This document shows positions 1 to 64,000 of a stretch of DNA of 64,000 bases, in pieces (position 1 is the stretch's first letter; every line of letters starts with the position of its first letter). The stretch spans positions 2,180,660 through 2,244,659 of the forward strand of contig NZ_AP018207.1 in assembly GCF_002367995.1 (NCBI RefSeq), read 5' to 3'. The notes under the pieces are model-generated. The model ran no database searches and had not been told where the DNA came from. It saw nothing but the letters and a program-made list of their open reading frames with translations. The stretch comes from Calothrix brevissima NIES-22 (GTDB taxonomy: Bacteria; Cyanobacteriota; Cyanobacteriia; Cyanobacteriales; Nostocaceae). A program made the position numbers and the translations under genes.

Positions 1-20
1 GAAAATCAAGAGTCAATTAT

Positions 21-126
21 CTGTTGACTGTTGACTGTTGACTGTTGACTGTTGACTGTTGACTGTTGACTGTTGACTGTTGACAAATGACAAATGACAA
101 ATGACAAATGACAAATGACAAATGAC
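21..126. repeat. heptanucleotide short tandem repeats
   Basis: About nine head-to-tail copies of the heptamer CTGTTGA run into about six copies of CAAATGA. Both are classes of the short tandem repeats typical of filamentous cyanobacteria and recur throughout this window. No coding potential is apparent. Confidence 0.9.
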
Positions 127-136
127 CAATGAAAAA

Positions 137-204
137 ACCACAGATATGCACTGAAGTTAACACTGATTCATCTGTATCTGTGTTCATCGGTGATTATCTG
201 TGGT
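137..204. repeat. small inverted-repeat element
   Basis: A 68-bp stretch begins ACCACAGATA and ends TATCTGTGGT, so its ends are perfect 10-bp inverted repeats. It looks like a MITE-like or hairpin repeat. It lies downstream of the peroxiredoxin gene and could also act in 3' end formation. Only one copy is seen in this window. Confidence 0.6.
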
Positions 205-264
205 TATAAATGATACTGCTCTTCAATCCAGTATACTGCGTTGCCAATTTATGGCAAGAGCAAT

Positions 265-876
265 CTAGACTGCGGAGAAGTAAACTTTAGACTTGACGGG
301 GTCGGGATTCATGGTTTTATCCCCTGGTTGCCAACCGGCGGGACAAACTTCGTCAGGGTGAGACTGAACGTACTGAATTGCTTGTAATGTCCGCAGGGTT
401 TCATCAACGCTACGACCAAAAGCGAGGTTGTTAATAGTTGCGTGCTGGATTACACCATCTTTATCGATGATGAACAGACCGCGTAAAGCAATACCTGCTG
501 CTGGATCGAGAACGTTGTAAGCTGCGCTGATTTCTTTCTTAATGTCGGAAACTAAGGGATAATTCAAGTCGCCAACACCACCAGATTTGCGGTCAGTTTG
601 AATCCAAGCTAGGTGAGAAAACTCACTATCTACGGAAACACCAAGAATCTCGGTGTTAATTTTCTTGAATTCTTCGTAGCGATCGCTAAATGCTGTGATC
701 TCAGTGGGACAAACAAAGGTAAAGTCTAGTGGATAAAAGAATAGAACAACATACTTACCGCGATAGTCGGAAAGTTTGATGCTCTTAAATTCTTGATCCA
801 CCACAGCTGTTGCTGTAAATTCTGGAGCCTGTTGACCAACGCGGAGGCTTCCTTCTGTTCCGTAAGTGAGGGACAT
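265..876 (-). CDS. 2-Cys peroxiredoxin
   Basis: Thiol peroxidase of the AhpC/Prx1 type, reducing hydrogen peroxide and alkyl hydroperoxides in the cytoplasm with electrons from thioredoxin. The 203-residue protein has the family's usual length. The peroxidatic cysteine is C56 in the motif FVCPTE, preceded by the conserved YPLDFT stretch, and the resolving cysteine is C178 in EVCPAGW, so it is a typical two-Cys enzyme. The ATG at 876 follows a good Shine-Dalgarno (GAAGGAGAA). The gene is divergent from the glycogen debranching gene across about 138 bp, which hold an imperfect palindrome at 975-999 that may be an operator. In cyanobacteria this family protects against photosynthetic peroxide. 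Identification is secure; the regulatory idea is inference. Confidence 0.96.
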
Positions 877-974
877 TATCTTAATTCTCCTTCAACTTAT
901 ATCCATTTACTAGCGTTGGAATTCGGGTCAGTGAAAACTTTCCCTTCCACGCTGTCACAGTTTAATTACGATCT

Positions 975-999
975 GTTACGACTATATCATAGTCATAAC
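975..999. promoter_or_regulatory. candidate operator palindrome
   Basis: Two 11-base arms, GTTACGACTAT and ATAGTCATAAC, are separated by ATC and match at 10 of 11 positions as an inverted repeat. It sits between the divergent peroxiredoxin and debranching-enzyme genes, 15 bp before the start of the latter. Length and AT-richness suit a dimeric regulator such as a Fur/PerR-type protein, but no specific regulator can be assigned from sequence alone. Confidence 0.4.
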
Positions 1000-1014
1000 G
1001 ATTTTGAGTAGCAA

Positions 1015-3120
1015 ATGGTTGATTTAGATCAAAGAGAGTGGTTATTGACCAATGGCTTAGGTAGTTTTGCCAGTGGAACAGTAGCCGATGTCAGAACGCG
1101 CACCTACCACGGTTGGCTATTTGCCGCAACAAACCCCCCATCTGGGCGAACTCTGCTGCTGTCGCACTTAGAAGCTAGCCTAGAAGTAGAAAAAAAAGTT
1201 GTCACCTTAGGGACAAATTATTGGGGTAGCGGACGAATAGAAGCTACTGGTTACCAACTGCTACGGGATTTTGAGATTCATCCAGTACCAAAATGGATTT
1301 GGCGACAGGATAATTGGCAACTGAGTCGGCAATTGGTCATGCCTTATGGTTTGGTAGAAGCTGGGGAAAAGGTAAATTCGCCAAATTCTGCGCCTGAGTT
1401 ATGCCATCGGCTATTAATTCAGTATCGTTATGAAGGTACAGAAGCCAGTATTTTAAGATTGCGACTGCTAATTGGCGATCGCGATTTTCATCATCAACAA
1501 ACAGCTTCCCCAGATTTACACTTTTCCCAAGTGCTATTACCCCAGCAAGTTTGTCTCCAAGCAATTATGGATGGAAGTTTTGGCATACCTTGGCATTTAC
1601 GCTGGACAAAAGGAGATTATAAAGCTGATGGTGTGTGGTATTGGGATTATCAATTAATAGAAGAAACTGAACGGGGATTAGGCGATCGCGAAGATCTTTA
1701 TAGTCCAGGTTATTTAACAGTACATCTTCAACCAGGTGATGTTGTCACCTTAGAAGCTAGAGTAGGTTTCCCCAATCCACAGCCAGAACTATTAACTTGC
1801 GAAACATTTACCGAAGCGATCGCAGCAGAAGAAGAAAGATTAGCCCAGGTTTTTGGTTGGGACAAGGGGGACAAGGGGGACAAGGGGGACAAGGAGGACA
1901 AGGAAGCAAGTGCTTTGTTATTTTATGCCCCATGCCCCATGCCCCATGCCCCATGCCCAATATGGCAGAAATTACTTAAAGCCAGCGATCAATTTATTGT
2001 TTATCGCGCTTCAATTGCTGGCCCTACTGTGATTGCTGGTTATCATTGGTTTAATGACTGGGGACGCGATACTTTAATTGCGTTACCAGGTTTAGCACTA
2101 GTAACGCAACGCTTTGATTTAGCAAAAGGACTGTTGCAAACTTTTGGACATTACTGTCACCAAGGTTTAATTCCTAATGCATTTCCTGATGTTGGTGGTG
2201 AGCCTTTTTACAACAGTATTGATGCTGCACTATTGTGGATTGAAACCCTGGGACTTTATTTAGAAGCTACTGAAGATTGGCAGTTTTTAGCCGAACAATT
2301 CCCGATAGTGCAGCAAATTTATAAAGCCTTTGTTGGTGCTACCCGCTACAATATCCATGTTGATGCTACTGATTGGCTAGTGAGTTGGGATGCGCCTCAT
2401 GTAGCCTTGACTTGGATGGATGCTGTAGTGAATGGAGAACCTGTCACACCTCGCTTGGGTAAGCCAGTAGAAATTAATGCTTTGTGGTATTCTGCTTTGT
2501 GTTGGCTGAGTCAATGGGCAGAAAAATTAAGCCAAAATCAGGATGCTAATTCAGAACGACTGGCAAAGCAAGCACAGCGTTATGGACAACAAGCAGAACA
2601 GGTAAAAGCTTCCCTGCAAAAATTTTGGAATGCAAAACTCGGTTATTTTTATGACACTATCGAGTTAGACGATCGCCGTCACGCGCAAATCCGCCCTAAC
2701 GCAGTTTTAGCTCTATCCTTATATCATTGCGGATTTCCCGCAGAACAAGGGCGTCAAGTACTTGCAGTTGCGGCTTCTGAGTTACTCACCCCCTATGGAC
2801 TGCGGAGTTTAGCGCCTACCGATCCCCAGTATATTGGCAAATATCAAGGTAACCCAGAACAGCGCGATCGCGCCTACCATCAAGGTACAGTTTGGAGTTG
2901 GCTGATAGGGCCGTTTATTCGTGCTTGGCAACGTTATTATCCCGAACAACCAGTACCTTTTGATTGGCAACCTCTATTAAAGCACTTTTTAGACGATGCT
3001 TGTCTTGGCTCAATTTCCGAAATTTTTGATGGCGATCCACCCCATCAACCCAAAGGTGCGATCGCCCAAGCTTGGTCAGTGGCTGAGGTTATTCGTTATC
3101 TACCAAAATCTCAGCTTTAG
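1015..3120 (+). CDS. glycogen debranching enzyme (amylo-alpha-1,6-glucosidase)
   Basis: Predicted to hydrolyse alpha-1,6 branch points of glycogen during breakdown. The 701-residue protein has an N-terminal beta domain starting EWLLTNGLGSFASGT and ending about residue 280. An (alpha/alpha)6 catalytic domain follows, with the family signatures WFNDWGRDTLIALPGL, SWDAPHVALTWMDA and YHQGTVWSWLIGPF, as in GH133-type debranching enzymes. It is not the GH13 GlgX type. Residues about 281-317, at the junction of the two domains, are foreign: DKG tripeptides and APCPMPHAPCP encoded by the same GACAAGGGG and CCCCATG repeats that fill intergenic DNA here. The reading frame stays open across them. Sequence around the insert (AQVFGW before, WQKLLKASDQF after) joins sensibly, so the enzyme may still work. 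The gene stands alone. Confidence 0.92.
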   Translation: MVDLDQREWLLTNGLGSFASGTVADVRTRTYHGWLFAATNPPSGRTLLLSHLEASLEVEKKVVTLGTNYWGSGRIEATGYQLLRDFEIHPVPKWIWRQDNWQLSRQLVMPYGLVEAGEKVNSPNSAPELCHRLLIQYRYEGTEASILRLRLLIGDRDFHHQQTASPDLHFSQVLLPQQVCLQAIMDGSFGIPWHLRWTKGDYKADGVWYWDYQLIEETERGLGDREDLYSPGYLTVHLQPGDVVTLEARVGFPNPQPELLTCETFTEAIAAEEERLAQVFGWDKGDKGDKGDKEDKEASALLFYAPCPMPHAPCPIWQKLLKASDQFIVYRASIAGPTVIAGYHWFNDWGRDTLIALPGLALVTQRFDLAKGLLQTFGHYCHQGLIPNAFPDVGGEPFYNSIDAALLWIETLGLYLEATEDWQFLAEQFPIVQQIYKAFVGATRYNIHVDATDWLVSWDAPHVALTWMDAVVNGEPVTPRLGKPVEINALWYSALCWLSQWAEKLSQNQDANSERLAKQAQRYGQQAEQVKASLQKFWNAKLGYFYDTIELDDRRHAQIRPNAVLALSLYHCGFPAEQGRQVLAVAASELLTPYGLRSLAPTDPQYIGKYQGNPEQRDRAYHQGTVWSWLIGPFIRAWQRYYPEQPVPFDWQPLLKHFLDDACLGSISEIFDGDPPHQPKGAIAQAWSVAEVIRYLPKSQL
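1861..1962 (+). repeat. in-frame tandem repeat insert in debranching enzyme
   Basis: About four copies of a 9-bp unit (GACAAGGGG and variants) are followed by a linker and four copies of CCCATGCC-type repeats. The same two repeat classes occur next to each other in the intergenic region at 12675-12846. A 9-bp unit preserves frame at any copy number, which may explain why it is tolerated here. Confidence 0.85.
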
Positions 3121-3210
3121 AAGAGTCAACAGTCAACAGTCAACGGTCAACGGTCAACAGTCAACGGTCAACAGATAATTGACTTTGGACAATTGACTTT
3201 GGACAATTGA
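3121..3210. repeat. heptanucleotide repeats between convergent genes
   Basis: Copies of AGTCAAC and GGTCAAC followed by a duplicated TTGACTTTGGACAA block fill the whole 90-bp gap between the convergent debranching-enzyme and methionine aminopeptidase genes. No separate terminator is evident. Confidence 0.85.
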
Positions 3211-4038
3211 CTAAATCTTTGTGCGATCGGTCAAAATTTCATAGCCGGTTTCTGTCACTAATACAGTATGCTCAAACTGGGCTGATAAAGAATTATCTAC
3301 AGTTACTGCTGTCCAGCGATCGGCTAAAGTTCTGGTATGCTTAGAACCTGCATTTAAAATTGGCTCGATGGCTAAAGTCATTCCCGCACGTAATTTTACA
3401 TTGGGCATTTCTCTAGTACGGTAGTTAAATACAGAAGGTTCTTCGTGTAAATTGCGTCCTACACCATGTCCTGTGAATTCTTCTACCACTGTAAAACCAT
3501 TTACTTTGACATGGTCTTCAATGGCTCCAGCTAGATCCATTAAGTATGCACCCGCTTTTACTTGTTCAATACCTTTGTAAAGAGCTTCTTCAGCGACGCG
3601 AATCAATTTAGCGGCTTCTGGGGTAACTTCACCGACAGCAATTGTAATGCAAGAATCGCCATGAAAACCTTGAAAATAAGCGCCTGTATCTACTTTTAAT
3701 ACATCCCCAGTCCGAATTACTTTCTTTGGATTTGGGATTCCATGTACAACTTCGTTGTTAATGCTGGCACAAATAGTACCAGTAAATCCGTGATATCCCT
3801 TAAAGCTTGGGGTCGCACCCATTTCGCGAATGCGTTTTTCTGCATAAGCATCCAAATCAGCCGTAGTCATTCCTGGTTGGACTAGCTCAGAAATTTCTTT
3901 GAGTACGGTAGCGACAATTTTTGCCGATTCTCGCATGATATCAATTTCACGCGGCGATTTAAGTTCGATACCTCGGCGTTGTTTACTGGGAGATGGTGGC
4001 TGAGTGGCTTGAGCAAGTAAGTTACTGAGTATGTTCAT
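3211..4038 (-). CDS. map: type I methionine aminopeptidase
   Basis: Removes the initiator methionine from nascent proteins. The 275-residue protein has the pita-bread fold signatures and all five metal ligands in order: the two Asp of [15 protein letters not shown], the His of [14 protein letters not shown], the Glu of LAIEPIL and the Glu of QFEHTVLV. An N-terminal extension of about 25 residues (rich in Gln, Pro and Ser) precedes the core start [13 protein letters not shown]. That is longer than the minimal E. coli enzyme, as is common in cyanobacteria. The ATG at 4038 is the start; a later start would cut into the core. The stop lies against the repeats at 3121-3210. The 200 bp upstream of the gene hold nothing I recognise. 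Confidence 0.96.
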
Positions 4039-4241
4039 GAGAGATTAAAGCGATCGGCGCTGTAACGCTGATGGTTAAGTTTTTTCTAGATTAGTTGAGA
4101 AATAATATCTATCATAGATGTTGCAAGAGGACTCGCGCTACATCCGTTGTCCCTAGCACTGAAACGGCAGTCGCTAAAAGCCGACGAAGTTGCCCAATAT
4201 ACCACCTCATGAACTGCGATTGATAATAATCTAAACTAGTG

Positions 4242-5078
4242 TCACAACTGCTGTGATGCCTTAATGAAAGATCTTATTTCTTCTGCGGTGTAAGGAGGTT
4301 TACGCATATGAATCATGGCATGACAGTTAGGACATACGGGACACAAGTCTTGGATTGGATCGAGTTCATATTCTTGTTTGATGTCAGATAATGGTATTAA
4401 GTGATGTACTTGCATAAAACCTTTACCAATCTCACCATAAACTTTTTCAAAATTAAAATTGCAGATGCAGCAATATAAACCATATGTAGCTAAACATTTC
4501 TGACGTGCTTGAGGATTACGTTCATATTTATTAATCGTAATTTGAGTAGTCGCACCTTCATAATATTTATCTGAGCCATTTATTTCCTCAGTAACAGAAA
4601 ATAATTTTGCTCCAATTAAACCATCTAATAAGCTAAAATTATTGAGATAAAATGATATATATATTTTCGTTTCATTGGTATGTCCATGTAAATATAAATA
4701 GAAACCCTGTAAATCTTCTTTGATAGATAGCTTCCAACTACCTCCTTCTTCACTATTATTAGTTTTTTTCTTACTATCTTTTTTTTCATTGGGTAGATAG
4801 TTATTCAACCAAACTAACTCTTCATGAGGAAATATAAAAACTTTTTCTAGACTTTCACAAATCAATAAAATAAATAATGGATTTAGATTAAACTTGTCTT
4901 TGGTTATACCAAAAAAATATTTTCCATTTTTATAAATTTTAGAATGTCTAACCATAATTAATTTCTGGTTAGATAGCTGAAAAACAGTTTCCTTTGGTTT
5001 AAGATTATTTGGGTTAATGTTAGGGTCAATTTTTTTGACAAGTGCCCATTTGTACTTATCTGATTCTTTATCAATCAT
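4242..5078 (-). CDS. HNH endonuclease, probable restriction-type nuclease
   Basis: The C-terminal 80 residues form an HNH nuclease domain: a CCIC pair, then QVHHLIPLS (metal and catalytic His), then CPVCPNCHAMIH with the second Cys pair and final His. The N-terminal 190 residues are lysine- and asparagine-rich and match no family I recognise; such domains often bind DNA or sense modification in McrA-like solitary restriction enzymes. I start it at the ATG at 5078 (MIDKESDKYK). The frame stays open upstream, but that extension would translate the 28-bp palindrome at 5161-5188 and is unlikely to be coding. The gene is AT-rich compared with its neighbours and lies beside an IS200/IS605 element, consistent with acquired DNA. 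No partner methylase is visible. Confidence 0.75.
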   Translation of the reverse strand: MIDKESDKYKWALVKKIDPNINPNNLKPKETVFQLSNQKLIMVRHSKIYKNGKYFFGITKDKFNLNPLFILLICESLEKVFIFPHEELVWLNNYLPNEKKDSKKKTNNSEEGGSWKLSIKEDLQGFYLYLHGHTNETKIYISFYLNNFSLLDGLIGAKLFSVTEEINGSDKYYEGATTQITINKYERNPQARQKCLATYGLYCCICNFNFEKVYGEIGKGFMQVHHLIPLSDIKQEYELDPIQDLCPVCPNCHAMIHMRKPPYTAEEIRSFIKASQQL

Positions 5079-5160
5079 AAAAAAGTTAAGATTTATTATG
5101 TTAACAATAGATTTTGTCAAATTTAAATTACAGCATATTTCGGGTAAATGAAATACACGG

Positions 5161-5188
5161 GTAGGGGCACAATATATTGTGCCCCTAC
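5161..5188. repeat. perfect 28-bp palindrome
   Basis: The arms GTAGGGGCACAATA and TATTGTGCCCCTAC form a perfect palindrome with no loop. Similar GTAGGGGC hairpins are common dispersed repeats in cyanobacterial intergenic DNA. It lies between the HNH gene start and the left end of the IS element. Confidence 0.85.
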
Positions 5189-5278
5189 GATTATAGAAAA
5201 TAATCGATAGGCACAAAACCCTGTGTCTTCAGACCAGGGATGTAGTGCCAACTTAGAATTTATTCTAAGTGACATTTT

Positions 5279-5680
5279 CTATTTGTGGTGTGGGTCTTCA
5301 ATATATTTCTTGATTACTGCCGCGCTAACATTTCCGGCAGTTGAATAAAAATAGCTATTTGTCCACATACTAGGCATCTTTTTTAAATCTGCAAACTCGC
5401 TTCTAAGCAGATAAGATGACCTACCCTTAAAGAATTTAACTATTTGATTAATAGCGTAAGTTGGTTGATATTCCACAAATAAATGTATGTGGTCTGGTGC
5501 TATTTCCAGTGCCAGAATATCCCAATCTTTTTCTTTTGCTAAATCATAAAATATCTGTCTTACTCGTTTGGCAACTTCACCCACTAATACTTTACGTCTA
5601 CGTTTAGGAATCCATACCAGATGAACGACAGCGTTACCTACAGAATGGTTGTTGTGCCTGGGTTCTAGCGAATTAGTCAT
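5279..5680 (-). CDS. tnpA: IS200/IS605 transposase TnpA (Y1 HUH)
   Basis: Single-strand transposase that cuts and rejoins the element's ends through a tyrosine-DNA intermediate. The 133-residue protein has the normal family length. The HUH metal motif is HIHLFVEY, in IAPDHIHLF, and the catalytic tyrosine lies in the downstream stretch WTNSYFYSTAGN. The conserved start HSVGNAVVHLVWIPKRRR is present. The gene is divergent from tnpB across 87 bp, with its 3' end facing the left-end hairpins. It has no frameshift or truncation and is probably functional. Confidence 0.93.
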   Translation of the reverse strand: MTNSLEPRHNNHSVGNAVVHLVWIPKRRRKVLVGEVAKRVRQIFYDLAKEKDWDILALEIAPDHIHLFVEYQPTYAINQIVKFFKGRSSYLLRSEFADLKKMPSMWTNSYFYSTAGNVSAAVIKKYIEDPHHK

Positions 5681-5767
5681 GTTGTTTGCTCAGAACTATT
5701 GACATTTAAATAATAACTCGCTACTATATTTACAGTCAAGAAATTAAACCAAGGAGGTGATTAAGTA

Positions 5768-6982
5768 ATGCTGGTTTTAGAGTACAAAGTTAAAGGTAAA
5801 AAACATCAATACGATGCAATTAATGAAGCTATCCGTACAACTCAATTCATCAGAAATAAAGCTATTCGCTATTGGATGGATGCACCCAAGGAAGCTAAAG
5901 TTAATAAAATTGCTTTAAATAATTACTCAACAGCATTGCGGAAAAAATTTAAATTTGTTGAGGAATTAAACTCAATGGCTTGTCAGTCTGCTACTGAAAG
6001 AGCATGGTTAGCCATTGACAGGTTTTACCAGAATTGCAAGAAGAAAGTATCAGGTAAAAAAGGATATCCCAGGTTCCAAAAAGATAACCGTTCGGTTGAG
6101 TATAAAACCTCTGGATGGTCATTAAACCAAGTTAAAAGACGCATCACTTTTACTGATAAAAAAGGTATTGGTGAGGTTAAATTACTCGGTAAATGGGATA
6201 TACAAACTTACCCTGTTAAGCAAATTAAGCGTGTTAGGCTACTTAAAAAAGCTGATGGTTACTATTGTCAATTCTGCATTGATACTGATGTCAAATTTGA
6301 ATCTAGAATTGATGATGGTGAGATAGGTTTAGATGTCGGCTTAGAGTTTTTCTACTCAGATTCCAACGGTAATCATGAGGAGAATCCTAGATTTTTACGC
6401 AAAGCTGAAAAAGCGATTAAACACGCTCAACGCCAAATTTACAAAAAAGAAAAAGGTAAAAATCAACGCCGGAAAGCTAGACAGCGATATGCACGGAAGC
6501 ATTTAAAAGTAAGTAGGCAACGGAAAGAACACGCCCTTGAATTAGCGCGTAACGTATGCAAAGCTAACGCTTTAGTAGCCTATGAAGATTTAAATGTTAA
6601 AGGCATGGTAAAAAATCATTGTCTAGCCAAGAGTATTAATGATGCTTCTTGGTCACTGTTCCGTCGTTGGTTAGAATATTTTGCAGCTAAATTTAATTCT
6701 CAAGTTGTTGCCGTCAATCCTAGAATGACATCTCAAAAATGCTCTGATTGCGGAACAATTGTTAAAAAATCTCTTTCAACTCGTAGCCATAAATGTGAAT
6801 GTGGTTGCGAGCTTCAAAGAGATGTTAATGCTGCAATAAATATTTTAAATCTTGCAAAAGCTAGGGTAGGGCATACCCGAAGTAACTCTTCAGGAGTTGG
6901 AATCACTACGCTAGTTGGTGTAAACCTGCTAGAGCAAATTCTAACGGTGAATGAAGAATCCCCCGACTTTACGACTAAGTGA
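5768..6982 (+). CDS. tnpB: TnpB RNA-guided nuclease of IS200/IS605
   Basis: TnpB proteins are RNA-guided DNA nucleases ancestral to Cas12 that help the element persist. The 404-residue protein begins with the wedge-like N-terminal domain and ends with a split RuvC nuclease. All three catalytic acids are present: D189 in EIGLDVGL, E273 in AYEDLNVKG and D352 in LQRDVNAA. The zinc finger lies between the last two, with C325 and C328 in KCSDCG paired with the C343/C345/C347 cluster. An extended, near-perfect Shine-Dalgarno (AAGGAGGTGA) precedes the ATG. The last codons (EESPDFTTK) overlap the right-end hairpin, as expected where the guide RNA is made from the tnpB 3' end. It looks intact and potentially active. 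Confidence 0.93.
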   Translation: MLVLEYKVKGKKHQYDAINEAIRTTQFIRNKAIRYWMDAPKEAKVNKIALNNYSTALRKKFKFVEELNSMACQSATERAWLAIDRFYQNCKKKVSGKKGYPRFQKDNRSVEYKTSGWSLNQVKRRITFTDKKGIGEVKLLGKWDIQTYPVKQIKRVRLLKKADGYYCQFCIDTDVKFESRIDDGEIGLDVGLEFFYSDSNGNHEENPRFLRKAEKAIKHAQRQIYKKEKGKNQRRKARQRYARKHLKVSRQRKEHALELARNVCKANALVAYEDLNVKGMVKNHCLAKSINDASWSLFRRWLEYFAAKFNSQVVAVNPRMTSQKCSDCGTIVKKSLSTRSHKCECGCELQRDVNAAINILNLAKARVGHTRSNSSGVGITTLVGVNLLEQILTVNEESPDFTTK

Positions 6983-7009
6983 GCGAAGCGATACTTAGTC
7001 AGTCGGGGG
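6960..7009 (+). ncRNA. right-end hairpin, probable omega RNA (reRNA) 3' scaffold
   Basis: An outer stem CCCCCGACT (6960-6968) pairs with AGTCGGGGG (7001-7009), and an inner stem GACTAAGT (6973-6980) pairs with ACTTAGTC (6993-7000). In this family the right-end structure is both the TnpA recognition site and the 3' end of the TnpB guide-RNA scaffold; the guide would be the host DNA just beyond the element end. The structure is seen directly; its role as guide RNA is inferred from the family. Confidence 0.6.
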
Positions 7010-7182
7010 AGTGTCAACTCTACCTCATTTATTGTTTACCGACATATTGATTGCTGACAGCAATGGAGTCATTTAACAGCATAGAATTTGGGAAATGGCA
7101 AACATTGACTGTAACGAGTAAACACAAATCTCTTGGCAATACCTTACCGTCAGCAACCAATCTATTTGAAATTGAGAAATTT

Positions 7183-7638
7183 TCAATTGGTAACAGTAAT
7201 CTCTCCAGTCATACCTGCTTCTGTATGTCCTGCTACTGAGCAGCGTAGGGTATATTTTCCTGACTTGAGTGGTACAAATACCCAGTCTGCTGTCGCACCG
7301 GGTTTGAGTTCTACTTCATGAATAGCTCCTTTAATTTCTACTTTCCCGGCTTCGACTTTTTGTGTCCAGATACCATCAGCAAAGTCTTTAGCAGTAAAAT
7401 AATGTTTCATTTGGCTAGGGTTAGTCAGCCGGAGATTATAACGTTTTCCCGCCACAAATTCTAAACTATTTGGCTCAAATTTGAGTTCGTTAGCTGCATT
7501 ACCCAAACTAACAGAAACTTCAATTGCAGGTTGTTTGAGTAAATCACTAGATACAGTTGCTGCTAATGCCGAATTATGGCTGAAACTCAAACAGAGCATA
7601 AATAATGCAAGGATATAAATCCGTTTGATAGTTTTCAT
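7183..7638 (-). CDS. secreted cupredoxin-domain protein
   Basis: A small blue-copper-fold protein predicted to be exported. The 151-residue sequence starts with a signal peptide (hydrophobic LALFMLCLSFS, likely cleavage after ALA at 26). The cupredoxin fold follows, with the type 1 copper ligands H79 in MKHYF, C133 in RCSVAGH, H138 and M143 in HTEAGM. It may carry electrons or bind copper in the periplasm or thylakoid lumen, but it is not plastocyanin itself. Only the general family can be named. It stands alone, upstream of the M16 protease on the same strand, with a MITE-like element between them. The roughly 170 bp to the IS element hold nothing recognisable. Confidence 0.85.
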   Translation of the reverse strand: MKTIKRIYILALFMLCLSFSHNSALAATVSSDLLKQPAIEVSVSLGNAANELKFEPNSLEFVAGKRYNLRLTNPSQMKHYFTAKDFADGIWTQKVEAGKVEIKGAIHEVELKPGATADWVFVPLKSGKYTLRCSVAGHTEAGMTGEITVTN

Positions 7639-7712
7639 CGTCTACAAGAGTATTTAAATTTGTTTTTTCTCATTGACTCACTTAATTACTAATTACAAAT
7701 TACGAATTAGTC

Positions 7713-7804
7713 AGGACTTACGCAAAAATTACCAGAAACCTTAATTTATTGAACCGCCAAGACGCCAAGAACGCCAAGAATTCGTAGAGTGTGCAGTAAG
7801 TCCT
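7713..7804. repeat. MITE-like element, AGGACTTACGCA family, copy 1
   Basis: A 92-bp element begins AGGACTTACGCA and ends TGCAGTAAGTCCT, its imperfect inverted complement. A second member with the same ends and different interior lies at 57233-57345. The interior has the CCGCCAAGACGCCAAG repeat that also occurs near 29890. No ORF is present. Confidence 0.75.
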
Positions 7805-7812
7805 ATTAGTAA

Positions 7813-10647
7813 TTATTTCATTTGGGCTAATACAGCCGGGCCTGCTGTTGCTACTACAATCTTATCTGGATGGATTAATTCACGAGCGGCTTGATTAACT
7901 TGATTGAGGGTAACTTGCTGAATTTTGTCTGTAAAAGCGCGGAGTTCGACTTTATCAAGTCCATGTACTTGATTCATCAAAATAGTTTTCGTTAATTCTT
8001 CTGGATTAGCTAAAGAAACATTGTAGTTGCTAATTAATGTTTGTTTAGCTGCTTCAACTTCTGCGGCTACAACACCTTGTTGATGAATTTGCTTTAAGAG
8101 TTTTTGAGTGCTAGCGATCGCTTTTATGGTATCCTCTGGACTAGTTTGCAATTCTATCCAAAATGTGCCTGCATTTTTCCCGACTTGGAAGTAACTATAA
8201 ATTCCATAGGTTAACCCTTGGCGATCGCGTACTTCTGCCCCTAGTCTACTAGATAGGGTATCGCCTCCCAAAATCTGATTTAAGACTAAAGCTGCATAAA
8301 ATCGGGGATCTTTACGGTTAATACCCTTATAACCCATATAAGTAATCGCCTGGGCTTTACCCGGTAGGATAGAGTTGACATGTACTTCCTTGTCGGGCAT
8401 TGATACTTGAGGATATTGTAATTTTGGCGCTTCGCCGCTAACTTTCCAGCCGCCAAATTCTTTTTCTAGTAGCGATCGCACTTTGGCTGGTTCAAAATCT
8501 CCTACTATTGTTAGCACCATATTATCAGGACGATAATATTTTTCTTTAAAAGCGATCGCATCTTTGCGCTTAATCTTTTTTAAGCTCTCTGCTGTGGGGA
8601 ATTTATGTAAAGGGTGTTTTTGCGGATAAACAGACTGTACAAATGTTCTAATCGCTACCTCATCTGGATCGTCTAAATCCAATTTGAGATTAGTTAAAGC
8701 TTGCTGGCGCTCTAGTTCCCACTCTTTCACGGGGAAGTTACTATTTTTCACGACATCTGCTAAAGTTTTTAAAATTACAGGTAAGTCGCCAGCTAAACTG
8801 TCACCATCAATGCGCACGCCTTCGCGGTAGGCTCTAAACTCTAAATTTGCACCTCTATCTTCTAAAGCTTGGGCAATTTGTAAAAAATCTTGAGTTTTCG
8901 TGCCATTCATTAAGTTATCTGCTACTAACGATGCTAATCCTGCTTTATCTTCAGGGTCAAATTCCGTGCCAGCATTAATATGACCGCTAAGAGTGATAGT
9001 AGGAATACTGCGATCGGGTAGTAGTAATAATCTTAAACCATTGGCAAGTTGAAATTGTTGTGGTATTTCTCGCTCGCCAACATCTGTGATTTCATCCACT
9101 GGAGGTAGATATTTTAAAACTTCAGTGGGTGCTACAGGCGATCCTAAACCGAAATTTTCTTTAGTTTGAGCGGAATTTGGTTTACTTGTACTTTTTAACT
9201 CTTTTTGACTGGGTTCAAAGTAGCCAACTGTACGTGCTTCTGGTTTCAGGTATTTTTTGACTACAGCAACAACATCTGCTGGCGTTACCTTGCGGATAGC
9301 AGCTAAGTAGCGTTCTGTATGGCGATAGTCACCAGTTGTGGTTTCATCATTACCCAATTGCATTGCTTGATTAGTGAGATCGCGGTTAGCTAAAATTACC
9401 GCAGCTTCTAATTGGGTTTTTGCACGATTAACTTCTGCTGCTGTGACTCCTGATTTGACTAAATCCGCGATCGCCCGATTTAAAACCGAGTCAATTTTCT
9501 CTAGACTTTGATTATAAGCTGCTGTCACCAACAATTCATACCAACCAAATTCTCGCAAGCTAGCCACAGAAGCGCTGATATCGCTAGCTAACCCAGATTC
9601 TATCAATACCCGATCCAAGCGCGAATTTCGCCCTTCTGTCAAAATATAATCCATCACATCCAATGCAGGTACATCTGGATGGTTGATATCAGGTAAGGGG
9701 TAAACGACTTGCAACAGTTCCCCCGCACCTGCTTCTCGCAATACAATAGGAGATTCGGATAACTGTTGACTGTTGACCGTTGACTGTTGACTATTGACTA
9801 TTGACTGTGCCGCACTGAGCTTGTCGAAGTGTTGACTCTTCGGTAATTTCCCAAATATCTCTTTTACTACTTCCAGAGTGGGCGCAGTTTGAAAATCTCC
9901 CACAATAACTAAAACAGCATTGTCAGGACTGTAATATTTGTGATAGTACTTTCTCACCTGCTCGACTGTAAATTTTTCCACATCAGCTTTTGTTCCCCCA
10001 ACAGGTAAACCATAAGCATGGTTGGGAAAAGCTGCACGCATCACAGCCCGATTGAGGCGATATTCTGGGCTATTTTCGTAACCTTGTAACTCAGAAATGA
10101 CTACTCGTTTTTCACTAGCTAGCTGTTCGGTATCAATTATTGATTTTTGCATCCGATCTGCTTCTAAAATTAGTAGTGCTTTCAGCTTATTGCGTTCTGC
10201 AGTACCATAATATGCGGTTTGATCGTAGCTGGTGAAAGCATTGGAATCGCTACCTAAAGCACTGAATAACCTGCCAAATTGAATTGGACGAGTTTCCGTC
10301 CCTTTAAACATCATATGTTCCAACTGGTGCGCAATCCCATTCAGCCCTGGTTCTTCATTGCGCGAACCTACCTTATACCATACTTGTACAGTTACTACTG
10401 GCGCAGTATGTACTTCTTTTGTCAGTACTGTCAGGCCATTTTCGAGTAATGTCTTGCGGACGTTTTCTGTCACTGTTGGGGGTAGATTTTCCTGTGGATT
10501 TACTATTGACTGAGCATGTATTTGCTGCGATCTAACTATATGTTGGCTAACAGCAGATTTACCGCTAAATAACAATACCGCAATCATCCATAAAGTGAAC
10601 AGCAATAACAAAAAACGATATCGATACAAGGTAGAAAACACTGGCAT
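7813..10647 (-). CDS. M16-family zinc protease (two-module)
   Basis: A zinc metallopeptidase of the pitrilysin/processing-peptidase family, 944 residues, with an N-terminal membrane anchor or signal (residues about 10-28). The first M16 module carries the inverted zinc motif HxxEH at 107-111 (HQLEH) and is catalytic. The second module, from about residue 530, lacks the motif and should be the structural partner, as usual for fused M16 proteins. Residues about 269-296 are encoded by GTTGACT-type repeats plus a GCCGCACTGAGC block (HFDKLSAAQS and VNSQQSTVNSQQ). They are an in-frame insertion inside the first module, between its two subdomains. The same peptide appears in the U32 protein at 42.8 kb. 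It probably degrades or processes exported peptides. Confidence 0.92.
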   Translation of the reverse strand: MPVFSTLYRYRFLLLLFTLWMIAVLLFSGKSAVSQHIVRSQQIHAQSIVNPQENLPPTVTENVRKTLLENGLTVLTKEVHTAPVVTVQVWYKVGSRNEEPGLNGIAHQLEHMMFKGTETRPIQFGRLFSALGSDSNAFTSYDQTAYYGTAERNKLKALLILEADRMQKSIIDTEQLASEKRVVISELQGYENSPEYRLNRAVMRAAFPNHAYGLPVGGTKADVEKFTVEQVRKYYHKYYSPDNAVLVIVGDFQTAPTLEVVKEIFGKLPKSQHFDKLSAAQSIVNSQQSTVNSQQLSESPIVLREAGAGELLQVVYPLPDINHPDVPALDVMDYILTEGRNSRLDRVLIESGLASDISASVASLREFGWYELLVTAAYNQSLEKIDSVLNRAIADLVKSGVTAAEVNRAKTQLEAAVILANRDLTNQAMQLGNDETTTGDYRHTERYLAAIRKVTPADVVAVVKKYLKPEARTVGYFEPSQKELKSTSKPNSAQTKENFGLGSPVAPTEVLKYLPPVDEITDVGEREIPQQFQLANGLRLLLLPDRSIPTITLSGHINAGTEFDPEDKAGLASLVADNLMNGTKTQDFLQIAQALEDRGANLEFRAYREGVRIDGDSLAGDLPVILKTLADVVKNSNFPVKEWELERQQALTNLKLDLDDPDEVAIRTFVQSVYPQKHPLHKFPTAESLKKIKRKDAIAFKEKYYRPDNMVLTIVGDFEPAKVRSLLEKEFGGWKVSGEAPKLQYPQVSMPDKEVHVNSILPGKAQAITYMGYKGINRKDPRFYAALVLNQILGGDTLSSRLGAEVRDRQGLTYGIYSYFQVGKNAGTFWIELQTSPEDTIKAIASTQKLLKQIHQQGVVAAEVEAAKQTLISNYNVSLANPEELTKTILMNQVHGLDKVELRAFTDKIQQVTLNQVNQAARELIHPDKIVVATAGPAVLAQMK
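9762..9838. repeat. in-frame repeat insert in M16 protease
   Basis: Heptamer repeats (TGTTGAC, TATTGAC) surround the block GCCGCACTGAGCTTGTCGAA, all within the open reading frame. A nearly identical block with a C for the T after GAGC lies in the U32 gene near 42830. This shows one composite repeat inserted in two genes in the same frame and strand relation. Confidence 0.85.
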
Positions 10648-10787
10648 GGATTTTGCAGATGCTTGTAAACTAAGTTACATAAATTGAGTAATTAATCTAG
10701 TTTAATCCCTATAACCAGTCTCTTACCTCAGCACAGTCATAGAGATATGTTATTCTACCAGCCAAGATCGGAGAAATAAAGGCGCAA

Positions 10788-11216
10788 TTAATTTATTTTT
10801 GCTAAAATTCGCAAGAATTCCAGAGGTAAGCCATCAGTATCTGCAATGAAAGCCACTTCAAAAATGCGATCGCCTATTTGTTGCTGTGTCGGTTCTAAAA
10901 GTATTTTTAGCGGTGGTAAATCTGTTGTTGTCACTCTTTGTTGTAAATTGGTTAACCAACTGGGCAAATCTGGTGTAATTTCTGTTAAATCGAAGGAAAG
11001 ATGATAATAACCCACATAATGCTCATCCGCAAAAGCATCTGGGGCTGGTTTCGGTTCGGGAATTTGGATGAGTTCAATTCTCCCACCCAATCCTTCCATC
11101 CAACAAGCCAGGGTATAGCCTGTAGTGAAGCGTTCGCAAACTGTAAACCCCAATTGTTCGTAAAACGCGATCGCCCGATGAATATTCGCAGTCCGAATTG
11201 AAGCGTGGTGCATCAT
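10788..11216 (-). CDS. VOC (glyoxalase/bleomycin resistance) family protein
   Basis: A protein of about 142 residues with the vicinal-oxygen-chelate fold. The N-terminal half starts HHASIRTANIHRAIAFYEQLGF, typical of glyoxalase-like modules, and the second half contains YYHLSFDL and a final GLPLEFL. These supply probable metal ligands (His near the start, Glu in RIELIQ, His in YYHLSF, Glu near the end). The substrate is unknown. I use the ATG at 11216, though 11213 is equally possible. A TTG at 11229-11231 lies in repeat DNA and is a poor start. The gene is upstream of the M16 protease on the same strand, about 140 bp away, with nothing recognisable between. Confidence 0.82.
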   Translation of the reverse strand: MMHHASIRTANIHRAIAFYEQLGFTVCERFTTGYTLACWMEGLGGRIELIQIPEPKPAPDAFADEHYVGYYHLSFDLTEITPDLPSWLTNLQQRVTTTDLPPLKILLEPTQQQIGDRIFEVAFIADTDGLPLEFLRILAKIN

Positions 11217-11228
11217 TTTGTTATTTGT

Positions 11229-11299
11229 CAATGGTCAATGGTCAACGGTCAATCGTCGAGAAATTCCAGACTTTGGACTATTGACTATTGACTATTGAC
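11229..11299. repeat. heptanucleotide repeats
   Basis: Variants of GGTCAAT and TTGACTA repeats fill the gap between the VOC gene and the zinc-ribbon protein gene. They abut the VOC gene start on the minus strand. Confidence 0.8.
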
Positions 11300-11302
11300 G
11301 CT

Positions 11303-11824
11303 TTACTCAAACAATCGGAAATAGGGATAGCGTACAGGGACACCAGGCTCTTTTTCCAAATCAAAATTAATCACTTCCCAACAAGGTTCATCTGTGGGAT
11401 CGGGGCTAAACTCTACCGGTAAACCGTATAGCCGCGCTGAGGTATTTTCCGTCGTCTGTTGTTGTCCAGAACGCCAAGTAGTGCTGCGTTCTAAATAACC
11501 ACTCATTAACTCTTGATAACGACGCGCAATAATTACCCGCGTAGCTCGGAAACCTTGAGTATAAAGTTTATCCAACGCTTCGTGAATTTCAAACCTTATA
11601 CCATCGGGATGGGTATGTTGTCTATACCATTCGTTATTCCACTTTCGCCAATGGCGTCCCGACTGTAAATGAATTAATTCACCCGTTTTCGGATTAGCTT
11701 CAAAAGCCCCATGACGCGGACATAAATAGGTATCCGTAAGCGTCAACGCCTGAATTGTTTGGCGACAGTGGGGACACTGAATTTCGGGGCCAAATATTGG
11801 GTACTGCAAGCCTGGATTCATCAT
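11303..11824 (-). CDS. conserved cyanobacterial zinc-ribbon protein (TIGR02652-like)
   Basis: A 173-residue protein restricted, as far as I know, to cyanobacteria; its function is unknown. The N-terminal third has a zinc ribbon, with CPHC followed about 15 residues later by the single Cys of LCPRHGAF. The middle has a basic, Trp-rich stretch (HWRKWNNEWYRQHTHP) and the end a conserved tail (VPVRYPYFRLFE). I recognise it as the TIGR02652 type from the overall pattern. The start could be either of two adjacent ATG codons (11824 or 11821). It precedes the VOC gene on the same strand, separated by repeats. The 314 bp upstream, to 12139, hold no feature I can name. Confidence 0.75.
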   Translation of the reverse strand: MMNPGLQYPIFGPEIQCPHCRQTIQALTLTDTYLCPRHGAFEANPKTGELIHLQSGRHWRKWNNEWYRQHTHPDGIRFEIHEALDKLYTQGFRATRVIIARRYQELMSGYLERSTTWRSGQQQTTENTSARLYGLPVEFSPDPTDEPCWEVINFDLEKEPGVPVRYPYFRLFE

Positions 11825-12138
11825 GAAGTGCGTAGAAACATAGTTTTGTCTTCACCAGCACCAGTGGGTTTGATTTTACACTTCGGCTCCACCAATTGGG
11901 GTTACCACCTCATTGCTACACAGTCTACTGACTCATAGCAAGAACAGTATTCACCAGTGTCTTCCTCAGTATAGAAGGTTGACCAAAGAAGTTTGAAGTT
12001 TAAAGGATGAATTCAGAATTTCAGACTTTAGACTTCCGACTTTAGTCTTGAGTTGACCCTGTGATATTCTGGTTTTGCAACCAGCCTGAAATGTTGGAGT
12101 TTCTCCAGTGTTCCTGGGTACCATATTTATATTCTATC

Positions 12139-12669
12139 GTGTCTACAGCTTCTTACTGGCCATCTCCTGATTTTTCTGTTGCTGCTTTTATCGCAGCTAA
12201 TGCGATCGTTGTCGGTTCAGTAAACATCAAAAGCGGGGTAAGCATTTGGTATGGAGCAGTAGTCAGAGCAGATGTAGAACGCATTGATATTGGTGAATGC
12301 ACAAATATCCAAGATGGTGCAATCATACACTGCGACTCTGGCTTTCCTACTATCTTAGAAGATCGTGTCACCGTAGGACATCGTGCTGTGATACATTCTG
12401 CCTACATTGAGCGAGGAAGTTTGATTGGCATTGGCGCAATCATTTTAGATGGTGTGCGTGTAGGTACTGGTAGCATTATTGGTGCAGGTGCTGTAGTTAC
12501 TAAGGATGTACCGCCATTTTCCTTAGTTCTGGGCGTTCCTGGCAAAGTTGTCCGCCAAATTACCGACACCGAAGCCGCAGAATTAATCGCACACGCTGAA
12601 AAATACCAAAAATTAGCCTTGGTTCACGCTGGTAAGGGAACTGATATTGGCTTTACCAAGCCGGTATGA
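12139..12669 (+). CDS. gamma-carbonic anhydrase family hexapeptide-repeat protein
   Basis: A left-handed beta-helix protein of about 176 residues related to gamma-carbonic anhydrases. Three His positioned to bind zinc are visible: IIHCD, TVGHRA and AVIHSA. Repeated hexapeptides run from about residue 30 to 130, and the family tail LVLGVPGKVVR follows. Members may be active carbonic anhydrases or CO2-handling and acetyltransferase-like proteins; activity cannot be decided here. I choose the GTG at 12139 because it gives the normal family length. The frame stays open upstream to 12061 with an ATG at 12091, but that extra sequence is unlike the family. A long tandem repeat begins 5 bp after the stop. 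Confidence 0.85.
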   Translation: MSTASYWPSPDFSVAAFIAANAIVVGSVNIKSGVSIWYGAVVRADVERIDIGECTNIQDGAIIHCDSGFPTILEDRVTVGHRAVIHSAYIERGSLIGIGAIILDGVRVGTGSIIGAGAVVTKDVPPFSLVLGVPGKVVRQITDTEAAELIAHAEKYQKLALVHAGKGTDIGFTKPV

Positions 12670-12674
12670 GGCTG

Positions 12675-12846
12675 GGGGACAAGGAGGACAAGGGAGACAA
12701 GGAGGACAAGGGAGACAAGGAGGACAAGGGAGACAAGGAGGACAAGGGAGACAAGGAGGACAAGGGAGACAAGGAGGACAAGGGAGACAAGGAGGACAAG
12801 GGAGATAAGGATAACAAATGTCCCATGCCCCATGCCCCATGCCCCT
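12675..12846. repeat. 18-bp tandem array plus CCCCATG repeats
   Basis: About seven copies of GACAAGGAGGACAAGGGA (two 9-bp half units) are followed by three to four copies of CCCATGC. Both strands stay open in several frames only because of the simple sequence, so the Pro-Cys or Asp-Lys-rich frames here are not genes. The same pair of repeat classes is inserted in the debranching gene. Confidence 0.92.
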
Positions 12847-12964
12847 TAACCAAAATTGTAAACATTCTTTACAATAGGACTGGAAAAATTTTCCACTTCT
12901 AGCTAACAATAAAAATGAGAGTGGTTGACAAAAGTTTAATTTATTTAACAGAGGGGTTCTAAAT

Positions 12965-13090
12965 ATGGACATTGATTTTCGCGTAGCAGTTGTTTTAGCT
13001 CCAATTGCCATTGCTGCTGGTTGGGCTGTATTTAATATTGGCGCTGCTGCATTAAGACAAGTGCAAAACTTTTTAAACAGAGAAGCCTAA
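12965..13090 (+). CDS. psbY: photosystem II protein Y
   Basis: A 41-residue membrane peptide: [19 protein letters not shown], then [18 protein letters not shown], then NREA. It has one hydrophobic helix (about residues 6-24) and the PsbY hallmark GWAVxNI followed by an amphipathic RQVQxFL tail. PsbY sits at the edge of the photosystem II dimer near cytochrome b559 and is dispensable in most conditions. The gene is easily missed because it is so short. A GAGGGG stretch about 8 bases before the ATG may serve as ribosome binding site. A TTGACA at 12925-12930 is a possible -35 element, but no convincing -10 box follows. A stem-loop at 13115-13150 follows the stop. Confidence 0.9.
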
Positions 13091-13114
13091 ACCTACATAA
13101 AAATTAACATTTTT

Positions 13115-13150
13115 TAACCGGCTGTTTCTTTTTCTAGGAACAGTCGGTTA
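13115..13150 (+). terminator. stem-loop after psbY
   Basis: TAACCGGCTGTT pairs with AACAGTCGGTTA (one G-U pair) around a 12-base loop, 24 bp after the psbY stop. It lacks a strong downstream T-run, as is common for cyanobacterial terminators. Confidence 0.6.
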
Positions 13151-13160
13151 GTTAATGTTA

Positions 13161-13194
13161 GGGCATTGGGCATTGGGCATTGGGCATTGGGGAT
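13161..13194. repeat. GGGCATT tandem repeat
   Basis: Four copies of the heptamer GGGCATT lie between psbY and folC. The same class occurs inverted at about 17510-17532. Confidence 0.85.
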
Positions 13195-13260
13195 TGATTA
13201 TTTTCCTTTGTTTTCTATGCGCTCTTTGCTACCTCATCCTTATTCATCCTCCTCAAATCT

Positions 13261-14511
13261 GTGGATATTGATTCTTTACTTCAATCCTTTCAACCTTTTG
13301 GTATAAATTTAGGACTTGCACGGATTGTTAAACTCTTGGATAATCTGGGTAATCCTCATCAGCAAGTGCCAGTAATTCATGTTGCAGGTACTAATGGTAA
13401 AGGTTCTGTATGTGCCTATCTTTCATCGATTTTGACTGAGGCTGGGTATCGTACAGGACGTTATATTTCTCCCCATTTAGTTGATTGGACTGAACGGATT
13501 TGTATTAATGAACAGGCAATTTCCTCAGAAAATTTGTCTGAATTATTACAGAAAGTCCATAGTGCGATTGCAACTGATGATGAATCGCCAACTCAATTTG
13601 AAGTGATTACCGCCGCAGCTTGGTTATATTTCGCCCAGCAACAAGTTGATGTAGCAGTGGTAGAAGTGGGATTAGGCGGGCGCTTAGATGCAACTAATGT
13701 GTGCGATAACCCGTTAGTAACAGTAATTACTTCCATCAGTCGCGAACATTGGCAACAACTAGGCCCGACTGTAGCCGATATTGCTAGAGAAAAAGCAGGA
13801 ATTCTCAAACCAGGATGCCCGGTGGTTGTGGGACAATTGCCACAAGATGCCCTAGAAGTTGTGCGATCGCGAATTGGAGAATTACAATGCCCAGTAGTCA
13901 TCCCCCAGCCTGCACGCTCCATATCCTCCGGCTGGGCTGAATACCAAACTCAGGAAAATTCTAAAATTATTCAATATCCCCTACCTTTACAAGGACAAAT
14001 TCAATTAACTAATTCCGCCTTAGCTTTAGCTGCTATAGAAATTCTCCAAAAACAGGGATGGCACATTTCCCAAACAGCCATAATTAATGGCATGGGAAAA
14101 ACTAAATGGCCTGGACGTATTCAATGGGTAACTTGGCAAAAACATACATTATTACTGGATGGTGCCCATAACCCGGCTGGTGCTAAAGTATTACGCGATT
14201 ATGTAGATAGTCTCAATCATCCTTCTGTGACTTGGGTGATGGGAATGATGGCGAATAAAGACCACGCTGATATTTTTCAAGTACTATTACGCCCAGAAGA
14301 TAAATTATTTCTCGTACCAGTACCAGATACATCTTCAGCTAGTCCCGATAAATTAGCCAAACTAGCTATTGATATTTGTCCAAACTTAAGTTTTTGCCAA
14401 TCCTCTCCAGATTTATTATCAGCCCTAGAAGCTGCTTTTACGGCATCAGACAATTTAGTTGTCTTGTGCGGTTCCCTATATTTAATCGGACATTTTCTCG
14501 CAAGTAAATAA
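13261..14511 (+). CDS. folC: folylpolyglutamate synthase / dihydrofolate synthase
   Basis: Adds glutamate to dihydropteroate and folates in ATP-dependent Mur-ligase-like chemistry. The 416-residue protein shows the ATP-binding loop HVAGTNGKGSVCAYL near residue 45, the folate-loop region TGRYISPHLVDWTERI, the conserved VEVGLGGRLDATN and, in the C-terminal domain, LLDGAHNPAG. Length and order match bacterial FolC. The start is the GTG at 13261 (MDIDSLLQSFQPFGI), the only sensible one; no strong ribosome binding site is seen. Whether it has one or both activities cannot be told from sequence. It stands alone. Confidence 0.94.
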   Translation: MDIDSLLQSFQPFGINLGLARIVKLLDNLGNPHQQVPVIHVAGTNGKGSVCAYLSSILTEAGYRTGRYISPHLVDWTERICINEQAISSENLSELLQKVHSAIATDDESPTQFEVITAAAWLYFAQQQVDVAVVEVGLGGRLDATNVCDNPLVTVITSISREHWQQLGPTVADIAREKAGILKPGCPVVVGQLPQDALEVVRSRIGELQCPVVIPQPARSISSGWAEYQTQENSKIIQYPLPLQGQIQLTNSALALAAIEILQKQGWHISQTAIINGMGKTKWPGRIQWVTWQKHTLLLDGAHNPAGAKVLRDYVDSLNHPSVTWVMGMMANKDHADIFQVLLRPEDKLFLVPVPDTSSASPDKLAKLAIDICPNLSFCQSSPDLLSALEAAFTASDNLVVLCGSLYLIGHFLASK

Positions 14512-14879
14512 TTTAGGCAATGCAACTTTGAATTGATATATGTATTGTCAAATAAATAGTTTGTTAAAAAAGATTACAAATCGTCATATATTTCTGATAA
14601 TTTAAACACACTTCCCGGAAAAAGTATGACTTTTGATGAGTGCGATCGCTTGGCTACTCAAGTCTACAAACTTCGCTAGCAAAGACTTTTCCCTAGTTGA
14701 TTGTTGTGGTTTTACTTAGTTTGAAAGCTGATAGTAAGTATTTAAATTTATTATGTAAATTTAATTTATAGTTGTGGCTACAACAAGATTTTCTGGGCAA
14801 AATTAACTGAGAAATTGTCTGGCAGAAACATACCTTAATTGACACTGCTATAGCAATTTCTAGTTAATAGGAGATAAAT
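14512..14879. other. 368-bp intergenic region
   Basis: I see no gene, tandem repeat or clear hairpin here. The stretch is AT-rich with one GCGATCGC octamer, and it ends with a Shine-Dalgarno-like AGGAG before the FIST gene. It presumably holds the promoter of the FIST/histidine-kinase operon. Confidence 0.5.
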
Positions 14880-16046
14880 ATGCTAAAAATAGTTGTTGGT
14901 CATAGTGACGATCCAGATTCTCAAGGCGCAATTACCGAAGTTTTAGAACAGTGTGTTCAAGATTTAGCAGGAGTTATACCTCAAGCCGGTATTTTATTTA
15001 CAGCTATTGATTTTGAGCATGAGTTAATTCTCAAAGAAATTAACCAAGTATTTCCCGAACTAGATTTGATAGGTTGCACCACGGATGGTGAAACCTCCTC
15101 GGTATTAGGTTTTCAACAAGACTCTGTCACCCTAATGCTGTTTTCTTCTGACACTGTAGAAATCAGTGCTGGTATTGGTTATGGAGCCAAAGAAAACCCC
15201 TTTGCTGCTGCTGAACAAGCTGTCAAACAAGCAACAGCAAAAATGACTAATAGCCCAAAATTATGTATTACTCTACCAGCCAGCTATTTAGAAGATGGTT
15301 CAACAACAAATGGAGAGTTAATTCTCCAGGGATTGAAACTAGTCTTAGGTGCACAAATGCCAATTGTAGGCGGTGCAGCAGGAGATCAATTTAGATTTCA
15401 AAAAACCTACCAATTTTTTCACAATCAAGTACTGACTGATGCTTTACCAGTTCTGATATTAGCCGGAGATATTAATTTTTCTTATGGCATTGCCTGTGGT
15501 TGGCAACCGATTGGAAGTAAAAGTATAGTTACCAAAGCTGAAGGAACTGTCCTTTACGAAATTGATGGTAGAACAGCAATGGAATATTATCAGAAATATT
15601 TAGGCGATCGCCCACCAACAGCAGAACATCCCTTAGCTGTATATGAAGGAGATAGCGATCGCTATTATATGCGCGTGCCTAATAGACACGATATGGAAAC
15701 TGGCAGTATCAACTTTCTCGGTAATGTCCCAGAGAATGCCACAATTCAAGTTACAGATAGTCGTAGGGATGAGGTAATTGCAGCAGCAGAAGCTTCATTC
15801 CAAACGGCTTTAAAAAATTATCCTGGAACTGAACCAGAAGCGATTTTATTATTTTCTTGTTGCTGTCGCCGTTGGCTTTTAGGCACTAGAGCGAAAGAAG
15901 AATATCAACTAGTAAAAAATGCCGTTGCTCAAGCAATACCTATTTGTGGATTCTATACCTATGGTGAATTTGCGCCCCTAGAACCTCATGGTTCTTCTTA
16001 CTATCATCAAGAAACTTTTGTGACTTTGCTTCTAGGAACAAAATAG
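14880..16046 (+). CDS. FIST-domain sensory protein
   Basis: A 388-residue protein made of a FIST N domain (about residues 25-225) and a FIST C domain (about 240-375). Typical stretches are LDLIGCTTDGE, the glycine-rich PIVGGAAGD, and the C-terminal LFSCCCRRWLLG and CGFYTYGEFAP. FIST domains are thought to bind small ligands such as amino acids and to feed signal-transduction proteins. Here the gene is followed after only 5 bp by a histidine kinase that lacks a sensor domain of its own, so FIST is the likely input partner. An AGGAG precedes the ATG. The protein has no membrane segment and should act in the cytoplasm. Confidence 0.92.
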   Translation: MLKIVVGHSDDPDSQGAITEVLEQCVQDLAGVIPQAGILFTAIDFEHELILKEINQVFPELDLIGCTTDGETSSVLGFQQDSVTLMLFSSDTVEISAGIGYGAKENPFAAAEQAVKQATAKMTNSPKLCITLPASYLEDGSTTNGELILQGLKLVLGAQMPIVGGAAGDQFRFQKTYQFFHNQVLTDALPVLILAGDINFSYGIACGWQPIGSKSIVTKAEGTVLYEIDGRTAMEYYQKYLGDRPPTAEHPLAVYEGDSDRYYMRVPNRHDMETGSINFLGNVPENATIQVTDSRRDEVIAAAEASFQTALKNYPGTEPEAILLFSCCCRRWLLGTRAKEEYQLVKNAVAQAIPICGFYTYGEFAPLEPHGSSYYHQETFVTLLLGTK

Positions 16047-16051
16047 GGACT

Positions 16052-17119
16052 ATGGAACCCATTGAATATGAGAAAAAACTCAAAGAATTAGAAAAAAATG
16101 TTCGGACATTAAAAAAGAAGCTAGAGCGATCGGAAGCCGATCGCCAACAACTAGAAAACGCCAGCGAAGTCAGAGAAAACATCCTCAAAAATGTCATTTC
16201 TGAGTTAGAGGAGTCACAAATAGCTCTGAAAAATCGTGGTGACGAGCTAGAGAATGCGCTCAAAAATCTCAAAACTTTACAAATGAAGTTGGTGGAATCG
16301 GAAAAGATGTCCGCTTTAGGAGTTATGGTGGCTGGGATTGCCCATGAAATTAACAACCCAGTCAACTTTATTTATGCTAATTTGAATTATGCTCAACAAT
16401 ATTTTCAAGATTTACTGAGGCTAATTTTACTTTATCAACAATATTATCCTGAACCAGATTTAGCAATTAAAAAAGAAATAGAATTAATTGACCTTGATTT
16501 TCTCCAGCAGGATTTGGAAAAAATTTTCCAATCTATGAATGTAGGAGCAGAGAGAATTACAGAGATAGTTAAATCACTCAGGACTTTTTCCCGATTAGAT
16601 GAAGCTGAATTTAAAGCAGTTGATATTCATCAAGGTATCGACAGTACACTAGTTATTTTAAATAACCGAATCAAAGGAGCAGGCGGTAACATTGCCGAAA
16701 TTAAAGTCAGTAAAAATTATGGCAATCTACCTTTAATTAATTGTTATGCCGGACACATGAATCAAGTATTTATGAACATTTTAGTTAATGCTATTGATTC
16801 TTTGGAAGCAGCAATATTAAATGCAGCTAAAACTGATTCTCAATCAATTATGCAGCAGCCAGAAATTAAAATTCAAACAGCAGTTATACAGAATAATTGG
16901 CTAGAAATTCGGATTGCTGATAATGGTATAGGTATGGATGAAAAGGTGCTGACAAAATTATTCGATCCCTTTTTTACAACTAAACAAGTAGGTAAAGGTA
17001 CAGGTTTAGGTTTAGCAATTAGTTACCAAATTATTATTGATTTACATAATGGGAAATTAGAATGCTATTCAGAACCAGGAAAAGGCGCTGAGTTTGTCAT
17101 CCAAATTCCCACTAGTTAA
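16052..17119 (+). CDS. histidine kinase with coiled coil, partner of FIST protein
   Basis: A soluble 355-residue sensor kinase. Residues about 5-85 form a charged coiled coil. The phospho-acceptor H98 lies in [15 protein letters not shown], and the ATPase domain shows the N box ([13 protein letters not shown]), G1 (DNGIGMD), the F region (FDPFFTTK) and G2 ([11 protein letters not shown]). It lacks PAS, GAF, membrane or receiver domains, so input presumably comes from the FIST protein encoded 5 bp upstream. No response regulator gene is nearby. Its transmitter closely resembles that of the multi-PAS kinase at 33.9 kb, including an inserted LYQQYYP segment, so the two are paralogues. Confidence 0.93.
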
Positions 17120-17162
17120 TTGTAGGGGTAATACCAATTCAATCTGAAGATGCATATAATCT

Positions 17163-17235
17163 AGCCTGCCTTTGTTGCAGGCTTTGTAATTATAGTCCCA
17201 GGCTTATAGGCTGAGGGAGTTAATGTGCAGCCTCA
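17163..17235. repeat. degenerate half-copy of the GGGAGCATCCC element
   Basis: The stretch from AGCCTGCC through ATAGGCTGAGGGAG to GTGCAGCC parallels the right half of the adjacent element (AGCCTGCC, ATAGGGTGAGGGCG, TTGCACA). It is a decayed tandem relative. Its first part forms an AGCCTGC/GCAGGCT hairpin that may terminate the kinase operon. Confidence 0.5.
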
Positions 17236-17243
17236 CATAAAAT

Positions 17244-17404
17244 GGGAGCATCCCAATTTTGACGCAATACCCTAGAAGGGTATTGCTATACCAACAAAGC
17301 CTACCTTGGCAGGCTATCAAACTTTTAGCCTGCCTTGGCAGGCTTCGTATTTCTAGCCCCACCCTTATAGGGTGAGGGCGTTTTTGCACATTTGGGATGC
17401 TCCC
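17244..17404. repeat. MITE-like element, GGGAGCATCCCAA family, copy 1
   Basis: A 161-bp element with 13-bp perfect terminal inverted repeats, GGGAGCATCCCAA and TTGGGATGCTCCC. A second copy of 185 bp lies at 36742-36926, near-identical outside a central replaced block. An open frame spans both copies but merely reads the repeat. No transposase is encoded. Confidence 0.85.
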
Positions 17405-17440
17405 CATAAAATTGGTATAAGCACATCAATATATTCTAGA

Positions 17441-17461
17441 GGGCATGGCAGTGCCATGCCC
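17441..17461. repeat. 21-bp palindrome
   Basis: GGGCATGGCA, a single G and TGCCATGCCC form a perfect inverted repeat. It lies downstream of the binding-protein gene on the minus strand and could end its transcript or be a dispersed hairpin repeat. GGGCATT-type repeats follow at 17510-17532. Confidence 0.75.
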
Positions 17462-17535
17462 CTACTATCTATCGTATGATTTTTCAAATGGGTATCAGAT
17501 TTTTTACCAATGCCCAATGCCCAATGCCCAATGTC

Positions 17536-18837
17536 CTACACCCGATTATTCCATTCTTGCGCAGCATCTTCTACAGCTTTATCTACAGTTTTTTCTCCTA
17601 ACATAGCTGCTTGCAAGTTTTCATAAATTGTCGTTTGCAATTTTTTAATGTCTTTCAAATTCGGCTTTAATATCTCTGCCTGTTGTAGTTCTTGGGCGCT
17701 GACAACCCTAGCTTTTTCTACCGTTGTGGCATTAGCGGGAACATCTTTAAAGTAGCTGTCCGTAAGTGATTTAACTGTAGAGGGCAGAACATTAGCCGCT
17801 TTAGCAAAAGCTAATTGATTTTGATCGTTAGTGAGAAATAGGGCAAATTTTACCGCCGCATCTGGGTACTTACTATCTTTAGGGATGACTACATTCATTA
17901 CAGCAACATTTTTTTTCCCAGTATCGCCGGTAATTTGCGGTGCGATCGCGGAAGCTTGAGCAATTTTCGGTGCATTATTGGCGATCGTTTTCAAAAACTC
18001 AGGCCCAGAAGCCAAAAAAGCAGTTTCTCCCCCTTGATATAAATCAATAGCATGACGATGACCTTGAGTTAATACCTCTTTCGGCAACAATCCTTTTTTA
18101 TACAAATCTACCCAATACTGAAAAGCGGCTTTTCCTGGAGGAGAATTAAAAGCTGCTTTCCCTTCGGTATCTACTAAGGTAACTCCCATTTGCACAAAAG
18201 ATTCTAATACTTCTCCGGAATCTTGCGGTACAAAAGTGACAAAAAAGGCATATTTACCAGTTTTATCTTTAATTTGTTGGGCAACTTGGGCTAATTCTGC
18301 GTAAGTACTCGGTGCTTTGTTGATACCTGCCTGTTTTAACAAATCAGTGTTATAAATGGTTAGCCGGGTGGTGAGGTACCAGGGAATACCAAAACTTTTA
18401 CCATTGATTGTGCTGGCTTTCCAAATATTTGGCAAATAGGAGGAACGTACTTCTTGTGGAACTTTAGTATCTACATCCAACCAAGCATTTCGTCCTGCAA
18501 GTTGCGCTGCAAAATCCGGATTGAGGTTGACAACATCAGGTGGCGTTTTCCCTGATACAGCTGTTAAGATTTTGTTCTCCATCGCAGCCCAGGGTATATC
18601 AACCCAGTTAATCTTTATACCTTGATTTTGTGACTCAAAACGAGCAATCAAGTTTTGAAAATAGTCCGTAAATTGAGGTTGAAGTTGCATTGTCCAAAAC
18701 TCAATCTTTGCTCCTTGTGCCACAGACTGTTTGGTTTCTGTAGCAACTTTACCCGTGCTACAACTAACAATCCAGCTAGTTAATAAACCTAGCAGTACAA
18801 ATACAGATAGACGCTTGAATTTGTGAATTTTAAACAT
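17536..18837 (-). CDS. ABC-transporter sugar-type substrate-binding lipoprotein
   Basis: An extracellular solute-binding protein of family 1 (MalE/UgpB-like), 433 residues. A lipoprotein signal peptide ends in the lipobox WIVSC with C26 as the lipid-bearing residue. The mature protein starts with the typical IEFWTMQLQPQFTDYFQNLI stretch and contains VDIPWAAMENKILTAVSGKTPPDVV. The family usually binds oligosaccharides or glycerol-phosphate compounds. No permease or ATPase gene is adjacent, so it is an orphan here; cyanobacteria often keep such genes apart. The ligand is not predictable. The divergent gene upstream is pilM, 141 bp away. Confidence 0.9.
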   Translation of the reverse strand: MFKIHKFKRLSVFVLLGLLTSWIVSCSTGKVATETKQSVAQGAKIEFWTMQLQPQFTDYFQNLIARFESQNQGIKINWVDIPWAAMENKILTAVSGKTPPDVVNLNPDFAAQLAGRNAWLDVDTKVPQEVRSSYLPNIWKASTINGKSFGIPWYLTTRLTIYNTDLLKQAGINKAPSTYAELAQVAQQIKDKTGKYAFFVTFVPQDSGEVLESFVQMGVTLVDTEGKAAFNSPPGKAAFQYWVDLYKKGLLPKEVLTQGHRHAIDLYQGGETAFLASGPEFLKTIANNAPKIAQASAIAPQITGDTGKKNVAVMNVVIPKDSKYPDAAVKFALFLTNDQNQLAFAKAANVLPSTVKSLTDSYFKDVPANATTVEKARVVSAQELQQAEILKPNLKDIKKLQTTIYENLQAAMLGEKTVDKAVEDAAQEWNNRV

Positions 18838-18978
18838 TTTACTAGTATATTTACGCTTGCTTTGAACGAAAAGCTTATGCAGAATTGTCGAGATTATAGG
18901 CTAAATCAATTACCTAGTACCAAGATAGTTTTTTAGTATCATTTAACTTTTCAATTTAGCAGTGCGACGGGCAAGAAA

Positions 18979-20085
18979 GTGGTGAAAAGCTTCAATAGTC
19001 TGTTTGGCAAATCGAATAAAGGAGTCGGTATTGAACTAGCACCTGAACGTGTGAATATAGTTCAATTACGCAAACAGCGTCAAGGCTTTAAAATAGAAGC
19101 CTTAGTATCGGTAGAAGTTCCTGAAGGACTAATTACCGATGGTCAAATTGTCGATCCGCCAGCAATGGCGCTGTTAATTCAGCAAGCGCTGAATGACAAT
19201 AAAATCAAAGCTTCTCGGGTTGCGACTGCTGTACCAGGACGAGATTCAATTGTACGTTTAATACCTGTACCAGCTGAGTTAGATGATAAAGAACTGCGGG
19301 AAATGGTACTCAACCACGAAGCAGCTTTATATTTACCCTATCCCCGTGAAGAAGCTGATGTAGATTACCAAAAACTCGGCTACTTTGTAGACGAAGATGG
19401 GATAGAAAAGGTACAAGTACTATTAGTAGCTACACGTAAGGAGGTCACGGACACATACATAAATACATTTGAGCAAGCTGGATTAGAAATTGATGTATTA
19501 GAGATTAACAGTTTTGCGCTCATTCGCACAATTCGCGATCAACTGCGACAATTTGGCCCGCAAGAAGCAGCAGTATTAGTCGATATCGAGTTTGATAGCT
19601 CAGAAATCGCCATCATTGTCAATGGTGTACCCCAATTTTCGCGAACTGTACCGATAGGCACTTATCAAATGCAACATGCCTTATCAAAAGCAATGAGTTT
19701 ACCAACTACACGGGATATGGAATTGTTGCAGGGCATGGCGATTATGGCAACTCCTGTAGAGGCTGGTAAAACTGGTCTGACTGACATCAATCCGGGTATG
19801 GCAGCTATATTAAGAGTGTTGGGAGAACTAACTGACGAGCTGCGTCGTTCCATCGATTTTTATCTCAATCAGAGTGAAAACCTAGAGATAGCACAAATTT
19901 TCCTGGCTGGCCCTGGTGGTGGTTTGCAACAGCTAGATGAGTTTTTCACCCAAAGATTAAGCCTGCCAACTGCCCAAATCGATCCAATAGCATCTTTATC
20001 CTTAGAAATAAACGAAGAAAAGTATCCTGTAGTACAACGCTCTGGGTTAGCGACAGTACTAGGTCTAGGAATGAGGGAGGTTTAA
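18979..20085 (+). CDS. pilM: type IV pilus assembly protein PilM
   Basis: Actin-like cytoplasmic ATPase that binds the N terminus of PilN and links the pilus alignment complex to the motors. The 368-residue protein has the FtsA/PilM fold: GVGIELAPERVNIVQL at the start (phosphate 1 loop), VLVDIEFDSSEIAI (phosphate 2) and IFLAGPGGGLQQLDEF (adenosine motif). It opens a pilMNOQ operon, 4 bp before pilN. The start is GTG at 18979. In cyanobacteria the operon supports twitching or hormogonium motility and DNA uptake. Confidence 0.95.
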   Translation: MVKSFNSLFGKSNKGVGIELAPERVNIVQLRKQRQGFKIEALVSVEVPEGLITDGQIVDPPAMALLIQQALNDNKIKASRVATAVPGRDSIVRLIPVPAELDDKELREMVLNHEAALYLPYPREEADVDYQKLGYFVDEDGIEKVQVLLVATRKEVTDTYINTFEQAGLEIDVLEINSFALIRTIRDQLRQFGPQEAAVLVDIEFDSSEIAIIVNGVPQFSRTVPIGTYQMQHALSKAMSLPTTRDMELLQGMAIMATPVEAGKTGLTDINPGMAAILRVLGELTDELRRSIDFYLNQSENLEIAQIFLAGPGGGLQQLDEFFTQRLSLPTAQIDPIASLSLEINEEKYPVVQRSGLATVLGLGMREV

Positions 20086-20089
20086 CAGA

Positions 20090-20872
20090 ATGTACAGTCT
20101 GGATATTAACTTTCTCAAAGACCGCCCAACTTACCAAAAAAAAGCCAGTAAAAAACCTGGAATTAAATTCCCCGTTGGGAATTTAACACCGTTATATCTG
20201 GGAGTAGCATTAGGCATTTGCTTCCCTGCGGCGGCGATAGGTAGTTTGTGGTTGTTACAAGCGAAAGTAGTGGAATCAGAGCAAAAAATAGCACAACTAG
20301 ATGAGGAAAACAAGAAGTTAGACACAGAAATTGGAAATATTAACAAAATTAAAGAAGAGACTAACAAAGTTAAAGGAGAGACACAAGCTTTAGTGTCAGT
20401 GTTTGACCAAATTCGCCCTTGGTCAGCCATGTTACAAGATTTGCGCGATCGCATCCCAGCTAAAGTGCAAATTGAAAACATCAAGCAAACAGCACCTACA
20501 GCACCAGTAGCAGGTCAATCAGGAGCAAAACCAGCAGCTAATCTAGCTGGCGGCATAGAAATTACAGGAATGGCACGCTCTTTCAATGATGTCAATGATT
20601 TCTTGCTCAGTTTGCAACAGTCGAGATTTTTAAAGTCCTCAGAAAGCAAAATTGTCACAGCAGATTTAGTGGATGCACCAATACAACCAGCAGCTGCTAA
20701 TGCTAAAGAGGGTAAAAAAATTCCGCCGATTCAAGTGGTTAAATACACTATTCAATCAAGTTTGAGTGATGTTCCCGCCTCAGAATTAATCCGAGAACTG
20801 GAGCAGAAAGGCACAGTAGGATTGGTGGCACGAATTCGTAGTATGCAACAAACAGGAGTCATTGCCAAATGA
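20090..20872 (+). CDS. pilN: type IV pilus assembly protein PilN
   Basis: Bitopic inner-membrane protein of the alignment complex. The 260-residue sequence begins MYSLDINFLKDRPTYQ, carrying the conserved INFL motif that docks into PilM. A single membrane segment follows (about residues 36-60), then a periplasmic coiled coil (about 60-105) and a ferredoxin-like domain. It overlaps pilO by 4 bp (ATGA), implying translational coupling and equal dosage, as expected for PilN-PilO heterodimers. Residues about 135-155 are an Ala/Pro/Gln-rich linker. Confidence 0.93.
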   Translation: MYSLDINFLKDRPTYQKKASKKPGIKFPVGNLTPLYLGVALGICFPAAAIGSLWLLQAKVVESEQKIAQLDEENKKLDTEIGNINKIKEETNKVKGETQALVSVFDQIRPWSAMLQDLRDRIPAKVQIENIKQTAPTAPVAGQSGAKPAANLAGGIEITGMARSFNDVNDFLLSLQQSRFLKSSESKIVTADLVDAPIQPAAANAKEGKKIPPIQVVKYTIQSSLSDVPASELIRELEQKGTVGLVARIRSMQQTGVIAK

Positions 20873-21642
20873 CGGTGAGTGAAGATTTTAATTTTGCAGA
20901 AAATAATGGGGAATTAAGCGAATCTTCAGCTAGTAACAAGCTGTTGGGTATTAGTATCACCCCCCAACTGATTGGTATTGTAGTAGGGGTCTTGGGTATT
21001 GCTGGAGCCTTATATGTTGTCTTCAATATGGTAATGCCTGCTTGGGATAGCTATCAACAACAGCAAGGAAAAATTGGTGAACTACAAGGACAAGTCGATC
21101 AAAAGAAAGCCAGCCTAAAAAAAATCGATCAGGTGAAAGCTGATCTAGACCAAGCAAAACAGCAACAAGTCCAGGTTTTAAGTTTATTTGCTAGTGAAAA
21201 AACCTTAGATACATTGTTACTCGATTTGAATCGCTTAGTGGAAACTACTAATGCTCAAGTTCCTGCCACTGGTGTCAGAGGTGAACTGAAAAAATTTGCA
21301 CCAGTGTCACAAAAAGCAGAACCGATAGTTGATGGCAGTCTCGGGCTACAAGTTGATGGCAAGCTAAAACGCAGCAGCGTAAATATTCAAATTGTTGGTA
21401 CTTATGAACAAACGCAATCTATTCTGCGGAATATTGAGCGTTTACAGCCATTGTTGATCGTCAAAGATTATCAATCAACTTTACAAAGAGTACCCATTGA
21501 ATCGTCGTCAGATCAAGGTGCAAAGAAGCCAACTGCTTTTTTAACCTCAATTAATACGAATTTCCAGTTACAAGCATTAATGCCACTTACTCCAGAGGAA
21601 ATAGCGGCGGCTGTGGCGGCTGCTACCCCGCCTAAGAAGTAA
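20869..21642 (+). CDS. pilO: type IV pilus assembly protein PilO
   Basis: Partner of PilN in the inner-membrane alignment complex. The 257-residue protein has a short cytoplasmic tail, one membrane helix (about 34-55), a Gln/Lys-rich periplasmic coiled coil (about 65-105) and a C-terminal ferredoxin-like domain ending in an Ala/Pro-rich tail. It starts with an ATG overlapping the pilN stop. No pilP follows; cyanobacteria usually lack it, and the link to PilQ must be made otherwise. Confidence 0.92.
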   Translation: MTVSEDFNFAENNGELSESSASNKLLGISITPQLIGIVVGVLGIAGALYVVFNMVMPAWDSYQQQQGKIGELQGQVDQKKASLKKIDQVKADLDQAKQQQVQVLSLFASEKTLDTLLLDLNRLVETTNAQVPATGVRGELKKFAPVSQKAEPIVDGSLGLQVDGKLKRSSVNIQIVGTYEQTQSILRNIERLQPLLIVKDYQSTLQRVPIESSSDQGAKKPTAFLTSINTNFQLQALMPLTPEEIAAAVAAATPPKK

Positions 21643-21776
21643 CAGCAATTAGTCAGAAAAAAGCCAGGAAATAACCCTAATCCCCAGCCCGTCAACTCTT
21701 TATGGGTAAAACAGGTTGAAACATACCTACTCAAAAATTATTTGTCAACAAGGTTTTATTAGGTGAGGAATGAACT

Positions 21777-24194
21777 GTGAAACAGCTTCACGGTAATAAT
21801 TTATTATTGGGCACTGCCGCATTTATCTTCTTGGCAGCTCAACCGGTTTGGGCAGATATTACTCAAATTACTGACGTACAGCTCAATCCAGTTGATGGCG
21901 GAATTAATGTCGTTTTAAAAACCTCCTCAGGTTCGCGCCCACAAATTTTCACAACAAAAAGAGGTAAAGCTCTAGTTACAGATATTATTAATACTCAACT
22001 ACGTTTACCACAAGGCAATAATTTCCGTAAAGATAACCCCACTTCGGGAATTGCCTCCGTCGAAATTATTCAGCTTGATGCTAATAGCATCCGGGTGGTG
22101 GTAACTGGAAGCAATAATACCCCTAGCAATCAGCCTGTGGTGCGAAAAGATAATGGTATTACTCTCAGCTTTAGCCCTGCTGCTGGTACTACAGCCTCAA
22201 CACCACCATCGACTACACCATCTACTACTACCCCATCCCAACCGGGTCAACAGCCAGGTGTTCTAGTTCCCAATCCGGAAGTGACGATTGATGGGAAGCC
22301 TGCACAACCAGCTGGACCTGGTCAACCTGTATATCAAGGGCCGCCTTTCTTACCTAGAGCTGTAGCTCCACCAGTAGGAGATATTGCTATCTCTAATACT
22401 GATGCTTCTCCTAGTACAATTGATCTAGCTACTCAAGAACGTGTCCCGCGTTTAGTACTCAGAGATGCACCAGTGCGGGAGGTTTTATCGCTACTAGCTC
22501 GTGCAGCTGGTTTGAACCTCGCTTATATAGGTGGAGAGGGAGCAGGAGCAGCAGCAGGTGGTGCAAATCCAGGTGGACAACCCAGCTCTCAAACGATTTC
22601 TTTAGATATAGAAAATGAACCTGTACAGGATGTTTTTAATTACGTCTTGCGTTTGAGTGGTTTAGAGGCAAACCGTAGTGGGCGGACTATTTTTGTCGGC
22701 ACAAAACTGCCTACTTCTACCCGTGATACAGTGATGCGTAGCCTGCGTCTAAATCAGGTAACAGTGGGTGTGGCGCTCAACTTTTTAGTCGGTATGGGGG
22801 CAGAAAGTGCCATTAGCCGCGAACGATTAGTTACTAGTGTTAGTGCTGTTCCTGTAGGTAATTCAACCGCCGCAGTTACCCAAACTCAGACCACTACAGA
22901 AACTAAATTAGAGACTCAAAGAGTTGATTTTCAAGACTCTAATCCATTACTTAGAGGTTTACAAGCACTAGGAGACGAGCGCACTAATTCTATTACCTTG
23001 ATTGGTTCTCCCCGATTGATTGATATTGCGATGGCGCAATTAACTCAGCTTGATATCCGCCGTCGTCAAGTGGTAGTTAATGTCAAAATTGTGGATGTGA
23101 ATCTCACAGGAACCCAAGATTACAACACCAGCTTTTCTTTTGCGGCGGGGAATAACTTCTTTGCTGTTGATGGTGGTGCAGCATCTTTCAATTTTGGTGG
23201 CTCTAGACCTGCGACTGCTTCTGAAGCCGCAAGTAGTGTAACTGAAACCCCAGTTATTACCAACCCAATTACAGGAACTCCTTTTGTCAATCCCAATAGC
23301 ACTGTCAGTATTCCGGGAACTACCCCAGGTACTATAGTAGTAAGTCCAAATGGTACAACCACGAGAACCCAAAACGCTGGAACTGGAACATTTTATCAAC
23401 CTATTCCTCCGAGTAGTACCAATCCATTACAGCCAGGTTTTTCCAATATCACTCCAGCTACCGACACTGTTGTGACCCGCAATGCTGATGGAACATCAAC
23501 TGTGACACAAGGTACTAATGGTACGGTGACAACAGCTCTTCCCTCTTTATATCAATTCCCCAAACGGTTACTGGCTAGTTTGCAGGCTCAGGTGACAAAT
23601 GGTAATGCCAAGATTTTGACTGACCCGACTTTAATTGTGCAAGAAGGTCAACAAGCTCTTGTCAATCTGACTCAGGAAGTTGTGGGGAATATTACTATTC
23701 AAACAACTGACACTAATGGTGGCTCTAGAACTGAGAGAAAAATAGAAAAACAAAGAGTTGGTCTGACGTTGAATGTAAAAATTGAACGGATTGATGACAA
23801 TGGTTTTGTTTCTCTGTCGGTTGCTCCCACTGTCAGTGCGCCTACAGCTGCTGAAAACACAGGAAATGGACAAATTGTTTTAGTGTCGGAACGCTCTTTG
23901 ACTTCTGGGATGATTCGCTTACGAGATGGTCAGACGCTAATTCTCTCAGGTATTATTCAAGACCAAGATAGAACTAGTGTATCGAAGATTCCTATTTTAG
24001 GTGACTTACCTTTAATTGGTTCGTTGTTTAGAAAGACTAACAGAAGTAATGAACGCAGAGAGGTGATTGTGATGCTAACACCTCAAATTATGGATGATTC
24101 GGAACGTTCATCTTATGGCTATAACTATAATCCCAGTCCAGAGGTGCGGCAAATGTTGGAACGTCGCGGTTGGCAGCCTTCTAATAAGCGATAA
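21777..24194 (+). CDS. pilQ: type IV pilus secretin PilQ
   Basis: Outer-membrane channel for the pilus. The 805-residue protein has a signal peptide (to about residue 26, ending PVWA), then an AMIN domain (about 28-110) that binds peptidoglycan and a Thr/Pro-rich linker (about 135-195). A secretin N0-type domain (about 225-310) and N1-type domain follow, and the C-terminal secretin domain (about 600-785) has VPILGDLPLIGSLFR-like sequence near its end. A Ser/Thr/Pro-rich insertion (about 450-590) interrupts the N-domain region and looks low in complexity. The start is GTG at 21777, 134 bp after pilO. A strong intrinsic terminator at 24272-24312 ends the operon. Confidence 0.95.
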   Translation: MKQLHGNNLLLGTAAFIFLAAQPVWADITQITDVQLNPVDGGINVVLKTSSGSRPQIFTTKRGKALVTDIINTQLRLPQGNNFRKDNPTSGIASVEIIQLDANSIRVVVTGSNNTPSNQPVVRKDNGITLSFSPAAGTTASTPPSTTPSTTTPSQPGQQPGVLVPNPEVTIDGKPAQPAGPGQPVYQGPPFLPRAVAPPVGDIAISNTDASPSTIDLATQERVPRLVLRDAPVREVLSLLARAAGLNLAYIGGEGAGAAAGGANPGGQPSSQTISLDIENEPVQDVFNYVLRLSGLEANRSGRTIFVGTKLPTSTRDTVMRSLRLNQVTVGVALNFLVGMGAESAISRERLVTSVSAVPVGNSTAAVTQTQTTTETKLETQRVDFQDSNPLLRGLQALGDERTNSITLIGSPRLIDIAMAQLTQLDIRRRQVVVNVKIVDVNLTGTQDYNTSFSFAAGNNFFAVDGGAASFNFGGSRPATASEAASSVTETPVITNPITGTPFVNPNSTVSIPGTTPGTIVVSPNGTTTRTQNAGTGTFYQPIPPSSTNPLQPGFSNITPATDTVVTRNADGTSTVTQGTNGTVTTALPSLYQFPKRLLASLQAQVTNGNAKILTDPTLIVQEGQQALVNLTQEVVGNITIQTTDTNGGSRTERKIEKQRVGLTLNVKIERIDDNGFVSLSVAPTVSAPTAAENTGNGQIVLVSERSLTSGMIRLRDGQTLILSGIIQDQDRTSVSKIPILGDLPLIGSLFRKTNRSNERREVIVMLTPQIMDDSERSSYGYNYNPSPEVRQMLERRGWQPSNKR

Positions 24195-24271
24195 TAATTC
24201 GTAATTCGTAATTCGTAATTACGGAGGCTGGTGAGAATTTGTTGACGAATTTTAGAGATTTTGGGATTAGG

Positions 24272-24312
24272 GAGATGAGAGATTTATTGGTCTCTCATCT
24301 CTATTTGTTTTT
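24272..24312 (+). terminator. intrinsic terminator of pilMNOQ
   Basis: GAGATGAGAGA pairs perfectly with TCTCTCATCTC around an 8-base loop and is followed by TATTTGTTTTTT. It lies 78 bp after pilQ, in the gap to the convergent DUF760 gene. Confidence 0.9.
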
Positions 24313-24342
24313 TGAATTTTGAGTGAGGAAGGTAATAATAAT

Positions 24343-24696
24343 TTAAGCATTATGGCTGTCAGGCTCTGTGGATGTAATACCTGTAAGTTGTAATGTTTTT
24401 TCCATTTCTAGGCGTTGTTCGACGTTGCGGAGGAAATAACCGTCTACCATTGCGGAACCTAAGAGTCTACCTAGTTCTTCGCGATTGGTGGTAATTAAGG
24501 ACTGATATTTGTCATTGGGTAAGTTACCTAAAATTTCTACAATGGCGCGTTGAATTAAGCGCAGTACTTCGGGTGATGTGGGTTGAGAAAGTTGAGCAAC
24601 TATTTGGGGATTTAAGGATTGTATGTATTGCAATAAGTTATTGTTTTGGGTTGGCGATTCAATATAATCTGGCTGGCGAGGGGAAAGGTTACTCAT
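24343..24696 (-). CDS. DUF760-family protein
   Basis: A 117-residue protein with the DUF760 core: LLQYIQSLNPQIVAQLS, then EVLRLIQRAIVEILGNLP, then LGRLLGSAMVDGYFLRNVEQR. The family is conserved in cyanobacteria and chloroplasts of plants and lacks an assigned function. I place the start at the ATG at 24696 (MSNLSPRQPDYI). The frame is open upstream to 24888, but that part reads dispersed repeat DNA (AACGCAAAGGTACGCTGAGG type) and gives unfamily-like sequence. It is convergent with pilQ and divergent from the signalling island. Confidence 0.85.
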   Translation of the reverse strand: MSNLSPRQPDYIESPTQNNNLLQYIQSLNPQIVAQLSQPTSPEVLRLIQRAIVEILGNLPNDKYQSLITTNREELGRLLGSAMVDGYFLRNVEQRLEMEKTLQLTGITSTEPDSHNA

Positions 24697-24996
24697 GATT
24701 TTTACTTCAATTGCGGTTGATTTATTTATTAATTTATCGGGTTGTTGATTTTGGGAGGGTTGGTGAAACCGAACTTTGAAGGCGGGGTTTTTTCTACTGA
24801 GGCTTGGAAGGAGGAAATTTATTTTTTTAACGCAAAGGTACGCTGAGGTTGGCGCGAAGGTACGCTGAGGTTTTGTAAAAATCTTCAACTTTCGTTAACT
24901 AACGGTTGTTATAAAACAAATGTACAGATAATACTTTGTGAGCAGATAGCGATCGCTCTTTACCACAACAGTTTCTTGAATACGGGAGTCTGCGCT

Positions 24997-26202
24997 GTGA
25001 TAGATGAAATCGACCAACTTTTGGCTGATTGGCAGCATAAAATTAATGCGGCTAGCCAAAATCTCCTGGAATTACAAGAACAGCCTACATATCAGAGGCT
25101 TTGTGGTTATTCTGGCTATAATAAAGTTATTTTGGCGGGAATTACAGCGATAAGGGTGACTCCGGCACTGGAGGCGATGAATGATTTGTTTCAATATTTC
25201 GATTTATTAGTGCAGGTGGTGGAGAAGGCGGGTAAGTTACGTCAGCAATTACCACGATTTTTAGCTAGCGCAGACAAGATTGATGAGATTAAACAACTGT
25301 TGACAGGTGCTTCCATTGAGTTACCAGCAGTACATACGCCGCTTGCACAAAGAGAATTGCTGAGTGCTACTCATACGGTAAATGCGATCGCACCTGCGGA
25401 GTTATTACAAGTGATGACTCACGCTTTTTCTGTGGCTAGAGATGCTGTTTTAGCTGTGGATGAGGCTTGGAATCATTTAGATAACATTTTGGCAGATGCA
25501 GAATTGCAAATCTACTCGCTGCAAAACTCAGCAGAATTCTTAGATAGTCAGGTTATTGATGAATTGGTGCAAATTCAAACTGCGATCGCATCTTTACATA
25601 AACGAGTAGAACAAGATCCTCTGGGGGTGAGGGTGGAGGTTGAACAACAAATTCAGCCGATGTTGGTAAAAGTGAAGTCGGTTGTTGAACAAGCACTGAA
25701 ACAACAACGTCAAATTCGCGATAGATTTGCGATCGCTCGCGATTTGTTAGAAAAATTAACTACAATCCAGGCAAATTCTCTAGTTACTTTTACGGAAACT
25801 CAGGAGAAAATCGTGGGGTATTTAATCAAATCGCCTTCATTGACGCCTGAGGAGTTAAATGCCCTGACTCAATGGTTAACTAGGTTAGAAACTAAGCTGG
25901 CGGAGGGGTTAGTCAATCCAGTTATCATCGGTTTAGAGAATTGGATCGATAAAGCTCAAGCTTACATAGCATCAGAACAACAAGTATTTACTGCTAATAG
26001 CGCCCTTTTAGCCAATCGTCAGGAGTTACGAGGACGCTTAGATGCTCTCCAAGCCAAAGCATTAGCTAAAGGATTAATTGAAGATGGCAAACTATCCGAT
26101 ATAGCTGCACAAGCAAAGCAAATTTTATACACGCGCCCCACGGCTTTAGATAAGGCGGCTGAGTTAGTCTTTCAGTATGAGAAGCGGTTGAATTGGGGCT
26201 AG
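24997..26202 (+). CDS. helical protein of unknown function, first gene of PknG island
   Basis: A protein of about 401 residues, almost entirely predicted alpha-helical and rich in Leu, Gln, Glu and Ala. It has no signal peptide, membrane segment or Cys cluster. Segments such as EVEQQIQPMLVKVKSVVEQ and RLDALQAKALAKGLIEDG suggest coiled coils. I do not recognise a family. I prefer the GTG at 24997 (VIDEIDQLL) as start; a TTG at 24976 is possible. It lies upstream of the pknG-like kinase on the same strand, separated by 392 bp of repeats including a 21-bp tandem array. By position it may be a scaffold or substrate of the kinase system; that is inference only. Confidence 0.8.
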   Translation: MIDEIDQLLADWQHKINAASQNLLELQEQPTYQRLCGYSGYNKVILAGITAIRVTPALEAMNDLFQYFDLLVQVVEKAGKLRQQLPRFLASADKIDEIKQLLTGASIELPAVHTPLAQRELLSATHTVNAIAPAELLQVMTHAFSVARDAVLAVDEAWNHLDNILADAELQIYSLQNSAEFLDSQVIDELVQIQTAIASLHKRVEQDPLGVRVEVEQQIQPMLVKVKSVVEQALKQQRQIRDRFAIARDLLEKLTTIQANSLVTFTETQEKIVGYLIKSPSLTPEELNALTQWLTRLETKLAEGLVNPVIIGLENWIDKAQAYIASEQQVFTANSALLANRQELRGRLDALQAKALAKGLIEDGKLSDIAAQAKQILYTRPTALDKAAELVFQYEKRLNWG

Positions 26203-26209
26203 GGGCTAG

Positions 26210-26263
26210 GAAGGGGGACAAGGAAGACAAGGGGGACAAGGGAGACAAGGGAGACAAGGGGGG
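26210..26263. repeat. GACAAGGGG-type tandem repeats
   Basis: Five to six copies of the 9-bp unit GACAAGGGG/GACAAGGGA/GACAAGGAA lie immediately after the stop of the helical-protein gene. Confidence 0.9.
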
Positions 26264-26289
26264 TAATGAGTTGATGATGGCTATTTAGG

Positions 26290-26541
26290 CTTTTATCTCG
26301 GAAGTTGAGCCTTTTATCTCGGAAGTTGAGCCTTTTATCTCGGAAGTTGAGCCTTTTATCTCGGAAGTTGAGCCTTTTATCTCGAATGTTGCACCTTTTA
26401 TCTCGGAAGTTGAGCCTTTTATCTCGAACGTTGCACCTTTTATCTCGAACGTTGCACCTTTTATCTCGAACGTTGCACCTTTTATCTCGAACGTTGCACC
26501 TTTTATCTCGGAAGTTGAGCTTTTTATCTCGAAATTTCACC
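26290..26541. repeat. 12-unit, 21-bp tandem array
   Basis: Twelve back-to-back 21-bp units share CTTTTATCTCG and end in one of two variants: GGAAGTTGAGC (units 1-4, 6, 11) or GAA(T/C)GTTGCAC (units 5, 7-10); unit 12 is divergent. There are no spacers, so it is not a CRISPR. Being a multiple of 3, it keeps frames open on both strands (LLSRxLx or RDKRxNx heptads), but it has no gene-like start context. It separates the helical-protein gene from the kinase gene. A CAAATGA repeat follows at about 26551-26582. Confidence 0.95.
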
Positions 26542-26594
26542 CTTATCTCTTCACAAATGACAAATGACAAATGACAAATGACTAGGAGAACTAA

Positions 26595-28772
26595 ATGAAC
26601 GGCGATCGCTGTACGAGAAATGCCTGTACTGGCATGATTGAAGATGGTTACTGTAATGTCTGTGGGTTGGCGGCGATAAAATCTGCCAATGTCAGCCAAA
26701 AGCAAAGTGTAAATGTGACTGCGCGAAGTTCTCCGGTGACTACGGGTACGGGTTCTTCGCCGTTAACTAACCGTTCTAAGGGTTCGCGGCGTACTAGTGG
26801 TACTTCTGCTCGCAGTAGTCGCAGACAATTAGGTGCTGGGTTAATCTCTGTACCAGAATTACCTTCCACCGATCCAGAAAAAGCGCTTCTGCTTAACCCA
26901 ATGGTGCCGGAGAATAAGCGTTTTTGTAGTAATTGCAATCACCAGTTGCGCCGGGAAAAGGGATTTTGTAGTAAGTGCGGACAGAAATATTCGTTTATTC
27001 CTAGTCTGAATCCTGGGGATTTGGTTGTGGGGCAATATGAAGTCAAAGGCGCGATCGCTTATGGTGGTTTAGGCTGGATTTATTTAGGTTTTGATAAAAC
27101 TCTTTCTCGCTATGTTGTTTTAAAAGGACTGCTAAACACTGAAGATGCAGCTAGTGCAGCCGTAGCGGTAGCCGAAAGACAATTCCTCGCAGCCGTAAAA
27201 CACGCCAATATCGTGGGAATTTACAATTTTGTGAATCACGGTACTGAGGGTTTTATTGTCATGGAATATGTTGGCGGTAAAACTCTCAAGGAAATTCGTA
27301 AAAGTCGGGGGACTTTACCTGTAGCGGAAGCGATCGCTTACATTCACCGCATTCTCAGTGCTTTTGCTTATTTACATTCTTTAGGCATGGTATATTGCGA
27401 CTTCAAACCAGACAATATTATGGTTGAAGGCGGCGATGTGAAGCTAATTGACTTGGGTGGCGTGCGCCGAATTGAGGATTTAGATGGCGATATTTACGGT
27501 ACAGTAGGTTATAGCGCCCCAGAAGCAGGTGAAGGGCCGACAGTCGTATCCGATTTGTTTACTGTTGGCAGAACTTTGGCGGTATTGCTGACTAATATTA
27601 AAGGCTTTAGTAAAGAACACCTCTATACATTACCCAGTCCCGAAGAAGAACCGTTATTTGGGCAACAAGAATCTCTGTATCGCTTCTTAATTAAAGCCAC
27701 TGCGGAAAATCCTGACGATCGCTTTCAATCAGCCGATGAAATGGCGGATCAATTATTGGGTGTACTGCGGGAAGTTGTCGCCCTGGAAACAAATATTCCT
27801 CGTCCGGCTGCTAGCCATGTATTAGGGGGAGATATGCTAGCGCTGACTTACGGTGGTAGTTTGGAGCCAATTAAACCAGAATATGAACAATTACCGTTAC
27901 CAATCCTAGATTCTAACGATCCTGGATTTAATGCAGTGCTAAATGCTAGCGCGATCGCCGATCCGATAAAACGGGCGATGAGTTTAGATGAAGTCGTCAA
28001 GCAATTTCCTGATTCCCGCGAAGCATTATTGCGGTTAGCCAATAGCTTGATTGAGGGGTTTAATTTTGCCGAAGCAGAGCAAACCTTAGCCAAACTCGAA
28101 GCTAAAGATCCTTGGGATTGGCGAATATTTTGGTATCGGGGGCGGGCTTTAATGGCGCACAATCAAGCACAAGCCGCGCAAAAAGCTTTCGATCAAGTGT
28201 ATTTTGACTTACCGGGAGAGTTAGCACCCAAATTGGCGCTAGGTTTAGCCGCAGAACAGGCGCAAAATTATCAACTAGCAATTAAGATGTACGAGTTAGT
28301 TATCCGTACAGATCCCAGCTATGTCACAGCAGCCTTTGGTTTAGCCCGTTGTTTGTCAGCAACAGGCGATCGCCAAGGTGCAGTCGCCGCCTTAGGAAGA
28401 GTACCGCCAACCTCTAGTTTATTTATGCGATCGCGAGTCGAAATTGCTCGGACTTTAATCAACCGCGATCGCGATATTCCCAGTTTTCAAGAACTACAAA
28501 CAGCTTCCTCTGCGATTGAAACCCTGACTTTAGAAGGAATGGATCGCTATCGGCTCATTCAACAAGTTCTAGAAACAGCCTTAAATTTACTTAACTCAAA
28601 GCAATTAAAAGTCACTCCTAGTATGAAGATTTTAGGACAACCCATGCAAGAAAAACATCTGCGCCAAGGACTAGAAAAAGCCTTGCGAGACATGGCACAC
28701 CTAGCCACTGGTAGAGAGAAAATTCACTTAGTTGATGAAGCAAATCGCATACGCCCAAGGACTTTAATTTAA
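26595..28772 (+). CDS. pknG: PknG-type serine/threonine protein kinase
   Basis: A soluble 725-residue kinase with the full domain order of actinobacterial PknG. There is an N-terminal zinc ribbon (C6, C11, C20, C23), a Ser/Thr-rich linker (31-80), the motif NPMVPENKRF and a rubredoxin-like ribbon (C111, C114, C125, C128). The kinase domain (148-390) and a TPR region (about 460-700) follow. PknG signatures are near-verbatim: NPGDLVVGQYEVKGAIA, YGGLGWIYL, VLKGL (K177), YCDFKPDN (D269), LIDLGG (D286) and LPGELAPKLALGL. The Arg of HRD is replaced (YCD), so it is a non-RD kinase not needing activation-loop phosphorylation, as in PknG. AGGAGA precedes the ATG. In mycobacteria PknG phosphorylates the FHA protein GarA to control glutamate and TCA metabolism. 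Confidence 0.93.
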   Translation: MNGDRCTRNACTGMIEDGYCNVCGLAAIKSANVSQKQSVNVTARSSPVTTGTGSSPLTNRSKGSRRTSGTSARSSRRQLGAGLISVPELPSTDPEKALLLNPMVPENKRFCSNCNHQLRREKGFCSKCGQKYSFIPSLNPGDLVVGQYEVKGAIAYGGLGWIYLGFDKTLSRYVVLKGLLNTEDAASAAVAVAERQFLAAVKHANIVGIYNFVNHGTEGFIVMEYVGGKTLKEIRKSRGTLPVAEAIAYIHRILSAFAYLHSLGMVYCDFKPDNIMVEGGDVKLIDLGGVRRIEDLDGDIYGTVGYSAPEAGEGPTVVSDLFTVGRTLAVLLTNIKGFSKEHLYTLPSPEEEPLFGQQESLYRFLIKATAENPDDRFQSADEMADQLLGVLREVVALETNIPRPAASHVLGGDMLALTYGGSLEPIKPEYEQLPLPILDSNDPGFNAVLNASAIADPIKRAMSLDEVVKQFPDSREALLRLANSLIEGFNFAEAEQTLAKLEAKDPWDWRIFWYRGRALMAHNQAQAAQKAFDQVYFDLPGELAPKLALGLAAEQAQNYQLAIKMYELVIRTDPSYVTAAFGLARCLSATGDRQGAVAALGRVPPTSSLFMRSRVEIARTLINRDRDIPSFQELQTASSAIETLTLEGMDRYRLIQQVLETALNLLNSKQLKVTPSMKILGQPMQEKHLRQGLEKALRDMAHLATGREKIHLVDEANRIRPRTLI

Positions 28773-28778
28773 GTCAGC

Positions 28779-28876
28779 AGACAAGGGGGACAAGGAGGAC
28801 AAGGAGGACAAGGAAGACAAGGAGGATAAAGACAACTAACAACTGACAACTGACGACTGACAACTGACAACTGACT
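28779..28876. repeat. GACAAGGGG and CAACTGA tandem repeats
   Basis: Nonamer repeats followed by about six copies of the CAACTGA class fill nearly all of the 107-bp gap between the kinase and phosphatase genes. They reach to within 4 bp of the phosphatase ATG. Confidence 0.88.
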
Positions 28877-28879
28877 ATT

Positions 28880-29839
28880 ATGCAATGCCCAAAATGTGGT
28901 ACTTCAGTCCTAGTAGGGGACAAATTTTGTGAGGAATGCGGTACACCTTTAACCGCTAGTAAACCGCCAACAAATACACAAGGCTGTGAAAAATGCGGTG
29001 CAGGAATAGAAGCCATTGATACTGATGGTTACTGTAGTAATTGCGGATTTCGCAGAGAAGCGAAAAAGAGCGATCGCATCGAAATAATTATTAATTCACA
29101 GTTAGCGGGAATGAGCGATCGCGGTTTGAGGCATCACCGCAATGAAGATTTTTTGGCTCTACACCAGATTAATGACTCCCAGGTAAATATTCTCGTGGTT
29201 TGCGATGGTGTTTCTAGTGCGGAGCAACCAGATTTAGCGGCTCGGAATGCTGCGGAAACTGCGGCTGGGAAATTAGCTCATGTTTGGCAAAGTGGAGAAA
29301 AACCAGAGTTAGCGATTAAATCCGCCTTTGCTGCGGCGCTCGATTCTGTATGTAATATTCCTTATATATCTGGTGTAAATTCCGATCCACCATCAACTAC
29401 TATTGTGGCTGCTATTGTGTATAACCGTACCGTTACTATTGGTTGGTTAGGTGACAGCCGCGCTTATTGGATTTCTGGTAAGGCTTCCCAACAATTAACT
29501 CGGGATGATTCCTGGTTATATGAGGTGGTAGCCGCAGGAGAAATGAGCGAAGCTGAAGCGAGAAAATCTCCTCAAGCTCATGCAATTACTCGTTGGCTAG
29601 GAGCAGATGCAGTGGCTGATGCTACACCTTCAATAGTTAATTTTACGATTCCTGAGTCGGGATATTTGCTTTTATGTAGTGATGGATTATGGAATTATGC
29701 TCCAAAAGCTGAGGAATTAGCTCAGTTATTGGCGCGATCGCCTGGTAAGGATGCGATTAGTGTCTCTCGGAGTTTGGTGGAGTTTGCGCGACAAGGTGGC
29801 GGACATGACAATATTACGGTGGCTGTTTTGGCGTTATAA
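28880..29839 (+). CDS. PP2C-type protein phosphatase with two zinc ribbons
   Basis: Metal-dependent Ser/Thr phosphatase, 319 residues. Two zinc ribbons open it (C3, C6, C17, C20 and C36, C39, C52, C55), the second reading DTDGYCSNCGF, close to the kinase's EDGYCNVCGL. The PP2C domain (about 70-319) has MSDRGLRHHRNEDF, VVCDGVSS, GWLGDSRAYW, LLCSDGLWNYA and the final GGHDNITVAVL, so the metal-binding Asp residues are all present and it should be active. No strong ribosome binding site lies before the ATG because repeats abut it. It is the likely antagonist of the kinase encoded just upstream. No membrane segment is present. Confidence 0.94.
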   Translation: MQCPKCGTSVLVGDKFCEECGTPLTASKPPTNTQGCEKCGAGIEAIDTDGYCSNCGFRREAKKSDRIEIIINSQLAGMSDRGLRHHRNEDFLALHQINDSQVNILVVCDGVSSAEQPDLAARNAAETAAGKLAHVWQSGEKPELAIKSAFAAALDSVCNIPYISGVNSDPPSTTIVAAIVYNRTVTIGWLGDSRAYWISGKASQQLTRDDSWLYEVVAAGEMSEAEARKSPQAHAITRWLGADAVADATPSIVNFTIPESGYLLLCSDGLWNYAPKAEELAQLLARSPGKDAISVSRSLVEFARQGGGHDNITVAVLAL

Positions 29840-30116
29840 GCTCAATGATTGGGGAATAAATCAGTTCGCAAAATCCGAAAATCTTAATTTATGGAACCGC
29901 CAAGACGCCAAGGACGCGGAGAGAAGAAGCTACTTAATTGTTAGAGTCATCGCGTTATTTCTGAGGTGTTTGAGGAACGAACCGCAAAGACGCGAAGTAC
30001 ACGAAGAAGAAAATGAAGAAAGAAAAGAAGAAATATTAAGAATGAGTAAACTCATCAAAATTTTGGCGATAAACCACTAGCCCCTAGTCCCTAGTCCCTA
30101 GTCCCTAACCCCTAAT
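29840..30116. repeat. 277-bp gap made of dispersed repeats
   Basis: It contains two decayed repeats of the type GGAACCGCCAAGACGCCAAGG and AACCGCAAAGACGCGAAG, separated by about 90 bp. The run CTAGTCC/CTAGCCC (about five heptamers) then reaches to within a few bases of the vWA gene start. The first type also occurs in the MITE-like element at 7713. No gene is seen. Confidence 0.7.
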
Positions 30117-31394
30117 ATGTCAAACCAATTCAAAGCGGAAGTTTTTCAAAACCAATATTTACACGAAGGTGCTAAAGAAGTTCATGCCATTATGACTGTC
30201 AGTGTAGAAAAGGGTGATGGTGTACCCGTTTCTAGTAGTAATGACAGACTTTTTGGCATTATCTGTGATGTCTCTGGTTCAATGGGCGGCGGTAAAATTC
30301 ACGCTGCTAAGGATGCGATGGTAAAAGTTGTGAGTTTGTTACCAGAGGATGCTTACTTTTTTATTGTCACGGGTTCTAGTAAAGCGAGTGTAGTTTTCCC
30401 GGTGTCTAAAGCTACACCTGAAAAGAAAGAAGAAGCGATCGCCGCAATTAAAAAAATCCTTGCTAATGGTGGTACGCTGATGTCTAAGTGGTTAACTGAG
30501 GCACTGGCACAGTTTAACAAGAAACCCGATGCTGTGCGCCAAGCTTTACTACTTACCGATGGTATGAACGATGATACAGATGAGCAAGCACTGAACAAAA
30601 TTTTACAGCAGTGTGAGGGTGTGTTTCAGTGTGATTGCCGGGGTGTGGGGACTGATTGGCGGGTTGCCCAACTCCAACAAATCGCTGGTAAACTGCTGGG
30701 AACGACTGATATTATTCCCGATGCGGCAATGATTGAAGCTGATTTTCAGGCAATTTTAGCAAAAGCTATGAGTAAGAATGTCAGCGATGTCACTATGCGT
30801 TTGTGGACTCCCCAAGGAGCTAAAGTACTATTTTGCAAACAGGTGAGTCCAGATATTGTGGATTTAACACATCGTAGTAAAGCAGTTAAACCACAAATGT
30901 TGGAATACCCTACTGGTGCTTGGGGTAGGGATGAGTCCCGCGACTACCACTTTTGCATCGAAGTTAATGCCGGTAATGTGGGTGATGAAATGTTAGCCGG
31001 TCGCGCTAGCTTAGTTTACACCGTTAATAGTGTAGAAACTAAAGTTGCAGAAGCTCGAATTTTGGCAACTTGGACAGATGACGAAGCCAAATCTACCAAA
31101 ATTAATAAGCGAGTTGCTCACTACACCGGACAAGCAGAACTGGCGCAATCAATTCAAGAAGGATTAGAAGCCCGTGCAAAGGGGGATATTGAAGTTGCTA
31201 CCGCCAAATTAGGTAAAGCTGTGAAATTAGCTCATGAATCTGGGAATGAAGCCACAGCCAAACTGCTCAAAACTGTTGTTGATGTGGAGGATGCACCTAC
31301 AGGTACAGTGCGGTTGAAACGAGATGTAGCTAAGGAAGATGCGATGGCATTAGAAACTCGTTCTACAAAAACTACTCGCATTCCTAAGTCTTAG
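30117..31394 (+). CDS. von Willebrand factor A domain protein
   Basis: A 425-residue cytoplasmic protein with a vWA domain at about residues 40-235. The MIDAS metal site is complete: DVSGS at 51-55, the Thr of NGGTLM near 122 and the Asp of LTDGMND near 148. The rest is a beta-rich middle region (about 240-345), a helical segment reminiscent of TPR (about 345-400) and a short tail with several Thr next to basic residues (TGTVRLKR and TRSTKTTRI). vWA proteins scaffold metal-dependent complexes. Between a kinase/phosphatase pair and an FHA protein, it could be substrate and scaffold, with phospho-Thr in its tail read by the FHA domain. That role is inferred from context. Confidence 0.92.
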   Translation: MSNQFKAEVFQNQYLHEGAKEVHAIMTVSVEKGDGVPVSSSNDRLFGIICDVSGSMGGGKIHAAKDAMVKVVSLLPEDAYFFIVTGSSKASVVFPVSKATPEKKEEAIAAIKKILANGGTLMSKWLTEALAQFNKKPDAVRQALLLTDGMNDDTDEQALNKILQQCEGVFQCDCRGVGTDWRVAQLQQIAGKLLGTTDIIPDAAMIEADFQAILAKAMSKNVSDVTMRLWTPQGAKVLFCKQVSPDIVDLTHRSKAVKPQMLEYPTGAWGRDESRDYHFCIEVNAGNVGDEMLAGRASLVYTVNSVETKVAEARILATWTDDEAKSTKINKRVAHYTGQAELAQSIQEGLEARAKGDIEVATAKLGKAVKLAHESGNEATAKLLKTVVDVEDAPTGTVRLKRDVAKEDAMALETRSTKTTRIPKS

Positions 31395-31625
31395 TACCGC
31401 TTTGTATAAGGTCGTAACTTTTTTAACGCAAAGGAACGCGGAGGTTAGCGCAAAGTTTCGCAGAGTATTTCCCTAGCCAATTCGCTATGAATTAATGAAA
31501 TGGTGTATTTAGTGAGTGAAGAAAGGCAGAGGATAGGGGGGACAAGGAGGATAAGGGAGACAAATGACAAATGACAAATGACAAATGACAAATGACTATT
31601 GACTATTGACTATTGACTATTGACC
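31395..31625. repeat. 231-bp gap made of dispersed and tandem repeats
   Basis: It holds a TTTAACGCAAAGGAACGCGGAGG-type dispersed repeat (also near 24823), then GACAAGGAGG, CAAATGA and TATTGAC tandem repeats. The last directly abut the ATG of the FHA gene. No other gene is present. Confidence 0.8.
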
Positions 31626-32285
31626 ATGCCTATATATAAATGTCCTAAAGGTCACGAATCCACAGAATCAGATTTTTGTTCGGAGTGTGGTGCCAAAATT
31701 CTGGGTATACCTGCACCAAAAATAGCTAAAACGTCGGTAAATAGTGAAATCTGTCCAGCTTGTAGTGCGCCTCACGAGGTTGACAGTGGGGACTATTGCG
31801 AGATTTGTGGTTATAACTTTGTTACTCAAGCACATGGAGAATTAGCGATCGCTAAAATTCCCCAAGAACAAAAGGTAACACAAAAACAAGCATCGGTTTC
31901 TACTCCCCCATCCCCGATTATCGGTTGGCAATTGGTAGTGACAATCGATCCATCTCTGCGTCATCCCGAAAGCCCAGAACCCCCAACAGCACAAGCGCCG
32001 ATAGTTTTTCCATTAGAAAAGGAAACTAACCTCATCGGTCGCAATAGTCAAGTTAGGGCTATTCATCCAGAAATTGCTCTAGATTTTGACAGCGCAGTTT
32101 CTCACCGCCATGCTTTATTAAACCGTCAAGCAGATGGGACATTCACCCTGCGCGATATTGGTTCTTCTAACGGTACACAATTCAAAGGCGTAGAGTTAAA
32201 ACCAATGGTAGATATTCCTCTACAAGATGGTGATGAATTCACCTTAGGACATTGGACAAGAATTGCGATCGCAGCAATTCGCTGA
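31626..32285 (+). CDS. FHA-domain protein with two zinc ribbons
   Basis: A phospho-threonine reader of about 219 residues. The N terminus carries two zinc-ribbon-like clusters: YKCPKGHES with DFCSECG, and CPACSAP with DSGDYCEICGY. A Pro-rich linker follows, then a C-terminal FHA domain (about 125-219) with NLIGRNSQ, the phospho-binding SHRHALL, and SSNGTQFKG. In mycobacteria the FHA protein GarA is the substrate and effector of PknG. This protein is the counterpart in domain type, though its N terminus is ribbons rather than a GarA-like phosphorylatable tail. I start at ATG 31626, since the TTG two codons earlier belongs to a TATTGAC repeat. GlnX-like gene follows after 70 bp. Confidence 0.92.
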   Translation: MPIYKCPKGHESTESDFCSECGAKILGIPAPKIAKTSVNSEICPACSAPHEVDSGDYCEICGYNFVTQAHGELAIAKIPQEQKVTQKQASVSTPPSPIIGWQLVVTIDPSLRHPESPEPPTAQAPIVFPLEKETNLIGRNSQVRAIHPEIALDFDSAVSHRHALLNRQADGTFTLRDIGSSNGTQFKGVELKPMVDIPLQDGDEFTLGHWTRIAIAAIR

Positions 32286-32309
32286 ATTAGTCAGGAATAG
32301 GGAAATAAA

Positions 32310-32346
32310 AAATGACAACTGACTACTGACAACTGACAACTGACTA
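32310..32346. repeat. CAACTGA heptamer repeats
   Basis: About five CAACTGA/CTACTGA units lie between the FHA gene and the membrane-protein gene, ending 9 bp before its ATG. Confidence 0.85.
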
Positions 32347-32355
32347 CTAACCAAT

Positions 32356-33735
32356 ATGAGTAAAATTATTGCAGTTTCAAATAAAGCAATTCGCGGACTG
32401 ACGACACCGCAATTGCTTAAAGGTGGTTTATATCTAACCTGGCTAACCAGTGTCTTACTACTAATTAGTATTATTAGCGGAGTGCAAGCACAGAGACAGG
32501 CGATTAAAACTGTCGGACAAGATTCCACCCCCAGTATCGTCACGGCGCAACGCCTAAAAGATGGGCTGGCGGGGATGGATGCTAATGTTGTGAACGAACT
32601 CCTAGTACCAACAGGACAAAATCAAGATGCTATTAAAGGTTACGAAGAACGATATTTAAGAGTTACGGAAAGGCTAGTAGCTGCGGCTGAAAGTATCTCA
32701 TTTGGAGATATAGAACGCAAACAAATTGAAACTATGCAATTGGCGTTAGGTAACTATTTAGCTAAAATCCAGCAAGCGAGAGATTCTCACGCCCGTGGGG
32801 ATAATAATGCCATGCTGATTGCTTATCGCGCTGCTAGCGAAATCATGGATAAAACCCTTCTCCCCGCAGCCGATGAGTTAGATAAGGTAAATCTGCAAGC
32901 TTTAGATGCTACTTATACCCAGAAAAAAGTTGCTACACAAAATTATATATTTTCTATTTTCCTAATTGGTTTAGCACTGATTATTTTGCTGGGTTGGCTA
33001 CAAATATTTCTCAGCCGACGGATGCGTCGTACTTTTAATCCAGCGCTGTTATTAGCTACCGCGATCGCGCTTGGCTTGTTAAATTATACAGCTGGCGCGT
33101 TGTTATCAGCTTCCCAAAACCTGAGAGTAGCGACAGAAGATGCTTTTAGTTCTATGCATACCTTACGCCAAGCTAGAGCGATCGCCTATATTGCCAATAC
33201 TGCCAAAAGTCGCTATTTACTGGACACAGCTTTTGCTAGCAGCCACGAACAAGCTTTTGTACAAAATATCGCCAAAGTTGCCCAAGTACCGCCAGGAAAG
33301 ACTATTGAGTCAGTAGTAGAAGCTTATAAATTTGAGTATGCAAAAGTCGATGGATTTACAGGTTACTTAGCTGATGAACTGAAAAATATCGTTTTTCCAG
33401 GTGAAAAAGCAGCGACATTAGCAAATCTGGCTAGTTTGGGAACTTATTTGACAATCGATCGCCAAATTCGCGATTTAGAAAAAAGCGGCAAACATCAAGA
33501 AGCGATCGCTTTATCCTTAGGTAATAACCCAGGACAGTCAATTTGGGCGTTTGAACAGTTGAAAGCAACTAATCAAAAAGCTTTTGATATTAACCAAGCT
33601 GCTTTCGATAAAGCAATTGGGCAAGGCTTTCGCGATCTCGAAGGTTTTGAAATTAAAGCTACAGTAGCGCTGAGTGCGATCGCGCTTTTAACATTATTTG
33701 GGCTAACACCACGTATCAAAGAGTACTTTGTTTAA
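32356..33735 (+). CDS. four-helix membrane sensor, GlnX-like
   Basis: A 459-residue integral membrane protein. Four membrane segments are clear (about residues 25-43, 197-216, 229-250, 434-452). They enclose two mostly helical extracytoplasmic domains of about 150 and 180 residues, with short cytoplasmic ends. This topology, size and position in a pknG cluster match GlnX, the mycobacterial membrane protein that relays amino-acid sensing by the binding protein GlnH to PknG. I see no glnH-type gene beside it. The assignment rests on topology and context, not on a motif. Alternatively it is a chemoreceptor-like helical sensor of another ligand. It ends the island; repeats and a convergent kinase gene follow. 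Confidence 0.75.
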   Translation: MSKIIAVSNKAIRGLTTPQLLKGGLYLTWLTSVLLLISIISGVQAQRQAIKTVGQDSTPSIVTAQRLKDGLAGMDANVVNELLVPTGQNQDAIKGYEERYLRVTERLVAAAESISFGDIERKQIETMQLALGNYLAKIQQARDSHARGDNNAMLIAYRAASEIMDKTLLPAADELDKVNLQALDATYTQKKVATQNYIFSIFLIGLALIILLGWLQIFLSRRMRRTFNPALLLATAIALGLLNYTAGALLSASQNLRVATEDAFSSMHTLRQARAIAYIANTAKSRYLLDTAFASSHEQAFVQNIAKVAQVPPGKTIESVVEAYKFEYAKVDGFTGYLADELKNIVFPGEKAATLANLASLGTYLTIDRQIRDLEKSGKHQEAIALSLGNNPGQSIWAFEQLKATNQKAFDINQAAFDKAIGQGFRDLEGFEIKATVALSAIALLTLFGLTPRIKEYFV

Positions 33736-33801
33736 TCATGTACAGCAATCCCAAATAGGTCGTGGGGACTTCCAATTCAAAAAATAACCAATCGCTATGC
33801 A

Positions 33802-33878
33802 AGTAGGGAAGGGAAGACAAGGAGGACAAGGGAGATAAATGACTGTTGACTGTTGACTGTTGACTGTTGACTGTTGAC
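33802..33878. repeat. nonamer and GTTGACT repeats
   Basis: GACAAGGAGGACAAGG followed by about five GTTGACT heptamers fills the gap between the convergent GlnX-like and histidine-kinase genes. Confidence 0.88.
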
Positions 33879-33888
33879 CCCAACACAC

Positions 33889-36495
33889 TTATCTATTGAC
33901 ATAAATTATAGGAATTTCAATAATAAATTTTGTTCCTTGTCCTGGTGTAGATTCACACCACAATTTACCGCCATGCTTTTCGGTAATAATTTGATAACTA
34001 ATAGATAAACCTAAGCCTGTACCTTTACCAACTGGCTTTGTCGTAAAGAAGGGATCGAATAATTTCTGACAAATTTCTGGTTGAATTCCCGGGCCATTGT
34101 CAGCGATAGAAATTTGCACCCAGTTGTTATTAATTACTTCTGTGTGAATTGAAATAATACTGGAATTAACAGCAGTTCCTGCTTGCAATTGTTTGTGACT
34201 ATATTCTTCTAAAGCATCAATCGCATTACTAATAATATTCATAAATACCTGATTTAATTGTCCTGCATGACATTCCACAGGCGGTAAATCACCATATTTT
34301 TTAATAACTTGAATTTCTGGACGTTCTGAATGTGCTTTTAAACGATTGTGCAGAATAATAATAGTACTATCAATGCCATTGTGAATATTCACATCTTTAA
34401 CTTCGGCTTCATCCAAACGCGAGAAATTCCTTAACGAAAGCACAATTTCTCGAATTCTTGTAGTTCCTATGCGCGTGGATTGCAAGGCTTTACTTAAGTC
34501 TTCGATGAGAAATTCTATATCGATAGATTCGAGAACATCGGCAATTTCTTCTGGCGGCTGAGGATAATATTGTTGATATAGTGCTACGAGATTTATTAAA
34601 TCTTGGGTATATTCACTAATATGAGAAAGATTACCATGAATAAAGTTAACAGGGTTATTAATTTCATGAGCTACACCTGCAACCATTTGCCCCAAACTGG
34701 ACATTTTTTCACTTTGAATCATTTGCAGTTGGGTTTGCTTAAGTTCATACAAGGTGTTTTCTAGTTCTTGGGTTTGTTGTTGGAGTTGAATTTCTGCTTG
34801 TTTGCGATCGCTAATATCTCGCAAAATCCCCTGCCATCCAATGACTTGACCATCAGCATCTTTGAGAATTGAGGTATTAGATGTTACCCAACCCCAAGTT
34901 CCATCTTTTTTCGGATGGCGAAACTCTATGTCATTACCACTCTCACCTGTCTCAATAATTTGGTTGAGAAATGCCATCACTTGCGGTAAATCTTCAGGGT
35001 GAATCAATGGTACAAATGATTGATTTAACCATTCGCAAACTTCGTAGCCGAAAATATCCTGAAATTTTGGCGACACATAAGTGATAGTACTATCTAATAA
35101 GGTACTCCATATAACATCATTGGCATTTTCTACAAGGTTGCGGAATTTGGCTTCGCTTTCAGCCAACGCCAGTTCAGAACGCTTGCGTTCACTAATATCT
35201 CTAATGACTCCCAAGGCATGGATTTTACCATTGTAAAAAATAGGACTGGCTGATACCTCAACATCGATCAAAGTACCATCTTTGTGTAGATCTAATCCTT
35301 GACCGTGAAATTGATTACCAGATCTAATGTCACGGATAAACTCAGCAAATCTTGGTAGGGTATCTTGATGGACAAACTCTGGCGGCTGAAGTTTGACAAA
35401 TTCCTCTTGAGAATAGCCATGCATCTGACAAATAGCATGATTAGCGACAACAATTTTTCCTGTTTCTACATCAATGATGTTGATACCATCACTAACATTT
35501 TCAAAAATGGTACGGTAGAGAATTTCTTGTTGTTCTAGTGCGTTTTGAGCTTGTTTGCGTGCTGTAATATCTGTGGCGGTGACGACAATTTGATGGATGC
35601 GCGAACTACTATCTTTTAAAGGTGTGACACTGACAGACCACCAGGTTTCTTGGCCATTAGCACAAAAATGTTCTTCAAAAAAGCTAGTTGTACCGGAATG
35701 GACAGCCTCTGCATAATGTTGACGGTAAAGTTTAGCCATATCCTTAGACATTGCTTGCGCTAAAGTTTTACCCAAGATGCTTGGCATATCTACAGTTCTG
35801 CTACGAGCGATCGCCGGATTATAATCGACAAAGCGGAACTCTTGACCGTTATCTAAAACATCAAAGACAAAAATGCCGTAGTCTACACCTTCCCAAACAC
35901 TTTGTAATAGCTGAGTCTGTTCTAAAAGACGCTGTTCAGTGCATTTGCGATCGCGAATATCGCGGCTAATAGTTGCCAAGCCTATAGGCTGATTCGTAAC
36001 TGGATCTTTCACTAAAAACAGAGTATAGTCAATTAAAATCGCTTCTCCCGTCACAAAATGGCGAAAGCGAAATTCACTTTGCCAATAACCTTCCTGCATC
36101 ACAGTTGGTAAAATACTTTCCTGAAATAGTTCCATGTCTTCAGGTAAGATAAACTCACTGATATGTTTGGTTTTAGTTTCCTCCATATCCTGCAATCCAA
36201 CTAACTTCATTCCTGCTGGATTCAGGTAAAAAGGTTCCCCCGTCATTGATGCAATGCCAATAAAATCAGCACTAGCTTCGAGAATTGCCATCAAAAGTTG
36301 GTGTTCTTCCCTGGTTTGCGTAAAGAAAATCTTATTTTCTAGTTCTGGTGGCTTTTGCTGCGCTAATTCTTGCTCTAACTGCACTACCCTTTCTCGGAGA
36401 ATGATTAATTCTTGCTTTAGGCTAGCTGCGCGCTCAGTTTCTATAACTATTGATTCTGGGGATATCTCATCGTGAGTGGAAGAGAACTGAGTCAT
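33889..36495 (-). CDS. multi-PAS hybrid-less sensor histidine kinase
   Basis: A soluble 868-residue kinase. A Leu/Glu-rich coiled coil (about 20-55) leads into four PAS/PAC units (about 70-190, 195-315, 325-440, 447-570), each ending in a typical DI(R/T/S)(D/E)RK or DITARK stretch. A coiled coil (about 570-600) and the transmitter follow: the phospho-acceptor His in [16 protein letters not shown] box NQVFMNIISNAIDAL, G1 [15 protein letters not shown] and [11 protein letters not shown]. There is no membrane segment or receiver domain. The transmitter resembles the FIST-linked kinase at 16 kb, sharing LYQQYYP and [11 protein letters not shown] ligands are not predictable. No response regulator is adjacent, so it is an orphan kinase. 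Confidence 0.94.
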   Translation of the reverse strand: MTQFSSTHDEISPESIVIETERAASLKQELIILRERVVQLEQELAQQKPPELENKIFFTQTREEHQLLMAILEASADFIGIASMTGEPFYLNPAGMKLVGLQDMEETKTKHISEFILPEDMELFQESILPTVMQEGYWQSEFRFRHFVTGEAILIDYTLFLVKDPVTNQPIGLATISRDIRDRKCTEQRLLEQTQLLQSVWEGVDYGIFVFDVLDNGQEFRFVDYNPAIARSRTVDMPSILGKTLAQAMSKDMAKLYRQHYAEAVHSGTTSFFEEHFCANGQETWWSVSVTPLKDSSSRIHQIVVTATDITARKQAQNALEQQEILYRTIFENVSDGINIIDVETGKIVVANHAICQMHGYSQEEFVKLQPPEFVHQDTLPRFAEFIRDIRSGNQFHGQGLDLHKDGTLIDVEVSASPIFYNGKIHALGVIRDISERKRSELALAESEAKFRNLVENANDVIWSTLLDSTITYVSPKFQDIFGYEVCEWLNQSFVPLIHPEDLPQVMAFLNQIIETGESGNDIEFRHPKKDGTWGWVTSNTSILKDADGQVIGWQGILRDISDRKQAEIQLQQQTQELENTLYELKQTQLQMIQSEKMSSLGQMVAGVAHEINNPVNFIHGNLSHISEYTQDLINLVALYQQYYPQPPEEIADVLESIDIEFLIEDLSKALQSTRIGTTRIREIVLSLRNFSRLDEAEVKDVNIHNGIDSTIIILHNRLKAHSERPEIQVIKKYGDLPPVECHAGQLNQVFMNIISNAIDALEEYSHKQLQAGTAVNSSIISIHTEVINNNWVQISIADNGPGIQPEICQKLFDPFFTTKPVGKGTGLGLSISYQIITEKHGGKLWCESTPGQGTKFIIEIPIIYVNR

Positions 36496-36741
36496 ATCTT
36501 TGAATCCGTAGCAGATTAGTTTTCCTAGATGCTCTAGTTGTACTTAATCTAGAGTTCCCTTGTATGAGAGCAAGTAAACAAAAATTACCTAACTTCGTCA
36601 AAAGTCAAAAGTCAATGGTCAAAATTCAAGTTTTTGGACTATGGACTATTGACAATTGACAAAAAGCATGAAAAATATCTGACACTGCGTAAGTGCTAAT
36701 CTTTTTCAAGATGCGATCGCCAAAAAACTGATAAATGACTG
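36496..36741. other. intergenic region with heptamer repeats
   Basis: It holds the upstream region of the multi-PAS kinase, a short run of AGTCAAA/GGTCAAA and TATTGAC/AATTGAC heptamers at about 36600-36662, and one GCGATCGC. No gene is seen. The right part abuts a MITE-like element. Confidence 0.6.
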
Positions 36742-36926
36742 GGGAGCATCCCAATTTTGACGCAATACCCTAGAAGGGTATTGCTATACCAACAAAGCCT
36801 GCCTACCCTTCGGGAACGTCTTCGACGAACGCAGGCTATCAAACTTTTAGCAAAAGAAGGCAGGCTTCGTATTTCTAGCCCCACCCTTATAGGGTGAGGG
36901 CGTTTTTGCACATTTGGGATGCTCCC
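36742..36926. repeat. MITE-like element, GGGAGCATCCCAA family, copy 2
   Basis: A 185-bp relative of the element at 17244-17404, with the same perfect terminal inverted repeats and the same left and right thirds. The middle differs by a block reading CCTTCGGGAACGTCTTCGA. It ends 2 bp before the stop of the succinate dehydrogenase gene, so it may serve as that gene's 3' end. Confidence 0.85.
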
Positions 36927-36928
36927 AA

Positions 36929-38656
36929 CTAATATTTTCGTTCCTGTGGCTGAAACATAGTAATGGCTACCGAACGATATTGAATATCAATCCCTGCTGG
37001 TGAATAATAGGCCATTGTATGCTTGAGGAATTTATCATCATCTCTTTGGGGATAGTCTTCACGGAAGTGTGCGCCGCGACTTTCTTGACGATTTAAGGCG
37101 GAAGCTAAAATCGTCTGTCCTACTACCATTAAACTTCGCAATTCCAAAGCTTCAACAATTTCTGTATTCCAAGAATTACCTTTGTCATCTAAATATATTT
37201 GTGGATATTGCTGTTGTATTTGGGTAAGTTTTTCCAACCCTTCCTGCATAACTGCTTCGGTGCGAAAAACGCCACAATATTGAGTCATGCAATCTTGAAA
37301 GGCTTGGCGAATTTCATTAATTCGGTATGTTCCTGGCTGTTCTAGTAAAGCTTGAATTTGCTCTTTTGCTTCCTTGATGTAACGTTGTTCATCCACCGTC
37401 GGTAATTTGCGGTTTTGCACAAATTGAGCGATCGCGGCTCCGGTACGCTTGCCATAAACTACACATTCCAATAGGGAATTACTACCTAAGCGATTGGCAC
37501 CATGTACAGACACACAAGAAGTTTCCCCAGCTGCAAAAAAGCCTTCAACAAATTCATCGCCACCACTACGGACTTTGCCGTCAATGTTCACTGGGATACC
37601 GCCCATACAATAATGAATTGTCGGACGGACTGGCATAGGTTGAGTCACCGCATCAACACCAACTAAGCGATGGGCTTCTTCCCAACAGAAGGGAACCCGA
37701 CTCATGATTTTTTCTTCACCCATGTGGCGCAAATCCAGGTAGACAAACGGCCCCCCAGCGCTACCATCGGCATGTATACCTCGTCCAGCACGAATTTCAT
37801 AAGCGATCGCTCTGGATGTAATATCGCGGGGTGCTAGTTCCATGCGACTGGGGGCGTAGGTTGCCATAAAGCGATCGCCTTCGGAGTTAATTAAATAAGC
37901 GCCTTCGCCCCGCACAGCTTCAGAAATTAGCACGCCTACAGGGTACAATCCTGTGGGGTGAAATTGCACAAATTCCATGTCTTCGAGAGGCAAACCTGCG
38001 ATCGCTGTCATTGCTAAACCATCACCGGTGGAAGCGTAATCATTTGAGGTAGTGTTATATACGCGACCATATCCCCCAGTAGCAAACATCACAGCTTTTG
38101 CGCGTAATACTTCTATATGCCCGTCTAGCAGGTGATACATCACCACACCTTTCGCCTGTCCCTCTTCCAAAATCAGGCGCATTACGTACCATTCTTGGTA
38201 AACTTGCACACCATAGCGCCGTAAATTATTCACCAATTCATGTAAAATTGCATGACCGGTTTTATCAGCAGCGTAGCAAGTACGATTGTGAGAATGTCCG
38301 CCAAAAGCACGCTGGGCAATCCTTCCGTCTGGTAAGCGCGAGAACAACACGCCCATGTGTTCCAAATCAATCACCACATCTGGCGCTTCTTGGGCGAGAA
38401 TAGCCACAGCATCTTGGTCTGCTAAATAATCCGAACCCTTAACAGTATCAAAGGCGTGGGCTTCCCAACTATCTTCAGAATCGACATTTTTTAACGATGC
38501 TGCCATGCCACCTTGCGCCGCTACCGAGTGAGAACGAATCGGGTGAGTTTTTGCCACGACAGCTACATTTAAACTGGGGTTAATCCGGGCAATTTCCACC
38601 GCCGCACGACATCCCGCCAAGCCACCACCAACAATAATTACATCATGTTCCAGCAT
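36929..38656 (-). CDS. sdhA: succinate dehydrogenase / fumarate reductase flavoprotein subunit
   Basis: Catalytic FAD subunit oxidising succinate in the cyanobacterial TCA cycle and feeding electrons to the thylakoid plastoquinone pool. The 575-residue protein has the dinucleotide fold [19 protein letters not shown] at the start and the His that carries FAD covalently (H43 in [10 protein letters not shown]). Substrate-binding and capping motifs [40 protein letters not shown] and [18 protein letters not shown] are present. The length suits the family. No sdhB or membrane subunit is adjacent, as is usual in cyanobacteria. FrdA-like naming is possible; direction cannot be read from sequence. Confidence 0.93.
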
Positions 38657-39017
38657 AATTAATTTTTATGAATTTTTAATAGTGTAGACAAAGAAATTCC
38701 CTGCCACAGGACAGGGAGATAGTTGCGATTTTGGATTGTATTTTGAGATTTTGCATAATTTAGGTAACTTATCGCTGAGATATTTATATTTCTTAAGCCA
38801 GACGATATCAATCCCTAACAGCAAATCTCAACTTTCAAGGAAACTACAAAAAATAAATTATTCCGTTCAAGTTATTAACAGTCAACGGTCAATAGTCAAC
38901 AGTCAACAGTCAACTATCACTTCCGGAATATTTTTTAGCTAGTCCTTCATGGGAAAAACCCACAACCAAATATAAAAATCTCTAGCCCCTAGCCCCTAGC
39001 TAGAAGTCCCTAACTGT
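38657..39017. other. 361-bp intergenic region with repeats
   Basis: It contains a small CCCTG/CAGGG hairpin near 38700-38720, a run of GTCAACAGTCAAC-type heptamers at about 38876-38915, one arm of a long-distance inverted repeat at 38937-38973, and CTAGCCC repeats at 38982-39003. No gene is evident. Confidence 0.65.
38937..38973. repeat. 37-bp inverted repeat arm A
   Basis: This stretch (AGCTAGTCCTTCATGGGAAA onward, through CCCACAACC) matches the reverse complement of 40373-40409 at 34 of 37 positions. The pair brackets the two minus-strand genes between them, the two-helix membrane protein and the PEP-CTERM protein. Confidence 0.85.
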
Positions 39018-39335
39018 TCAGCTAGTTGCTTGTACAGGTTTTTGTTGAGAAACATTACCGGGAATTGGTTCAGTTTTTGTTCCTGGCTCGACAGCAGTTA
39101 GTTCAATATGATTTAACAATGTAGTTACAAATGCAAATAACAAGAAAGGCAGAGATAACAAAACGACAAGACCGACAGTAGCTAAAGCATACACCGGTCT
39201 TCTCGCACCCATCAGTGCCAATGCCGATGCCAAACTTATAGTAATTGTAATTAACCAAACAATTATTTGACCGTAGATATCACCAAAGGTTAAAGTACAG
39301 ACAAATCGATAGTTTTGAATATTATTCATGTTCAT
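39018..39335 (-). CDS. small two-helix membrane protein, function unknown
   Basis: About 105 residues with two hydrophobic segments (roughly 22-45 and 50-74) joined by a short basic loop (GARRPVY). A hydrophilic tail rich in Pro, Thr and Gln follows. I recognise no family. I use the ATG at 39335; a GAGG stretch lies about 8 bases upstream, and a GTG one codon earlier or an ATG two codons later are alternatives. It is followed by repeats and preceded, on the same strand, by the PEP-CTERM gene 92 bp away. Both lie inside the inverted-repeat pair at 38937 and 40373. Confidence 0.7.
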   Translation of the reverse strand: MNMNNIQNYRFVCTLTFGDIYGQIIVWLITITISLASALALMGARRPVYALATVGLVVLLSLPFLLFAFVTTLLNHIELTAVEPGTKTEPIPGNVSQQKPVQATS

Positions 39336-39427
39336 CACATTCGCCTCAAGTCTATCTTATAGGTTCTACCTTAGAACCAGGTTTGACGATGCGTCAATTT
39401 CTCAATATTTTTCCAAGATTTGTAACA

Positions 39428-40000
39428 TTACTTTATAAAATATTTTTTTTGAAACCGCGATTTCATCAGTAACCCGATAGCCCCAGCTACTACTGTAGCG
39501 CCCAAAGTTAGGGGTTCAGGAACTGGTTCAAATTTGACATCATCCAAAAGTAAGAAATCAAGATCGCTTTGGAAACCAAATTTTAACTCTGTAGATGCTG
39601 TTTTTGCTACAAATTTATTTACGTAGTGAGTATAATCTAAATTTTCAATCTCATCTTGTGCGAGGAGTATATTGCCATTAACTATCAATTGAAAGCGGTG
39701 AGGTAAGTCTCCATAAAAACTCTTGAGAAAATAACTCAGTTGATAAGTCTGACCAATATTTGTGGAAATAAACTGTGATAAAAAACCAAGAGATTCAGCA
39801 TTGCCGAAAAAGGCAAAGTGATTACCGCTATGAGCAAATATACTATTTTCTGCAACCCCAGTAAACTCAGTGTTACCAGCTTGAGTCCAGCCACTAAAAT
39901 CTCCTGTCTCAAAATCACCATTAATAACTGCTGCTGGGGTAATAGAGGCGGATAAAGTTATGATTGCAGCTGTGAGGCTAAATAGGGAAATCAGTCTCAT
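39428..40000 (-). CDS. PEP-CTERM sorting-domain exported protein
   Basis: A 190-residue exported protein. A signal peptide ends around residue 23 (SITPAA). The mature region begins VINGDFETGDFSGWTQAG, a beta-sandwich start common in carbohydrate-binding-like extracellular proteins. The C terminus has the PEP-CTERM signal: VPEPLTLGA, a membrane-spanning stretch, then a basic end (KSRFQKK). Such proteins are processed by exosortase and placed on the cell surface or in the extracellular matrix. No exosortase gene is in the window. The ligand is unknown. Confidence 0.88.
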   Translation of the reverse strand: MRLISLFSLTAAIITLSASITPAAVINGDFETGDFSGWTQAGNTEFTGVAENSIFAHSGNHFAFFGNAESLGFLSQFISTNIGQTYQLSYFLKSFYGDLPHRFQLIVNGNILLAQDEIENLDYTHYVNKFVAKTASTELKFGFQSDLDFLLLDDVKFEPVPEPLTLGATVVAGAIGLLMKSRFQKKYFIK

Positions 40001-40570
40001 ATAATTTGTTGCTCAAAAATTTAGATACTTGGGAAAAATGGGACATGACAAATTTGCGTGCGATCGCATAAACTATGCAAATCAACGCTGTAAACTATGA
40101 GTACCAAGAAATTACAGTATTCCTTAATACTAAAGTATGATTTAATACTAAAGTTTTATCGATTGTGATTTACTAGAAAAACTAAATTTTCAAAGCATCT
40201 TCAGCCTTGAGCTATCTGAACCACAAGCGAGTATAAATTAAAAATATGTAATTTATTGACAAATAAATACAGTATATTTACGTAAAAAAATTGAGCTATT
40301 TAACCTGAGTTCGAGATCGGGAAAAGGACAGGTAGCAAGCTGACAATAACAACAAATCCAGCAACCTGTCCTATGTTTGGTTGTGGGCTTTTCCCATGAG
40401 GGACTAGCTTGAAAGAGTTATTTCTTCCTTATCTTCCTTCCCTTGTCTCCCTTCTGTTTGCTACATGGCGATCGCAATTGTTTCATCGAGACTGCCTTTT
40501 ATTTGCATAGCTACTAGGTCATTCGCTAGGCTATTGATTAATATTCTAGTGACTCTCAGGCTTGCTATGT
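40001..40570. other. 570-bp intergenic region
   Basis: The left half is AT-rich, with a duplicated TTAATACTAAAGT near 40120-40155, and presumably holds the PEP-CTERM promoter. The right half has an 8-bp inverted pair GGACAGGT (40326-40333) and ACCTGTCC (40364-40371) directly next to the second arm of the long-distance inverted repeat. This may be a remnant of a mobile element end. No gene is seen. Confidence 0.55.
40373..40409. repeat. 37-bp inverted repeat arm B
   Basis: Inverted partner of 38937-38973, 34 of 37 positions matching. It contains GGTTGTGGGCTTTTCCCATG and ends GGACTAGCT. Confidence 0.85.
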
Positions 40571-41056
40571 ATGGATTTTGAAGGTAAAAATACTGCTACC
40601 ACTGCTACAGATAACATGGAATTGCCATCTACTGATGCTCGCAAGCCTTTGGAACTGCTGCGAGATACAGAGGCTTTACTACGCCGTCCCACAGTAGCAA
40701 AACTCTCGCCAATTTTACCACCAAAGTTAAGTAACAAATTACAAACAGCCTCATCTTTAGCTGATGAATCTTTAAAAGAGTTAGCAGAAATTAACCTAGA
40801 GGAAATCGGTGATTTTGATTTACGTCCTGCCAGGATGCGTGTAGGTTTAAGCTTTGTCGGTTTTGGTGCGTTGATGTTAGTTATATTATTACTGCATTTG
40901 AAAACCTTAAATTTTCAAGTAAATTCAATTGAACAAATGCAGAAATTTTGGTATCAATATGTGTGGTTTGTTTGCTTAGGTGTAGCGGGACTATTTATAT
41001 TAGGTAGAGAAACCATGCGTCCTATTCGCAAAATCCGCAAATTTCCCAAACGCTAA
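40571..41056 (+). CDS. two-helix membrane protein, function unknown
   Basis: About 161 residues. The first hundred residues are soluble and acidic-to-mixed (KPLELLRDTEALLRRPTVAK, LADESLKELAEINLEE). Two membrane segments follow (roughly 103-121 and 132-150), with a short basic tail (RPIRKIRKFPKR) that should stay in the cytoplasm. I recognise no family. The ATG at 40571 is the first in frame; a TTG three codons earlier is less likely. It precedes the PPK2 gene on the same strand with an 86-bp gap, so they could be co-transcribed. Confidence 0.75.
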   Translation: MDFEGKNTATTATDNMELPSTDARKPLELLRDTEALLRRPTVAKLSPILPPKLSNKLQTASSLADESLKELAEINLEEIGDFDLRPARMRVGLSFVGFGALMLVILLLHLKTLNFQVNSIEQMQKFWYQYVWFVCLGVAGLFILGRETMRPIRKIRKFPKR

Positions 41057-41142
41057 TATTCTCGGCAATGATGATTGCTCGTTTTCATAATTGAATAATG
41101 CCAAATTTGGCTGGGTAAATGCACCTTGAGGAGCCATTTTTT

Positions 41143-42012
41143 ATGAATCATGATGCTTTTATTGTTAAACCCGGAGCGAAGATTTCTTTACAAAAGCAAT
41201 ACGATCCAGCTTATAAGGCTGATTATCAGCAAAAAAGTGATGCTGAAGGTAAACTTCAGGCAGATATTCAAAAATTAGCTTATTACCAAGATATTCTTTA
41301 CGCTCAAAATACCTATGCATTGCTAATTATTTTTCAAGCAATGGATGCTGCGGGTAAAGATAGCACAATTAAACATGTGATGTCTGGTGTGAATCCTCAA
41401 GGTTGTCAAGTATTTAGTTTTAAATCGCCCAGCGCCGAAGACTTAGATCATGATTACCTTTGGCGTTCCATGAAAGCTTTACCAGAACGCGGTCGTATTG
41501 GTATATTTAATCGCTCATACTATGAAGAAGTATTAGTAGTGCGCGTACATCCAGGAATTCTCCAAAATCAGCAACTTCCTAAATTTCCTAAAAGAAATCA
41601 TATTTGGCAACAACGTTTTGAGGAAATCAATAATTTTGAAAAGTATTTAGTCAATAATGGAATTATTATCCTGAAATTTTTCCTCAACGTATCTAAAGCC
41701 GAACAAAAAAAGCGCTTTTTAGAACGCATTGAATCACCAGAAAAACATTGGAAATTTTCTGCTAATGATGTCCGCGAACGCGCTTTTTGGGATGATTATA
41801 TGAGTGCTTATGAAGATACTTTTCGCCACACTAGCACAGAATGGGCACCTTGGTATATTATTCCCGCCGATCGCAAATGGTTCACACGCCTTGTAGTTGC
41901 AGATATTATCTGCACAAAGTTGCAACAATTAAATTTGCAATACCCAACAGTAAGTGAAGAACATCAGCAGAAATTGTTTCAAGCCAAGCAATTATTAGAA
42001 AGCGAAGATTAA
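41143..42012 (+). CDS. ppk2: polyphosphate kinase 2 family protein
   Basis: A phosphotransferase using polyphosphate to phosphorylate nucleotides (class I or III PPK2). About 289 residues, with Walker A-like QAMDAAGKDSTIKHVMSGVN, Walker B region GIFNRSYYEEVLVVRVHP and the lid arginines near KKRFLERIESPEKHWKFS. These are the residues that define the family. I choose ATG 41143 (MNHDAFIVKPG), which has a GAGGAG about 10 bases upstream. An ATG at 41119 would add eight residues. Nucleoside mono- or diphosphate preference cannot be read. It may help balance ATP using stored polyphosphate. Confidence 0.93.
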   Translation: MNHDAFIVKPGAKISLQKQYDPAYKADYQQKSDAEGKLQADIQKLAYYQDILYAQNTYALLIIFQAMDAAGKDSTIKHVMSGVNPQGCQVFSFKSPSAEDLDHDYLWRSMKALPERGRIGIFNRSYYEEVLVVRVHPGILQNQQLPKFPKRNHIWQQRFEEINNFEKYLVNNGIIILKFFLNVSKAEQKKRFLERIESPEKHWKFSANDVRERAFWDDYMSAYEDTFRHTSTEWAPWYIIPADRKWFTRLVVADIICTKLQQLNLQYPTVSEEHQQKLFQAKQLLESED

Positions 42013-42013
42013 G

Positions 42014-42118
42014 TCAATAGTCAATAGTCAATGGTTAAGAGTTATCAATTTTTACTTATCAACTATTGACATCGGAATTCAGCCATTCACGAGAAAATCT
42101 CTAGCCCCTAGCCCCTAG
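42014..42118. repeat. heptamer and CTAGCCC repeats
   Basis: AGTCAATAGTCAAT and ACTATTGAC heptamers are followed by CTAGCCCCTAGCCC in the gap between the convergent PPK2 and U32 genes. The last CTAGCCC units form the stop codon and last codons (LGARG) of the U32 gene. Confidence 0.85.
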
Positions 42119-44764
42119 CCCAGATACTCCCATCGGCCCGCGAGTTACACCTAGCTGATTTTGCAACTTTAATTCTCGCCAGAGTTGAGAACCTGTAATT
42201 TCACCTTGCAGTAGTTGTTGGTAGCAATGTATGGTTTTACTCACTTGCTCTGGTGTTTCGTTGACAAACTCGATGCGAAATTGACGTACACCTAAGCTTA
42301 TAAGGCGCTGTACGTATTCTGCTCCGGTTTGGGCTGTGCCGTTGAATACAGTATTGCGGCAACCGACATCTGCTTTCAGGACATGTTCGCTACCAACACG
42401 GTCTTTCAATTTTACTTCCTGTTTTTCACAGGGTCTGCCACAGTTAGTATAATCTGTCCCGTTAGAAAGGAAAGCACAAAATACACAATGCTCCATGTGA
42501 AACATCGGCATGTGTTGGTGGATTGTCACTTCAAACCACTGGGGCGGACAACTAGTCAGCAAATCTTCGAGTTGACTAATATTTAAATCGTAGGATGCGG
42601 TTAATCGTTCTAAACTATAGCGCCCCTGAAAGTAGTCTGCGGTTAAAGCATTAGCAACATTCAGGGAAAAATCACCAATACACCGTTCTGCTGCAAAAAA
42701 TTGTAGCTGATCGTAATTCCGCACCAAATAGCCATCTGCATTACAATCACGCACCTGTTGCAGAATCCAATTTTCCCCAGGCTTTGTAATTCGCGGAGGT
42801 GCAACCCAAATAGAGGGGACGGTTGACTGCGCCGCACTGAGCCTGTCGAAGTGTTGACTGTTGACTGTTGACTGTTGATTTACTGGTTCTTTTTCTTGTC
42901 CTCCTTGTCCCCCTTGTCCCCCTTGTCCTCCTTGTCCCCCTTGTCCCCCTTGTCGTACCATCTGCACTGCTTCTCGATAAAAACGGGGATCTTCAAATTC
43001 ACAGTACAGCGTGGGGATTCCAGCTTTAAGTGCGGCTTGGAGTTGCTTGATGTTGCGGACTAAAACGATGAGTGAGGGGGAGGAAGATGGAGAGATACGG
43101 GGGAATGGGGGGAGTAAATCTTTGAAAGAAACATCAGAACTTAATTCCCAGCGTTGCGGTTGACTGCGTAACTCTGATAATTGAGAGACGATATCGCGCC
43201 GCATTCTGTTTAATTCACTCACTGGTATCATTACCGCACCACTAAGGTGATTGGTGAGGTTCCCTAAACAGAAGGGAGTATTACCCAGACGACCAAATTG
43301 TTCTTGTAAGCGTTCTGTAGTTAGGGGTTTGGTATGTGCATCTACCAGAGATATTGTAGAGTCTACCTGGACAACATGACCTTGTTTATCGCGGGCGATC
43401 GCAGTTAGTAATCCATCGACTTCGCCATAAATTTCTAAATCAATGGGGCGCTGAAATTGGGGATTGTCACCCGCAAAACTTTGCCGCAGTTGCTTATCAA
43501 GTTCTGGATCGCTAGTTTTCCAAACGCGATCGCCTACATGCACCCGCCGGAAATTTAAGTCACTGCGACCAAATGTCAGCAATGTTTCCCTTCCTTTCTG
43601 GGTAACTGCGTAAACCCGTCCGCCTTCTTCCTTCGCCTCTGGATGACCACAATCAAAGACAATTCCATCCCCTGGTTTCACAGGCGCTTCTAATCTAATA
43701 GCTACCTGTTCGTTACTAATGCGAATCACTTCCCCCAAGTACACCCCGCGCTTCTTCCCAAACCGCCCATGTACCAATTCTTGATTATTAATTCCCCCAA
43801 ACCACCCCGTGTAAATCCCGCGAGAAAACGCCATTTCCAAGTTATAACGTTCCTGATTATACTCCGCGTCTTTGCGTCCCCGCGTCCCCGTGTCCCTTTC
43901 TTCCATCACCCGATCCAAAGCTTCTCGATAAACGCGAGTAACATTAGCAACATACTCTGGTGTTTTCAGCCGACCTTCAATTTTGAGAGAAGTTACCCCT
44001 GACTTCACCAACTTAGGGAGAACATCTAGCCCTGCTAAATCTTGGGGACTGAGAAGATATTTGCGATCGCCTAAATTAACACTTTCCCCATCAGCAATTA
44101 ACTCGTAGGGCATTCTGCAAGCTTGGGCACATTCACCCCGATTCGCAGAACGTCCACCTAAAGCTTCACTCGTCAAGCACTGACCGGAATAAGCGACGCA
44201 CAAAGCACCGTGAACAAAGACTTCTAAAGGCAATGAAGCCTGATTTTGCTGGATTTGCTGCTGAATTTTGTTGATTTCCTTCAGCGAACATTCACGGGCT
44301 AGCACCACCAACTGACAGCCGAGAGATTTAGCAAAATCCACCCCAGCCGCGCTAGTGATAGTCATTTGCGTAGAAGCATGGATAGGAAAATCAGGCGATA
44401 GGTGACGAATCAGACGACACAAGCCGACATCTTGCACAATGACCGCATCCACACCAGCAGCAATAATTGACCGTAAATATTGCTCTATTTCTACTAGTTC
44501 TTGGGGAAAAATTAATGTATTAACTGTGACATATCCCTTCACACCCCGCAGGTGAAGAAAAGCCATTAATTGAGGTAAATCCGCCTCAGTAAAATTTTCC
44601 GCCCGCATTCTGGCGTTGAACCTATCCAAGCCAAAGTAAATAGCATCTGCTCCATTTTCCACAGCAGCTTTGGCGCATTCCCAGTTACCTGCTGGTGCGA
44701 GTAGTTCCGGACGTTGAAGGGTGAGTGAGTTGGGTTGAGGAGTGAGAGGGCGATCGCTTTTCAT
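42101..44764 (-). CDS. U32 peptidase-family protein (RlhA/collagenase-like)
   Basis: An 887-residue member of the U32 family with the core ADAIYFGLDRFNARMRAENF, then VHGALCVAYSGQCLTSEALGG and the cysteine cluster of NRGECAQACRMPY. A DUF3656-like middle follows, and a C-terminal repeat of the family with CVFCAFL and NCGRPCEKQ. These cysteines fit an iron-sulfur site. The E. coli relative RlhA hydroxylates 23S rRNA, others are called collagenase-like; which applies is unclear. Residues about 601-647 are an insertion: GGQ repeats from GACAAGGGG units, NSQQSTVNSQ from GTTGACT units, and HFDRLSAAQS, the same peptide as in the M16 protease. The C-terminal LGARG also comes from repeats. Confidence 0.9.
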   Translation of the reverse strand: MKSDRPLTPQPNSLTLQRPELLAPAGNWECAKAAVENGADAIYFGLDRFNARMRAENFTEADLPQLMAFLHLRGVKGYVTVNTLIFPQELVEIEQYLRSIIAAGVDAVIVQDVGLCRLIRHLSPDFPIHASTQMTITSAAGVDFAKSLGCQLVVLARECSLKEINKIQQQIQQNQASLPLEVFVHGALCVAYSGQCLTSEALGGRSANRGECAQACRMPYELIADGESVNLGDRKYLLSPQDLAGLDVLPKLVKSGVTSLKIEGRLKTPEYVANVTRVYREALDRVMEERDTGTRGRKDAEYNQERYNLEMAFSRGIYTGWFGGINNQELVHGRFGKKRGVYLGEVIRISNEQVAIRLEAPVKPGDGIVFDCGHPEAKEEGGRVYAVTQKGRETLLTFGRSDLNFRRVHVGDRVWKTSDPELDKQLRQSFAGDNPQFQRPIDLEIYGEVDGLLTAIARDKQGHVVQVDSTISLVDAHTKPLTTERLQEQFGRLGNTPFCLGNLTNHLSGAVMIPVSELNRMRRDIVSQLSELRSQPQRWELSSDVSFKDLLPPFPRISPSSSPSLIVLVRNIKQLQAALKAGIPTLYCEFEDPRFYREAVQMVRQGGQGGQGGQGGQGGQGGQEKEPVNQQSTVNSQHFDRLSAAQSTVPSIWVAPPRITKPGENWILQQVRDCNADGYLVRNYDQLQFFAAERCIGDFSLNVANALTADYFQGRYSLERLTASYDLNISQLEDLLTSCPPQWFEVTIHQHMPMFHMEHCVFCAFLSNGTDYTNCGRPCEKQEVKLKDRVGSEHVLKADVGCRNTVFNGTAQTGAEYVQRLISLGVRQFRIEFVNETPEQVSKTIHCYQQLLQGEITGSQLWRELKLQNQLGVTRGPMGVSGLGARG
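42826..42957. repeat. composite in-frame repeat insert in U32 gene
   Basis: From right to left on the coding strand: about six GACAAGGGG nonamers, GTTGACT heptamers, and the GCCGCACTGAGCCTGTCGAA block. The last block matches the M16 insert at 9762-9838 with one change. The reading frame is maintained throughout. Confidence 0.88.
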
Positions 44765-44960
44765 CAGGCTAGGAAAGGTTTAAGTAGCACCATAGTGATT
44801 TTATCGAAGTTAGTTAGGGATTGTCGGGTAAAAAGTGCGATCGTTATCTCTCATTGATGCTAAAACCTTAAGATTCTTAATCCAACATTATTGTGTGTAC
44901 ATTTACCGCCACTATTAGCTATCCTAGAAATAAAGATTCTCCTAAACGGAGGAAATAGTC

Positions 44961-45245
44961 ATGTCAGAACCATCATCTGCAAAAGATTGTCGCATCGATT
45001 TACGAGTTACCCAAGAACAAAAAGAAATATTAGAACGTGCTGCAAGTTTGAAAGGAATTTCTTTGAGTGCTTATACATTGATTCATGTGTTACCTGCGGC
45101 TAAACAAGATATATCTACTCATGAAAGGTTAATACTATCTAATCGCGATCGCGATTTGTTTATGTCCGTGATGGAAAATCCACCGGAATTGAAGGGAAAA
45201 CTCAAATCCGCTATTCACAACTACAGAGATAAATATGGTAAGTGA
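44961..45245 (+). CDS. DUF1778-family antitoxin (TacA-like)
   Basis: A 94-residue antitoxin. The N-terminal ribbon-helix-helix part (KDCRIDLRVTQEQKEILERA and GISLSAYTLIHVL) should bind operator DNA. The C-terminal helix (DRDLFMSVMENPPELKGKL) should wrap the toxin. This is the DUF1778 pattern of TacA/AtaR antitoxins. A GGAGG precedes the ATG. It overlaps the toxin gene by 11 bp, the usual tight coupling. The 196 bp upstream, up to the divergent U32 start, hold a TTGTGT/TATTAG pair spaced 16 bp that may be the promoter. A decayed duplicate of this start and upstream region lies at 45809-46082. Confidence 0.92.
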   Translation: MSEPSSAKDCRIDLRVTQEQKEILERAASLKGISLSAYTLIHVLPAAKQDISTHERLILSNRDRDLFMSVMENPPELKGKLKSAIHNYRDKYGK

Positions 45246-45756
45246 TAGCGCAAATAGATGGAATTTTGTACCGCTTGATAAGCAGTATCAAAGAGATAAT
45301 TTTAATTGCGGCAATGTAATTTTGAATGATTATCTCAAAAAATATGCGCGGCAAAACCATAATAAGGGAATTGCAAAAACATTTGTGGCAATTCCCTCAT
45401 TGGGAAACTTAAAAATTGATGGATATTATACTGTAAGTGCAAGTGTTATAGAATATGAATCATTACCGGAATCTTATCAAAGAGGAATTCCTACCTATCC
45501 AATTCCTGCAATGCTGATTGGTAAATTAGCAGTAGATAATTCAGTGAAAGGGCAAGGTTTGGGAAGTGAATTATTAGTTGATGCTCTTTATCGTGCTGTT
45601 CGCGCTGCTCAAGAAATTGGTATATTTGCTGTCAGAGTGGATGCTATAAATTTGCAAGCAAAAAATTTTTATCTCAAGTATGAGTTTATTCCTTTTCAAG
45701 ACAGTGAACTCTCGCTTTTTCTACCTATAGCAACCATAATAAGAGAGTTTAGTTAA
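45235..45756 (+). CDS. GNAT-family acetyltransferase toxin (TacT-like)
   Basis: A 173-residue GNAT acetyltransferase of the class that blocks translation by acetylating aminoacyl-tRNA. Family marks are the start FVPLDKQYQRDNFNCGN with DYLKKYARQ, the central YYTVSASVIEY, the acetyl-CoA loop KLAVDNSVKGQGLGSELLVDAL and the C-terminal NLQAKNFYLKYEFIPF. It follows the antitoxin with an 11-bp overlap, confirming a type II toxin-antitoxin pair. The tRNA target cannot be predicted. It appears intact. Confidence 0.93.
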   Translation: MVSDSANRWNFVPLDKQYQRDNFNCGNVILNDYLKKYARQNHNKGIAKTFVAIPSLGNLKIDGYYTVSASVIEYESLPESYQRGIPTYPIPAMLIGKLAVDNSVKGQGLGSELLVDALYRAVRAAQEIGIFAVRVDAINLQAKNFYLKYEFIPFQDSELSLFLPIATIIREFS

Positions 45757-45808
45757 CTTAATAGATCAATCGCAAAGTTTACCATCACTAGAGCGTAGAC
45801 CCGCGCGG

Positions 45809-46082
45809 CTTTTCATCAGGCTGGAGTAAGTTTAAGTAACATCATAGTGATTTTATCGAAAATAGTTGAGGATTGTGGGTGAAAAAGTGCGATCGCTCTT
45901 TCCCAGGTGAAGATAAAAACTAGAGATTCTTATCAAATTATTGTGCGTACATTCTCCATCACGATTAGCTATGCTGTGAATCAAGACTCAGCTAAAAGTA
46001 CTAACAGCCATATCAGTCAGATCATCTGCAAAAAATTGCCGCATCGAACTACGAGTTACTCAAGAACAAAAAGTAATATTAG
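45809..46082 (+). pseudogene. decayed duplicate of the toxin-antitoxin upstream region and antitoxin start
   Basis: This stretch parallels 44757-45034 over its length, sharing CTTTTCATCAGGCT, CATAGTGATTTTATCGAA, AGTGCGATCG and ATTAGCTATxCT. From 46013 it shares the antitoxin start: SSAKNCRIELRVTQEQKVIL compared with SSAKDCRIDLRVTQEQKEIL. The antitoxin ATG is lost (ATATCAGTC in place of ATGTCAG), the upstream DNA is rearranged and homology stops after about 26 codons. The copied segment even includes the start codon of the U32 gene. It is a truncated segmental duplication. Confidence 0.88.
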
Positions 46083-46116
46083 GAGGCTGGTCATGTAAAA
46101 TTCTGGTTATCAATTT

Positions 46117-48531
46117 TTACTTTGTCCAACGTTGATGTACACGTTCTCGCAATTTTCTTTGACTATCATATGTTTGTTTTTTAGGTAGAGCAATATATAA
46201 ACTATCTTGTTGAAGGCAATACTCAACAAATAATTTGATAATTATTTGCCAATCTTGTTTTGTTCTTTTCTTTTTCAGAAAATTCCGTACACGTCCAAGA
46301 TAATTTTGACTAGTAACAGGAGTATTTAAGGCCATTTCACCTATATAAATACCTTCTGTTTCTTCCACAGCAAATTCGTAATGTATACGACCACAAGGAG
46401 TAATCTTAACTCTTTGTGTTTCGTCAATACATGTATCAGTTGGATCATATGTTTCAATAAGTCGATAATCAAGAAGAGCCTTGAGATGATCCTTAACTAA
46501 AATTCTTTTCACTGTTGCAGGCTCAAAATAATTTAAAATATCATCTACAGATAAATAATTTTTGTCTGCTTCTGAGTTTTCAGAATATTTGTCTGATAAT
46601 AAACGCAATATAGATAATCTCAGTAATGGACTTGTAATACCACTTGATTGAACTTCAAAAAGATTTAAAATAAAATTACTTTCTTTTTGAGAAAAATGGT
46701 TATAGTCTCCTACTAATAGTGCTTTTTTAATTTGCCAATAACTAATATGAGATTTTTCACCAACTACATAAGCATTCACAATTACGGATATATCGATAAT
46801 AGGCGAAGTTATAATTTGTCGAGCAATTTGTAGACTTCTTCTGATGTCATGGTTAGAAAGCCACCCTACTACACGTCCTATATAATTCTCATTAATAAAT
46901 ATATCTTCGACAGCAAAAGCAAAAGCACTAATATTAGGAATTGATAAACGTATACCTTTTTTAGTAAAATATTTTTTGTTTTCTTCTGAATCTTCTATAG
47001 CTTTCTCTTTGATAAACTCTATACGTTTAGCTAGAACGTCTTTGGTAGAGGGAACTGGTAGATAAAAAGCTTGATTTTCATACGATTGTAGTGGACCTGA
47101 CTTCGATAATTGCCAAATTGTTCTATCTGTTATAGGACAAATAATAAATGAAAATACTTTTCTATAAATCGATTGAGCATACTGAAACACTGCTTCTTGA
47201 AAACTCTGTGGAAAATGATCGGTGTTATCAAAAACTATGCATGGCATTAATCTTCTTGCATTAGTGGCATTTTTAATTAACTTCATTACATAATCATGTG
47301 GCTGCTTTTCAATGAATTCGGCTATATGTTCTCCAAATCTTTCTTTAAACTCATTTTTATCTCTTTCATATAAGTGCTTGCGTTCACCACGCCTCCATCT
47401 TTCATATTCTTGAAAAAATACTCCTTGCAACTCTTCATATGTAGGATATCTACTCTTAAATAGACTCTTCTCTAACTCAACCTTTAATCTATCTGTCAGC
47501 CAACTAGTAATAGTATTTTGTTCGCCATTAGAATCAGCCAAGTCAACTCTAATAAGCAAACAGTGCTCTCTAAGATTTTTATCTAAAATTAACCTAAAAA
47601 ATCTATCAATAAATGTAGTTTTACCTGCTCCTTTATTACCTATGATTAAAACAAATTCTCCTTTCTGTAATTCCACAGCATTACGGATTTGATTCTCTAA
47701 TTCAATACCCTTAGCAGAATTGACAATATCAATTCTATTTAAGAGATTTCTTGTTATCTTATGTAAATTTTCATCAGCTTCTCTACTTTCTTTTGATTCT
47801 ACAAAACATTTTGCAAGCATATCGGGATCATCTTCTCCTGACATACTACTGAAGAAGCTACGATAAACATTTTCAATATCTTTGAATAAAGCAGACTTTG
47901 TAAGTAAATATCTATCAGAATTCTCAAGTACAGAATACAAAAATTCACTATGATTAATTTCTAAGCCTTCCGCTTCATGTGTGTATACTTGGTATAAGTT
48001 AGCCAAGACTCCTTGTCGGGAAAATAGGTCATAGAAGGTAGCAAAATTCGTTTGAATAGATTGCAGGTTTGGAAATACAACTGCTTTGCCTTCACTTGGA
48101 GGTGTACCGTCAGTACGAACCGCCCAAAAACCAATCCACTCAACACCTGTTGTCAAAGCACAAAACAAAACAGCTTTATCAGTACAGTAGCGCTGGGCTT
48201 GATTTAGTCCATCGGTTGCTGATTGAAGAGCAGGACCATTAACTTTGTACCAAGCCATACGCGGTTGATGAGTATCAATCAGTCGCTTTGATATACGCTT
48301 CGCCTCGACTACAAGTCTGTTACGTCCTCCAGAAGCTAATAAGTAATCAATATAGCCAGACTCAGTATGAGGCTCGGTAAGAATTTCATATCTCTCCCAT
48401 CCTAAAACTTCAGTCAAAATACGATCAATAATTTGAAATCTTGTATCCTGTTCCGTCTCAATTTTTATATGACTTTGTAATAATTCTGTATAAAGTAAAT
48501 CAAAATTTATTTTTGCTTGATCGATATTCAT
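46117..48531 (-). CDS. PD-(D/E)XK nuclease-like / P-loop NTPase protein, candidate defence gene
   Basis: An 804-residue protein. The first about 200 residues resemble the type I restriction HsdR N-terminal nuclease, with YIDYLL (D62) and LVVEAKR (E76, K78) forming a D-x(n)-E-x-K site. The middle is a STAND/AAA-like NTPase with Walker A GNKGAGKTTF (about 297-306) and Walker B CIVFDNTDHF (about 426-435). The C-terminal 250 residues are helical and winged-helix-like. It is much more AT-rich than nearby housekeeping genes and lies beside a toxin-antitoxin pair. A nuclease fused to an NTPase is the layout of many abortive anti-phage proteins, in which ligand sensing triggers cleavage. I cannot match a named system. 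Confidence 0.75.
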   Translation of the reverse strand: MNIDQAKINFDLLYTELLQSHIKIETEQDTRFQIIDRILTEVLGWERYEILTEPHTESGYIDYLLASGGRNRLVVEAKRISKRLIDTHQPRMAWYKVNGPALQSATDGLNQAQRYCTDKAVLFCALTTGVEWIGFWAVRTDGTPPSEGKAVVFPNLQSIQTNFATFYDLFSRQGVLANLYQVYTHEAEGLEINHSEFLYSVLENSDRYLLTKSALFKDIENVYRSFFSSMSGEDDPDMLAKCFVESKESREADENLHKITRNLLNRIDIVNSAKGIELENQIRNAVELQKGEFVLIIGNKGAGKTTFIDRFFRLILDKNLREHCLLIRVDLADSNGEQNTITSWLTDRLKVELEKSLFKSRYPTYEELQGVFFQEYERWRRGERKHLYERDKNEFKERFGEHIAEFIEKQPHDYVMKLIKNATNARRLMPCIVFDNTDHFPQSFQEAVFQYAQSIYRKVFSFIICPITDRTIWQLSKSGPLQSYENQAFYLPVPSTKDVLAKRIEFIKEKAIEDSEENKKYFTKKGIRLSIPNISAFAFAVEDIFINENYIGRVVGWLSNHDIRRSLQIARQIITSPIIDISVIVNAYVVGEKSHISYWQIKKALLVGDYNHFSQKESNFILNLFEVQSSGITSPLLRLSILRLLSDKYSENSEADKNYLSVDDILNYFEPATVKRILVKDHLKALLDYRLIETYDPTDTCIDETQRVKITPCGRIHYEFAVEETEGIYIGEMALNTPVTSQNYLGRVRNFLKKKRTKQDWQIIIKLFVEYCLQQDSLYIALPKKQTYDSQRKLRERVHQRWTK

Positions 48532-48588
48532 CAGTGTCTAATCCTTTGCAGAGACTATACAATTTGATTATTGAAGAAATCTAAATAT

Positions 48589-48647
48589 TTGTAGGGTAGA
48601 TATCGCCTACCAAAACCTTATCTGGTGGGCAGTGACCATCCTACGAA
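48589..48647. repeat. degenerate inverted-repeat hairpin
   Basis: TTGTAGGGTAGATATCGCCTACCA and the facing TGGTGGGCAGTGACCATCCTACGAA form an imperfect inverted repeat typical of dispersed cyanobacterial GGTGGGC elements. It lies upstream of the nuclease-NTPase gene in a 292-bp gap that holds nothing else recognisable. Confidence 0.7.
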
Positions 48648-48823
48648 TATTTTAAAAATCAAGTATGAATCTTATAGATTAGCAAATTTAGGCTCTCAAT
48701 AGTAGATTTATACTACTATATATTACTTGTAAACAAGGAGACGATGCTCCGTGATTCTTGAAAAAACAGGAAAAAGTCAATGTATGATAAATGCTTTACT
48801 CAAATTAAGCGATCGCTTTTACC

Positions 48824-49435
48824 TCATCCCTCTATATCAGTGCTTTCAGCTTCTGACTCTCCAAGCTCAAACTGCACTTTGTTATATAAATCTTGCAAGG
48901 AAATTTCAAACGGTACGGTTACAAGTGATATTGCTTCATCTTCTTCATCATATTCACGCAGCGCCCATTGTTTCTTACCTGTCTTAGAAAATTGTTCTAC
49001 ATAAATCCGATTTTGGTCGATTAATAAATATTCTTTAAAACTTGGAATTGTTCGGTAAGCCTCAAATTTATCGTGGCTGTCATAGGTTTTGGTAGATTTA
49101 GATGATACTTCAATAATTACCTGTGGATTGACGATTACATCTGTACGGTTTTTGTAGAACTCTATTTCACCTGCCACAATCATCACATCTGGATATGTAT
49201 AGATCCGCTTATTAGGTATCCACAACCGCAACTGGAAAAAGAAAACTTCGTAATCTAGTTTCTTAAATGCAAAATTTAGCGCAGCCGCAAAATTTCCACC
49301 AATCATATTATGGTTAACGGATTCATGCGCCATTGAAATTATTTGCCCATCAATATATTCGCTTTTGTAGTCAGCAGCTTCCTCTAGTTCTAAATATTCC
49401 TCTGGGGTGTAGTATCGCTGTTGTGTGACTTGCAT
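48824..49435 (-). CDS. Uma2-family (DUF820) endonuclease-like protein
   Basis: A 203-residue protein of the Uma2 family, which has a PD-(D/E)XK nuclease fold and is greatly expanded in cyanobacteria without known function. Features are the start YYTPEEYLELEEAADYKSEYIDG, then YTYPDVMIVAGEI (Asp), the VIIEVSSKST site (Glu and the Lys equivalent region) and KFEAYRTIPSFKEYLLID. I choose ATG 49435 (MQVTQQRY), since the ATG eight codons earlier reads GCGATCGC-containing DNA. A second member lies at 56546. Often such genes travel alone. Confidence 0.88.
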   Translation of the reverse strand: MQVTQQRYYTPEEYLELEEAADYKSEYIDGQIISMAHESVNHNMIGGNFAAALNFAFKKLDYEVFFFQLRLWIPNKRIYTYPDVMIVAGEIEFYKNRTDVIVNPQVIIEVSSKSTKTYDSHDKFEAYRTIPSFKEYLLIDQNRIYVEQFSKTGKKQWALREYDEEDEAISLVTVPFEISLQDLYNKVQFELGESEAESTDIEG

Positions 49436-49492
49436 AATTTTTGGGAATAGCGATCGCATTTAACATTGCATGTAACGAACAGTCTAACGCGC

Positions 49493-50617
49493 TTAACCCC
49501 ACAATCTCCTACCAGCTTTGCCATTTAATCTCTCATGGCTATCTTCTAATAAAGCTGGAATATTTAACTCTTCAGGACATCTGGGTAAACAATCTCCACA
49601 TTCTGTACAACGGTTCCCTTTCATTCCGGGGAACCAATGACCGGCATTTTCAAACATGCCATAGCGATATTTAGCATAGTCTGTCATGTCGTAGGCTACT
49701 GCTAAATTTCGTAACCGCAATACTTCAGGAATATTAATATTTTCTGGGCAAGGTAAACAAGCATAGCACTGGCTACATTTCTCGGTTCCTAAAGCAATTT
49801 GCTGTTGATTTGCTAACCGTTCAAAAGCCGCTATTTCTGCTGCTGTTAATTGATCAACATTGTCAGCAACTTGCAAAGGTGCAATTAATTCTTCTGGGTT
49901 GGCTGGCCCTACACTTAAAGTAGTAATGCGGCGATCGCTCAATAAAAACCGATAATTTAACTCTAAGGGTGAAAATGGTGCGCACAAATCTTTTAAGGTT
50001 TGGGGTGGTGTGTACAGTCTTCCCCCTTTATCTGCTGGAGAAATGATAAAAATCCCCATATCTTTCTTTGCAGCTAATTGAATAGCTAGTGCATGGCGTT
50101 GAAAAAAATAGTAATAATGCAGATTGACAAATTCAAATAAATCTGTATTAATTGCCGCTTGAATTAAATCTAACGATCCGTGAGTAGAAAACCCCACATG
50201 TCGCACCTTACCATCCGCGATCGCTTCTTGTACAGCTTGGATACAACCAGCTTGCACTAATTCGAGATGTTCCCAAGTATTTAAACCATGAATTCCCAAA
50301 CAATCGAGATAATCTAGCTGCAATTTTTCTAGAGATTCATCAATATAGCGACGCATCGTATCAGCATCGACTGTCGGCGGAATTTTGGTAGTGATATAAA
50401 GTTGGGAACGGGGTACAGATAACCCAGCTTGGAGTGCTTTACCAAAAAACTCCTCACTTTTGCCGTAACCTCTAGCCGTTTCAATATGATTAATACCTAA
50501 CGCCAAGGCTTTTTCAATGGTTTGATATGCATTTTCAGCATCAGCTAAATAGCGCATTGTTCCCAAAGAAAAAACAGACAAATTTAAATTAGTTTTGCCA
50601 AAGCGTCGATATTGCAT
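49493..50617 (-). CDS. aldo/keto reductase with C-terminal ferredoxin domain
   Basis: A 374-residue NADPH oxidoreductase. The N-terminal AKR barrel begins MQYRRFGKTNLNLSVFSLGT and has the catalytic region HIETARGYGKSEEFFGKAL, ITTKI (Lys) and CLGIHGLN (His). The C-terminal about 90 residues hold two 4Fe-4S cluster motifs, CSQCYACLPCP and CTECGDCLPRCP. This fused form is common in cyanobacteria and other bacteria, but its substrate is unknown. The ferredoxin part implies electron exchange with a partner. ATG at 50617; repeats lie just upstream. It is separated from the Uma2 gene by 57 bp. Confidence 0.92.
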   Translation of the reverse strand: MQYRRFGKTNLNLSVFSLGTMRYLADAENAYQTIEKALALGINHIETARGYGKSEEFFGKALQAGLSVPRSQLYITTKIPPTVDADTMRRYIDESLEKLQLDYLDCLGIHGLNTWEHLELVQAGCIQAVQEAIADGKVRHVGFSTHGSLDLIQAAINTDLFEFVNLHYYYFFQRHALAIQLAAKKDMGIFIISPADKGGRLYTPPQTLKDLCAPFSPLELNYRFLLSDRRITTLSVGPANPEELIAPLQVADNVDQLTAAEIAAFERLANQQQIALGTEKCSQCYACLPCPENINIPEVLRLRNLAVAYDMTDYAKYRYGMFENAGHWFPGMKGNRCTECGDCLPRCPEELNIPALLEDSHERLNGKAGRRLWG

Positions 50618-50619
50618 AA

Positions 50620-50704
50620 ATGTCAGTTGTCAGTTGTCAGTTGTCAGTTGTTAGTTATGTTAGTTAATTATTGACCATTGACCATTGACTATTGACCATT
50701 GACT
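50620..50704. repeat. heptamer repeats
   Basis: GTCAGTT heptamers and TTGACCA/TTGACTA heptamers lie just upstream of the aldo/keto reductase start (on its 5' side). They probably lie within its 5' untranslated region. Confidence 0.85.
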
Positions 50705-50814
50705 CATAAGAAGAAAAAATAAAGAAATTGTGTGCTTTTCTTTACTTCTTCTTCCTAGTTGTTTATTGTTGAGTTTGTTTATTGATTTTGATTGAGCAAT
50801 TAACACTGAACTTT

Positions 50815-51312
50815 CTAACTTTCACCGTTACCAAAGCGTTTGATCAAATCTTCAGGACGGAGATTTGAGACAAATTCGCGGAAGGCTTGTTGTTCTGCTT
50901 CATCGGCGTCGCGATCTACGGGGATAGAAGCATCTGCAATTACTTCTTCCATTACCCAAATGGGGGTATTTGTACGCAAAGCAATGGCGATCGCATCGCT
51001 AGGACGGGAGTCAATTTCTTTTGTAGTCTCCCCTTGCTTGACTATTAATGCAGCATAAAATGTATCCTTTTGCAAGGAGTGAATAATTACTTTTTCTAGA
51101 GTCAAATTCCAGGTTTCGAGAATATTTACAATTAAATCGTGAGTTAAAGGCCGTGGAGGCTTTTGGCTCTCAATTGCTCCCGCGATCGCTCTAGCCTGTT
51201 CTTGACCGATATAAATTGGTAAAGCACGGCGATCGGATGAATCTTTGAGAAGTACAATTGGGCTGCGGGTTATGGCATCTAATGCTATGCCAGCGACTCT
51301 CATTTCAATCAT
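50815..51312 (-). CDS. bifunctional nuclease family protein (DUF151)
   Basis: A 165-residue protein of the BFN/DUF151 family, named for plant enzymes with RNase and DNase activity. The conserved stretches are LPIYIGQEQARAIA, the central VIIHSLQKDTFYA and EIDSRPSDAIAIALRT, the last containing the family signature. A C-terminal UVR-like helical tail (DEAEQQAFREFVSNLRPEDL) is present. In cyanobacteria it is a conserved single gene, here divergent from riboflavin synthase with a 341-bp gap. The start is the ATG at 51312. Its cellular role is unsettled. Confidence 0.92.
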   Translation of the reverse strand: MIEMRVAGIALDAITRSPIVLLKDSSDRRALPIYIGQEQARAIAGAIESQKPPRPLTHDLIVNILETWNLTLEKVIIHSLQKDTFYAALIVKQGETTKEIDSRPSDAIAIALRTNTPIWVMEEVIADASIPVDRDADEAEQQAFREFVSNLRPEDLIKRFGNGES

Positions 51313-51653
51313 TGGCGCTTGCCTCTAAGCTCCTTGGAGTACTTGGTTAGGAAGTAACAAATAATACCCTTTATGGGTTAAGTCCGGCACAGAAATAAAC
51401 ATAGGCATTTGTTCTCTATAATTGCTGATATTGAACTTGAACTTGATGTGAACACCAGATTAAGTCAAAGTGGTCTACTTAGACAATATGCTGATTACCC
51501 AAGTATGCCTTGTTCAGGATGTTAATGTGATAATATCCCTATCTTAAATAAAGTCAGAAAATATACTTTGATTTTGCAACATTTATGGAGGGAATTACGA
51601 GGAGATTTTAGGCAAAATTAGGCAATAAATAGATTTACTTTGGCGAACAAGCT
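51313..51653. other. 341-bp divergent intergenic region
   Basis: It separates the BFN and riboflavin synthase genes. I looked for an FMN riboswitch before ribE and saw no recognisable conserved core. No repeats or ORFs stand out; the region presumably carries two promoters. Confidence 0.5.
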
Positions 51654-52334
51654 GTGTTTACAGGACTAATCCAAGCTTTAGGAACCATGAAACCCTTAGG
51701 GGGAGATTCTTGGCAAATCACTTGTGTAAGTCAGTCATCTGATTTAATTATGCAGGATCTGGCTTATGGCGATAGTATTGCTGTTGATGGTGTTTGTCTA
51801 ACCGTAGAAGAAGTTTTAAAGGACGGTTTTATTGCCACTGCATCACCAGAAACTTTACGCCGCACCACATTAGGACAAGAGGACACACCACAAAAATATG
51901 TTAACCTCGAAGCTTCGTTACGGGTAGGGAGTAAAGTTGGCGGTCATTTTGTTATGGGTCATGTAGATGGCGTAGGTTGGTTAATATCAGCAGAACAAAC
52001 AGCTACTTCTTGGGAAATGACCTTTAAAGCATCTGAGGCGATCGCTCGGTACATTGTGCCCAAAGGTAGTATTGCTGTCAATGGCATTAGCCTCACTGTA
52101 GCCGCCTACGAAACCGAACTCAGCCAATTTACAGTAGCGGTAATTCCCCTCACCTACGCCGACACCAATCTTCGTTATTTAGTATCTGGGAGTTTGGTAA
52201 ATCTCGAAGGAGATATTCTCGGCAAATATGTCGAGAAATTCCTTTATTCCGGCAAACCAAACCCTAATTCTCAGGAAGATACCAATTATGACGGAATTAC
52301 ACCAGGATTCCTAGCAGAACATGGATATATTTAG
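51654..52334 (+). CDS. ribE: riboflavin synthase alpha chain
   Basis: Catalyses dismutation of two 6,7-dimethyl-8-ribityllumazine molecules to riboflavin, the last step of the pathway. The 226-residue protein consists of two lumazine-binding beta barrels. The first is MFTGLIQALG with SIAVDGVCLTV and GGHFVMGHVDG. The second has SIAVNGISLTVA and the closing NLEGDILGKYVEKFL. The C-terminal extension (about 25 residues) is slightly longer than usual. The start is the GTG at 51654. No other rib gene is adjacent. Confidence 0.96.
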   Translation: MFTGLIQALGTMKPLGGDSWQITCVSQSSDLIMQDLAYGDSIAVDGVCLTVEEVLKDGFIATASPETLRRTTLGQEDTPQKYVNLEASLRVGSKVGGHFVMGHVDGVGWLISAEQTATSWEMTFKASEAIARYIVPKGSIAVNGISLTVAAYETELSQFTVAVIPLTYADTNLRYLVSGSLVNLEGDILGKYVEKFLYSGKPNPNSQEDTNYDGITPGFLAEHGYI

Positions 52335-52515
52335 GGGGGCATAGGGCATGGGGCATGGGGCATGGGGCATGGGGCATCCCTTCGGCTTCGCTCAGGGCGA
52401 GTGGGCGTTGGGCATTGGGCAAAGACGCGATGAATCGCGTCTCTACAATTGTCATTCGTCCCCCTTGTCCTCCTTGTCCTCCTTGTCCCCCTATTCCCTA
52501 GCCCCTAGCCCCTGC
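52335..52515. repeat. GGGCATG and nonamer repeats
   Basis: It holds about five GGGCATG heptamers, a CCCTTCGGCTTCGCTCAGGG-type dispersed repeat, GGGCGTTGGGCATT units, several CCTTGTCCT nonamers and CTAGCCC units. Together they fill the 185-bp gap between the convergent ribE and M23 peptidase genes. Confidence 0.88.
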
Positions 52516-52519
52516 GCCT

Positions 52520-54088
52520 CTACGAACCAGGCTGCTTATCCAACTGTGCTGTCTGCCGACTGCGGAGCAAGTTGCTCAAGCCGACTTCTAATTCCACGCC
52601 TGGATCTGCTGCTACCCAACCGCTTGGTGTGAGGTGGCGGACTTCAAAGTGCAGGTGGGGGCCTGTAGAGTTACCAGTGGTACCAACTTGACCAATCACA
52701 GTTCCCGCCTCAACAAACTGACCGGGGCGGACAAAGATTTGTGACATGTGTCCGTAGAGAGTTTGCTGGGCTGAGTTGTGGTTGATGGTGACGGCTAAAC
52801 CATAGCCACCCATCCAGTCAGCAGATTCTACTTGACCGCTAGCAGCAGCTAAGATCGGCGTCCCCATAGGCGCACCTAAATCTGTACCAGCGTGGAAACG
52901 GCGATCGCCTGTGATCGGGTGAATCCGCCAGCCAAATAATGAGGTAATTGGTGCTGGAATAGATAAGGGGAACATCATTCCCTGACCGCTATAAGCAACT
53001 CTACCTGCATAAGGAATTTGCGGTAAGGTGGATGCTAATGGAAAGTCATAAGCAACGGTGCTAGGCCGGGGTGCAAAGTTACCGTCAGCCATTGGTGCTG
53101 GTAAACTACCAGCACTGGGGGCGATTGGCGTTGCGCTGACTGTTGTTGTATTCGCAAAATAACCAGGGCTAGGAATAAAGCGATTGGGGTTATAGTCGCT
53201 CTTACTTACACTAGAAGCAATGCGATTAGCAACATTATTTTCAGGAGTTGGTAAATTACGCCATCTGCGGCTGCTACCAGTAGCGGCGATTGGTCTAACA
53301 ACGTTGTTGTTGGCTAAATTCGCAGTTTGGCTTCTTCGCAACCAACTGGGTGCGGTTTTGCTATTACCATCAGCTACAGTCTGGCTACTGGGTGCTTTGC
53401 CACAAAGACTATCTGATATAGCTTGTCCTGTGGGTAAAGTCGCTTTACAACCGCTAGAGCGTTCGGTAATGATGACAGAATTAGGTGCTTGATAAGTGCC
53501 GCCAACTTTGTAATCAGTGGGGTCAATATAAGCGTTGTTGTAATCTTCCTTGGGTTTTACTTCCGTGCTACCCACTGGGCTTTTGGTAGTTTGGGGTGGT
53601 TGGGCAACTTCGGGAAGTTTCTCAGGTACAGTGCGTGGCGTTGGTGCAGGTTTTTCCTGATTGACTCTGGCTGGCGCTACCTGAGAAGTTTCTGCTTGTG
53701 GTTTAGCCTGTCTGATCACAACAGGTTCAGTCGCTTCTGTTTTCGTTGGTTGCGCCTGTCTAACTGGTTGTGTAGATTGAGATACATTCTCTCTATGTAA
53801 TCTCTTTTTTAGTCTGGCTCGCCGTTCTGAAAATTCTACTTGGGGACGAGTTACCTCTGAATTTACAGTATCTTTTTTAACTGGAATTTTAACTGGGGTA
53901 GTCGGTTGAGAATTTTCAATAGTAGGAACGATGTTGTCTATAGAAGTTTCCGTTTGCGCTAGCACCAAACTATTACCCAGAAGGCTAAAGCTACTCAGCC
54001 AGCAGAGGCCCTGTGCTGGTAGCGTGGAAGCAAAGCGTTTTGTTGTCACTAGCAAACGTTTATGGGCAGAGTTATGTGGCTGCGTCAT
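52520..54088 (-). CDS. M23-family peptidoglycan metallopeptidase
   Basis: An exported cell-wall hydrolase or its regulator, about 522 residues. The N-terminal region has a hydrophobic stretch around residues 30-45. A long Pro/Gln/Thr-rich linker (about 55-370) follows, then the M23 (LytM) domain (about 380-510). The zinc ligands are present: FHAGTDLGAP (His, Asp) and GPHLHFEVR (second and third His). The start is ATG at 54088; a TTG upstream is less plausible. In filamentous cyanobacteria such enzymes act in septal wall remodelling and nanopore formation. The target bond is not predictable. Confidence 0.92.
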   Translation of the reverse strand: MTQPHNSAHKRLLVTTKRFASTLPAQGLCWLSSFSLLGNSLVLAQTETSIDNIVPTIENSQPTTPVKIPVKKDTVNSEVTRPQVEFSERRARLKKRLHRENVSQSTQPVRQAQPTKTEATEPVVIRQAKPQAETSQVAPARVNQEKPAPTPRTVPEKLPEVAQPPQTTKSPVGSTEVKPKEDYNNAYIDPTDYKVGGTYQAPNSVIITERSSGCKATLPTGQAISDSLCGKAPSSQTVADGNSKTAPSWLRRSQTANLANNNVVRPIAATGSSRRWRNLPTPENNVANRIASSVSKSDYNPNRFIPSPGYFANTTTVSATPIAPSAGSLPAPMADGNFAPRPSTVAYDFPLASTLPQIPYAGRVAYSGQGMMFPLSIPAPITSLFGWRIHPITGDRRFHAGTDLGAPMGTPILAAASGQVESADWMGGYGLAVTINHNSAQQTLYGHMSQIFVRPGQFVEAGTVIGQVGTTGNSTGPHLHFEVRHLTPSGWVAADPGVELEVGLSNLLRSRQTAQLDKQPGS

Positions 54089-54179
54089 TTGTTCTCTCAA
54101 ATTTTTGCTAAATAATCTAAACAGAATGATGCCGGTGGTTTGTCTTGCCCAAAGAGCGGAATTTTAAACAAACCTTAAA

Positions 54180-54992
54180 TTAAACCGAAGATTTTTGGTA
54201 ACCCAAACTGATTGTACCGGGTTGAATGTAAATTTCTGGTAGAATTGTTTCCTTTGTATTATAAGTTTCTAGATTAACTCGTAAATTACCCTGAGGTGTC
54301 ACCCCAACTATTGTGCCTACGCGATTATTAACTTGTATGCGATCGCCCATATTCGTCAGTAAATCTAGATAGCGAGATAAGAGTACGTTTACTCCTTCTT
54401 CAAAAAGACACTGAATACCGGATTCTATCCCTAATAAAACCTGAGCAGTTAACATTTCTAGACAAGCAATGAGTTTGACAGGCTGGGAAGCTTGCCATAA
54501 TTCTAAGTTGATTCCGGTGTCTGGCACTGGATTTGCCCAGTTAATTCCTACACCGATGACTGCTTGGGTGATTTTTCCCTGATTAACTTTGGTCTCCGTT
54601 AAAATACCACCTAGTTTCCGACTGTCTAAAACTAAATCGTTAGGCCATTTAATTCCGACGCCGATACCGCAGTTACGCAATTGGGCTGCAATCCCCCAAG
54701 CAGTAGCAAAGGTGAGTTGGTAACTGTCTGTCGCTGCTATTTTGGGGTGAATTGCTACGGAAATATATAATCCCCCATCTGCTGAAATCCACTGGCGACC
54801 CCATTGTCCGCGCCCAGCCGTTTGCTGAGTCGCAATTACTACGCATCCTGGTTCCGCCCCCTGTGCTAGCAAATTCCAGAGGGTTTGATTCGTTGAAGCT
54901 ACACTATCAAAAATATGCAAAGAAAATGGTAAATATGAATACTGCCGCCCTGAATCCAAGGCTGCTGTCAAAGTTTGCAAATCAAATCCCAC
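54180..54992 (-). CDS. birA: biotin--[acetyl-CoA-carboxylase] ligase
   Basis: Attaches biotin to the carrier subunit of acetyl-CoA carboxylase through biotinyl-AMP. The 270-residue protein has the catalytic region TAGRGQWGRQWISADGGLY, then IKWPNDLVLDSRKLGGIL and VIGVGINWANP, with the short C-terminal SH3-like domain. It lacks the N-terminal winged helix of bifunctional BirA, so it is an enzyme and not a repressor. GTG start at 54992. The M23 gene follows on the same strand after about 90 bp. Confidence 0.94.
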   Translation of the reverse strand: MGFDLQTLTAALDSGRQYSYLPFSLHIFDSVASTNQTLWNLLAQGAEPGCVVIATQQTAGRGQWGRQWISADGGLYISVAIHPKIAATDSYQLTFATAWGIAAQLRNCGIGVGIKWPNDLVLDSRKLGGILTETKVNQGKITQAVIGVGINWANPVPDTGINLELWQASQPVKLIACLEMLTAQVLLGIESGIQCLFEEGVNVLLSRYLDLLTNMGDRIQVNNRVGTIVGVTPQGNLRVNLETYNTKETILPEIYIQPGTISLGYQKSSV

Positions 54993-55065
54993 GCAGTTAA
55001 CCTAAATCCCGTTCTACAAGTTAGCATTAATTGGCTGATGTTTTTCTGTTTAGGTTTGGTTTAAG

Positions 55066-55854
55066 ATGCACGCTTGGCACTGGCGCAATTGGCAAGGAAT
55101 GCCCTACCTTACTTGTAGTCTCCTGGAACCTTGGTCACACGGTTTCTTTACTCATCCGTTTTGGCCGCGATCGCCCCAAGAGTTAACACAGGTGCTACAA
55201 CCAGAGGCATCAGTTTATCGCTTGAAACAGGTTCATGGCAATACTGTACTCACCCCGCAGGAAGTTGAAACGAAGTTAGGTAAAGGATCTGATGATGATT
55301 CTGCCTTAGCTTCAGCAGATGGTTTAATTAGCGAGAAAGCTTTACAAGCTGTATGGGTAGCCAGCGCTGATTGTACGCCTGTGTTGATTGGCGATCTCAA
55401 AACCGGACAGGTAGCTGCAATTCATGCAGGTTGGCGGGGAACGGCGAAAAAAATTGTCCCGCAAGCGATCGCCCGTTTACAAGCCCAAGGTAGTCAGTTA
55501 GAAGATTTGCGGATTGCAATGGGGCCTGCGATCGCTGGTGAGGTTTATCAAGTCTCTGTGGAAGTAGCGGCGGAAGTTGGGGGTAGTATTATATCACATG
55601 AGGACGCAAATGCAATAGTTGATGCTTTGCACGAACTGTCTAATTCTCCTTTAATTGCTGATGATGAGGCTGGTAAAGTTAAATTAGATGTGCGGCGGGT
55701 AAATACTTTACAAATAGAAGCTTTGGGAATTAGTGGCGAACAAATTGCGATCGCACCTTATTGTACCTACCAAACACCAGAGCATTTCTTCTCTTACCGC
55801 CGAGAACAACAGAAAAAAGTTCAGTGGTCGGGAATTGTGAGTTTTGGTAGTTAA
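55066..55854 (+). CDS. pgeF: purine nucleoside phosphorylase / laccase-domain protein (PgeF, YfiH)
   Basis: A 262-residue member of the multi-copper polyphenol-oxidase-like (DUF152) family. E. coli YfiH/PgeF corrects peptidoglycan precursors containing Ser, and relatives have purine nucleoside activity. The conserved motifs are LKQVHGNTV (His), VASADCTPVLIGD (Cys) and AAIHAGWRGTAKKIV (His). A further FFSYRREQQK tail is typical. It is divergent from birA with a 73-bp gap. ATG at 55066. The precise role in cyanobacteria is not known. Confidence 0.92.
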   Translation: MHAWHWRNWQGMPYLTCSLLEPWSHGFFTHPFWPRSPQELTQVLQPEASVYRLKQVHGNTVLTPQEVETKLGKGSDDDSALASADGLISEKALQAVWVASADCTPVLIGDLKTGQVAAIHAGWRGTAKKIVPQAIARLQAQGSQLEDLRIAMGPAIAGEVYQVSVEVAAEVGGSIISHEDANAIVDALHELSNSPLIADDEAGKVKLDVRRVNTLQIEALGISGEQIAIAPYCTYQTPEHFFSYRREQQKKVQWSGIVSFGS

Positions 55855-55862
55855 TTTAGCAT

Positions 55863-56498
55863 TCAAAATGCGATCGCGTGAGTGATTCGCTTGAGAATTT
55901 GGAGAATTGCATACAGTTCTCTATTAGAAGTAAATAAAGCAAATACCCGCGATAAATCATATTGTGGTGTAGGGTTTTGCGTTAATTTAATAAATAAAAC
56001 ATCATCTCCATTAGTCACCATTCCAAACACAGGTTTATTGGGGTGGGGATTAGCCATGAGATAAGCTAGTGCTTGCGGTATAGCAGACCAAACTGAAAGG
56101 GTAGTTTTTTTGGACTCTAATACCACTACCCAAAACTGATTTTGCAGCACTAAAACATCAATTCTTCCCCGCAATATTTCCTCCCCATCATTCAGCACCA
56201 ATTCTACAGATGCTTCAGCCTGAATCTTAAAAGGTGGGTCGTAAAAACCTGCTAATGCTAATAAGGGGGACACTACCAATAACATGACTGTCCCTTCTAA
56301 TAAATCGCCTTCACCACGATGATAAAGATATCTGCGGCGCAACACATCCAGAGAAGCTTTTTCAGATTCAGTAATTTCTGGTAATTCTGTAACCCATTCC
56401 GGAAAAAATTCCTCAGATTCATTCCGAGTTAAATTAAATCGAGTTTCTGCATCTTTTAGGGTGGTAATTGCTTCTGTAATTGCTGTTGTTTGCGGCAT
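55863..56498 (-). CDS. orphan restriction-type (HsdR_N-like) nuclease-fold protein
   Basis: A 211-residue protein resembling the N-terminal nuclease domain of type I restriction enzymes. The active-site pattern is GRIDVLVLQNQFWVVVLESKK, giving Asp, Glu and Lys in a D-x(n)-E-x-K arrangement. A helical N-terminal segment (TESEKASLDVLRRRYLYHR) and the QALAYLM helix fit the same fold. No helicase or methylase partner is adjacent. Such solitary genes are widespread in cyanobacteria. The gene is convergent with the PgeF gene (8 bp between stops) and lies next to a Uma2 gene. Confidence 0.75.
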   Translation of the reverse strand: MPQTTAITEAITTLKDAETRFNLTRNESEEFFPEWVTELPEITESEKASLDVLRRRYLYHRGEGDLLEGTVMLLVVSPLLALAGFYDPPFKIQAEASVELVLNDGEEILRGRIDVLVLQNQFWVVVLESKKTTLSVWSAIPQALAYLMANPHPNKPVFGMVTNGDDVLFIKLTQNPTPQYDLSRVFALFTSNRELYAILQILKRITHAIAF

Positions 56499-56545
56499 AA
56501 ATTTTTACATAAATAACGTGCTAACGATGAAATTTTAAATTTAAA

Positions 56546-57103
56546 TTATGGAAGAAATAATTCTGAAAATGGTATGGTAATTTCGCCAAAAGCCAATGGT
56601 GCTATAACTGCATCTTCAGATAAAACAACTATATCTTGATAGCCTGATTCTGTTGGCTGACGTAAAATATAAACTTGGCGTTCAATAACATCTAAAATCC
56701 AGTAATCTGCGATATTGGCTTTAGCATAAATCAGAGATTTTTCATTAAAATCGATGTCAAAAGTACTATAAGAAACTTCAATTAACAGTAATATTTCTGA
56801 GGATGTCGGGTGATGATCGCCATAGGCTGCTGGATCGATAGAGACTACGGCGATATCTGGTTCTGGTTCGGAAGTAGACAGCGTAATAGGTAGCTGTACG
56901 CGAATTTCTGCCCTATTTCTCAGTAAATCTTGAAGATATCGGTCAACGCGCTGGGTTGTACCCGCATGGGGTGGTTTTTGTGGACTCATTTGAATTATCC
57001 GACCATCTAAGAGTTCAACGCGATCGTTAGCATTCAGAATACCAGCATCAATCATCCGATGATACTCTTCCACCGTCCACAGGCGATTTTGAGTAGCGGT
57101 CAT
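56546..57103 (-). CDS. Uma2-family (DUF820) endonuclease-like protein
   Basis: A 185-residue second Uma2 protein. It starts WTVEEYHRMIDAGILNANDRVELLDGRI, typical of the family. The nuclease core follows: PEPDIAVVSIDP (Asp), ILLLIEVSYSTFDIDFNEKSLIYAKANIADYW (Glu and Lys region, written by parts: LLLIEVS and KSLIYAKA). It ends PFSELFLP. It is 47 bp from the orphan restriction-type gene on the same strand, so the two nuclease-fold genes may be co-transcribed. Function unknown. Confidence 0.88.
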   Translation of the reverse strand: MTATQNRLWTVEEYHRMIDAGILNANDRVELLDGRIIQMSPQKPPHAGTTQRVDRYLQDLLRNRAEIRVQLPITLSTSEPEPDIAVVSIDPAAYGDHHPTSSEILLLIEVSYSTFDIDFNEKSLIYAKANIADYWILDVIERQVYILRQPTESGYQDIVVLSEDAVIAPLAFGEITIPFSELFLP

Positions 57104-57156
57104 GGTTATGAATCCCTATATTCAAGACTACTGTTTTCTATTGTCTCTTATTTGTT

Positions 57157-57224
57157 ATTAGTCAACAGTCAATAGTCAATAGTCAATAGTCAACAGTCAA
57201 TAGTCAATAGTCAATAGTCAAAAA
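57157..57224. repeat. AGTCAAT heptamer repeats
   Basis: About nine copies of AGTCAAT/AGTCAAC lie upstream of the Uma2 gene and abut a MITE-like element. Confidence 0.9.
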
Positions 57225-57232
57225 TCCTAAAC

Positions 57233-57345
57233 AGGACTTACGCAAAATACCTTTGAAACTCTTATTTCTTCGTGTCCTTCGTGTCTTCTCTGCGAGACGC
57301 TACGCGAACGCGGTTCGATTCTTCTGTAGTTTGTGCGTAAGTCCT
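57233..57345. repeat. MITE-like element, AGGACTTACGCA family, copy 2
   Basis: A 113-bp element with perfect 12-bp terminal inverted repeats AGGACTTACGCA and TGCGTAAGTCCT. Related to 7713-7804 by its ends. The interior contains GCGAGACGCTACGCGAACGCG, a widely dispersed cyanobacterial repeat. AATTTTG-type heptamers follow at 57353-57380. Confidence 0.85.
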
Positions 57346-57384
57346 ACTAAATTTTGAATTTTGAATTTTGAATTTTGAATTGGT

Positions 57385-58848
57385 TCATTCTCCCTTAATC
57401 TGCTGATAATTCTGTTGATAAGTAGCTAACTTATCTTGAACTTGTGGCGATACAAATGTCCCTGCAGGAATCGCTTTTAGTAAATTTATTGCTTCCTGTA
57501 ATTTCTCCTTAGCTTGCGTCATAATTACTGCTTCTTTAGGCGCATTTTTGATGATAAAAGCTGCTTCTTGAGCTAATTTATCGGCAGTTTCTAATTTTGA
57601 GGCTGCATTTTTCTCTAGGTTTACTCTTTTGCTAATAGTCGTATAGTTACCTCGATATGTAGCTAATTGACTTTGAACTTTATTAGAAACAGATGTACCT
57701 TGAGGCGAAGATTCTAGCAATTTGACGGCTTGTTCCCATTTATCTTGTGCTTGTTGCCAATCTTTGAGCGGTAAGGGAGTTTTTTGCACTAAAACTGCTG
57801 CTTCCATACCCAGCTTTTGAGCAGATTTTAAATTAGATACAGAAGTTTTTTCCTGTTTAACTTTTTGCTCTTGTTGGATATGCATAATGTAATTTGTTGC
57901 TTTCCAAGTGCTAAAGCCTAATACCAATGCACTTACACCCACCGCGAAAAATTTCTGTGTTTTTTTGTCAACAATTAATTGTCTTAATCCTGCTATTGTT
58001 GGATGTTTTGGTAGATTGTTTAAGGCTATTTCTGCCTGTTCTAATAAAATCTTTGTATCTACAATTAAATTGTGAATTTTTTCTTGAAATAATTCACACT
58101 CATAAATAATATCAGCTAATGCTTGGCAGTTACCACCGCTAGAGATGATGAATCCATATTCATCATCAAACCACTCTAGTTCTAAACCCGAATTACCGCA
58201 GAAGGCTGATAAATTGAGTAGTATTAATAAAATATTTTGTGTATTCTTAATATTTTCAAATACTTCTGTGGATTTTTGCTGTAGTTGCAATAATTCTTCT
58301 TGAGAATTAACAATTTGCTGATGTTGCTGCTGTAAAACTCTAGATTTACCATAAGCTAAGTCGATTTGCAGCTTGGTTTCGAGTTTTTGGAATTGGCTGG
58401 ATAAGCTAGGATAGTTAATATTACTACTAAGTTGGTTAATAAATTGGGCATTACTTAAAATATCTTCAGAAATTGTCTGTAGTAATTCTCCCCATTCTAA
58501 CCAACCGCTAATTTTCGCTTCTAAATCGTTGAAAGATAGCTTATTAGCACCATTACCAAATTTTTCGGCGATGAATTTTTCGCCAGTTGTCAGTAAAGGT
58601 GCAACGAAACAACTATCAGAACTTAATAGAGAATTTTCTGTACTTCCAGCAGCTGCGCTACCTACTGAACTATTAATTTTTGCAACAGCTAATTCTTCTG
58701 CGATCGCACTTTGTAAATTGCGGAGTTTTTCTTGAATAAAATTTAGCCGGATAATTTCTTGCTTAATCGCATGAGAATCACCAATAGTGAGCTTAAGACT
58801 CTCAACAAGTTTTGTCAATTCATGTAGCAGCTTTTCCAGATTCGCCAT
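57385..58848 (-). CDS. membrane-anchored coiled-coil protein with duplicated C-terminal module
   Basis: About 487 residues. A long helical region (1-290) with Gln-rich coiled coil (around QQQHQQIVNSQEELLQLQQK) is followed by a single membrane segment (about 296-314), then two copies of a 60-70 residue helical module. Each module contains an Ala-rich AxKLxxEAA helix, a QAxxKxxxAxxLL helix and a PxGTxVSxxVQxxLATYxxNY end. I recognise no family name; similar modules occur in cyanobacterial proteins of unknown function. The ATG at 58848 (MANLEKLLHEL) fits better than an upstream alternative at 58920. One membrane segment with a large N-terminal helical part suggests a scaffold. Confidence 0.82.
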   Translation of the reverse strand: MANLEKLLHELTKLVESLKLTIGDSHAIKQEIIRLNFIQEKLRNLQSAIAEELAVAKINSSVGSAAAGSTENSLLSSDSCFVAPLLTTGEKFIAEKFGNGANKLSFNDLEAKISGWLEWGELLQTISEDILSNAQFINQLSSNINYPSLSSQFQKLETKLQIDLAYGKSRVLQQQHQQIVNSQEELLQLQQKSTEVFENIKNTQNILLILLNLSAFCGNSGLELEWFDDEYGFIISSGGNCQALADIIYECELFQEKIHNLIVDTKILLEQAEIALNNLPKHPTIAGLRQLIVDKKTQKFFAVGVSALVLGFSTWKATNYIMHIQQEQKVKQEKTSVSNLKSAQKLGMEAAVLVQKTPLPLKDWQQAQDKWEQAVKLLESSPQGTSVSNKVQSQLATYRGNYTTISKRVNLEKNAASKLETADKLAQEAAFIIKNAPKEAVIMTQAKEKLQEAINLLKAIPAGTFVSPQVQDKLATYQQNYQQIKGE

Positions 58849-59175
58849 AAATACCCCTTGGGGATGGGTTGAAAGATTATGCCAAACAATTAAAATGACT
58901 GTGCGGCTTGGCGATCGCAATTTTGGATTTGAGATTTGAGATTTTAGATGGGGGATTTGAGAGATGTGGGATGTAAAATCTCTGGATTACCAAAATCTCA
59001 AACCAGGCTATTTCCGCATGTGGTATTACAAAAAAACCACGCCTGTTGCAGCTGAGTATCCTCGTTGATGAAAAAATCTCAGGAACTGTAAAGATATAGT
59101 TCCCAAAAATCCTGTTAAAGTAACAACTTAAGTTAAAATTTTGCAGAAATTTTGCAACTACCCCGTAGTTAACGC
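58849..59175. other. 327-bp divergent intergenic region
   Basis: It separates the coiled-coil gene and the amidase gene. It contains ATTTGAGATTTGAGATTT-like simple sequence near 58922-58960 and no recognised hairpin, repeat family or gene. Confidence 0.5.
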
Positions 59176-60573
59176 ATGAATGAAACTGATTTAGCTTTTA
59201 CTCCCGCATTAGATTTGGCGCAATTAATCCGTCGCCGGGAAATTTCGCCTGTAGAATTGGTAAATATTTATTTAGGAAGAATTGAGCGATTAAATCCGCA
59301 ATTAGGAAGTTATTTTACAGTGACGGCGGAATTGGCGATCGCAGATGCAAAAGCCAAAACGGAATTTCTCGCCACTAATTCCCAACTCCCGCCTTTTTTT
59401 GGCGTACCGATTTCCATCAAAGATTTAAACGCTGTCGCAGGTGTCCCCTGTACTTACGGCAATCCGGCATTAATTAACAATATCCTCAACTATGATGATG
59501 GGGTAGTAACACGAATTAAACAAGCTGGGTTTGTGATTCTAGGTAAAACCGCCACCTCGGAGTTAGGTTCTTTTCCTTACAGTGAACCTGCGGGTTTTCC
59601 TCCGGCGAGAAATCCTTGGAATTTAGATTACACCCCTGGCGGTTCTAGTGGTGGTGCTGCCGCAGCCGTCGCCGCAGGGTTGTGCGCGATCGCTCAAGGT
59701 TCCGATGGCGGTGGTTCCATTCGGGGGCCTGCGGCTTGTTGTGGTGTGGTAGGTATCAAACCATCACGGGGAAGAGTGACAAACGCGCCTGTAGGCGATC
59801 GCTTGGCGGGAATTGCCACTAACGGCCCCCTTGCCCGTACTGTTGCGGATGCAGCAGCACTTTTAGATACTATATCAGGTTATTTCCTGGGCGATCCTTA
59901 TTGGTTACCACAACCACAGTCATCTTTTTTCGCCGCTACAGAAAAACCACCAGGGGAATTACAGATTGCTTACACTACTATCATTCCGCCTCTAGGTACA
60001 GCAGATGCTAACTGCGAGCAAGGCGTATTACAAACAGTTAAGTTATTAGAACAGCTGGGGCATAAAATAGAACAAAAATCCCCAGATTTTAGCGGCTTAA
60101 TCGAACCATTTCAAACTGTGTGGCAAGCTGGAGTCGGTGCGGCGGGAATTCCTGCACCAGCATTACAACCATTCAATCAATTTTTGTTAGCGCGATCGGG
60201 TTCGGCGGCAGAATATTTAAAAGCTGTGGCGCAAATGCAAATCGTATCGCGGCAAATCATTGGCTTTTTCCATAACGTGGATGTCTTGGTATTGCCAGTA
60301 TATTTACATACACCGATTAAAGTGGGAGAATGGGCAGATTTAAGTCCAGAAGAGACATTCCAAAATATTATTAACTGGATTGCACCATGTCCGGTAGCAA
60401 ATGCAACAGGACAACCCGCGATCGCAATTCCTGTCGGCTTTGATAGTAACGGCGTACCCATCAGCGTCCAATTAATTGGTAAACCGGGTGGTGAAGAAAC
60501 ACTCATCAGCCTAGCCGCACAATTAGAAGCTGCTAACCCTTGGTTACAGCATCATCCAGCGATGGCGGCGTAA
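59176..60573 (+). CDS. amidase (amidase-signature family)
   Basis: A 465-residue amidase-signature hydrolase. The Ser-cisSer-Lys triad is visible: Lys in PISIKDLNAVAG, the cis-Ser in PGGSSGGAAAAVAAG and the nucleophilic Ser in GSDGGGSIRGPAA. The family includes GatA, indoleacetamide and aryl amidases, and nitrile-pathway enzymes. It lacks gatB/gatC neighbours and differs from GatA in the C-terminal half, so a catabolic amidase is more likely. The substrate is not predictable. ATG at 59176, no clear ribosome binding site. A hairpin at 60617-60649 follows the stop. Confidence 0.92.
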   Translation: MNETDLAFTPALDLAQLIRRREISPVELVNIYLGRIERLNPQLGSYFTVTAELAIADAKAKTEFLATNSQLPPFFGVPISIKDLNAVAGVPCTYGNPALINNILNYDDGVVTRIKQAGFVILGKTATSELGSFPYSEPAGFPPARNPWNLDYTPGGSSGGAAAAVAAGLCAIAQGSDGGGSIRGPAACCGVVGIKPSRGRVTNAPVGDRLAGIATNGPLARTVADAAALLDTISGYFLGDPYWLPQPQSSFFAATEKPPGELQIAYTTIIPPLGTADANCEQGVLQTVKLLEQLGHKIEQKSPDFSGLIEPFQTVWQAGVGAAGIPAPALQPFNQFLLARSGSAAEYLKAVAQMQIVSRQIIGFFHNVDVLVLPVYLHTPIKVGEWADLSPEETFQNIINWIAPCPVANATGQPAIAIPVGFDSNGVPISVQLIGKPGGEETLISLAAQLEAANPWLQHHPAMAA

Positions 60574-60616
60574 TTTTATGATAGACAGCAATTAAATGCG
60601 ATCGCCACCGCCTATC

Positions 60617-60649
60617 ATATCCCCGACTTCTTGAAGAAGTCGGGGATAT
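60617..60649. terminator. long hairpin after amidase gene
   Basis: ATATCCCCGACTTCTT and AAGAAGTCGGGGATAT form a perfect inverted repeat with a single G between them. It could terminate the amidase transcript, but this CCCCGACTTCTT hairpin is also a dispersed cyanobacterial repeat. Confidence 0.6.
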
Positions 60650-60770
60650 AGCAACTCAGCAAAATAAAAATTTCTCTCCCTTATCCCGTTTTTCTCATCC
60701 CCAATGATATCAGCATAGACGAGCCAGGGAATACTCTACTTATCATCTCAAATTCAGTAGAGTAGTACTG

Positions 60771-61538
60771 ATGAAAATTGTTGAAGAAACCCGTACCAGA
60801 TTGCAGATCAAGCACCGACCAATAGCAAATTGGTTCAGTGGTGGGATAATTCTAATTGCTAGTTTCAGTTTTTTAATTTATTGCATCTTTTTTGAATCTG
60901 CTTCCGCGAGTCTAACTTGTAAACGTCCCCAAGCCAACCAAATAAACTGTGATTTAAAGCGGTTTAATTTGTTAGGGTTTACAGATAAGCGAAAAATTTT
61001 CGATCCCCAAGAAGCATATATCCAGCAACATAGAGGTAGTAAAGGGGGAACCACTTATAAAGTTATCATTGTCACACCACTAGATGAATATCCTTTTTTA
61101 TCAAATCTAAGTTATGAAAAAAATCAAGAATTAGCTGAAAAAATCAATAATTTTATTCATTCTCAAGAGACTTACCTCTCTGTGCAAGCAAACCAGAGAA
61201 GTTATGTATTTTTATTCATTATATTTGTGTTAACTACTACAGGTATTGGCGCTTTTTTAGTAACAACGCCTGTAAGCAACTTTACTTTTTATAAAAGTTT
61301 GAATAAGGTATTAATAGAACGCAAAGGCTTACGCGCTCAAGAAAGTATTGAATATCCTTTAGCATCTATTTCGCGTTTTGATATTCAAGACAAGCAATTT
61401 AAAAACTCTAAACTTTATCGTGCTGTGATGATTGTAAATTTAATTCAGGAAATCCCGATTAATCCCCAATATACAGATGAAAAGAGCGTCAGATATGTAA
61501 TTTCGAGAATAAACTATTTCTTGAATGTGGATAATTGA
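60771..61538 (+). CDS. two-helix membrane protein of unknown function
   Basis: A 255-residue protein with two membrane segments (about 22-42 and 147-168) and a roughly 100-residue periplasmic or lumenal domain between them. A Cys pair (SLTCKRP and INCDLKRF) may form a disulfide there. A cytoplasmic domain of about 85 residues follows, with a PH-like feel (KSLNKVLIERKGLRAQESIEY). I recognise no family. It follows the amidase on the same strand but 197 bp away, so it is probably separate. ATG at 60771. Confidence 0.8.
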   Translation: MKIVEETRTRLQIKHRPIANWFSGGIILIASFSFLIYCIFFESASASLTCKRPQANQINCDLKRFNLLGFTDKRKIFDPQEAYIQQHRGSKGGTTYKVIIVTPLDEYPFLSNLSYEKNQELAEKINNFIHSQETYLSVQANQRSYVFLFIIFVLTTTGIGAFLVTTPVSNFTFYKSLNKVLIERKGLRAQESIEYPLASISRFDIQDKQFKNSKLYRAVMIVNLIQEIPINPQYTDEKSVRYVISRINYFLNVDN

Positions 61539-61549
61539 TATTTATAATA

Positions 61550-61585
61550 AAAAACCCCACTTTTTTATCACAGGTGGAGTTTTTT
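61550..61585 (+). terminator. hairpin between convergent genes
   Basis: AAAACCCCAC pairs imperfectly with GTGGAGTTTT around a short loop, with A and T runs on the two sides. It can serve as a bidirectional terminator for the membrane-protein and GlsB/YeaQ-like genes. Confidence 0.75.
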
Positions 61586-61630
61586 AGAACTTGACTGCAT
61601 AAATGATTAGTAAGAAAGCTAACCATTAAT

Positions 61631-61903
61631 TTAATAACTGCTACGACCAGTTACTAAACCCCATAAGAAAATAGCAATTATTGCACCAATCACAGCAATA
61701 ATTAAGCTAGGAATACTCAGAGTTCCCACAGCGTATGCTGCTCCACCCCTACCTAAAAGAGAAACTAAACTACCTCCAATTAAAGCACCAACAATTCCTA
61801 AAACCATTGTGGCGAGAATACCACCACCCTGACGACCAGGGTAAATAGCTTTAGCAATAGCTCCGGCAATAATTCCTAGAACAATCCAAGCAAGAAGGTT
61901 CAT
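61631..61903 (-). CDS. GlsB/YeaQ/YmgE-family small membrane protein
   Basis: A 90-residue protein with three hydrophobic, glycine-rich segments, beginning LLAWIVLGIIAGAIAKAIYPG and continuing QGGGILATMVLGIVGALIGG. This is the transglycosylase-associated (YeaQ/GlsB) family, linked to general stress response in other bacteria; its biochemical role is unknown. ATG at 61903. It converges on the two-helix membrane protein gene. A terminator-like hairpin lies between them. Confidence 0.9.
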   Translation of the reverse strand: MNLLAWIVLGIIAGAIAKAIYPGRQGGGILATMVLGIVGALIGGSLVSLLGRGGAAYAVGTLSIPSLIIAVIGAIIAIFLWGLVTGRSSY

Positions 61904-62194
61904 AATTATTATTTAAAGGCTTAGATTCTTATTTTATTTATTTTCGATGATATTGGCTTCTACCATAAGAAATAGCTATAAAAATTTAATATTTTTCTGC
62001 TTACCATAGAAACCAATTTAGTGGGCAGTACCTAACCTCTAATTTTCACAAAATGTAAATTAAAGTTAAGTTTTTTGGCTATTTAAAACTTAGTTGGTGA
62101 TATGATTTTTGTCTCACGCAGAGGAGGCAGTGCGTTGCGGGGTTCCGCCCGTTGTAGTGACTGCCTGCACGCACCAGGCGCAGAGAGTAAGAGT
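61904..62194. other. 291-bp intergenic region
   Basis: The left part is AT-rich and presumably holds the GlsB-like gene promoter. The right part (about 62110-62190) is a GC-rich dispersed repeat (GCAGAGGAGGCAGTGCGTTG, GGTTCCGCCCGTTGTAG) that is common in Nostocales. An open frame across it is not gene-like. Confidence 0.55.
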
Positions 62195-63157
62195 TTACTC
62201 GCTAATTCTAATTGGTTTACAACCAAGTTGCTGCAAAACTTCCTCGTCTATTTCTTTCGCCTCACCTGCTGCGGTATTTTGAAAAAGTACGGTAAATGCA
62301 CCAGCGCCTAATCTATCTTGAGGGAATAGTCGGTAACAAGGTATATCTGTAAGGTGTGATTGATACGCTTGTAAATGACTAATAGTTAATGCTTGAAACT
62401 GGGGAAAGCGTTCTAAAAACCATTGACAAACTTCTTCATTTTCTTCAGGTGAGTAAGTACAAGTCATATAAGCTAGATAACCTTGAGGCGCAACAATTTG
62501 GGCAGAGTTAGCAATAATGCGTTTTTGGCGATTGGCACATTTATTAATATTAGTCGGGTGAAAACATCCGGGTGCAGTTTCACCTTTAGCTAATAAAGAT
62601 TGTCCTGTACAAGGAGCATCTACTAAAACTAAGTTAGCTGATAAGGGGATAGCTTCTGCAAAAATACTCGAATCTCTATTTGCTACTAAACTGGGGTGAA
62701 TTTGGCAACGTTTTAAATTAGAAATTAGCATTCCTAGCCGTTTACCAATTACTTCATTGCTAATAAGTAAATCGGGTTGCAAAGCTTTCCAGGCAAAGAT
62801 ACTCTTTCCCCCTGGCGCAGCGCACATATCAAAAATTAACCCCCCAGATGGCTTAATTGCTAATAAGCTAGTGGCTGCAAATACAGAAGAAAAATCTAGA
62901 CAGTAAAAATCACCTTGGTCATGTAGCGGATGTTTACCAGGCTTTTCTCCTAATTGTAAACGGTCTACAAATTGCGGTTGCCAATTTGTTGGGGGTTCTA
63001 CTGTAAAAGGAGAAGATTCGGGTCTTGGTTGACACCAAAGAATGCAAGGTGAAAAAGGTTGGGGATTAATTAACGCCTGAATAAACTTTTCTTGAATATC
63101 AAGGTTTGCAAACAAACGGCGCGAGAGTTTAAGTAAGAGATTTGAAGGTTTTTCCAT
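62195..63157 (-). CDS. RsmB/NOP-family RNA m5C methyltransferase
   Basis: A 320-residue SAM-dependent methyltransferase making 5-methylcytosine in RNA. The SAM loop is FDMCAAPGGKSIFAW, motif IV with a catalytic Cys is VDAPCTGQSLLAKG, and motif VI with the second Cys is MTCTYSPEENEEVCQWF. The N-terminal RNA-binding region is short. It resembles RsmF-type enzymes more than full RsmB, but the exact target (rRNA or tRNA) is not readable. ATG at 63157. Confidence 0.93.
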   Translation of the reverse strand: MEKPSNLLLKLSRRLFANLDIQEKFIQALINPQPFSPCILWCQPRPESSPFTVEPPTNWQPQFVDRLQLGEKPGKHPLHDQGDFYCLDFSSVFAATSLLAIKPSGGLIFDMCAAPGGKSIFAWKALQPDLLISNEVIGKRLGMLISNLKRCQIHPSLVANRDSSIFAEAIPLSANLVLVDAPCTGQSLLAKGETAPGCFHPTNINKCANRQKRIIANSAQIVAPQGYLAYMTCTYSPEENEEVCQWFLERFPQFQALTISHLQAYQSHLTDIPCYRLFPQDRLGAGAFTVLFQNTAAGEAKEIDEEVLQQLGCKPIRISE

Positions 63158-63218
63158 TGAGAAATGAAACTGTTATAGAAGAACAATGCCATGCCAGGGT
63201 TTGGCTGCATACTGAGAA

Positions 63219-63347
63219 TTAATGACCGCCATTTTCATCATCGCCAAAAGTGCGGACTGCATAAGCTTCCAGTTCAAAGCTGGAAGCTGTTGCCTTTAGA
63301 AATGCACTCAAGCGCGTTAAACTAACCACTTCACTGGAGATGGTCAT
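63219..63347 (-). CDS. possible 42-residue small protein
   Basis: An open frame on the minus strand encodes MTISSEVVSLTRLSAFLKA, TASSFELEAYAV and RTFGDDENGGH. It is free of simple repeats and its acidic, His-ended tail is unusual. Against it: its start codon overlaps the opposite-strand start of the DUF2157 gene (shared CATG), a 23-bp perfect inverted repeat at 63263-63285 lies inside it, and a 42-codon frame can arise by chance. I recognise no family. Confidence 0.3.
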   Translation of the reverse strand: MTISSEVVSLTRLSAFLKATASSFELEAYAVRTFGDDENGGH

Positions 63348-64000
63348 GTTCTCAGATAATTTTCAGCGAAAAATACGCAAAGAAGCACAACTATGGAGAG
63401 ACGAAGGGATAATTAGTGCTTCGCAGTACCAACAGTTAGCAGACCGTTATCAATTTAACAATCTAGAAGCTGCGGCGCGCGATCGCTCGCGGATGATTGC
63501 GATCGCGATCGGTGGTATCCTCTTAATATTAGGTGCAATCATCTTTATTGCTGCTAGCTGGCAAGAATGGTCACGGGATGTCAAGTTTATCTTGATGATC
63601 AGTTTGTTTTTCTCCGTTACCATCATTGGTTTTTACACCTGGCGCGAACCCGCACTCAAAAAAGCTGAAGGTAAAAAACCCGAAAAAAGCAAGCGGCTTT
63701 TAGGAGAAGCATTACTGATATTAGGCGCTTTTATTTTAGGTGTAACCATTTTGTTAATGGCGCAAGCCTTTAATATTTCTGGTTCTGCTTCCGAATGGCT
63801 GCTTGCTTGGGGTTTTGGTGTATTGGTGATGGCTTATAGCCTCTCCTTAAATTCCTTGGGTATATTAGCCATTGTCTTAATCCAAATTGGCTATTGGACT
63901 GGACTCGGAGACTGGTGGTACACTCCTAACGAATGGAGTTGGGCGCGGTTAATCGTTCGCCACATGCCTTTGGTATCATGGTTGCTATTCATCCCTTTAG
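63346..64000 (+). CDS. DUF2157-family membrane protein (partial, runs off the window)
   Basis: The first 218 codons of a longer gene. The soluble N terminus (MFSDNFQRKIRKEAQLWRDE, then GIISASQYQQLADRYQF) is the DUF2157 signature region. Hydrophobic segments follow, at about residues 51-68, 79-97, 122-140 and 149-180, with a short Trp-rich loop. DUF2157 proteins are multi-pass membrane proteins of unknown function, often next to GDYXXLXY-repeat proteins. A GGAG about 8 bases upstream supports the ATG at 63346. The gene is open to the end of the window, so the C-terminal part is not seen. Confidence 0.85.
   Translation, partial: MFSDNFQRKIRKEAQLWRDEGIISASQYQQLADRYQFNNLEAAARDRSRMIAIAIGGILLILGAIIFIAASWQEWSRDVKFILMISLFFSVTIIGFYTWREPALKKAEGKKPEKSKRLLGEALLILGAFILGVTILLMAQAFNISGSASEWLLAWGFGVLVMAYSLSLNSLGILAIVLIQIGYWTGLGDWWYTPNEWSWARLIVRHMPLVSWLLFIPL

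Follow-up and report, generated by a model that had tools for sequence, protein, structure and literature searches.

PknG is a well-studied kinase, and a PknG-type gene lying among co-directional neighbours in the cyanobacterium Calothrix brevissima NIES-22 raises the question of whether the kinase works there with the partners known from actinobacteria or within a larger set. The published sections available to us treat PknG as mostly actinobacterial and place it in a three-gene operon (PMC8546545, PMC6069109), and they present the GlnH-GlnX-PknG-GarA/OdhI pathway as established in actinobacteria (PMC6069109, PMC9769921). Rubredoxin-bearing PknG homologues outside Actinobacteria, in Calothrix and Ktedonobacter, appear in the available text of one of these papers, where the kinase is described without its neighbours (PMC8546545); a Calothrix genome among our loci (L057) has the full module. 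In the literature that we searched, no description of an extended six-gene PknG module was found. In the window, that is, the whole 64,000-nucleotide stretch that was analysed, all six ORFs of the proposed co-directional cluster were confirmed on the + strand at 24976-33735 (Table 1). The six genes are co-inherited, usually adjacent, and retain their functional residues, and we put at about 65% the probability that the locus works as a single unit, namely a six-protein PknG-type phosphorylation module whose GlnX does its sensing with no binding protein encoded alongside and whose output differs from the mycobacterial one.

Table 1. Features of the PknG-type locus, in window coordinates
Feature	Coordinates	Strand	Evidence
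Helical protein, ~400 aa	24976..26202	+	ORF; start TTG 24976 or equally good GTG 24997
Tandem-repeat arrays, helical gene/pknG gap	26211..26582	.	21-bp unit x 11.5, heptamers
PknG-type Ser/Thr kinase	26595..28772	+	PF16919, PF00069, PF16918; 2pzi match; PknG clade in tree
PP2C-type Ser/Thr phosphatase, N-terminal zinc ribbon	28880..29839	+	PF13672, PF13240
vWA protein, intact MIDAS + VWA_3_C	30117..31394	+	PF13768, PF18571; 4fx5 match
FHA protein, N-terminal zinc-ribbon region	31620..32285 (ATG at 31626)	+	PF00498 52.8 bits
GlnX-family membrane protein, four TM helices	32356..33735	+	NF058618 295.3 bits; hydropathy + charges; AF2

The intergenic gaps in the window span 70-392 bp, with short tandem repeats in every one, and across loci the five neighbour pairs have median gaps of 24-97 bp when ORFs are measured from the first possible start; a search of the window for RNA families and tRNAs found none. 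The domain identities that the initial annotation had assigned hold up, with family profiles matching five of the products and an AlphaFold model giving an almost all-helical sixth. The kinase carries an N-terminal four-cysteine zinc ribbon, a Ser/Thr-rich linker, a rubredoxin domain (PknG_rubred, 69.5 bits, cut-off 28.5), the kinase domain (Pkinase, 113.6) and, C-terminal to it, PknG_TPR (229.5 bits, cut-off 27), so that the PknG signatures are all present from rubredoxin to TPR, as had been claimed. Its best solved relative is PknG itself (E 5.3e-139, alignment over residues 77-723), the rubredoxin Cys pairs C111, C114, C125 and C128 are retained in 62-64 of 65 aligned rows, and the catalytic residues are retained in the same alignment. 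In an 87-row kinase tree, built by a quick method with long-branched outgroups, the window kinase falls inside a 68-row PknG clade (SH-aLRT 98) and not with other Ser/Thr kinases. A TTGTGSSP motif in the linker occurs in 28 of 73 PknG sequences (26 cyanobacterial and two acidobacterial) and thus is not a general FHA docking site.

The partner proteins have likewise kept the residues on which their functions would depend. The phosphatase (PP2C_2, 46.4 bits, plus the zinc ribbon) has its metal-binding Asp residues in 47 of 47 rows. The vWA protein (VWA_3 70.2 bits, VWA_3_C 74.4 bits; E 1.5e-103 against 4fx5) keeps the DxSxS of its MIDAS in 50 of 51 rows, the remaining row being gapped there, and the T and D in all 51, and the FHA protein keeps its pThr-binding Gly-Arg in 48 of 48 rows and His in 42. 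The helical protein matched no family above cut-off in profile searches and no PDB fold at E<=0.001. It is modelled with confidence as almost entirely alpha-helical (pLDDT 90.6), and the alignment shows a conserved ELRGRLDALKAKAL motif at its C-terminus. Its PDB profile matches resemble coiled-coil noise, and a relationship to TelA was discarded at a profile-comparison probability of 0.24%. In one actinobacterial locus (L129) a single ORF spans both the helical protein and PknG, but the match to the helical profile there is limited to positions 3-211 of 404 and a separate ORF holds another helical match, so we claim no fusion of the two proteins. The helical gene of this locus is divided over different frames.

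Evidence for a unit comes from the distribution of the genes. The expectation that they would co-occur in related genomes was borne out: among 217 Nostocaceae genomes, PknG occurs in 36 and the helical protein in the same 36, and GlnX occurs in 35 of these, the exception being one 54%-complete genome, so that the presence sets coincide (hypergeometric P 6e-42 and 1e-39, kinship ignored) and the opposite outcome is absent. A single stretch holds all six genes in 33 of 60 PknG loci from a species-genome collection, 17 of an original 77 having been excluded for PknG scores <300 bits, and in 29 of 36 loci of a second set that shares species with the first. Many incomplete stretches end at a contig edge near pknG. 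For 16 of the 27 incomplete loci, the whole genome was searched for GlnX and vWA (of the other eleven, L082, L083 and L085 were covered in a separate search): of the 16 genomes without glnX on the pknG stretch, 14 have GlnX elsewhere, and 13 of these 16 stretches also lack the vWA gene, which lies elsewhere in all 13 genomes. Five stretches (L056, L059, L067, L074 and L076) extend at least 3 kb upstream and at least 7 kb downstream of pknG without glnX or vWA genes, and in these the module parts are therefore unlinked. Nor is the module a cyanobacterial particularity: Cyanobacteria, Acidobacteriota, a planctomycete, Trinickia, Bacillota, Dormibacterota and some Actinomycetota all have complete or almost complete versions of it, in which the residues for catalysis and binding are retained. 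The low count in a sample of the phylum (5 of 292 genomes) was not taken as rarity, since that search scored best candidates per genome only and many more species turned up in the collection scan. The full set has gaps in places: the PP2C gene is absent from L073 and L085, the helical gene from stretches L052, L077 and L082, and GlnX from the whole genome of one Propionibacteriaceae member (G478), and in the planctomycete (L088) a stop splits glnX.

PknG and GlnX of Calothrix are true members of their families, and the full glutamate/aspartate pathway of actinobacteria might operate there as well, with GlnH encoded elsewhere in the genome and a GarA/OdhI-like role in the control of nitrogen metabolism for the FHA protein. 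The two systems share a rubredoxin-kinase-TPR PknG, a four-TM GlnX and an FHA protein as likely partner. The window GlnX belongs to subfamily NF058618 (cut-off 250), and its predicted topology of four TM helices, two extracytoplasmic helical regions and a cytoplasmic loop of ~11 residues (AF2 model, pLDDT 91.1) has the same four-TM arrangement as that shown for C. glutamicum GlnX in the accessible part of PMC9769921. A fold search with the model gave no match at E<=0.001; the amino-acid receptor domain of Vc1313 (8bsa) aligns with TM 0.76 by target length at a weak E of 0.3, which is a hint only. The pathway also has the advantage of being established elsewhere, and the six SBP_bac_3 matches in the Calothrix genome could serve GlnX in trans.

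Against this, the window GlnX reaches only 43 bits on the equivalog model for kinase G-activating GlnX (NF041460, cut-off 780), on which a mycobacterial-type protein (L124) scores 859.6, and the GlnX proteins of the GlnH-bearing lineages tested form their own clade (support 99). The stretches that we call mycobacterial-type from their tree position and, for L124, from that score (L124-L128) carry glnX-glnH-pknG or pknG alone, whereas the cyanobacterial locus adds PP2C, vWA, helical and zinc-ribbon FHA proteins in one cluster, and its PknG has an extra N-terminal zinc ribbon. No GlnH-type gene was found in 92 stretches outside Actinomycetota, window included, in a scan with a three-sequence SBP profile over stretches many of which are cut by contig ends; Dormibacterota L082, which has a GlnH-type SBP gene beside a module that lacks the helical gene, and Frankia L087 stood outside this set. 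The OdhI model NF041660 gave nothing above cut-off genome-wide, the 11 weak FHA matches including the module protein itself, and 2-oxoglutarate dehydrogenase E1 (TIGR00239) had no match in the Calothrix genome at E<=1e-5, compared with matches in 7 of 14 control genomes, although first-look filters may miss distant SBP or E1 genes. The ETTS acceptor motif, searched as [ED]T[TV][ST], is missing from all 51 module FHA proteins, six of which have looser TTS/TVS strings; given this and the zinc-ribbon N-terminus, the FHA protein is not demonstrated to be a GarA equivalent. A carry-over of the mycobacterial output with the kinase is thus not supported, and if E1 is truly absent, the output cannot be inhibition of this enzyme. 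We consider the complete actinobacterial pathway unlikely here. Since the stretches outside Actinomycetota and Dormibacterota show no GlnH-type gene, the likeliest arrangement in cyanobacteria is that GlnX either senses its ligand directly or relies on a partner encoded elsewhere.

Somewhat less likely still is that the locus is a stress or conflict module of the TerY-P kind, in which vWA, PP2C and zinc-ribbon kinase form a metal or stress switch and not a nutrient sensor. The TerY-P triad, as given in the section of PMC11090510 available to us, consists of vWA, PP2C and a Ser/Thr kinase with a zinc ribbon, so that the trio of domain types matches and is likewise encoded together. The zinc ribbons on the kinase, phosphatase and FHA protein, a TelA neighbour in three loci and the patchy distribution are also as this explanation would have it. 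The module nevertheless has another kinase family, ending in PknG_TPR and bearing rubredoxin with no C-terminal zinc ribbon or OB-fold, as well as an FHA protein, a helical protein and the membrane sensor GlnX. A known defence system was also rejected, with PADLOC at E<=1e-5 returning generic kinase and PP2C models only and nothing for the helical, vWA, FHA or GlnX proteins; the vWA protein matched no TerY or defence model in the profile libraries used.

Reduced gene trees, with 13 hand-chosen cyanobacterial loci, bear on how the set spread. All six join Trinickia with one cyanobacterium (G035), plus two Bacillota where the gene is present, with SH-aLRT of 99 for the helical protein, 100 for PknG, 100 for vWA, 97 for FHA, 93 for GlnX and 99 for PP2C (two rows), and because this cross-phylum clade is common to all six, the genes seem to have been transferred together. 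Genes that merely travel together as a mobile operon, without working jointly, would account for this clade and for the scattered occurrence inside a single genus (3 of 8 genomes), but are very improbable given co-retention in the five stretches where the genes are unlinked, the retained active sites, and the finding of PknG at E<=1e-60 on only five plasmid records, all actinobacterial and one of them an 11.85-Mb Nonomuraea record. GlnX occurs on four plasmid records, and it is found without nearby PknG or other module genes on Embleya and Streptomyces plasmids (L183, L184) and in Frankia (L137-L139).

Returning to the six-protein module, a working scheme can be proposed. By analogy with the PknG literature, GlnX would act as a four-TM sensor that picks up a signal outside the cytoplasm and passes it to the PknG TPR domain. 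PknG would autophosphorylate its own Ser/Thr-rich N-terminus; the FHA protein might dock there and either be phosphorylated itself or carry substrates. The PP2C protein, judging from its domain type, would reset the phosphorylation state, and co-inheritance hints that the helical and vWA (MIDAS) proteins may assemble kinase, phosphatase and reader at GlnX. The initial annotation had proposed a self-contained circuit beyond the mycobacterial set: what stands is a conserved unit with a predicted writer, eraser, reader and sensor and intact functional residues, while the wiring and the "scaffold" role of the helical protein are our inference. The circuit might help to balance nitrogen and carbon.

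Complete modules also exist in actinobacteria, where Nonomuraea gerenzanensis has all six genes in window order plus an SBP_bac_3 (GlnH-type) gene adjoining glnX, and three further loci (L129-L131) have the same six plus an SBP gene, with glnX and the SBP gene leading the cluster. Because the six-gene set recurs in very different bacteria, the mycobacterial three-gene pathway may, as these data suggest, be a more compact form of a broader signalling system. We offer more tentatively, as an idea that could well be wrong, that PknG signalling in its basic form uses all six genes, with the mycobacterial and corynebacterial PknG-GlnX-GlnH a reduced three-gene branch, and that outside Actinomycetota and Dormibacterota GlnX would be the receptor, the others a membrane-docked writer-eraser complex, and the output unrelated to OGDH. 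The module sets PknG signalling apart from the input (GlnH) and the output (OGDH) for which it is best known. Its dedicated phosphatase, phospho-reader and two uncharacterised partners, conserved as a set, point to missing components of PknG signalling that can be tested, also in harmless actinobacteria with the set.

The six genes that the initial annotation read as a PknG-centred island of kinase, phosphatase, vWA, FHA and membrane-sensor proteins are a real, conserved, multi-phylum PknG module. In the host, a cyanobacterial genome of 9.26 Mb, Pfam and NCBIfam models place PknG_rubred, kinase and PknG_TPR domains in the kinase, a PP2C domain and a zinc ribbon in the phosphatase, VWA_3 and VWA_3_C domains in the vWA protein and an FHA domain in the FHA protein, and the membrane protein scores above the cut-off of the GlnX family model NF058618. 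The kinase aligns over residues 77-723 with the PknG structure 2pzi (E 5.3e-139), and its closest PknG, from Tolypothrix sp. FACHB-123, is 97% identical; the vWA protein aligns over residues 5-423 with 4fx5 (E 1.5e-103). The product of the first gene, which we call the helical protein, was assigned to no Pfam or NCBIfam family, and its predicted model, confident and nearly all helical, matched no solved fold at E<=0.001. The intergenic gaps measure 70-392 bp, with short tandem repeats in each (a 21-bp unit repeated 11.5 times precedes pknG), and the medians for the five neighbour pairs across the loci examined are 24 to 97 bp.

Features of the window and TelA-family genes near the module in other loci (L-numbers denote fetched genomic stretches)
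Feature	Sequence	Coordinates	Strand
Four genes just upstream of the module, presumably pilM, pilN, pilO and pilQ-type secretin look-alikes	window	18979-24194	+
Six-gene module	window	24976-33735	+
Helical protein gene	window	24976-26202	+
Intergenic tandem repeats (heptamer and 9/21-bp)	window	26211-26582	
Intergenic tandem repeats (heptamer and 9/21-bp)	window	28780-28875	
Intergenic tandem repeats (heptamer and 9/21-bp)	window	30077-30114	
Intergenic tandem repeats (heptamer and 9/21-bp)	window	31529-31624	
Intergenic tandem repeats (heptamer and 9/21-bp)	window	32313-32348	
Intergenic tandem repeats (heptamer and 9/21-bp)	window	33840-33878	
TelA-family gene (PF05816)	L084 (Trinickia, Burkholderiaceae)	3984-5207	
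TelA-family gene (PF05816)	L085 (Bacillota)	837-2000	
TelA-family gene (PF05816)	L090 (Propionibacteriaceae)	4438-5829	

The residues on which function depends are largely retained. The catalytic Asp, Lys and Asn and the DxG motif of PknG are invariant in 65 aligned rows, and the ATP-site Lys is present in 64, the remaining row being truncated. The metal-binding Asp residues of PP2C are kept in 47/47 rows, the vWA MIDAS in 50/51 (DxSxS) and 51/51 (Thr and Asp), and the FHA residues in 48/48 (Gly-Arg), 45/48 (Ser), 42/48 (His) and 45/48 (Asn). The N-terminal four-Cys ribbon of PknG occurs in 59-60 of the 65 rows and is missing in L124-L126. N-terminal to the rubredoxin domain, 28 of 73 PknG sequences (26 cyanobacterial and 2 acidobacterial) carry the motif TTGTGSSP, a suggestive candidate for an FHA docking site, albeit not a general one.

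Within the Nostocaceae, searches found PknG_TPR in 36 of 217 genomes, the helical protein in the identical 36, and GlnX in 35 of them, the sole exception (G358) being 54% complete. The hypergeometric P of the overlap with PknG, uncorrected for relatedness, is 6e-42 for the helical protein and 1e-39 for GlnX, and all three are missing from five further congeneric genomes. GlnX and PknG lie on different contigs in G444, G445, G446 and G462, a separation that may be genuine or come from a broken assembly.

A scan of the species-genome collection returned 77 loci, of which 60, whose PknG reached at least 300 bits against the module profile, were counted as module loci. All six genes lie on the fetched stretch in 33 of these 60 and in 29 of 36 further stretches (35 family genomes and G035), two sets that share species; the co-occurrence in related genomes that the initial annotation implied is thereby borne out. 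At least one gene is absent from the fetched stretch in the other 27 loci, many of which end close to pknG. Whole-genome searches, run for 16 of them, showed that glnX, off the stretch in all 16, is found elsewhere in 14 genomes, GlnX not being found in G648 (3.0 Mb) or G478 (Propionibacteriaceae), and that the vWA gene, off the stretch in 13, is present elsewhere in all 13. The stretches L056, L059, L067, L074 and L076 are not cut near pknG, so the missing genes are unlinked there. Most complete stretches of cyanobacteria and acidobacteria follow the order helical-pknG-pp2c-vwa-fha-glnX, as does the planctomycete L088, whose glnX is interrupted by a stop; pp2c-vwa-fha-glnX-helical-pknG occurs in Pseudanabaena (L046) and the uncultured L048. 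Trinickia, G035 and two Bacillota share the arrangement vwa-fha-glnX-helical-pknG, to which Trinickia and G035 add a final pp2c. These orders are circular permutations of a single order. Neither Desmonostoc L073 nor Bacillota L085 has the PP2C gene. The flanks of the module in 36 loci contain 279 ORFs, among which nine clusters were common to different organism groups, namely a GlnH-type (SBP_bac_3) binding-protein gene, TelA and seven others at varying places; a profile built from the three TelA sequences found no further copy among the ORFs of loci up to L175.

In actinobacteria, the available part of PMC6069109 describes a conserved three-gene operon. Four of five mycobacterial-type stretches (L124-L128) carry glnX-SBP-pknG, and one has pknG without other module genes. 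L130 and L131 read glnX-SBP-helical-pknG-pp2c-vwa-fha, as does L129, in which the helical gene is split between frames, and by module profiles Nonomuraea gerenzanensis (L182) has the window order plus a GlnH-type gene, its SBP, vWA, FHA and PknG proteins being confirmed by Pfam. Dormibacterota L082 carries pknG-pp2c-vwa-fha-glnX-SBP without the helical gene, and Tsukamurella encodes the kinase, a protein matching the GlnX profile and an SBP of glutamate type. Among Propionibacteriaceae, pknG, pp2c, vwa and fha occur in L090 and L091, and the same genes minus pp2c in L092; a search of the whole genome of L090 turned up no GlnX. Large plasmids of Embleya and Streptomyces (L183, L184) carry a GlnX-family gene without other module genes within ~9 kb. 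PknG_TPR was found in 8 of 149 sampled genomes from the phylum of Frankia sp. R82 (G477), a genome with multiple PknG_TPR and GlnX matches (L117, L119, L122, L123, L137-L139). GlnX stands without other module genes in its L137-L139, and in L137 it adjoins two SBP genes with no PknG nearby. In the actinobacterial L135 (G512) and L136 (G617), a second, divergent PknG-like kinase adjoins a divergent vWA gene without other partners.

In a kinase tree built by a quick method with distant outgroups, the 68 PknG rows group together (SH-aLRT 98), apart from other kinases, and the window kinase falls inside this clade, as had been anticipated. A clade of 54 rows (99) comprises those from outside Actinomycetota and Dormibacterota, so a recent acquisition from mycobacteria appears unlikely for the cyanobacterial kinase. 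The GlnX tree unites the GlnH-bearing lineages included (L082, L124-L126, L129-L131) in one clade (99). The gene trees disagree in detail, with Acidobacteriota split in several and long branches for Dormibacterota, Propionibacteriaceae and L078. Trinickia and the cyanobacterial G035, with two Bacillota where the gene is present, group together in six separate trees (helical 99, PknG 100, vWA 100, FHA 97, GlnX 93, PP2C 99 with two rows), on long branches in several. The module of G035 (L143) is thus both permuted in order and close to Trinickia and Bacillota, which could reflect transfer between phyla or contamination; with completeness of 87% and contamination of 4% for G035, its module contig could be foreign.

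According to the accessible portions of Lisa et al. 2021 (PMC8546545), PknG is mostly restricted to Actinobacteria, with Ktedonobacter and Calothrix as exceptions, and the word PknG is absent from a 2007 survey of cyanobacterial kinases (PMC2176072). The GlnX subfamily is already recognised by an NCBI model, which the window protein passes. Among the openly accessible papers listed by our searches, none describes the extended six-gene set in its title, the opening of its abstract or its available text; PMC1262709, the only one to contain the FHA, PP2C and vWA terms together, is a domain survey as far as its available text goes. In composition the module most resembles the TerY-P triad but, on the accessible text of PMC11090510, stands apart from it by its kinase type, sensor and reader.

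For C. glutamicum and M. smegmatis, the available parts of PMC8546545, PMC6069109 and PMC9769921 report that PknG function needs GlnX and the PknG TPR domain, and that the autophosphorylated PknG N-terminus recruits FHA substrates. GlnX from the window matches the topology of its counterpart in that pathway, with four TM helices, two extracytoplasmic regions (~157 and ~183 residues) and a short basic loop, and the GlnX-to-PknG relay probably operates here too, with PP2C as the probable eraser and the FHA protein as the putative reader; co-inheritance suggests that the helical and vWA proteins may also take part. Unlike the mycobacterial pathway, however, the cyanobacterial module has no linked GlnH-type gene: a scan of 92 stretches of non-actinomycetotal origin, not counting Dormibacterota L082, found none. 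Furthermore, 2-oxoglutarate dehydrogenase E1 was not found in the host genome by a search that matches 7 of 14 control genomes, the OdhI model had no match above cut-off there, and the acceptor motif [ED]T[TV][ST] occurs in 0/51 module FHA proteins, 6 of which contain a looser TTS or TVS string. Six SBP_bac_3 matches elsewhere in the host genome make a GlnX partner in trans possible. The initial annotation had proposed a self-contained phosphorylation circuit; that the six products form one such circuit, rather than being demonstrated, is a well-supported hypothesis.
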